IMG/VR virus record: IMGVR_UViG_3300042311_000738
Location: 1-20,076 of that record
Strand: one strand, 5' to 3'
Length of the DNA stretch: 20,076 bases
Source: a virus
Below are positions 1 to 20,076 of the stretch, one piece after another; position 1 is the stretch's first letter, and every line of letters begins with the position of its first letter. The position numbers and the translations under genes were made by a program. The notes under the pieces were generated by a model. That model was not told the DNA's origin and did not search any database. It saw nothing but the letters and a program-made list of their open reading frames with translations.

Positions 1-382
1 GTCTTGGTGTTATCTTACTCCAATTTGTGTAACTATTACCTGTCATGCTATCGGCAATACTTAAAATTCCGCCTACGCCGTCCCACTCGTGCGTAATGCT
101 ATCTACAATAATTACTTCCATACCTGCCTTTTCGCAGATACCTATTGCTTCAACATACCTTTCGGGACTAAACGGGGCTTTTAACGTGAATACGTTGTAG
201 GCTCCTAAATGCGAATACAAATCTGCACTTCCGTTTTCTGTGTCAATAATAGCCACTTTGGAATAATCTCCATGTGCTAAACCTTTACCGATTAACAACG
301 CTGAATACGTCTTACCGCCACCGCTAACTGCGGATAAGCCTAATCGGATTTTTGCTTTTTTTCTACTTGCTTGTCTTAACAT
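1..382 (-). CDS. RecA-fold ATPase, Sak4-type single-strand annealing protein (3' end cut off)
   Basis: Only the first 127 residues are present; the gene runs off the left edge. A Walker A loop (SAVSGGGKTYSALL, residues 17-30) follows a basic N-terminus. A DTENGSADLYS stretch (48-58) and a Walker B strand IIVDSITHEWDG (91-102) follow. This combination, above all the D-S-I-T-H-E-W block, is typical of the phage AAA_24 / Sak4 family. These RecA-like ATPases anneal single strands or assist phage recombination on DNA. The start at 382 is the first ATG in frame, preceded by an A-rich leader. The gene is last in a leftward operon that also carries a PD-(D/E)XK exonuclease, the usual partner of phage annealing proteins. 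The family assignment is fairly safe; the annealing role is inferred from the family and the neighbour. Confidence 0.8.
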   Translation of the reverse strand, partial: MLRQASRKKAKIRLGLSAVSGGGKTYSALLIGKGLAHGDYSKVAIIDTENGSADLYSHLGAYNVFTLKAPFSPERYVEAIGICEKAGMEVIIVDSITHEWDGVGGILSIADSMTGNSYTNWSKITPR

Positions 383-393
383 ACTTTTGGTTT

Positions 394-696
394 TTATGAA
401 TACTGATTTAAAATTTCTTTACGTTCCGTTTCTTCTTCAAATGTTAACTTTCCGAAGATAATTAACGACTGCTCAATTTCGGCTAATCTTCTTAATTTTG
501 AAAGCATATATTTGCTTCGTTGGTTTGCTTCCCGAAGTCTGTTTTCGATTATTGAAATATGATCTTCAATTATTGATTTGTCAGAATATTCTAAACTGTA
601 CAATACTTCTTCAAAATCTTTTTCGTAATTGTCTTCGCTATTTGCGGGGTGCATTGGATTGCCTACTCCTAATACGTCGTGGTCGTAATTTGTCAT
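394..696 (-). CDS. Hypothetical acidic helical protein
   Basis: A 100-residue protein that I do not recognise. It is acidic at the N-terminus and then predicted mostly helical (about residues 25-95), with heptad-like stretches such as IIENRLREANQRSKYMLSKL suggesting a coiled coil. No catalytic motif or membrane segment is visible. It lies 11 bases upstream of the Sak4-type ATPase gene on the same strand and directly behind its own promoter-like sequence (723-753). It may therefore be co-expressed with the ATPase as an accessory of the recombination module; that is only inference from position. Confidence 0.75.
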   Translation of the reverse strand: MTNYDHDVLGVGNPMHPANSEDNYEKDFEEVLYSLEYSDKSIIEDHISIIENRLREANQRSKYMLSKLRRLAEIEQSLIIFGKLTFEEETERKEILNQYS

Positions 697-722
697 GTCT
701 TAATGTCTTTTGATTTATACTA

Positions 723-753
723 TAAAAATACAAAATCCAATTTTCTTACGCAA
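723..753 (-). promoter_or_regulatory. Leftward promoter, CTTGCGTA class
   Basis: Read on the minus strand, CTTGCGTA holds a -33 TTG (753-751). It is followed by exactly 20 bases and TATTTTTA (730-723), a one-mismatch version of the Bacteroidota -7 box TAnnTTTG. About 26 of 32 bases from CTTGCGTA through the -7 box match the promoter at 7829-7861, including part of the spacer. It would drive the 100-residue gene and the Sak4-type ATPase gene. The -33 element overlaps the stop codon of the upstream 51-residue gene. Confidence 0.55.
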
Positions 754-901
754 GAAATGTCTTGTTTTTTTCTTCTCTAAATTGTTGTTTTTTGTAATTT
801 ATAAGAGTTCCAAATAAGGTTCTTTCTGTGTAATTCATTTCTTGATAGCGTTTGTCGTTAATTACTAAACGTCCCTCTACTACTTTAAACTTAATTTTCA
901 T
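746..901 (-). CDS. Small hypothetical protein, 51 aa
   Basis: An open frame of 51 residues beginning MKIKFKVVEGRLVIND and ending in a lysine-rich tail. The first 20 residues look like a beta hairpin and the rest is helical and basic (KKQQFREEKNK). No known family is recognised. Its start overlaps the preceding 58-residue gene by 11 bases, the same overlap length as several other junctions in this operon, which supports real, coupled translation. Its last codons overlap the CTTGCGTA motif of the next promoter. Confidence 0.6.
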   Translation of the reverse strand: MKIKFKVVEGRLVINDKRYQEMNYTERTLFGTLINYKKQQFREEKNKTFLA

Positions 902-1067
902 ATTTCATGTGGTTGGTTATTACTCTTTTTACTAATTCATAAACGGCACTTTTACCGCCTATTTCCTCTACTTGCTTTGCGGAGAAAACAAAATGAAATC
1001 TGACGTTTTTTACTTCCGTTCTGTTTTCGAGAGGTTTTCTACCTGCGTTGGATTTTTTGCTTTCCAT
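891..1067 (-). CDS. Small basic protein, possibly ribbon-helix-helix, 58 aa
   Basis: A 58-residue frame with a basic start (MESKKSNAGRKPLENRTEVK), a short strand (VRFHFVFS, about 22-29), and two likely helices (30-36 and 40-51). This is the size and order of a ribbon-helix-helix DNA-binding protein, but I cannot confirm the family. It overlaps the upstream 96-residue gene by one base (TAATG) and the downstream 51-residue gene by 11 bases. A small regulator inside the leftward operon would be consistent with this. Confidence 0.6.
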   Translation of the reverse strand: MESKKSNAGRKPLENRTEVKNVRFHFVFSAKQVEEIGGKSAVYELVKRVITNHMKYEN

Positions 1068-1357
1068 TACTTTTTGCTTTTTAAAAATGTTTCTAAATGG
1101 TTATGTAAATACTTCATGCTCAATAATTCAAACTCGTCATGAATAACTTCCGTCGCTATAAGCACTAATTCTTTGTAACTTAATTTGTTTAGGATTAATT
1201 CTGTGCAACGACTTTTGGAATAATGCCCTTGAAGTACTTGCCCGTACATATCCGTCATTAATTTAATCTTTTTGTCTTTCAGTTCGTCTTTAACGCTTTT
1301 GTCTACGTTAATAGCGTCCATGTAATTTTCTTTTGTGTGGTCGAATTTAAAGTCCAT
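1067..1357 (-). CDS. Hypothetical protein, 96 aa
   Basis: An unrecognised 96-residue protein, helical and charged throughout, with a lysine-rich central part (KSVKDELKDKKIKLM, about 20-34) and a C-terminal helix pair rich in leucine. No metal-binding, nucleotide-binding or membrane motif is visible. It overlaps the exonuclease gene upstream by 11 bases and the 58-residue gene downstream by one base. It is thus translated within the recombination operon; a DNA-metabolism accessory role is possible but unproven. Confidence 0.75.
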   Translation of the reverse strand: MDFKFDHTKENYMDAINVDKSVKDELKDKKIKLMTDMYGQVLQGHYSKSRCTELILNKLSYKELVLIATEVIHDEFELLSMKYLHNHLETFLKSKK

Positions 1358-1925
1358 TTTTGTCTGTATTAAGGTTATTATAAATTTCTAATCGTTTGAG
1401 GAATTTTTGAAAAAAATACTCAATCTGTTGCATACTAAAAACGAATTTTTGCACGTCGTTTTCAAGTATTACTGTTATCATGCCGTATTTTATATCTACG
1501 CCGTTTTCAATTAATGCCTTAACATAGGCACTAATCTGCAAAACATAATCCCCAAGCCACTCCTCTTTTTTTGGTTTGGAAGATCCTTTAAAATCGTTAA
1601 GAATTAAAAATCCGTTCACGTCAAAGACTATGTCGTAACGTCCGTAATATTTATGCTTTTCAGATATTACAGATTTTTCTAACGAATGGCACTTGTACTG
1701 TTTTAAGTGGTATTCCAACGCTTTGTTTTCTATCGGGCGTCCAAGTTCGTAATAGTCTTTAACCTGCTTGTCGTATCCGTCTCCGCGAGACATTGCTTTT
1801 TGACGTATCTCTTGGGCTTCTTTTTCTCCAATGCTATCACGCCACTTTTTTAAGGCGTCTTGTCGTTCTTGCGGAACGGTCGCTTGAAGTATCTTTGTAA
1901 CGCTTGGATAAAATTTACCTTCCAT
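1347..1925 (-). CDS. PD-(D/E)XK exonuclease (MGME1/Cas4/RecB-like)
   Basis: This 192-residue protein starts with FYPSVTKIL (5-13), a signature of the MGME1-like branch of PD-(D/E)XK nucleases. A helical stretch carrying a glutamate- and basic-rich region follows. The catalytic core reads KYYGRYDIVFDV (92-103, D98) and then LILNDFKGSSKPK (107-119, D111 and K113 as the D-x-K pair). The QISAYVKAL helix (130-138, Q130 and Y134) is the family's motif IV. Such enzymes digest DNA ends to give single strands. In phages they pair with annealing proteins, and here a Sak4-type ATPase is about 1 kb downstream in the same operon. Length fits a stand-alone phage exonuclease. All key residues are present, so it is likely active. 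Confidence 0.82.
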   Translation of the reverse strand: MEGKFYPSVTKILQATVPQERQDALKKWRDSIGEKEAQEIRQKAMSRGDGYDKQVKDYYELGRPIENKALEYHLKQYKCHSLEKSVISEKHKYYGRYDIVFDVNGFLILNDFKGSSKPKKEEWLGDYVLQISAYVKALIENGVDIKYGMITVILENDVQKFVFSMQQIEYFFQKFLKRLEIYNNLNTDKNGL

Positions 1926-2268
1926 TTTTGGCTCTGTTACGTTTCAATAATTCAGCTCTTGTGATAGCCTCTAAATTTTCAATACTATCGTTTTTGTTGT
2001 CGCCGTCTTTATGGTATATCAAATAACCTTTTGGCAACTTCCCGTAGTGTTCTTCCCAAATCAATTTCGGACGCCTAACTCTTTCGTTTGCTCCTGTGTG
2101 GACGTAAGCACAATCGGTTTTAAACTTTTGTATTCCGCCTTTCCAACTTGGGTGATTTTCGCCTACAAATTGTCCTTTTTTAAATTCTGTTTCGGGACTT
2201 AAATGAATTCCTTTTTTGCCCTTATTCCAAGGCACCATTCCCAATAAAAACTTACCTAAATTTTTCAT
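1915..2268 (-). CDS. HNH endonuclease (HNH_3-like)
   Basis: A 117-residue protein with an N-terminal NUMOD-like DNA-binding repeat (PWNKGKKG and a second FKKG...HPSWKGG part, about 13-45) and a C-terminal HNH fold. W70 lies ahead of HYGKLPKGYLIYHKDGDN and then IENLEAIT. The usual paired H-H at the start of the HNH finger is Y-H here, so the first histidine is replaced. The later asparagines (N93 and the IENL asparagine) remain. Free-standing HNH genes of this type are common mobile passengers in phages, but this one overlaps its neighbours by 4 and 11 bases, so it is fully woven into the operon. Whether it cuts DNA with the changed residue is uncertain. Confidence 0.8.
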   Translation of the reverse strand: MKNLGKFLLGMVPWNKGKKGIHLSPETEFKKGQFVGENHPSWKGGIQKFKTDCAYVHTGANERVRRPKLIWEEHYGKLPKGYLIYHKDGDNKNDSIENLEAITRAELLKRNRAKNGR

Positions 2269-2411
2269 GATTTTCTATCTGTTTGATTAATGAATAAATA
2301 CAATTCTTTCCAATGGATTAATCCTACCAATCCTACGCAAACTCCTATAACCCAAAAAAACTCTGTGTGCATGGCTATTGTCAATAACACTAATGATATA
2401 CCTGTTTTCAT
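2265..2411 (-). CDS. Small membrane protein, 48 aa
   Basis: A 48-residue frame whose first 35 residues are almost wholly hydrophobic. MKTGISLVLLTIAMHTEFFW is followed by VIGVCVGLVGLI and then a charged tail (NQTDRKS). It probably spans the membrane once or twice in a short hairpin. It starts one base after the radC-like gene ends and overlaps the HNH gene by four bases (ATGA), so it is clearly part of the operon. No family is recognised. Small membrane proteins in phage early operons sometimes act in exclusion or host takeover, but nothing specific is visible here. Confidence 0.6.
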   Translation of the reverse strand: MKTGISLVLLTIAMHTEFFWVIGVCVGLVGLIHWKELYLFINQTDRKS

Positions 2412-2412
2412 A

Positions 2413-2850
2413 CTATAAAATATTAGCTTCGTCTTTAAATGAATAATAACTATTTGAGGTCAATATCAAATGATCTAAAACGTTCACTTCAAGAAGTCCT
2501 AATGCGTCTTGAATTTTCTTTGTAATACTTTCGTCTTGTGGGCTTGGTTTCAAATTACCGCTTGGGTGGTTATGTGCTAAAATAACGCCCGAACATAAAC
2601 TGTCTAAACAATACTTTGCTATAATCTTAATATCTACTACCGTCCCTGCAATACCGCCTTGACTTATTTTTGCGTACCCGACTGTCGTATTTGACCTGTC
2701 AACTAACAATATGAAAAAGCTTTCGTAAATCTCTATGTCGCTACCGTAATACTGACTAATCACTTGGTACGCATCTTTGCTTGACGTAATTTTCACTCTC
2801 GGAAAATCTGTCTGTGTTTTAGTTAATTGGAATAATGCTTGGTTGTTCAT
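2413..2850 (-). CDS. radC: RadC-like JAB/MPN-domain protein
   Basis: A 145-residue protein that is almost entirely a RadC-type JAB domain. The conserved glutamate is at E43, and the zinc-binding JAMM signature is HNHPSGNLKPSPQD (H93, H95, S103, D106), followed by the usual LDHLILT strand. It lacks the N-terminal helix-hairpin-helix region of chromosomal RadC, as is common for mobile-element copies. The full metal-binding set implies a metal-dependent hydrolase fold. The biochemical role of RadC is not settled, although these genes are frequent near phage and plasmid recombination and anti-restriction genes. Its start has the ATCATG context seen at many starts in this window. Confidence 0.88.
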   Translation of the reverse strand: MNNQALFQLTKTQTDFPRVKITSSKDAYQVISQYYGSDIEIYESFFILLVDRSNTTVGYAKISQGGIAGTVVDIKIIAKYCLDSLCSGVILAHNHPSGNLKPSPQDESITKKIQDALGLLEVNVLDHLILTSNSYYSFKDEANIL

Positions 2851-2865
2851 GATTTCTGTTTTTGA

Positions 2866-3072
2866 TTAATAATTTGCTATGTGTTTTTTGCCTGTCGTAA
2901 TGTCTACCCAAACGGTGTCTGCGTCTTGTTTTGAAATACGATTAATTCTTTCAATTTCTGCGTAACCTTTTTGGATTGCTTCTTCTTCGGTTTTGCCTAA
3001 TTTCAATGCGAAATTTTTGGCTGAATTGAACATTACTTGTTCTATTCTTGTCATGTCTTCAAATGCTTTCAT
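2866..3072 (-). CDS. Hypothetical protein, 68 aa
   Basis: A 68-residue protein with a long N-terminal helix (TRIEQVMFNSAKNFALKLGK, residues 8-27), a KTEEEAIQKGYAEIERI helix and a short basic end (TGKKHIANY). No recognised motif. It lies four bases after the first gene of the operon and 15 bases before the RadC-like gene, in a continuous leftward transcript. Confidence 0.7.
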   Translation of the reverse strand: MKAFEDMTRIEQVMFNSAKNFALKLGKTEEEAIQKGYAEIERINRISKQDADTVWVDITTGKKHIANY

Positions 3073-3076
3073 AATA

Positions 3077-3307
3077 CTAAAATTGGATTTCTAATTCAAA
3101 TTCTCTTAATCCCGACTGCGTCAATATATTTCTAACGTCTTCGGTCAATTCTAACATTTCGTCGTCAAATGCAAACTCGGGATTTAATACCCAACTATTT
3201 GACGCCGTTTGTTCAATACTTAAATCGAAAATGCTTTCTAATCTTGCGTCGCTCAAAATGTTTTGTGCTAAAACCGCTTCTCTTACTGATGTTTCTAAAT
3301 GTATCAT
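3077..3307 (-). CDS. Hypothetical acidic protein, first gene of leftward operon
   Basis: A strongly acidic 76-residue protein with many D and E residues (FAFDDEMLELTEDVRN, about 45-60). It has no cysteine and no membrane segment. It is the promoter-proximal gene of the leftward operon, starting about 27 bases after the -7 box at 3334-3341. Small acidic early phage proteins can act as DNA mimics or inhibitors, but nothing in the sequence proves this. No family is recognised. Confidence 0.7.
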   Translation of the reverse strand: MIHLETSVREAVLAQNILSDARLESIFDLSIEQTASNSWVLNPEFAFDDEMLELTEDVRNILTQSGLREFELEIQF

Positions 3308-3333
3308 TTTGTTGTTTTTTTAATTTCTATACA

Positions 3334-3370
3334 CAAATATAGCCACAATAATTTATATACGCAAGTAAAT
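3334..3370 (-). promoter_or_regulatory. Main leftward promoter
   Basis: On the minus strand ATTTACTTGCGTA carries a -33 TTG (3364-3362), then a 20-base spacer and a perfect TATATTTG -7 box (3341-3334), followed by TATAGAAATTAAAAA. The whole 60-base stretch 3370-3311 aligns without gaps, at about 43 of 60 identical bases, to 7825-7884 on the other strand. It would start the leftward operon at about 3328. Confidence 0.75.
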
Positions 3371-3393
3371 TGCAAAGTTTTTTTCTTGCGTAT
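3357..3393. repeat. 9-base inverted repeat in the divergent control region
   Basis: ATACGCAAG at 3357-3365 and CTTGCGTAT at 3385-3393 are perfect inverted copies separated by 19 bases. The left arm forms the -33 part of the leftward promoter. The centre-to-centre distance of 28 bases is close to multiples of the helical turn, as expected for a dimeric regulator. It is a candidate operator; no protein can be named. Confidence 0.5.
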
Positions 3394-3428
3394 GCTAATT
3401 TATATTGATTTTAAATTATATTTAATTC

Positions 3429-3459
3429 TTGGATAAGCCAAAATACTTATGTAATTTTA
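3429..3459 (+). promoter_or_regulatory. Candidate rightward promoter
   Basis: TTG at 3429-3431, a spacer of exactly 20 bases, and TAATTTTA at 3452-3459, one base off the TAnnTTTG consensus. It would give a transcript starting near 3466 and an untranslated leader of about 43 bases before the ATG at 3509. It lies 36 bases to the right of the inverted repeat. Confidence 0.4.
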
Positions 3460-3508
3460 TATCAAGCATTTACAGATGCGTTTTATATTAATTAATACAT
3501 TTTATATT

Positions 3509-3715
3509 ATGAGTACAATTTACAAGTACCGTTCCCAAATCAAAGACGAGGATACGGTAGAATTTTATCAAACGACGTCAAACAATTTAGGCATCGTAAC
3601 CAAGTCGGGATTGCAGACAATTTCGGTAGCACTTTCCGAAGATCAATTATTCGAGTTAATCGGAGCATTATTAAGAATACAGTCAAACGTCAAATCGGAG
3701 AAAAATGGCAAGTAA
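3509..3715 (+). CDS. Small hypothetical protein, first gene of rightward operon
   Basis: A 68-residue protein (MSTIYKYRSQIKDEDTVEFY...) with a strand-rich first half and a C-terminal helix (LSEDQLFELIGALLRIQSNV). I placed the start at 3509 rather than at the in-frame ATG at 3476. The earlier ATG would lie only about 10 bases behind the inferred transcription start, and it adds the unusual hydrophobic stretch MRFILINTFYI. It overlaps the replication initiator gene by 11 bases. The family is not recognised. Confidence 0.65.
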   Translation: MSTIYKYRSQIKDEDTVEFYQTTSNNLGIVTKSGLQTISVALSEDQLFELIGALLRIQSNVKSEKNGK

Positions 3716-4376
3716 TAAAAACAGTTTTTTATTATATACCGATTTAATAGACGTTGTAGAGAAACTTCCCGACGAAACCGCAGGAAAATTATTTAAGCAC
3801 ATATTAAGGTATGTAAACGATTTAGAGCCTGTTTCCGACGACTTAATTGTCGAATTGGTATTTGCACCCGTTAAACAGTCGTTATTGCGAGATTTGGCTA
3901 AATACAAGCGTATAGTTGAACGTAACCGAGCAAACGGATTAAAAGGCGGACGTCCGAAAACAGAAACCGACGTTATAGACGTATCCGAAAAAACCCACTC
4001 GGATATTTTGGGTACAGAAACAAACCCAAATAAAGCCGATAATGATAATGATATTGATAATGAAAAGAATATTAAAATCGCCCTTACGGTCGATTGGGAC
4101 AGGTTTTTAGACAAATTCAATTCCATTACAGGCAAAAAAGCAAAGGTTGTAAACGACAAATGCAAAAGGCAGGTTCGTGCAAGGTTGTCGGAAGGATATA
4201 CCAAAGCCGATTTTATTGAAGCAATCACAAATTGCTCAAAAGACAAATATCATATAGAAACGGGATTAAAGTACTTGACGTTGGAATTTATAACACGAGC
4301 CGACAAAATGGAGATGTTTACAACGATAAAGAAACCCGAAGCACAGAAATCAAAAAATCAAATAGGTAGGATATGA
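3705..4376 (+). CDS. Phage replication initiator (DUF6291-like N-terminus, Phg_2220_C-like C-terminus)
   Basis: A 223-residue two-domain protein. The N-terminal helical domain (about 5-75; KNSFLLYTDLIDVVEKLPDE and LFKHILRYVND) resembles the DUF6291 group found in Bacteroidota phage replication genes. A charged, low-complexity linker (about 80-125, DNDNDIDN) follows. The C-terminal part (about 128-205; FNSITGKKAKVVND, RLSEGYTKADFIEAI, TGLKYLTLEF) matches the conserved phage C-terminus seen in DnaD-type replication proteins. It probably binds the phage origin and recruits the helicase; a DnaB/RepA-like ATPase gene lies about 500 bases downstream. The linker-coding DNA holds repeats and hairpins, which is where lambda-like initiators carry their origin. 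The role is inferred from domain order and neighbours. Confidence 0.72.
   Translation: MASNKNSFLLYTDLIDVVEKLPDETAGKLFKHILRYVNDLEPVSDDLIVELVFAPVKQSLLRDLAKYKRIVERNRANGLKGGRPKTETDVIDVSEKTHSDILGTETNPNKADNDNDIDNEKNIKIALTVDWDRFLDKFNSITGKKAKVVNDKCKRQVRARLSEGYTKADFIEAITNCSKDKYHIETGLKYLTLEFITRADKMEMFTTIKKPEAQKSKNQIGRI
3950..4070. repeat. Repeats and hairpins in the initiator linker (candidate origin)
   Basis: The linker-coding DNA contains a perfect 7-base inverted repeat TATCCGA/TCGGATA (3982-3988 and 3999-4005, 10-base loop). Overlapping ACCCA/TGGGT and GGGT/ACCC pairs lie to its right. Four tandem hexamers GATAAT, GATAAT, GATATT, GATAAT (4038-4061) form an AT-rich block. In lambda-like phages the origin lies inside the initiator gene in just this position. 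The repeats also encode a DN-rich linker, so coding drift alone could explain them. Confidence 0.35.
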
Positions 4377-4876
4377 CAATAGAAAAAAACGTCGAGAGAA
4401 TGTTTTGGAGATTATCAAACGGGAATTTCACACCAAACCAAAACGACTTAAAGGCCATGACTGAAATAGTTGAATGGATTAATCGGGAAAAGGAAAAAAC
4501 CGTAAAAGACAATTATATGTTTGCCAAGTTGTATTGCAATCAGTTTATTCAAGAAATTGAATTCTATAAAGACATAGATTTTGCACAGAGAAGTTTGCAT
4601 GAATTACTTCAAAAGCCAATTATAGAACATTACGACAAATTTCACGAAAGACTAAATTTTGTGGAATTAATGAAGTATAGTAAATCAATAGGTTTAAGCG
4701 ATAAGCACCCAGCATTTTTGACCGAAGACGAAAGAGAAAACGACAAACGTATTTTGAAAGAGCATGAAGCAAAATATATTCAGTACTCTAAAGGTATTTG
4801 GGAATACGACAAAGTGCAAAAATCACTTAACAATCAATTAACCGAAGCAATTAACAGATACAAGAATTTACCATGA
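4373..4876 (+). CDS. Hypothetical helical protein of the replication operon
   Basis: A 167-residue, almost entirely helical and charged protein; no catalytic or zinc motif is seen. It overlaps the initiator gene by four bases (ATGA) and the downstream ATPase gene by four bases (ATGA), so all three are translationally coupled. A position between an initiator and a helicase-like ATPase is where phages often keep a helicase loader or adaptor, and that is my best guess. There is no Walker motif, so it would not be a DnaC-type ATPase loader. Confidence 0.75.
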   Translation: MTIEKNVERMFWRLSNGNFTPNQNDLKAMTEIVEWINREKEKTVKDNYMFAKLYCNQFIQEIEFYKDIDFAQRSLHELLQKPIIEHYDKFHERLNFVELMKYSKSIGLSDKHPAFLTEDERENDKRILKEHEAKYIQYSKGIWEYDKVQKSLNNQLTEAINRYKNLP

Positions 4877-5757
4877 TAGAAATTCCACAAATAATATTAG
4901 ACCAAGAGCAACCGCAATTAGACTTTGCGAAGTTGAAAAATGATTTATTCATAAACATAGAGGAAGAATTAGAACACCCGCCAATAGCATTAAGTATAGG
5001 AACTCACAAATATAAAGGCGGTACTTACCCGACGCAATTTGGAAGTTATGGAGATTTTAGTTGTATCGTTGGGGCGTCAAAATCCAAAAAGACATTTTTG
5101 AAATCGTTACTTATAGCGTCGTATATAGGCGGTAACGCTTACCGATACGCTCCAAACATTAAAGGCCATGATAACAAAGACAAATTAGTATTGGAGTTCG
5201 ATACGGAACAGTCAAAATACCACTGCCAAAAAGTATTCCGACGTGTAGCCGAAATCGTAGGCAAAAATCCCGATTGTTACAAACCGTTTTCATTAAGGCA
5301 ACTTTCGGTAAAAGAGAGGTTGCAGTTTATAGAATATATTTTTATGGAAAGCGAATACAGAAACGATATTGGTTTAGCGTCGATAGACGGGGTTGCCGAT
5401 TTAGTAACTCACGTAAACGACGAAGAACAGTCGTACGCCGTAGCACAGAAATTGTTGGAATGGAGTAGTAAAACAAATAGCCACATTATTACAGTTTTGC
5501 ATAGAAATTTCGCGAGTAACAAACCGACAGGACATTTAGGTAGTGCGGTTTTAAAGAAAGCAGAAACGGTTGTATTCATAGATAAAGACGACGATTTAGT
5601 ACAAGCCGTTCCCGAATACACAAGGAATATAGCGTTTGACGATTTTAAGTACGGGGTAGACCAAGATTGGTTGCCGTTCGTTGTTACAGACGAAATAAAT
5701 ATAAAGGATTATACCGTACCGAAAACGCAACAAGAAAACGACGAAGCACCATTTTAA
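4873..5757 (+). CDS. DnaB/RepA-like RecA-fold ATPase (AAA_25 type)
   Basis: A 294-residue ATPase. The Walker A loop is GASKSKKTFLKS (67-78), which lacks the usual glycine before the lysine, a variant often seen in Bacteroidota members of the RepA/AAA_25 group. An acidic strand LVLEFDTEQS (105-114), Walker B-like GLASIDGVADLV (167-178), a sensor strand IITVLHRN (205-212) and the arginine-finger/loop region TGHLGSAVLKKAETVVF (219-235) follow. Such proteins act as phage or plasmid replicative helicases or helicase-like loaders on DNA. The gene overlaps its upstream neighbour by four bases and is followed after 10 bases by a winged-helix gene. A RadA/DnaB-like recombination role cannot be excluded. 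Confidence 0.78.
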   Translation: MIEIPQIILDQEQPQLDFAKLKNDLFINIEEELEHPPIALSIGTHKYKGGTYPTQFGSYGDFSCIVGASKSKKTFLKSLLIASYIGGNAYRYAPNIKGHDNKDKLVLEFDTEQSKYHCQKVFRRVAEIVGKNPDCYKPFSLRQLSVKERLQFIEYIFMESEYRNDIGLASIDGVADLVTHVNDEEQSYAVAQKLLEWSSKTNSHIITVLHRNFASNKPTGHLGSAVLKKAETVVFIDKDDDLVQAVPEYTRNIAFDDFKYGVDQDWLPFVVTDEINIKDYTVPKTQQENDEAPF

Positions 5758-5767
5758 AATATAGATC

Positions 5768-6142
5768 ATGATAAAGAATTTTGAAAGCATAACAGAGGAA
5801 TTGACAGAATTAGAATTAAGTATAATTCCGTATTTGATTAATGGATTAAAAACCAAAACTAAAAACAACCCAATTAAAGCACCCGACATAGTGAGTGCTA
5901 TGAACGTGTTTTTTTCGCATAAAGAAATAGATATAAAAATGACAGAGCCAAGACTTCGGAAGTGTGTAAACCATATTAGGACAAATGGATTAATGCCTTT
6001 AATAGCGACGTCAAAAGGGTATTACGTAAGCAACGACAGAGAAGAAATATTAGGGCAAATAGAAAGCCTAAAACAGAGAGCGAATAGCATGTTAAACGGA
6101 GCAAACGGACTTAAAAAGTATTTGAATGAAAATCAAAATTAG
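5768..6142 (+). CDS. Winged-helix protein of the replication operon
   Basis: A 124-residue protein with an N-terminal helical part, a likely helix-turn-helix (APDIVSAMNVFF at 38-49, then PRLRKCVNHIRTNG at 61-74 as recognition helix) and a wing PLIATSKGYYVS (77-88). A C-terminal helix (REEILGQIESLKQRANSMLN) completes it. This architecture is common in phage proteins that assist replication or regulate early genes. It starts with an ATCATG context 10 bases after the ATPase gene and overlaps ninB by 17 bases. Its exact function is unknown. Confidence 0.7.
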   Translation: MIKNFESITEELTELELSIIPYLINGLKTKTKNNPIKAPDIVSAMNVFFSHKEIDIKMTEPRLRKCVNHIRTNGLMPLIATSKGYYVSNDREEILGQIESLKQRANSMLNGANGLKKYLNENQN

Positions 6143-6563
6143 AACGGACGTTTACAACGGTAAGTTTAGAAATAATATCAATAGAATTATCCAAATAGTA
6201 AAATCTTACGAGGGTAAAGAAATTGAATTGACTTTCGCACCCGTTACCAAAAAGCGTTCTGTACAACAAAACAGTTATTATTGGGGTGTAGTAATTCCTA
6301 TCATGCAAAACACAATGCTTGACATAGGCAACGTAATGGATTTTGAAGACGTACATTTGCTATTGAGAGCGAAATTTTTGAGAGAGATTTTAGCCGTAGA
6401 CGAAAACACAGGGGAAGTATGTGAACGTGTGAAATCCACAACAGAATTATCTACAACCGAGTTTATGGATTATATTAACAAAGTAAGAATGTGGGCTATT
6501 GAATTTTTTGAGGTAGAGATACCCGAGCCAAACGAACAGATACTATTAAAATTTGAAGAATAA
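6126..6563 (+). CDS. ninB: NinB/Orf-like recombination mediator
   Basis: A 145-residue protein matching the lambda NinB (Orf) family. A strand-rich N-terminus ends in LTFAPVTKKRSVQQNSYYWG (35-54), the family's hallmark R-S-x-x-Q-N block. The C-terminal part contains KSTTELSTTEFMDYINKVRM (103-122), again typical. Lambda Orf binds single-stranded DNA and SSB and helps load annealing proteins. Here it sits three genes before NinG in phase with replication genes, and a Sak4-type annealing protein lies in the leftward operon. Length fits the family (about 145). Confidence in the family is good; the mediator role is by homology only. Confidence 0.82.
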   Translation: MKIKIRTDVYNGKFRNNINRIIQIVKSYEGKEIELTFAPVTKKRSVQQNSYYWGVVIPIMQNTMLDIGNVMDFEDVHLLLRAKFLREILAVDENTGEVCERVKSTTELSTTEFMDYINKVRMWAIEFFEVEIPEPNEQILLKFEE

Positions 6564-6787
6564 TGACAAAGCAAGAACAAAGAGAATTAGTGTTATTCCT
6601 GTTTTTAGAGGGAAGCGATAAGGTACTAACAAACATTTCAAAAGAAACGGGCATCAACTTGCCGACAGTTTCTAAAATCATTTCAGAACATTACGAAAAT
6701 AAAGGAATTCCTAAAAGGCAATTTATTGAGGAGAATGGAGAATTTTTTATGTTAATTGAAAGTAAAATGAATTATGATAGAGATTAA
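6563..6787 (+). CDS. Small helix-turn-helix protein
   Basis: A 74-residue protein with a probable helix-turn-helix at about 21-42 (VLTNISKETGINLPTVSKII), of the type found in phage transcription factors and transposase-like HTH domains. A short strand-rich tail follows. Its start overlaps the ninB stop by one base (TAATG), and its end overlaps ninG by 14 bases. It probably binds DNA; the target is unknown. Confidence 0.72.
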   Translation: MTKQEQRELVLFLFLEGSDKVLTNISKETGINLPTVSKIISEHYENKGIPKRQFIEENGEFFMLIESKMNYDRD

Positions 6788-7472
6788 GAAAAAACCATGC
6801 AAAGGGATAGGTAAGGCAAAAAGCGTTACGGGTTGCGGAAAAGAAACTTACGCAAGAAAGTGGGGATTGTGTAGCGATTGCTTACACGACTTTTTATTTA
6901 CTACCGACGCAGGAAAATTGGAATTTAGTAAAATATCTTTACAGGCCAAAAAAACTGTAATAGTAAAAGAGAAGAAAAAAGACCAAGAACTTCGTAAGAA
7001 ATTGGACGGCGTAAAATCACTTAAAAAAGACCTTGAAAAAGAAGTAAACGCTATTGCGAGGTTAATTGATAGCGGTAGCGGTTGTATTAGTTGTGGCGGT
7101 CAAACAACACCTCAAGCAGGACACTATCACACAGTACAATCCAACGGGAGTTTAAGATACAACTTACACAATTTACACTTACAGGATTATAATTGCAACT
7201 GTGAAAAGAGCGGGAATATCCATGAATACGATTTAGGTCTTATGAATAGATACGGTCGGGAATATTGGGAGTATGTAAAATTCCAAATAGTCAAAGAATA
7301 TCCTCTTGTCAAATTGACGGCAACCGAATACGAAGACGCTATACAAAAGGCACGTCAAATCAAAAAAGAATTACAGTCAAATCCAATGACTTACACAGCG
7401 ACAAACAGGATATTTTTAAGAAACAAAATCAATAAAAGACTTGGAATTTACAAGGAATTCAATTATATTTAA
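6774..7472 (+). CDS. ninG: NinG-like Holliday-junction/D-loop endonuclease (Rap)
   Basis: A 232-residue protein of the lambda NinG (Rap) family. An N-terminal cysteine cluster (C9, C21, C33, C36; GLCSDC) is followed by a basic coiled-coil stretch (about 58-92, KKKDQELRKKLDGVKSLKKD). The zinc/nuclease centre is CISCGGQTTPQAGHYHT (104-120), then LRYNLHNLHLQDYNCNC (127-143), with C104, C107, H117, H119, H132, H135, C141 and C143 as likely ligands and catalytic residues. Lambda Rap cuts branched DNA intermediates during phage recombination. The gene is three genes after ninB's partner ATPase in the same operon, and its intact ligand set suggests it is active. Confidence 0.85.
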   Translation: MIEIKKKPCKGIGKAKSVTGCGKETYARKWGLCSDCLHDFLFTTDAGKLEFSKISLQAKKTVIVKEKKKDQELRKKLDGVKSLKKDLEKEVNAIARLIDSGSGCISCGGQTTPQAGHYHTVQSNGSLRYNLHNLHLQDYNCNCEKSGNIHEYDLGLMNRYGREYWEYVKFQIVKEYPLVKLTATEYEDAIQKARQIKKELQSNPMTYTATNRIFLRNKINKRLGIYKEFNYI

Positions 7473-7495
7473 AGGTATTTAAAAACGGTTTCAGC

Positions 7496-7789
7496 ATGAT
7501 AAAACGCAGGAAAAAAGCATACGTCGTACAACCCGACGGAAGCAAAATAGACATGAACGACAACCCACTTATAGCGGTTAAAGATTGCAAAGCAGGGAAT
7601 ATGCTTTACAAAGGATACGAAATCCCTCAACAAGCAAAATTGTTTACAGACAAATTTGGAGAAGAATGTTATCTCGCAGGCGTTCAAATTAAAGACGGCG
7701 TATGGTTAGCGACCGTTTGTTACTTCACAAGGGATAAAGACAGGTATTACACTAATTTGTACGACAAAATAGCACCTTATTTTGAATAG
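7496..7789 (+). CDS. Hypothetical protein, 97 aa
   Basis: A 97-residue protein with a very basic start (MIKRRKKAYVVQPDGSK) and a strand-rich body, ending in YYTNLYDKIAPYFE. No motif is recognised. It follows ninG after 23 bases and is the last gene before the second control region; no terminator-like hairpin is seen in the 99 bases behind it. Confidence 0.7.
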   Translation: MIKRRKKAYVVQPDGSKIDMNDNPLIAVKDCKAGNMLYKGYEIPQQAKLFTDKFGEECYLAGVQIKDGVWLATVCYFTRDKDRYYTNLYDKIAPYFE

Positions 7790-7824
7790 GTATAAATTAA
7801 ATAAAACGATAAAAATAATTAAGT

Positions 7825-7884
7825 ATTTACTTGCGTAACAAAATCGGTCTTTGTATATTTGAATATAGAAATTAAAAATCAATT
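7825..7884 (+). promoter_or_regulatory. Second strong promoter, CTTGCGTA class
   Basis: ATTTACTTGCGTA (TTG at 7831-7833), a 20-base spacer and a perfect TATATTTG (7854-7861), then TATAGAAATTAAAAA. It is close to a copy of the leftward promoter at 3311-3370 and shares 26 of 32 bases with the promoter at 723-754. It should start the small-gene block with a leader of roughly 20 bases. Confidence 0.75.
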
Positions 7885-7888
7885 AATC

Positions 7889-8005
7889 ATGGCAAAAGTA
7901 TCAAAAGACAAAATTACAATTAGAGTACAAAGGTTTGGAAATCTTATAGTAACGCAGTATATCCAAAACAAAAAGATAATTGAAACAGTAACCGAATACA
8001 GATAA
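7889..8005 (+). CDS. Small basic protein, 38 aa
   Basis: A 38-residue frame, MAKVSKDKITIRVQRFGN then LIVTQYIQNKKIIETVTEYR, directly behind a strong promoter and with an ATCATG start context shared by nine other starts here. It is basic and probably a small beta-rich protein. Being the first gene behind a strong promoter, it is likely expressed. No family is recognised. Confidence 0.6.
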   Translation: MAKVSKDKITIRVQRFGNLIVTQYIQNKKIIETVTEYR

Positions 8006-8016
8006 AATTAGAAATC

Positions 8017-8403
8017 ATGCAAGGAACAAGCGCAGTTAAAATTTTACAAAAAGTAGAAGTAACAATAGAACAGGTTAAAGCGTCTCCAAGACGTGAATAC
8101 AACCCTTACGAATGGAATAGAAAAGTGGATAGATACGCAAGTTATCCCGAATGTAGATTTTATTACGACGAAGCCACAAAGGAATATTTTGCAATTTATG
8201 TGGCACAAGGCATAAGATTTATGCAGACAATAGAATATAGCAGTATGTTGTCAAGTAGTGGTTTGCAAGTCGGTTACGTCAATGAAGACACAATACAGTT
8301 CAATTTGTATAGCAACGGACATTCAATAGAGAAAACCGAGAGCAATAGACAGATAATGAAATCAGAAACAAATTTCTCCAAAAAGATATTTTTTTGGGGA
8401 TAG
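8017..8403 (+). CDS. Hypothetical protein, 128 aa
   Basis: A 128-residue protein with a tyrosine- and arginine-rich first half (PYEWNRKVDRYASYPECRFY, about 30-49) and a strand-rich second half. A likely alpha/beta fold is seen, but no catalytic motif. It has the ATCATG start context and is 11 bases after the 38-residue gene. A 63-base gap follows that holds only a weak hairpin (8417-8438). Confidence 0.7.
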   Translation: MQGTSAVKILQKVEVTIEQVKASPRREYNPYEWNRKVDRYASYPECRFYYDEATKEYFAIYVAQGIRFMQTIEYSSMLSSSGLQVGYVNEDTIQFNLYSNGHSIEKTESNRQIMKSETNFSKKIFFWG

Positions 8404-8466
8404 TAAATAAACGGGGTAAGGTATCCGACAAAACCTTAAAATAGAAAATCAAAAGAAAAAAGTATC

Positions 8467-8718
8467 ATGACAGATTTAGTAGAATTAGAAAAAGTAGAAA
8501 AAAGCCAAATGGAAAAGGCAGTAGATTGTTTAATTGAAACGCAGTTAGACGTAAACGATTTTTATTGTATTACGGTTAGAAAAAGCGGTGTCGATTTTCA
8601 AGGTAGTTATCAATCGGAAATAGCCAAAAAGTTATTGCAAAGTGATTTTATGCACAAAGTAAATTCACAAGGGTATTTGGAATTTAGTAATGGTTTCACA
8701 ACAGTAACTTTAACGTAA
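8467..8718 (+). CDS. Hypothetical protein, 83 aa
   Basis: An 83-residue protein with an acidic helical N-terminus (MTDLVELEKVEKSQMEKAVD) and a strand-rich C-terminus (GYLEFSNGFTTVTLT). Not recognised. It has the ATCATG start context and overlaps the next gene by one base (TAATG). Confidence 0.7.
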   Translation: MTDLVELEKVEKSQMEKAVDCLIETQLDVNDFYCITVRKSGVDFQGSYQSEIAKKLLQSDFMHKVNSQGYLEFSNGFTTVTLT

Positions 8719-8897
8719 TGACAGCGTTTTTAATAATCATGAATTATAATGCAGGGAGCGTCGAATATACAGACGTTCCCAAAGGCATTAGTTCGGAAGA
8801 AGCCGAAAGCATAATTATAGATCATGGATACAATTTAGACGAAGTACATTACATGATTGCAGACAAATTAGAAATCACACAATTAGAAAAACTATGA
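8718..8897 (+). CDS. Small acidic protein, 59 aa (start may be 8739)
   Basis: A 59-residue acidic frame (EEAESIIIDHGYNLDEVHYM). The start is uncertain. The ATG at 8718 overlaps the preceding stop (TAATG), but the in-frame ATG at 8739 has the ATCATG context frequent in this phage and removes an odd hydrophobic start MTAFLII. It overlaps the next gene by four bases (ATGA). No family is recognised. Confidence 0.55.
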   Translation: MTAFLIIMNYNAGSVEYTDVPKGISSEEAESIIIDHGYNLDEVHYMIADKLEITQLEKL

Positions 8898-9196
8898 GAC
8901 CAACAACATTATTAGCGAGAATACCAAGCATAGAAAATATGACGTCTTCAAACGGTAACGACGTCCCTAATCAATTCATAATTAGAGGAGAGTATAACGG
9001 AGAGAATTATACCATATTTAAGTCTTACAATAGCATTATAGTTATGAAAGTAGGCAATAAGGTTTTTATTGACAAAGCATATTGGGATTATTCACGAACA
9101 ACAGCAAAATATCGTAATCAGTTTTTAAGAGAAACGACAGCCGAAACAGAGTTAAATTTGAAATTAGGTAGATATAAATTTGCAGTATTGAATTAA
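8894..9196 (+). CDS. Hypothetical protein, 100 aa
   Basis: A 100-residue protein with repeated short strands (QFIIRGEYNGENYTIFKSYN, then SIIVMKVGNKVFIDK) and a C-terminal helix with strand. It looks like a small beta-barrel or beta-sandwich domain. Proteins of this look recur in Bacteroidota phage early regions, but I know of no assigned function. It overlaps its upstream neighbour by four bases. Confidence 0.7.
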   Translation: MRPTTLLARIPSIENMTSSNGNDVPNQFIIRGEYNGENYTIFKSYNSIIVMKVGNKVFIDKAYWDYSRTTAKYRNQFLRETTAETELNLKLGRYKFAVLN

Positions 9197-9209
9197 ATTA
9201 TTAGTTTTG
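9180..9209 (+). promoter_or_regulatory. Candidate promoter for the XRE gene
   Basis: TTG (9180-9182), a 19-base spacer and TAGTTTTG (9202-9209), a match to TAnnTTTG. The next gene starts 22 bases downstream. The -33 part lies inside the end of the preceding gene, so this would give the XRE gene its own control. It has no CTTGCGTA motif. Confidence 0.35.
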
Positions 9210-9231
9210 TTAAGAATTAACAATTTAAGAC

Positions 9232-9456
9232 ATGGGAATTTTTAAAGAAATAATCAAAAAGTCGGGCGTTTCACAAACCGAAATAGCAAAGCGTTTGGAT
9301 TATACCGAAGCCAATTTGTCGTATTTAAAGAACAGAAATTCGGCGTTCATTAAAAAGGTTGAGGACGCAATGAAAGAATTGCAGATAGAAACTATTGAAG
9401 CCGTAGAGGGCGGTTTGGTTTTTTCAATTAAACTTCAAGAAAATGGCACCGACTAA
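9232..9456 (+). CDS. XRE-family helix-turn-helix regulator (Cro-like)
   Basis: A 74-residue protein with a classic XRE helix-turn-helix at residues 12-33 (GVSQTEIAKRLDYTEANLSY), where Q15, A19 and S30 occupy the usual positions. A short C-terminal strand region follows. Small proteins of this kind are Cro- or repressor-like regulators binding operator DNA. It may control one of the promoters here, possibly the switch to the genes after the terminator. It overlaps the next gene by 14 bases. Confidence 0.8.
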   Translation: MGIFKEIIKKSGVSQTEIAKRLDYTEANLSYLKNRNSAFIKKVEDAMKELQIETIEAVEGGLVFSIKLQENGTD

Positions 9457-9625
9457 ACAAGGAGCGGATTTTATCCAAACCATACATGAAGAAAATAAAA
9501 AAGCAAAGCTTCAAGCCAAAACGGTTTTGAAACAAGCCAAAAAAGACGAGCGTATTAAAATTAAGAACGGTTACAGATACGTTCAGTTAAATAAAGATAC
9601 GTGGGTTTTAAGAAAACAAGAGTAG
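9443..9625 (+). CDS. Small basic hypothetical protein
   Basis: A 60-residue, very lysine-rich protein (EENKKAKLQAKTVLKQAKKD, about 16-35) with a long basic helix and a C-terminal strand pair. It may bind nucleic acid through its charge, but no family is recognised. It overlaps the XRE gene by 14 bases, and its stop codon touches the intrinsic terminator that ends this block. Confidence 0.65.
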   Translation: MAPTKQGADFIQTIHEENKKAKLQAKTVLKQAKKDERIKIKNGYRYVQLNKDTWVLRKQE

Positions 9626-9655
9626 CCGTTTTGCAAACGCAAGGCGGTTTTTCTT
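9625..9655 (+). terminator. Intrinsic terminator
   Basis: A stem of 10 base pairs (GCCGTTTTGC at 9625-9634 with GCAAGGCGGT at 9639-9648, three G-T pairs), a 4-base AAAC loop and a T-rich tail. This is the clearest terminator in the window and separates the early small-gene block from the modification and late genes. Confidence 0.75.
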
Positions 9656-9685
9656 TGCCTATAATTTAAAAAAACAATAATTTAC

Positions 9686-9693
9686 TATATTTG
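9686..9693 (+). promoter_or_regulatory. -7 box of a downstream promoter
   Basis: A perfect TATATTTG at 9686-9693, 22 bases before the ATG at 9716 and just after a terminator. No TTG lies 17-23 bases upstream, so the -33 part is weak or absent. The promoter may need an activator, which would fit delayed expression of the genes behind it. Confidence 0.5.
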
Positions 9694-9715
9694 TATTCAA
9701 ATTAAAACTATTTAT

Positions 9716-10255
9716 ATGAAAGCTCAATTAATCGAAATTAGCAAAATCAAAGAGAATGAAAATAATCCTCGTATAATTAGACACGAGAAATTTTTAAAAT
9801 TGGTGCAATCCGTAAAGGACTTTCCCGAAATGCTTGAATTAAGACCTATTGTAGTCAATAAAGACATGATAATCATTGGTGGGAATATGCGCTACAATGC
9901 TTGTTTAGAAGCAGGAATTGAAAAGGTGCCTGTCGTTATAGCAAACCTTACTCCCGAACAGGAAAAAGAATTTATGATTAAGGACAATGTCTCGGGTGGA
10001 GAGTGGGATTATTCTGCTTTAAAAATAGATTGGGGAACTAATCCTTTGGACGAGTGGGGTGTGGATAATTGGAATGTTACGCCTACAAGTTTTGAGCCTA
10101 ACCTTTTGCCAAACACAAACCATGAAGAAATTACGGCAGAGCAAATCGAAAAAACGAACGAGAAACTAAATGATAGATACTCGAATGTAGAACAAAATTT
10201 AAGAACAGTACTTTGTCCTCACTGTTTGGAAGAATTTGAAATAGAGAATAAGTAA
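9716..10255 (+). CDS. ParB/Srx-fold protein, methyltransferase-associated type
   Basis: A 179-residue protein with an N-terminal ParB/Srx domain. NENNPRIIRHEKF (14-26) is the ParB box I equivalent and IIGGNMRYNACLEAG (53-67) is box II. The IKDNVSGGEWDY stretch (88-99) and the DEWGVDNWN end (111-119) are as found in ParB domains attached to phage DNA methylases. The C-terminus ends in a single CPHC pair (167-170) and carries no methylase. A separate methyltransferase gene is about 0.9 kb downstream. The likely role is DNA recognition for, or coupling to, phage DNA modification. Some ParB-fold proteins cut DNA or hydrolyse CTP, so other roles are possible. Confidence 0.8.
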   Translation: MKAQLIEISKIKENENNPRIIRHEKFLKLVQSVKDFPEMLELRPIVVNKDMIIIGGNMRYNACLEAGIEKVPVVIANLTPEQEKEFMIKDNVSGGEWDYSALKIDWGTNPLDEWGVDNWNVTPTSFEPNLLPNTNHEEITAEQIEKTNEKLNDRYSNVEQNLRTVLCPHCLEEFEIENK

Positions 10256-10548
10256 TGAATTACGATAAGTATTTAAAACTAAAAGAAATCGTTGCGGATT
10301 TTCACTGGCAAGAGGCTAAAACTATGCGAGACAAACCGCATAGCTATAATGTAAAAGCAAAAAACCAAAACAAAGAAGCCTTTGAATATTTGGCAAATGC
10401 TATAGACGAATACGGTAAGCCAAAAAAATTCTTTAGTACGACGTTTTACTATTTAGAAATAGACGAATATCAGTATTGGTCGTGCGACCCTAAAGGAAAG
10501 TGTGCTTTAATAAACAGAGCCTTAATCAAAGACCACAATTATAATTAA
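10255..10548 (+). CDS. Hypothetical protein in the modification cassette
   Basis: A 97-residue protein with a basic first half and an aromatic-rich second half (KFFSTTFYYLEIDEYQYWSC, about 59-78, then DPKGKC). No recognised family. Its start overlaps the ParB gene stop by one base, so it is made together with the ParB protein. It probably works in the same cassette; the aromatic patch could bind a base or sugar, but that is speculation. Confidence 0.75.
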   Translation: MNYDKYLKLKEIVADFHWQEAKTMRDKPHSYNVKAKNQNKEAFEYLANAIDEYGKPKKFFSTTFYYLEIDEYQYWSCDPKGKCALINRALIKDHNYN

Positions 10549-10554
10549 AGCGTT

Positions 10555-11157
10555 ATGGAAATAGTAATACAAGCAGTAAGGAAAAGACAAAACAACGTGG
10601 ATATTTTGACTAAAAAATTACCTAACGCAAAAGTTGTTTGGGACGAGAATTTAGAGGGCGGTTTCAAAACGTTTACTAAAATCTTAAAAATACCTTTCAC
10701 AGGTTACAGACTACATTTGCAAGACGATGCTATGGTGCCTAACGATTTGGAATGCTATTTACATGAAGTAGAAACTATAATGCAAGACAACGATATTCAC
10801 GTTATGAGTGTCTACGTTCCGCAAAGAAAATTCTTAAAAGAGCAATACGAAAAAGGCGTAAGGTTTTCAGAGTTCCCAAACTTTTTAACTATGGTGGCTT
10901 GTGTTTTTTCTAAAGAAGTAACAGACAAAATGATAGCGTATTTGGATATTGCCAAAGAAAATAAACATGATGATAGCTTTGTTCAAGAATTTCTATCAAA
11001 GCACAAAATGAAAGCATACGTTCACTATCCGTCTTTGGTACAGCATAGCATAGTATTGAAATCAGTAATGAAAAATCCAAACACAGATAAAAGACAAAGT
11101 TTCTGTTTTGACAAAAATTTTATATCTAACTACTTAAAAAATCAAGATCATGAATAA
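10555..11157 (+). CDS. Putative GT-A fold glycosyltransferase
   Basis: A 200-residue protein with features of small GT-A glycosyltransferases. The N-terminus is MEIVIQAVRKRQNNVDILTK, and a LHLQDDAMVPNDL block (54-66) is the DxD-like nucleotide-sugar and metal site. An NKHDDSFVQEFL helix (136-147) and the AYVHYPSLVQH segment (154-164), typical near the C-terminus of this group, follow. It has no signal peptide or membrane span, so it acts in the cytoplasm. Placed between a ParB protein and a DNA methyltransferase, a plausible acceptor is modified phage DNA; protein or surface glycosylation cannot be ruled out. It overlaps the methyltransferase gene by eight bases. Confidence 0.6.
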   Translation: MEIVIQAVRKRQNNVDILTKKLPNAKVVWDENLEGGFKTFTKILKIPFTGYRLHLQDDAMVPNDLECYLHEVETIMQDNDIHVMSVYVPQRKFLKEQYEKGVRFSEFPNFLTMVACVFSKEVTDKMIAYLDIAKENKHDDSFVQEFLSKHKMKAYVHYPSLVQHSIVLKSVMKNPNTDKRQSFCFDKNFISNYLKNQDHE

Positions 11158-11701
11158 GGCTTACAACAAAGACATTATGGATTGGGACGAGTTCCCTCAC
11201 TACGATATAGTATGGACAGACCCGCCTTGGGAAGAAAGAATGGTTAAATGGTTTCAAGGCAAATGTAAAAAAGAAACGGGGTTGGAAGTAAACCATACCA
11301 TACGAGAAATTATAGGCCACTTGGCAAAATTAAGCAACCCGACAAAGCCTGTTGTAATAGAGTACGGAATTAAAGGGTACGACTTGGTAATAGAAATAAT
11401 GGAAGCGTTCGGGCATAAACATATCTCGACAAATAAAAGAGTTTCTGCTATGTGTCCTGTTTATGTAGTAATGGTTTTCAATTCCGATTTAAAAATTCCC
11501 GAATTGAAAGACCCTTATTTGATAACAGAATTCTTTAAAGAAAACGACTTTAAAACGGCGTTTGACCCTTTCGCAGGTATAGGAGCGACGGCAAAGGCTG
11601 TTATGAAATCAGGAGCGTATTACATAGGTTCCGAATTAAACCCGAAAAGATACGAAAGACTTAAAAAGATTATAGATGAAAGTAATCAAAAAGGTTTCTA
11701 A
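11150..11701 (+). CDS. DNA methyltransferase, beta-class order (probable N6-adenine)
   Basis: A 183-residue protein with motif IV first, YDIVWTDPPWEER (18-30), and motif I later, FDPFAGIGATAKAVMKSGA (138-156), followed by IGSELNPKRYERL (159-171). This is the beta-class order of amino-methyltransferases; DPPW fits adenine N6 better than cytosine N4. It is short, with no clear separate target-recognition domain, so specificity may come from a partner such as the ParB protein. It overlaps the glycosyltransferase gene by eight bases and the GNAT gene by 26 bases, so the three are probably made as a set. It could be a relative recruited to another base modification rather than plain methylation. 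Confidence 0.82.
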   Translation: MNKAYNKDIMDWDEFPHYDIVWTDPPWEERMVKWFQGKCKKETGLEVNHTIREIIGHLAKLSNPTKPVVIEYGIKGYDLVIEIMEAFGHKHISTNKRVSAMCPVYVVMVFNSDLKIPELKDPYLITEFFKENDFKTAFDPFAGIGATAKAVMKSGAYYIGSELNPKRYERLKKIIDESNQKGF

Positions 11702-12053
11702 AGAAGACGTAGAGGAACTTACTTTGGGAGCGTATAGACATAAATTGATTTTAAACGGCAATTACGACCTGTACGCTTTGTATCTAAATAACGTTCCTGT
11801 TTCTATTGGTGCTATTAAATATACGGGGATTAAAGCAACATTAACTTTTGCCTATACTCCTAAAGAACATCAAAAGAAAGGATACCATAAACTCTTAATG
11901 AATTACAGAATGAACGAATTGAAAACAAAAGGAATACAAAGAGTAGAGGTTACCTGCTTAAAAGCGTCTGTCGGAAACTATTTAAGAGAGGGAGCGAAAG
12001 TATTAAAACAATATAAACATGGAGGAGCGTTAGTGGTATATGAAAGTATTTAA
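11676..12053 (+). CDS. GNAT-family acetyltransferase
   Basis: A 125-residue GNAT. The central strand ATLTFAY (54-60) leads into the acetyl-CoA loop and helix TPKEHQKKGYHKLLMNY (61-77), with G69 as the key glycine and H71 where a glycine or alanine is more usual. QRVEVTCLKASVGNYLREGA (88-107) is the second half. It uses an acyl-CoA donor in the cytoplasm. The strongest clue to substrate is context: it overlaps a DNA methyltransferase by 26 bases and the PP-loop enzyme by 14. Phage Mu Mom is a GNAT-fold enzyme that modifies adenine in phage DNA, so a nucleobase acceptor is plausible, though a protein acceptor is equally possible by sequence alone. Confidence 0.75.
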   Translation: MKVIKKVSKEDVEELTLGAYRHKLILNGNYDLYALYLNNVPVSIGAIKYTGIKATLTFAYTPKEHQKKGYHKLLMNYRMNELKTKGIQRVEVTCLKASVGNYLREGAKVLKQYKHGGALVVYESI

Positions 12054-13236
12054 AAAGACAACAGTATTAGAGGAAGCCAAACATAGAATAAACTATTTGT
12101 TTGACGAGTTCCCAAACGTAATAGTCGGATTTTCGGGCGGTAAGGATAGCACCGTTTGTTTGAATTTGACTTTGGAAGTGGCAAGAGAAAGAAATCGTTT
12201 GCCGTTAAAAGTAATGTGGATAGACCAAGAAGCAGAGTGGCAAGGTACCGCTGATTATTGCGAAGACGTATTTAATAATCCCGACATAGAACCTATGTGG
12301 TTTCAAATGCCTATGAAGTGGTTTAATAACGTGTCTTCGTACAATAGCTTTATAAATATTTGGGACGAGGAAAATCCTAACAAATGGATACGAGAGAAGT
12401 CTCCAATATCCATAAAAGAAAATAAGTACTTGGATTTTGGGTTTCACGAATTGTTTGAGAACATACTTAAACATCACTTTCCAAATCAAAAGACATGCTA
12501 TATTGCAGGAGTTCGTGCGGAAGAAAGTCCTCGACGTAAATTGGCTATGACAAGAGATTTGACGTACAAAGACATTACTTGGGGGAAAAGGCTTTACGTT
12601 CAATACGACCATTACACTTTTTATCCTATTTATGACTGGTCGTACACAGACGTTTGGAAAGCAATACACGAGCATAATTGGGACTACAATAAAGTGTACG
12701 ACGAAATGTATAGACATGGAGTATCCTTAAACGAAATGCGAATATCTAATTTGCACCATGAAACAGCAATCCAAAGTATGCTTATCGTACAGGAGATAGA
12801 ACCTAAAACGTGGGAGAAAATATCTGCAAGGTACGACGGTGTGAATACATTAAAGCACTTACAAAGAGAGAGTTTTCAATGCCCGAAAGAACTTCCGTAT
12901 ATGTTTATAGATTGGGAAGAATATGCTTTGTATTTAATAGAAAATCTTATATTAGAGGAAAAATACAAAAAGTTAATGCACTCGAAAATTGAGCAGTTGA
13001 CTTTGGTATATACCGACAAACAAATTAGAGAGGATTTTTTCAAGGTAATAATCAAAACAGTATTGAGTACAGATTGGGATTTGACTAAATTAAAGAATTG
13101 GACGGAAGGCAATAAAGACGCCTACATATACAGAGAGTATAAAAAGGGCAACGTCAAAGATTATATGCTAAACCCGACAAAGTATATTACAAACGAACAG
13201 AGAGAAGAACTTAAAAACAAAATCAACAATGGATAA
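12040..13236 (+). CDS. PAPS-reductase-like PP-loop enzyme (IbrA/DndC-like)
   Basis: A 398-residue protein of the phosphoadenosine phosphosulfate reductase family. The PP-loop is VGFSGGKDSTVCLNL (29-43), followed by KVMWIDQEAEW (57-67). The GVRAEESPRRKL motif (157-168) and the DWSYTDVWKAIHEHNWDYNK stretch (199-218) are both family features. A long C-terminal domain of the DUF3440/IbrA type follows. PP-loop enzymes adenylate their target; DndC uses this in DNA phosphorothioation, and IbrA is known from prophages. No iron-sulfur cysteine cluster is obvious (C40, C74, C153 and C281 are scattered). It overlaps the ParB gene behind it by eight bases, a pairing known for IbrA-IbrB. The substrate is unknown. 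Confidence 0.82.
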   Translation: MKVFKKTTVLEEAKHRINYLFDEFPNVIVGFSGGKDSTVCLNLTLEVARERNRLPLKVMWIDQEAEWQGTADYCEDVFNNPDIEPMWFQMPMKWFNNVSSYNSFINIWDEENPNKWIREKSPISIKENKYLDFGFHELFENILKHHFPNQKTCYIAGVRAEESPRRKLAMTRDLTYKDITWGKRLYVQYDHYTFYPIYDWSYTDVWKAIHEHNWDYNKVYDEMYRHGVSLNEMRISNLHHETAIQSMLIVQEIEPKTWEKISARYDGVNTLKHLQRESFQCPKELPYMFIDWEEYALYLIENLILEEKYKKLMHSKIEQLTLVYTDKQIREDFFKVIIKTVLSTDWDLTKLKNWTEGNKDAYIYREYKKGNVKDYMLNPTKYITNEQREELKNKINNG

Positions 13237-13951
13237 GCAAACACTATTAGATCAATTAAAGCAGTCGATTGTAGGCAACGAAAACCCTATTGGCTATATA
13301 GAAGAAATCAAAGAATTGTTAAACGACAACAGTCCTTTGAAATCACAACCCGTAAACAGAATTAAGTGGGTGCCTATCGAACAGGTTAGTCCAAACGACT
13401 ACAACCCTAATTCAGTAGCCAAAATCGAAATGGGCTTATTATATACCTCAATAAAGCACGACGGGTACACACAGCCTGTCGTTACCATTTGGGACGAGGA
13501 AATGCAAAAGTATGTGATTGTGGACGGCTTCCATAGATACTTTACGTGTTTGACAAATGCAGACATACGAGAACGTAATCATGGATACCTGCCAATAGTC
13601 GTAATCGAGAAAGACATAAACGATAGAATGGCTTCGACCGTTCGCCACAATAGAGCAAGAGGTAAGCACTCAATTACAGGAATGTCTAACATGGTATTTG
13701 AAATGTTACAGAACGGGTGGAAAGATGAAGAAATTTGCAACGAATTAGGTATGCAACCCGAAGAAGTTTTGAAGCTGAAACACATAACGGGATTTAGTAA
13801 ACTGTTCCAAAGTGTTGAATACAAAAAAGCGTGGGAAGAAAGTAATCAATTACGATTGAGAAAAAAATACCTCGAAGAACAAAACGGCAACGATAAAGCG
13901 ATTGAGAACGACAAACCCGACGGAAGACGTTACAAAGTATCTAAACAATAA
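13229..13951 (+). CDS. ParB/Srx-fold protein, IbrB-like
   Basis: A 240-residue protein. The ParB/Srx domain spans about residues 44-150: DYNPNSVAKIEMGLL (57-71), the active-site-like IVDGFHRYF (97-105) and VRHNRARGKHSI (138-149). A helix-turn-helix part follows (QNGWKDEEICNELGMQPEEV, 161-180), then a charged tail. Its gene overlaps the PP-loop enzyme gene by eight bases. Adjacent PAPS-reductase-like and ParB-like genes define the IbrA-IbrB pair of prophages, reported as regulators of prophage gene expression in Escherichia coli. DndB and DndC form a loosely similar pair. Function here is probably tied to its partner and to DNA binding, but is unproven. Confidence 0.82.
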   Translation: MDKQTLLDQLKQSIVGNENPIGYIEEIKELLNDNSPLKSQPVNRIKWVPIEQVSPNDYNPNSVAKIEMGLLYTSIKHDGYTQPVVTIWDEEMQKYVIVDGFHRYFTCLTNADIRERNHGYLPIVVIEKDINDRMASTVRHNRARGKHSITGMSNMVFEMLQNGWKDEEICNELGMQPEEVLKLKHITGFSKLFQSVEYKKAWEESNQLRLRKKYLEEQNGNDKAIENDKPDGRRYKVSKQ

Positions 13952-13955
13952 TATC

Positions 13956-14366
13956 ATGGCGTACGACAAAGAAAAGATATACGAACAGGCGTTAGTCGCA
14001 ATAGAGGAGAACAAACTATTCTTTATTGAGGACGTGGTTTCATATTTGCCCTGTGCAAAGGCTACATTTTACGAGTTCTTTCCAACAAAATCAGACGAAT
14101 TGAACACTATAAAAGAAGCGTTAGAAAAAAACAAAACGGCAATTAAGGTTTCTATGAGAGCAAAATGGTATAAGTCGGACAACCCGTCTTTACAAATTGC
14201 TTTAATGAAAATGATAGCGACGGAAGACGAAGCACATAGATTAAACGGAAGTCGTTTTGTCGGGGACGTTACTTCGGGCGGAGAGCCTATTCAAACAGTC
14301 ATGATTAACTTGGGAAGTGGAATTAATCCCGAACAAGACGAAGACGACGATGAAGTTACTGATTAA
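13956..14366 (+). CDS. terS: Terminase small subunit
   Basis: A 136-residue protein. An N-terminal helix-turn-helix (about 5-45, FIEDVVSYLPCAKATFYEFF) recognises the packaging site. A helical middle part follows (KTAIKVSMRAKWYKSDNPSL), then a strand-rich segment and an acidic C-terminal tail (EQDEDDDEVTD) for contact with the large subunit. Size and order fit phage small terminases, and it lies directly before the large terminase with a 17-base overlap. The start at 13956 has the ATCATG context; an earlier in-frame ATG at 13902 lies inside the upstream gene and is less likely. Confidence 0.78.
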   Translation: MAYDKEKIYEQALVAIEENKLFFIEDVVSYLPCAKATFYEFFPTKSDELNTIKEALEKNKTAIKVSMRAKWYKSDNPSLQIALMKMIATEDEAHRLNGSRFVGDVTSGGEPIQTVMINLGSGINPEQDEDDDEVTD

Positions 14367-15648
14367 ACAAGAACATGCTACGTTTTACCTAAAGGACAAC
14401 GTTACCGAAGAAGTGCTGTACGGCGGTGCAGCGGGTGGAGGTAAGAGTGCTTTCGGTTGTATGTGGTTATTAGAACAAGCCATTAAATATCCAAATAGTC
14501 GTTGGCTAATGGGACGTTCAAAACTTCACACGTTAAAGGCAACTACGTTGAAGACATTTTTTGAGGTCGCTTCTCAAATTGGAGTAACAAAAGAGTATAG
14601 ATACAACGGGGGGAATAACACGTTTTACTTTAAGAACGGAAGCGAAATCATATTAAAGGATTTATTCTTTTACCCGTCAGACCCTAATTTTGACAGTTTG
14701 GGTTCTCTCGAAATCACAGGTGCTTTTATTGACGAATGTAATCAGTTGACTTACAAGGCGTGGCAGATTGTGAAATCCCGTATCCGTTATAAGTTAAGAG
14801 ACTATAACCTAATACCTAAAATGCTTGGGACGTGTAACCCTGCAAAGAATTGGACGTACAAAGAATTCTATCAGCCGTCCAAAACCAAATCCCTTTTACC
14901 TTACCGAAGATTTATACAGGCGTTGCCAACAGATAATCCTTTCCTGCACCCAAGTTATTTGCAGTCATTACTTCGTTTGGATAAGAACTCACGCGAGCGT
15001 TTATACTACGGGAATTGGGAATACGACGACGACCCTGCAACGTTAATAGATAACGACAGTATAACAGATTACTTCAACCCGTCAAATGTAAAGGCAGAGG
15101 GTATGAAGTATTTAACTATTGACGTGGCACGTAAGGGGAAAGATAAAACAGTATTTAGAGTGTGGCATGGTTGGCTTTGCACACACAGATACTCAATGGA
15201 TAAGAGCCTTGTTACCGAAGTGGTTAAAAAAGCAAAGGATATTCAAATGAAACACAATATCGCTTCGTCGTTTACTATTGCAGATGAAGACGGTGTCGGT
15301 GGCGGTGTAGTTGACTTTTTACGTTGTAAGGGATTTGTCAATAATTCAAGTGCTTTAAATGGAGAGAATTACGACAACCTTAAAAGCCAATGCTCAATTA
15401 AAATGGCTACCAAGATCGTGCGACGTGAATGCGGAGAAATTATAGCGGAAGAACACGTCAAGGATATTACAGCCGAAGAAATGGAACAGGTCAAAATAAA
15501 AGATATTGACAAAGACGGTAGGCTTGGTGTGGTTTCAAAGGATAAAGTTAAAGAGAATATTGGACGTTCGCCCGATGAGTGGGATAGTATCATGATGAGA
15601 ATGTACTTCGATATTCAAAAAAGTTACGAAACAAGGATTACTATTTAA
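14350..15648 (+). CDS. terL: Terminase large subunit
   Basis: A 432-residue protein starting at 14350. The Walker A is LYGGAAGGGKSAFG (23-36), Walker B GAFIDECNQL (124-133), and the coupling motif GTCNPAKNW (160-168). The C-terminal nuclease domain has acidic residues at D258 (LTIDVARKG), D312/D314 (IADEDGVGG) and D412 (SPDEWDSIMMRMYF). ATPase and nuclease parts are thus both present; the enzyme cuts the concatemer and drives DNA into the prohead. An in-frame ATG at 14317 would extend it further into terS; the later start gives the usual N-terminus. It follows the modification cassette, so modified DNA would be its substrate. Confidence 0.92.
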   Translation: MKLLIKQEHATFYLKDNVTEEVLYGGAAGGGKSAFGCMWLLEQAIKYPNSRWLMGRSKLHTLKATTLKTFFEVASQIGVTKEYRYNGGNNTFYFKNGSEIILKDLFFYPSDPNFDSLGSLEITGAFIDECNQLTYKAWQIVKSRIRYKLRDYNLIPKMLGTCNPAKNWTYKEFYQPSKTKSLLPYRRFIQALPTDNPFLHPSYLQSLLRLDKNSRERLYYGNWEYDDDPATLIDNDSITDYFNPSNVKAEGMKYLTIDVARKGKDKTVFRVWHGWLCTHRYSMDKSLVTEVVKKAKDIQMKHNIASSFTIADEDGVGGGVVDFLRCKGFVNNSSALNGENYDNLKSQCSIKMATKIVRRECGEIIAEEHVKDITAEEMEQVKIKDIDKDGRLGVVSKDKVKENIGRSPDEWDSIMMRMYFDIQKSYETRITI

Positions 15649-15669
15649 AAAAATTACTACCTTTGGACT

Positions 15670-16230
15670 ATGGAGAGTATCACAATTTTACAGTACGCAA
15701 AACTCACAGACACAACTGTTTACGATGCGGTGTTACCGTTCTTAAAGCCAAAGAATAAAATGCTTGACGGTAAGATTGACTTCAATATTTTAACGTATTC
15801 AGAGGTAAGAAAATGCCTTGAATTAATGAAGAAAATGGATACGTGGGATAAGCAAAAAGACCTGTTTGAATTGGCTTACGGAATAAAAACCGACGACAAA
15901 AAGAAAACAAAGACGTTTTGGGACTGTCCTATTGACGAGTATTTTTCAGCGTTAAATTACTTGACCGTTTCTTTTAAGAAATTATTGGAGCGTGAAGCAC
16001 GTTTGTTGAAATCAATAAACCACAACGCAGACCTTTGGGAACAGGCAGGTGGGAAAAGACTTGACAAATTTAGTAACTTAATGCCTTTGCTACAATTAGG
16101 AGAGATATACGGGATTTATCCTTACGATTTAAAGGACAAACCATACAACGAGATACTTACTCTATTGGTGGCACACAAAGAAAAAGCAGAGATTAATTAC
16201 GAATACGATAGGCTTCGTACTAAAACATAA
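15670..16230 (+). CDS. Phage structural/assembly protein, tail-chaperone-like (tentative)
   Basis: A 186-residue helical protein. Its C-terminal segment (LMPLLQLGEIYGIYPYDLKD, about 137-156, then KPYNEILTLLVAHKEKAE) resembles the repeated helical layout of tail assembly chaperone-type proteins, but the match is weak. A portal gene would normally follow terL; this protein is far too small and shows none of its features. It lies 21 bases after terL and six before the next gene. Function tentative. Confidence 0.6.
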   Translation: MESITILQYAKLTDTTVYDAVLPFLKPKNKMLDGKIDFNILTYSEVRKCLELMKKMDTWDKQKDLFELAYGIKTDDKKKTKTFWDCPIDEYFSALNYLTVSFKKLLEREARLLKSINHNADLWEQAGGKRLDKFSNLMPLLQLGEIYGIYPYDLKDKPYNEILTLLVAHKEKAEINYEYDRLRTKT

Positions 16231-16236
16231 AGTAAC

Positions 16237-16695
16237 ATGCAGGATTTTGTTAGAATATTACAGGCGTACTGTATAAATGCTGATATCGAATATCACTACG
16301 GACGCAAAGCAAATTTAAACTTATTAAAGGCGAATTTAGACAACGAAAAGATTTATTGTCTTCACGAGCCGTCGCCAAGAAAGGCTGAAATGAATAGCAA
16401 CTCTACTCGGGTTGCTTCTTACGTTTATAGTGGAATGTTCTTTTTGGTAAAACAGTCTACGTTGGATATGCCTTATTTTGACGAGTTCAATAGCAACGAC
16501 GCCAATTCAAAATACGTTAAGAACATAGCACCTTTGTTGGGTGCATACGAGGCTATGGCTAATAAGTTTGGGTGCAAGGGATTTGATATATTGCAATTTG
16601 ACTGTATCGACGTAGTAAATGTATTGGATACCAACAAAGACGGTCTTTTGGTAACGTACTCTATTAGAGTAAGAGCGGATTATCTATTTACTTAA
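16237..16695 (+). CDS. Hypothetical structural-region protein
   Basis: A 152-residue alpha/beta protein (MQDFVRILQAYCINADIEYH at the start, strands LLVTYSIRVRADYLFT at the end). Not recognised with confidence. It lies between the possible chaperone and the gp10-like protein, with gaps of six and two bases, a slot often filled by a tail terminator or head-tail joining protein. The mixed fold and length (about 150) would suit a tail terminator, but this is inference from place and size. Confidence 0.6.
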   Translation: MQDFVRILQAYCINADIEYHYGRKANLNLLKANLDNEKIYCLHEPSPRKAEMNSNSTRVASYVYSGMFFLVKQSTLDMPYFDEFNSNDANSKYVKNIAPLLGAYEAMANKFGCKGFDILQFDCIDVVNVLDTNKDGLLVTYSIRVRADYLFT

Positions 16696-16697
16696 TC

Positions 16698-17162
16698 ATG
16701 CCTAACCAAATTTTAATAGAGGAATTTGAAGCAATTAAAACAGAAATAATTGCTTTGTACGACGCCAAAGGTATGAGGGCAAGTGGAAACTTTGCTAATT
16801 CATTACAGGTAATACCGTCGGGAGAAAACTCTGTTCGATTAATTGGAGACGCATACGCCGTACAATTAGAGCAAGGGAGAAAGGCAGGAGCGTTCCCGCC
16901 TATCAAAGCGATTGAGAAATGGATTATGGATAAAGGGATATTCGCTAACGTATTGAATGAAATCAAACTTTCGTCCCTTGCCTATTTGATTGCTCGTAAA
17001 ATAGCAAAAGAGGGGTGGGGTAGACAAAACAAAGGTGGCGTCAATTTAATTAGTTCTGTAATCACAGACCAACGTATCCAACAGATAATAGACAAAGTCG
17101 GTGCGGTCGAGACAATAAAGTTTAGTAATGAATTAATCAATATGCTTCAAAGCATAGAGTAA
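16698..17162 (+). CDS. HK97 gp10-like tail completion/neck protein
   Basis: A 154-residue protein. The central block YAVQLEQGRKAGAFPPIKAI (53-72) with EKWIMDKGI (73-81) and SLAYLIARKIAKEGWGR (92-108) follows the pattern of the HK97 gp10-like family (conserved arginine-glycine-proline segment, then an alanine-rich helix). These proteins join head to tail or finish tail assembly. It has the ATCATG start context and is two bases after its neighbour. Family likely, precise role inferred. Confidence 0.68.
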   Translation: MPNQILIEEFEAIKTEIIALYDAKGMRASGNFANSLQVIPSGENSVRLIGDAYAVQLEQGRKAGAFPPIKAIEKWIMDKGIFANVLNEIKLSSLAYLIARKIAKEGWGRQNKGGVNLISSVITDQRIQQIIDKVGAVETIKFSNELINMLQSIE

Positions 17163-17173
17163 AAATATAAGAT

Positions 17174-18313
17174 ATGGCTATAATTTTCAACCAAGAAATA
17201 TCACAGAGCAAAATACTATTTGCTTACAATAATCACATAGTGCGTTTTCAATCGGATACGCCTACTCTATTGCCTATGTTTGCTGAAATAACAATAGGCA
17301 CAAATACTTTAAAACTATTCCCAAACCCGTCGGGAGAGTTCTATTACAATTTTTCGGACATAGTCAAAACTATTATGAATATAGACAACTTCAAAGACGA
17401 TTTGAACATGGATATTCAAAACATAGGTTTTGTCTATATATGGACTAATAAGATATATTGGAATACAATAGTGTCTTTCAAAGTTGTTTTAGAAGATTTA
17501 AGCGAAGAAACCGCTACGAGGGATTATACTTTTATATCGGGAGTACTACAATTAGAAGACTATAAAAAACGATACCCGTTGTTTTTAGACAAGAACAATA
17601 CTTTAATGTTAAGCCCTTTCGTGAAAGACAATAATCAAAAAGCGTACGTTAGATATTGGGAAGGATACCCGTTTGATATTACGGTGTACAGTTCTCCGAA
17701 TGCGTCAGTAATGACTTTAACCAATATGACTAACCTTTTGTTTTATCAGTTCGTTACAAGCAACGTAGTACGTTTAGCGTTTTCGGACGGTACGACTACA
17801 CTTACGATAGACGATTATGTAGCAACACAGTACGGATACAACGAAATGAAAATACAGGCTGACGGTACGACGTTCTATTTTGATTTAATCAAAGAAGAAA
17901 ACAACTGCGGTACTTACCTTAAATTTAGAAATAGTCTTGGCGGTTGGAATTATTGGCTATTCCCAAAAGGACACAGAAACAGAAACGCAAAGGATATTGG
18001 GGAATTAGAAAACGACTACGAAAATATTGAGGACACAGTTTCTCCGACCGTTCAAATTGGTAGACGTACTTCGGACAGCGTTACTTTAACCACAGACATA
18101 CTGAATGAAAACGATATGGTTTTAATGGAAGAACTAATTGAAAGTCCAAAGATATATATGTTTACAGGGACGCCTTTTTCACAAAACGAATATAGCGATT
18201 GGATAGAGGTTTCTTTAAAAACAACAGATTTTAGAATACAAAATGCAAGAACTAATTTGAACAGATTTAACTTCCAATTTGACTTGCCGTTAAGAAACAA
18301 TGTAACACTTTAA
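17174..18313 (+). CDS. Putative tail/baseplate protein
   Basis: A 379-residue, strand-rich protein without a signal peptide or membrane span. Short beta segments dominate. A CGTYLKFRNSLGGWNYWLF block (236-254) and a C-terminal domain (LTTDILNENDMVLMEELIES, then WIEVSLKTTDFRIQNARTNL) resemble Bacteroidota phage tail or distal-tail-like proteins. It is followed after three bases by a second large tail-like gene. This supports a tail-tip or baseplate role, though I cannot name the family with certainty. Confidence 0.65.
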   Translation: MAIIFNQEISQSKILFAYNNHIVRFQSDTPTLLPMFAEITIGTNTLKLFPNPSGEFYYNFSDIVKTIMNIDNFKDDLNMDIQNIGFVYIWTNKIYWNTIVSFKVVLEDLSEETATRDYTFISGVLQLEDYKKRYPLFLDKNNTLMLSPFVKDNNQKAYVRYWEGYPFDITVYSSPNASVMTLTNMTNLLFYQFVTSNVVRLAFSDGTTTLTIDDYVATQYGYNEMKIQADGTTFYFDLIKEENNCGTYLKFRNSLGGWNYWLFPKGHRNRNAKDIGELENDYENIEDTVSPTVQIGRRTSDSVTLTTDILNENDMVLMEELIESPKIYMFTGTPFSQNEYSDWIEVSLKTTDFRIQNARTNLNRFNFQFDLPLRNNVTL

Positions 18314-18316
18314 GCC

Positions 18317-20076
18317 ATGAGTTATAAACTGTATTTGGACGGGTTAGATATGGAGATTAAAGACATTAATCGTTTGGCACAAACCAAGCAGGTTAATAAC
18401 ATAGTCAATCTACATACTCGTCAAACAAACGCTACCAATAATTTCGCTTTACCTAAAACGGCAGACAATATTAAGAAACTTAAAGCGTTAGGTATTATTG
18501 GGAATTTGAGTGATAAGCCGTATTCCAAAGTGAGTGCTGATTTATTGGATACCATTACAGGAGAGTGGCTAATTTACAAAGGGTGGGCTATCATAAATGA
18601 AACGAGTACCGACTTCAAAATATCTTTGTACGACGGTGTTATTGATCTATACAAAAAAATAGATAATAAGAAGCTGACGGAATTAGACCTTTCGGGATTA
18701 GACCATTTGAAAACTCTTGCAAATATAGTAGCGAGTTGGCAGAACAATTTGCCTTATATGTATATTTTAGCGGATTATAACGGGAAGCTTTATTCGGGAT
18801 TAGACGTAAATGCTGATTATCAAATACCCTCTGCCCGTATGTCTTACATTTGGGATAGGTTGCACCAATACGCAGGCTTTACATATTCGGGTAGTGTATT
18901 CCAAACAGAGAAGTTTTTGAATTGGTTTATGACTTATCCTAAACCAATTACAGACGCTTCAATTCAAGTGATACCAATTACGGCACAGAGTTGTCAAATT
19001 GAATACTTTACAAATGCAAATGGAGAGACTTTTCAAAATGTTCTTTACTTACCTCAAACCATACCGCCTAACATATACGGAAACTTAAACCCACAAGGAG
19101 CGTTTCTCGTTCAAACGTCGGGAAGTTTTAGAGTTAAAATTACGGGTGTGGAAACTAACCTTGTTAATAACCAAGTATTTAACATGGTTAACTATATCGT
19201 TTATGATAGTGCTAATACAGTAATTCAACAAGGAGATATTGACGGTCAAGCAAACGAAGTTATTTTTTTAAGTTTAAACGCAGGGGAAAGATTAGTATTT
19301 TGGGATATGACCTATGGCGGACCAGGTACTTATATGGTTACAAGTCAACAGGTTTTTATTGACTATGTTGACGGATACGTTGCTAACTTTAACGAAGCAT
19401 TAATTGACTTTACGGCGTCGGAATTCTATAAAGAAGTACTTAATCATTTTGCTTTAATTCCGTTTAAAGAAAAATACTCTAACCATATCGTCTATAAAAA
19501 ACTGTCAGAGGTTATGCAGGAAACAGGGATATTGGATTGGAGCGATAAAAATCCTGTTAAATTGACGGAGAAATATATTGTAGGCTCTTACGGTCAAGCA
19601 AATGAATTTACATATAAGTACAACCAAGAGGGTTTTACTCACAATAACGGCGTTTTAGATATTGCAAACAAAAACCTTAAAGAGAAAAATATAGCCATAG
19701 CGTCAAGATTTTATACTCCCGATAATAAGTATTCTGCTATTGAAAACAATTCAGTACCCGTTATGCCTATTTGGGAAAAGGAATTGAAAGACGACGGGAC
19801 GATAGAATACAAAGACTTATCGGGTAGATACTACACGCATAGGGCGGAGAATGTTCCATTAATCACGTTCACTTTGCGTTCGGAATTGTTAAACGTGTCT
19901 CAATTAGTTGGAGGGCCTGTACCTTTTTCTTCTTATTTTAGATTAAAATGGAGTGAAATACTATTAGACAATTACGAAGATATTAGTAAGGTATTAAACA
20001 CGTCAAAAATTGTAGAGGCTAATTTGTTTTTAAGCAGTAAGGACGTTGCGGATTTTGACTTTCAAAGACTAATTTA
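18317..20076 (+). CDS. Large putative tail/baseplate protein (3' end cut off)
   Basis: An open frame of 586 codons that runs off the right edge with two bases of the next codon left over (TA, so a stop or a tyrosine). It starts at the ATG at 18317, three bases after the preceding stop. The N-terminus is MSYKLYLDGLDMEIKDINRL, and the body is strand-rich with aromatic patches, as in phage tail-hub or receptor-region proteins. No catalytic motif is seen. Large size, position and its pairing with the 379-residue gene support a tail/baseplate role. I checked the start and end regions of the frame by hand; the middle was not translated base by base. Confidence 0.65.
   Translation, partial: MSYKLYLDGLDMEIKDINRLAQTKQVNNIVNLHTRQTNATNNFALPKTADNIKKLKALGIIGNLSDKPYSKVSADLLDTITGEWLIYKGWAIINETSTDFKISLYDGVIDLYKKIDNKKLTELDLSGLDHLKTLANIVASWQNNLPYMYILADYNGKLYSGLDVNADYQIPSARMSYIWDRLHQYAGFTYSGSVFQTEKFLNWFMTYPKPITDASIQVIPITAQSCQIEYFTNANGETFQNVLYLPQTIPPNIYGNLNPQGAFLVQTSGSFRVKITGVETNLVNNQVFNMVNYIVYDSANTVIQQGDIDGQANEVIFLSLNAGERLVFWDMTYGGPGTYMVTSQQVFIDYVDGYVANFNEALIDFTASEFYKEVLNHFALIPFKEKYSNHIVYKKLSEVMQETGILDWSDKNPVKLTEKYIVGSYGQANEFTYKYNQEGFTHNNGVLDIANKNLKEKNIAIASRFYTPDNKYSAIENNSVPVMPIWEKELKDDGTIEYKDLSGRYYTHRAENVPLITFTLRSELLNVSQLVGGPVPFSSYFRLKWSEILLDNYEDISKVLNTSKIVEANLFLSSKDVADFDFQRLI

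Follow-up and report, generated by a model that had tools for sequence, protein, structure and literature searches.

A phage gene island in front of the terminase combines a constant core containing IbrA and IbrB with exchangeable tailoring genes and may modify phage DNA

What do seven closely packed genes directly upstream of the terminase do for the phage that carries them? The question is raised by the 20,076-nucleotide stretch of DNA from a Bacteroidota phage analysed here (IMG/VR record IMGVR_UViG_3300042311_000738, positions 1 to 20,076; the window), for which the sequence-only reading had proposed a single operon making one compound base change on phage DNA before packaging. An ORF check of the window found all seven frames on the same strand between 9716 and 13951, tightly packed, in support of one operon, and the enzyme types assigned earlier are borne out by Pfam, PHROGs and predicted-fold matches, as is the location ahead of the terminase by the position of the small-subunit gene (Table 1). 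Overlaps of 1 to 26 bases, described for the whole operon, are present at five junctions (1, 8, 26, 14 and 8 bases), while a 6-base gap separates P2 from P3.

Table 1. Features of the cassette and its surroundings, in window coordinates.
Feature	Position	Strand	Motif, match or remark
Terminator-like hairpin ahead of the cassette	9624..9658	+	hairpin with T-rich tail
Probable promoter, Bacteroidota type	9670..9695	+	TATATTTG box at 9686-9693
P1, ParB-fold protein, core	9716..10255	+	box GGNMRYNACLEAG; Pfam ParB_N, phrog_620, PDB Spo0J
P2, small core protein	10255..10548	+	motifs [FE]AK[TS]M..xPH ... YW ... INR
P3, GT-A-fold glycosyltransferase (predicted), slot gene	10555..11157	+	DD at residues 57-58
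P4, beta-class amino-methyltransferase (predicted), slot gene	11150..11701	+	Pfam N6_N4_Mtase
P5, putative GNAT-fold acyltransferase, slot gene	11676..12053	+	
P6, IbrA, PP-loop enzyme, core	12040..13236	+	SGGKDS; DUF3440 region
P7, IbrB, ParB-fold partner of IbrA, core	13229..13951	+	box DGFHRY; phrog_2159
Terminase small subunit (by position)	13956..14366	+	ATG 4 bases after P7; overlap with TerL
Terminase large subunit (TerL)	14350..15648	+	Pfam Terminase_3 4e-14; phrog_2 4e-31

Ahead of the first gene lies a probable promoter. Its sequence, aaaaacaataatttactatatttgta in the window and aaaaacaataattaactatatttgta in the nearest relative (locus L017), differs at 1 of 26 positions, against about 71% identity in the flanking DNA; the pattern TAnnTTTG is itself common by chance, with 39 occurrences found and 29.6 expected. 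The hairpin upstream corresponds, by eye, to a hairpin of different sequence at the same place in L017, and terminator-like sites in the region are no commoner than chance (4 versus 4.3 in shuffles).

Comparison with L017 revealed a division of the cassette that the first reading had missed. DNA alignment covers window positions 9178-10545 and 12040-18945 and nothing between; it stops at the last codon of P2 and resumes at the first base of IbrA, everything between having been replaced, with an FkbM-type sugar methyltransferase in the slot of the relative. The conserved core consists of P1 (ParB1), P2, P6 (IbrA) and P7 (IbrB), and P3 to P5 sit between P2 and IbrA in a slot whose contents can be exchanged. 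Homologues are not scattered without a conserved order, the outcome that would have told against the earlier proposal, but keep the order ParB-P2-slot-IbrA-IbrB in most of the 27 viral loci found with IbrA and the 77 found with P2. The cassette is not a chance assembly, because tens of diverged viral contigs share this order and the core genes of the window and its nearest relative have dN/dS ratios of 0.05-0.11 (with dS near saturation). Across loci the slot holds combinations of glycosyltransferase (GT), methyltransferase (MTase), GNAT and other genes, and what had been taken for one fixed seven-gene pathway thus contains three interchangeable genes, the core also standing beside other combinations or beside no slot gene at all. 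Distances of ParB1, IbrB and P2 co-vary with those of IbrA (r 0.81, 0.71 and 0.62), and those of slot genes far less (GT 0.31, MTase 0.26). Slot content differs in 37 of 57 pairs whose IbrA proteins are more than 65% identical, one pair at 94%. A slot family of 250 amino acids, at one point grouped as a short IbrA because of a fused ORF in locus L010, was rejected as such; its members resemble GT2 glycosyltransferases and carry a DDD motif.

The island is common to very different phages, and precedes TerL in at least 34 of 40 loci. Among 42 terminase relatives for which the DNA upstream was long enough, only 1 has it, and the island is therefore accessory; in the other 41, none of ParB, beta-class MTase or IbrA occurs within 3.5 kb upstream of TerL. 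The view that the site is a hot spot, at which related phages would carry other modification genes before the small-subunit gene, was tested and not seen. The small subunit is 86% identical in L017 and has no family match in Pfam or PHROGs; a Pfam match to ResIII fell below cut-off and was dropped.

Within the core, P6 matches Pfam PAPS_reduct (7e-17), DUF3440 (2.6e-6, above cut-off) and phrog_2302 (1e-84), and P7, whose gene overlaps that of P6 by 8 bases, matches phrog_2159 (2e-73), which identifies it as IbrB. The two adjacent proteins are clear members of the IbrA/IbrB pair of E. coli and phages, here embedded in a wider conserved island that also holds ParB1, P2 and tailoring enzymes. A ParB gene follows IbrA in 68 of 68 loci found with P2, with a median overlap of about 10 bases. 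IbrA keeps the PP-loop, and by profile its nearest solved relatives are FAD synthase (3e-10) and CysD (1e-9), enzymes that transfer AMP, with PAPS reductases behind (2e-5). No cysteine is conserved above 62% among 87 IbrA sequences, and none is among the invariant residues of 16 diverse IbrA proteins. The missing cysteine and the likeness to adenylyltransferases argue against sulfur modification or PAPS reduction, and P6 was rejected as a PAPS reductase (CysH), neither alignment having a conserved cysteine to serve as the catalytic one. P1 matches Pfam ParB_N (1.3e-8), phrog_620 (5e-26) and Spo0J in the PDB (6e-5).

The remaining core protein, P2, has 97 amino acids, 11 of which are invariant in an alignment of 19 sequences, and no family match in Pfam, PHROGs or NCBIfam. 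Its predicted model (pLDDT 88) gave a best Foldseek E of 0.3 against the PDB and VIA Z of at most 4.0, and a profile search against the PDB gave no credible match; no fold is claimed for P2, because the Foldseek and VIA matches are weak and to unrelated proteins. Used alone as a query against viral contigs, P2 led to 77 new, independently found loci, 69 of which have IbrA close by. Elsewhere it is fused to SAM-using domains and forms the C-terminus of a GmrSD-type restriction protein; in bacteria it occurs without IbrA in 32 of 35 loci.

For the slot gene P3, a GT-A fold with a metal-binding acidic motif is predicted from its model (pLDDT 90), which matches COLGALT1 (Foldseek 9e-7) and Mimivirus R655 (VIA Z 15.0, rmsd 3.1, 168 residues), and P3 also matches phrog_854 'glucosyltransferase' (2e-6). 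Residues R11, D30, D57, D58, D140 and H164 are invariant. Pfam matches of P3 to ATP19 and DUF7795 were below cut-off and dropped; alone, P3 found no match in viral contigs, and neither P3 nor P5 found one by tblastn in annotated phages, being too diverged. P4 combines the DPPW (near residue 24) and DPFAGIG (near residue 139) motifs, both kept in relatives, with a match to Pfam N6_N4_Mtase above cut-off (2.9e-7), as beta-class DNA amino-methyltransferases do, and is predicted to methylate DNA; the usual target-recognition domain would not fit into its 183 amino acids. P5 reaches Pfam Acetyltransf_10 weakly (1.8e-4; score 22.0, below the cut-off of 23.6), and members of its cluster of 22 slot genes reach Acetyltransf_1 or Acetyltransf_7 at about 1e-5, passing a cut-off. 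The Mom family does not appear among the cassette matches in Pfam, PHROGs and NCBIfam. A dioxygenase-like slot protein found no credible match in a profile search against the PDB, and an AdoMet decarboxylase is present in some loci.

From these findings the island probably serves to hypermodify phage DNA after replication, its core staying constant while the tailoring enzymes in its slot are swapped. The ParB fold, the DNA-type amino-methyltransferase and the place before TerL point to DNA as the target, and the slot enzymes are of kinds typical of base or sugar decoration; GT and GNAT folds have many possible substrates. P1 and IbrB, presumed from their ParB fold to be NTPases, would bring IbrA to the DNA. 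The group that IbrA would adenylate there is most likely an oxygen of a base, in a lysidine-type chemistry. A small substituent would be fixed at the adenylated group, and P2 would link the core with the enzymes that do the tailoring, which in this phage are the amino-methyltransferase, the GT-A glycosyltransferase and the GNAT acyltransferase. We infer that modification takes place just before packaging and that the decoration shields phage DNA from host nucleases; a slot swap would then give a new decoration and escape from nucleases recognising the old one. A fuller version is offered tentatively: the core may install one common activated group by IbrA adenylation under guidance of the ParB-fold NTPases, to which interchangeable modules add sugars, methyl or acyl groups as a DNA 'serotype' system, with P2 as a new adaptor domain and with loci carrying AdoMet decarboxylase using decarboxylated SAM or an amine as the substituent. 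We know of no experiment demonstrating modified DNA in any phage carrying the island.

The sequence-only reading knew of no described pathway with exactly this set. Literature searches found no description of the gene set, but the combination is not unique, since an almost identical set, in similar order, is present in Microbacterium phage Hendrix. Hendrix and Leaf (Rogerhendrixvirus; actinobacterial host) carry GTs (identified at first recruitment and from the record annotation, the later profile already containing these sequences), a protein annotated as a methyltransferase to which a domain resembling P2 is fused (a marginal P2 match, 2e-4 and 5e-5), a GNAT and IbrA, and then, in Hendrix at the other genome end, three ParB genes and TerL. 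Their methyltransferase is not of the P4 type and is fused to P2, whereas P4 and P2 are separate in the window, and they have more GTs and no stand-alone P2. The IbrA/IbrB pair itself is not new, and earlier predictions of such systems may exist: Iyer et al. in 2013 reportedly predicted, by computation, phage systems for lysidine-like pyrimidines and for modifications derived from SAM, which the PP-loop enzyme, and the AdoMet decarboxylase of some loci, would fit. The Dpd system (7-deazaguanine in DNA) offers a precedent, in which DpdB, a ParB-like ATPase, acts together with DpdA, the enzyme that inserts the base (PMC12839542). The cassette likewise joins ParB-like proteins to a presumed base-modifying enzyme but has a PP-loop enzyme instead, and none of its seven genes is of the DpdA or tRNA-guanine transglycosylase type.

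Other readings of the island were weighed against hypermodification of DNA. The target could be tRNA, the nucleotide pool, a host protein or a surface glycan, with the ParB-fold proteins acting as small-molecule kinases or NTPases; a weak match of P1 to the ADP-dependent serine kinase model NF053625 (0.029) fits this, as glycan tailoring would fit GT-A, GNAT and FkbM-type sugar methyltransferase genes and the run of GTs in Leaf related to polysaccharide enzymes. The sharing of one operon by two or three ParB-fold proteins and a DNA-type amino-methyltransferase, and the location of the island ahead of the terminase in many phages, speak against such a target, which is considered unlikely. It is also rather improbable that the slot genes are independent anti-restriction genes (an orphan MTase, a stand-alone GT) that occupy a hot spot within the core operon and have no chemical connection with the core. 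Loci with an empty slot (17) or a single slot gene, and the beta-class MTases resembling P4 in related phages that lack IbrA, would be as expected; against this, the same kinds of enzyme reappear next to the core in diverged loci (IbrA falls into 45 clusters at 70% identity), exchange ends exactly at the ends of core genes, and in L010 a GT and IbrA read as a single ORF.

That IbrA and IbrB are regulators of phage gene expression, with GT, MTase and GNAT as unrelated morons collecting at the site, appears very unlikely. Sandt et al. in 2002 reportedly found E. coli IbrAB to activate prophage eib genes, the role for which that pair is known, rather than for DNA modification, and product notes and a cited title call it an activator of prophage genes; the variable slot content agrees with this view. 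However, the slot genes nearly always encode modification-type enzymes and overlap core genes, a uniformity not expected of random morons, and P2 is fused with SAM-using domains. Least probable of all is a DNA sulfur modification, phosphorothioate-like or as a thio-base, with IbrA as the analogue of DndC. Dnd/Ssp phosphorothioation also has a PP-loop enzyme and a ParB-superfamily protein (DndB) in one operon, and IbrA shares the PP-loop family of DndC (TIGR03183 1.6e-8; PADLOC DndC 2.9e-11). In DndC three cysteines hold a 4Fe-4S cluster and there is a dyad besides (PMC10853773), whereas neither the cluster cysteines nor the sulfur-transfer dyad is among the conserved residues of IbrA, and searches with Pfam, NCBIfam and PADLOC placed no dndD, dndE, sspB, sspC or desulfurase gene among the seven cassette genes, the window being part of a genome. 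The sulfur link first drawn for the PP-loop enzyme is thus not sustained, and sulfur chemistry is unlikely.

In summary, IbrA and IbrB occur commonly in phages, where their annotations read PAPS reductase, partition protein or prophage co-activator, and the conserved island gives them a testable role and, in P2, a missing partner. Cultured phages with the island exist, among them Hendrix and Leaf; Flavobacterium phage FCL-2, with the IbrA/IbrB pair alone, and mycobacteriophage Gadjet have a reduced form. If hypermodification of DNA is indeed its function, the island would be a DNA-modification platform shared at least by phages that infect Bacteroidota and Actinomycetota, its decoration changing by gene exchange, and would shed new light on the escape of phage DNA from restriction and on the way in which modification-dependent nucleases keep pace.

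All seven cassette genes that a sequence-only reading had described ahead of the terminase were found in the window, an IMG/VR virus record 20,076 bases long. Family searches gave the assignments tabulated below, and no family for P2, a 97-aa protein. P3 is predicted (pLDDT 90) to adopt a GT-A fold near COLGALT1, GnT-I and Mimivirus R655, with two neighbouring invariant aspartates and another aspartate and histidine conserved.

Cassette genes P1-P7 and upstream hairpin in the window, with results of family searches
Feature	Position	Assignment
Cassette P1-P7	9716-13951 (+)	
Terminator-like hairpin	9624-9658	upstream of P1
P1 (ParB1)		ParB_N
P3 (glycosyltransferase, GT)		weak glucosyltransferase family
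P4 (methyltransferase, MTase)		N6_N4_Mtase
P5 (GNAT)		GNAT, sub-threshold
P6 (phage IbrA)		PAPS_reduct + DUF3440; phrog_2302 1e-84
P7 (phage IbrB)		ParB-like family; phrog_2159 2e-73

Recognisable RadC, HNH, PD-(D/E)XK, NinB and NinG neighbours, a Terminase_3 (Pfam) large terminase (TerL), and a terminase region that resembles Cellulophaga phage phi10:1 and Flavobacterium phage 11b at the DNA level identify the source as a tailed phage that probably infects Bacteroidota and is incomplete in the record. Genes in about 1-3307 run leftward and the remainder rightward; both ORFs tested 3' of TerL (15670 and 17174) lacked a Pfam family, and 15670-18313 yielded no recognisable portal or capsid gene. 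A 26-base block 5' of P1 contains TATATTTG and differs by one base in L017, the window's nearest relative. Such hairpins and boxes are not commoner than chance in the region, and thus conservation alone supports these signals.

Gene order around IbrA recurs in viral contigs fetched by IbrA, with P1, P2, IbrA and IbrB (the core) mostly constant and the genes separating P2 from IbrA (the slot) variable. To avoid circularity, viral contigs were searched a second time with P2 alone, and full-length IbrA was present in 69 of the 77 new loci, 68 of them with an adjoining ParB as well; most of the others were cut by contig ends or had a broken IbrA. In the 68 loci where both genes have plus orientation, P2 precedes IbrA in 65 and has a ParB directly 5' of it in 59; IbrA is followed by a ParB every time, the overlap being about 10 bases at the median. 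One group, L021-L026, has ParB1 after IbrB rather than before P2. In at least 34 of 40 dereplicated loci with downstream room, the first long ORF without annotation beyond IbrA/IbrB is a terminase, and the island is rare in the window's own terminase lineage (1 of 42 relatives).

Exchange of the slot is seen against L017 (contig 3300034167_000571), whose IbrA and terminase are 87-88% identical to those of the window. The two align in blocks 9178-10545 and 12040-18945, the first stopping with the final sense codon of P2 and the second starting at IbrA's first base. In the intervening stretch, L017 carries a GT, a small ParB, an FkbM-type MTase, another GT (48% identical to P3) and a GNAT (32% to P5). 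The core proteins are 74-87% identical, with dN/dS of 0.05-0.11, a rough estimate because synonymous sites are near saturation. Across 46 dereplicated loci, core protein distances correlate with those of IbrA (r 0.62-0.81), against r 0.31 for the GT and 0.26 for the MTase, and slot content, in the coarse classes GT, MTase and other, differs in 37 of 57 IbrA pairs more than 65% identical.

Slot genes across loci, in counts that include near-identical contigs, comprise beta-class MTases (44), P3-type GTs (37), GNATs (22), a 170-aa family (8), GT2-like GTs (7), extra ParBs (4), FkbM-type (3) and class I (3) MTases and an AdoMet decarboxylase (1); 17 slots are empty. In L010:2854-4788 a GT2-like GT and IbrA read as a single 644-aa ORF; the near relative L008 encodes the two separately. 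Members of the 170-aa family share an invariant H-x-D and, some 45 residues later, another histidine. This is the pattern of 2-oxoglutarate/iron dioxygenases, and the family appears dioxygenase-like, an identity that profile searches of the family did not confirm. A GT lies beside it in the slot every time (L143:6826-7359 and seven similar loci), a pairing reminiscent of hydroxylate-then-glycosylate pathways.

Versions of the island occur in other phages. In Microbacterium phage Hendrix, one genome end carries two GTs, a P2-methyltransferase, GNAT and IbrA, and the opposite end three ParB genes with TerL. Phage Leaf has an end of this kind in which the GTs are more numerous, with four consecutive glycosyltransferase-like genes at L118:1381-4257 (Stealth-like, two Gly_transf_sug, one P3-type) ahead of its GNAT and IbrA. 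Mycobacteriophage Gadjet has a reduced ParB-IbrA-ParB version ahead of TerL, and Arthrobacter phage Laroye and Bacillus phage 035JT001 a reduced version with a methyltransferase. IbrA with ParB-fold partners is also found in Flavobacterium, Streptococcus, Faecalibacterium, Rhizobium and Escherichia phages; the authors of the work on Flavobacterium phage FCL-2 treated IbrA/IbrB solely as potential virulence factors (PMC4541368).

Many loci carry a fusion of P2 with a class I methyltransferase, and Hendrix gp156 is probably another such case, judging from marginal P2-domain matches (E 2e-4; Leaf 5e-5). Between ParB1 and P2, one contig group carries an AdoMet decarboxylase (Pfam 1.2e-23) that retains its MESHFTFHAFPE and YSC motifs. 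The enzyme adjoins P2, catalytic motif kept, in L002-L005, L007-L016, L020, L027, L187, L188, L190 and L198, mostly in the ParB1-P2 interval and in L198 directly after P2, and L183:5644-6288 (likewise L184 and L185) encodes an AdoMet-decarboxylase-like domain and P2 in one protein. This hints at an amine or decarboxylated-SAM-derived group in such loci; the gene is absent from the window. Bacterial P2-like small proteins (L199-L233; Bacteroidales and other bacteria) occur mostly in scattered contexts with no obvious constant neighbour, and IbrA is absent from 32 of these 35 loci. In a single case, a 715-aa Bacteroidales protein (L215:4129-6276) joins an N-terminal GmrSD_N domain (2e-34) to a C-terminal P2 domain; GmrSD proteins are modification-dependent nucleases, and this one may read modified DNA.

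The IbrA/IbrB pair and the concept of elaborate phage DNA modification are already known, and an earlier computational survey, by Iyer and others in 2013, may include relatives. No description of P2, of the core and slot structure or of slot exchange was found in the literature searched. IbrA retains the ATP-binding SGGKDS, a GxRxxES..R motif and other residues, and the aligned IbrA sequences lack a conserved cysteine. In profile comparisons, the solved proteins closest to it are FAD synthase and CysD, which both transfer AMP, with PAPS reductases ranking behind. Kept SGGKDS, no conserved cysteine and AMP-transferring relatives together favour a reading in which IbrA would adenylate a DNA group, the atom activated and the substituent being guesses. 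The ParB-fold proteins would then be its DNA-handling partners; for a ParB-like ATPase that takes part in modifying bases, DpdB of the Dpd system is a precedent (PMC12839542).
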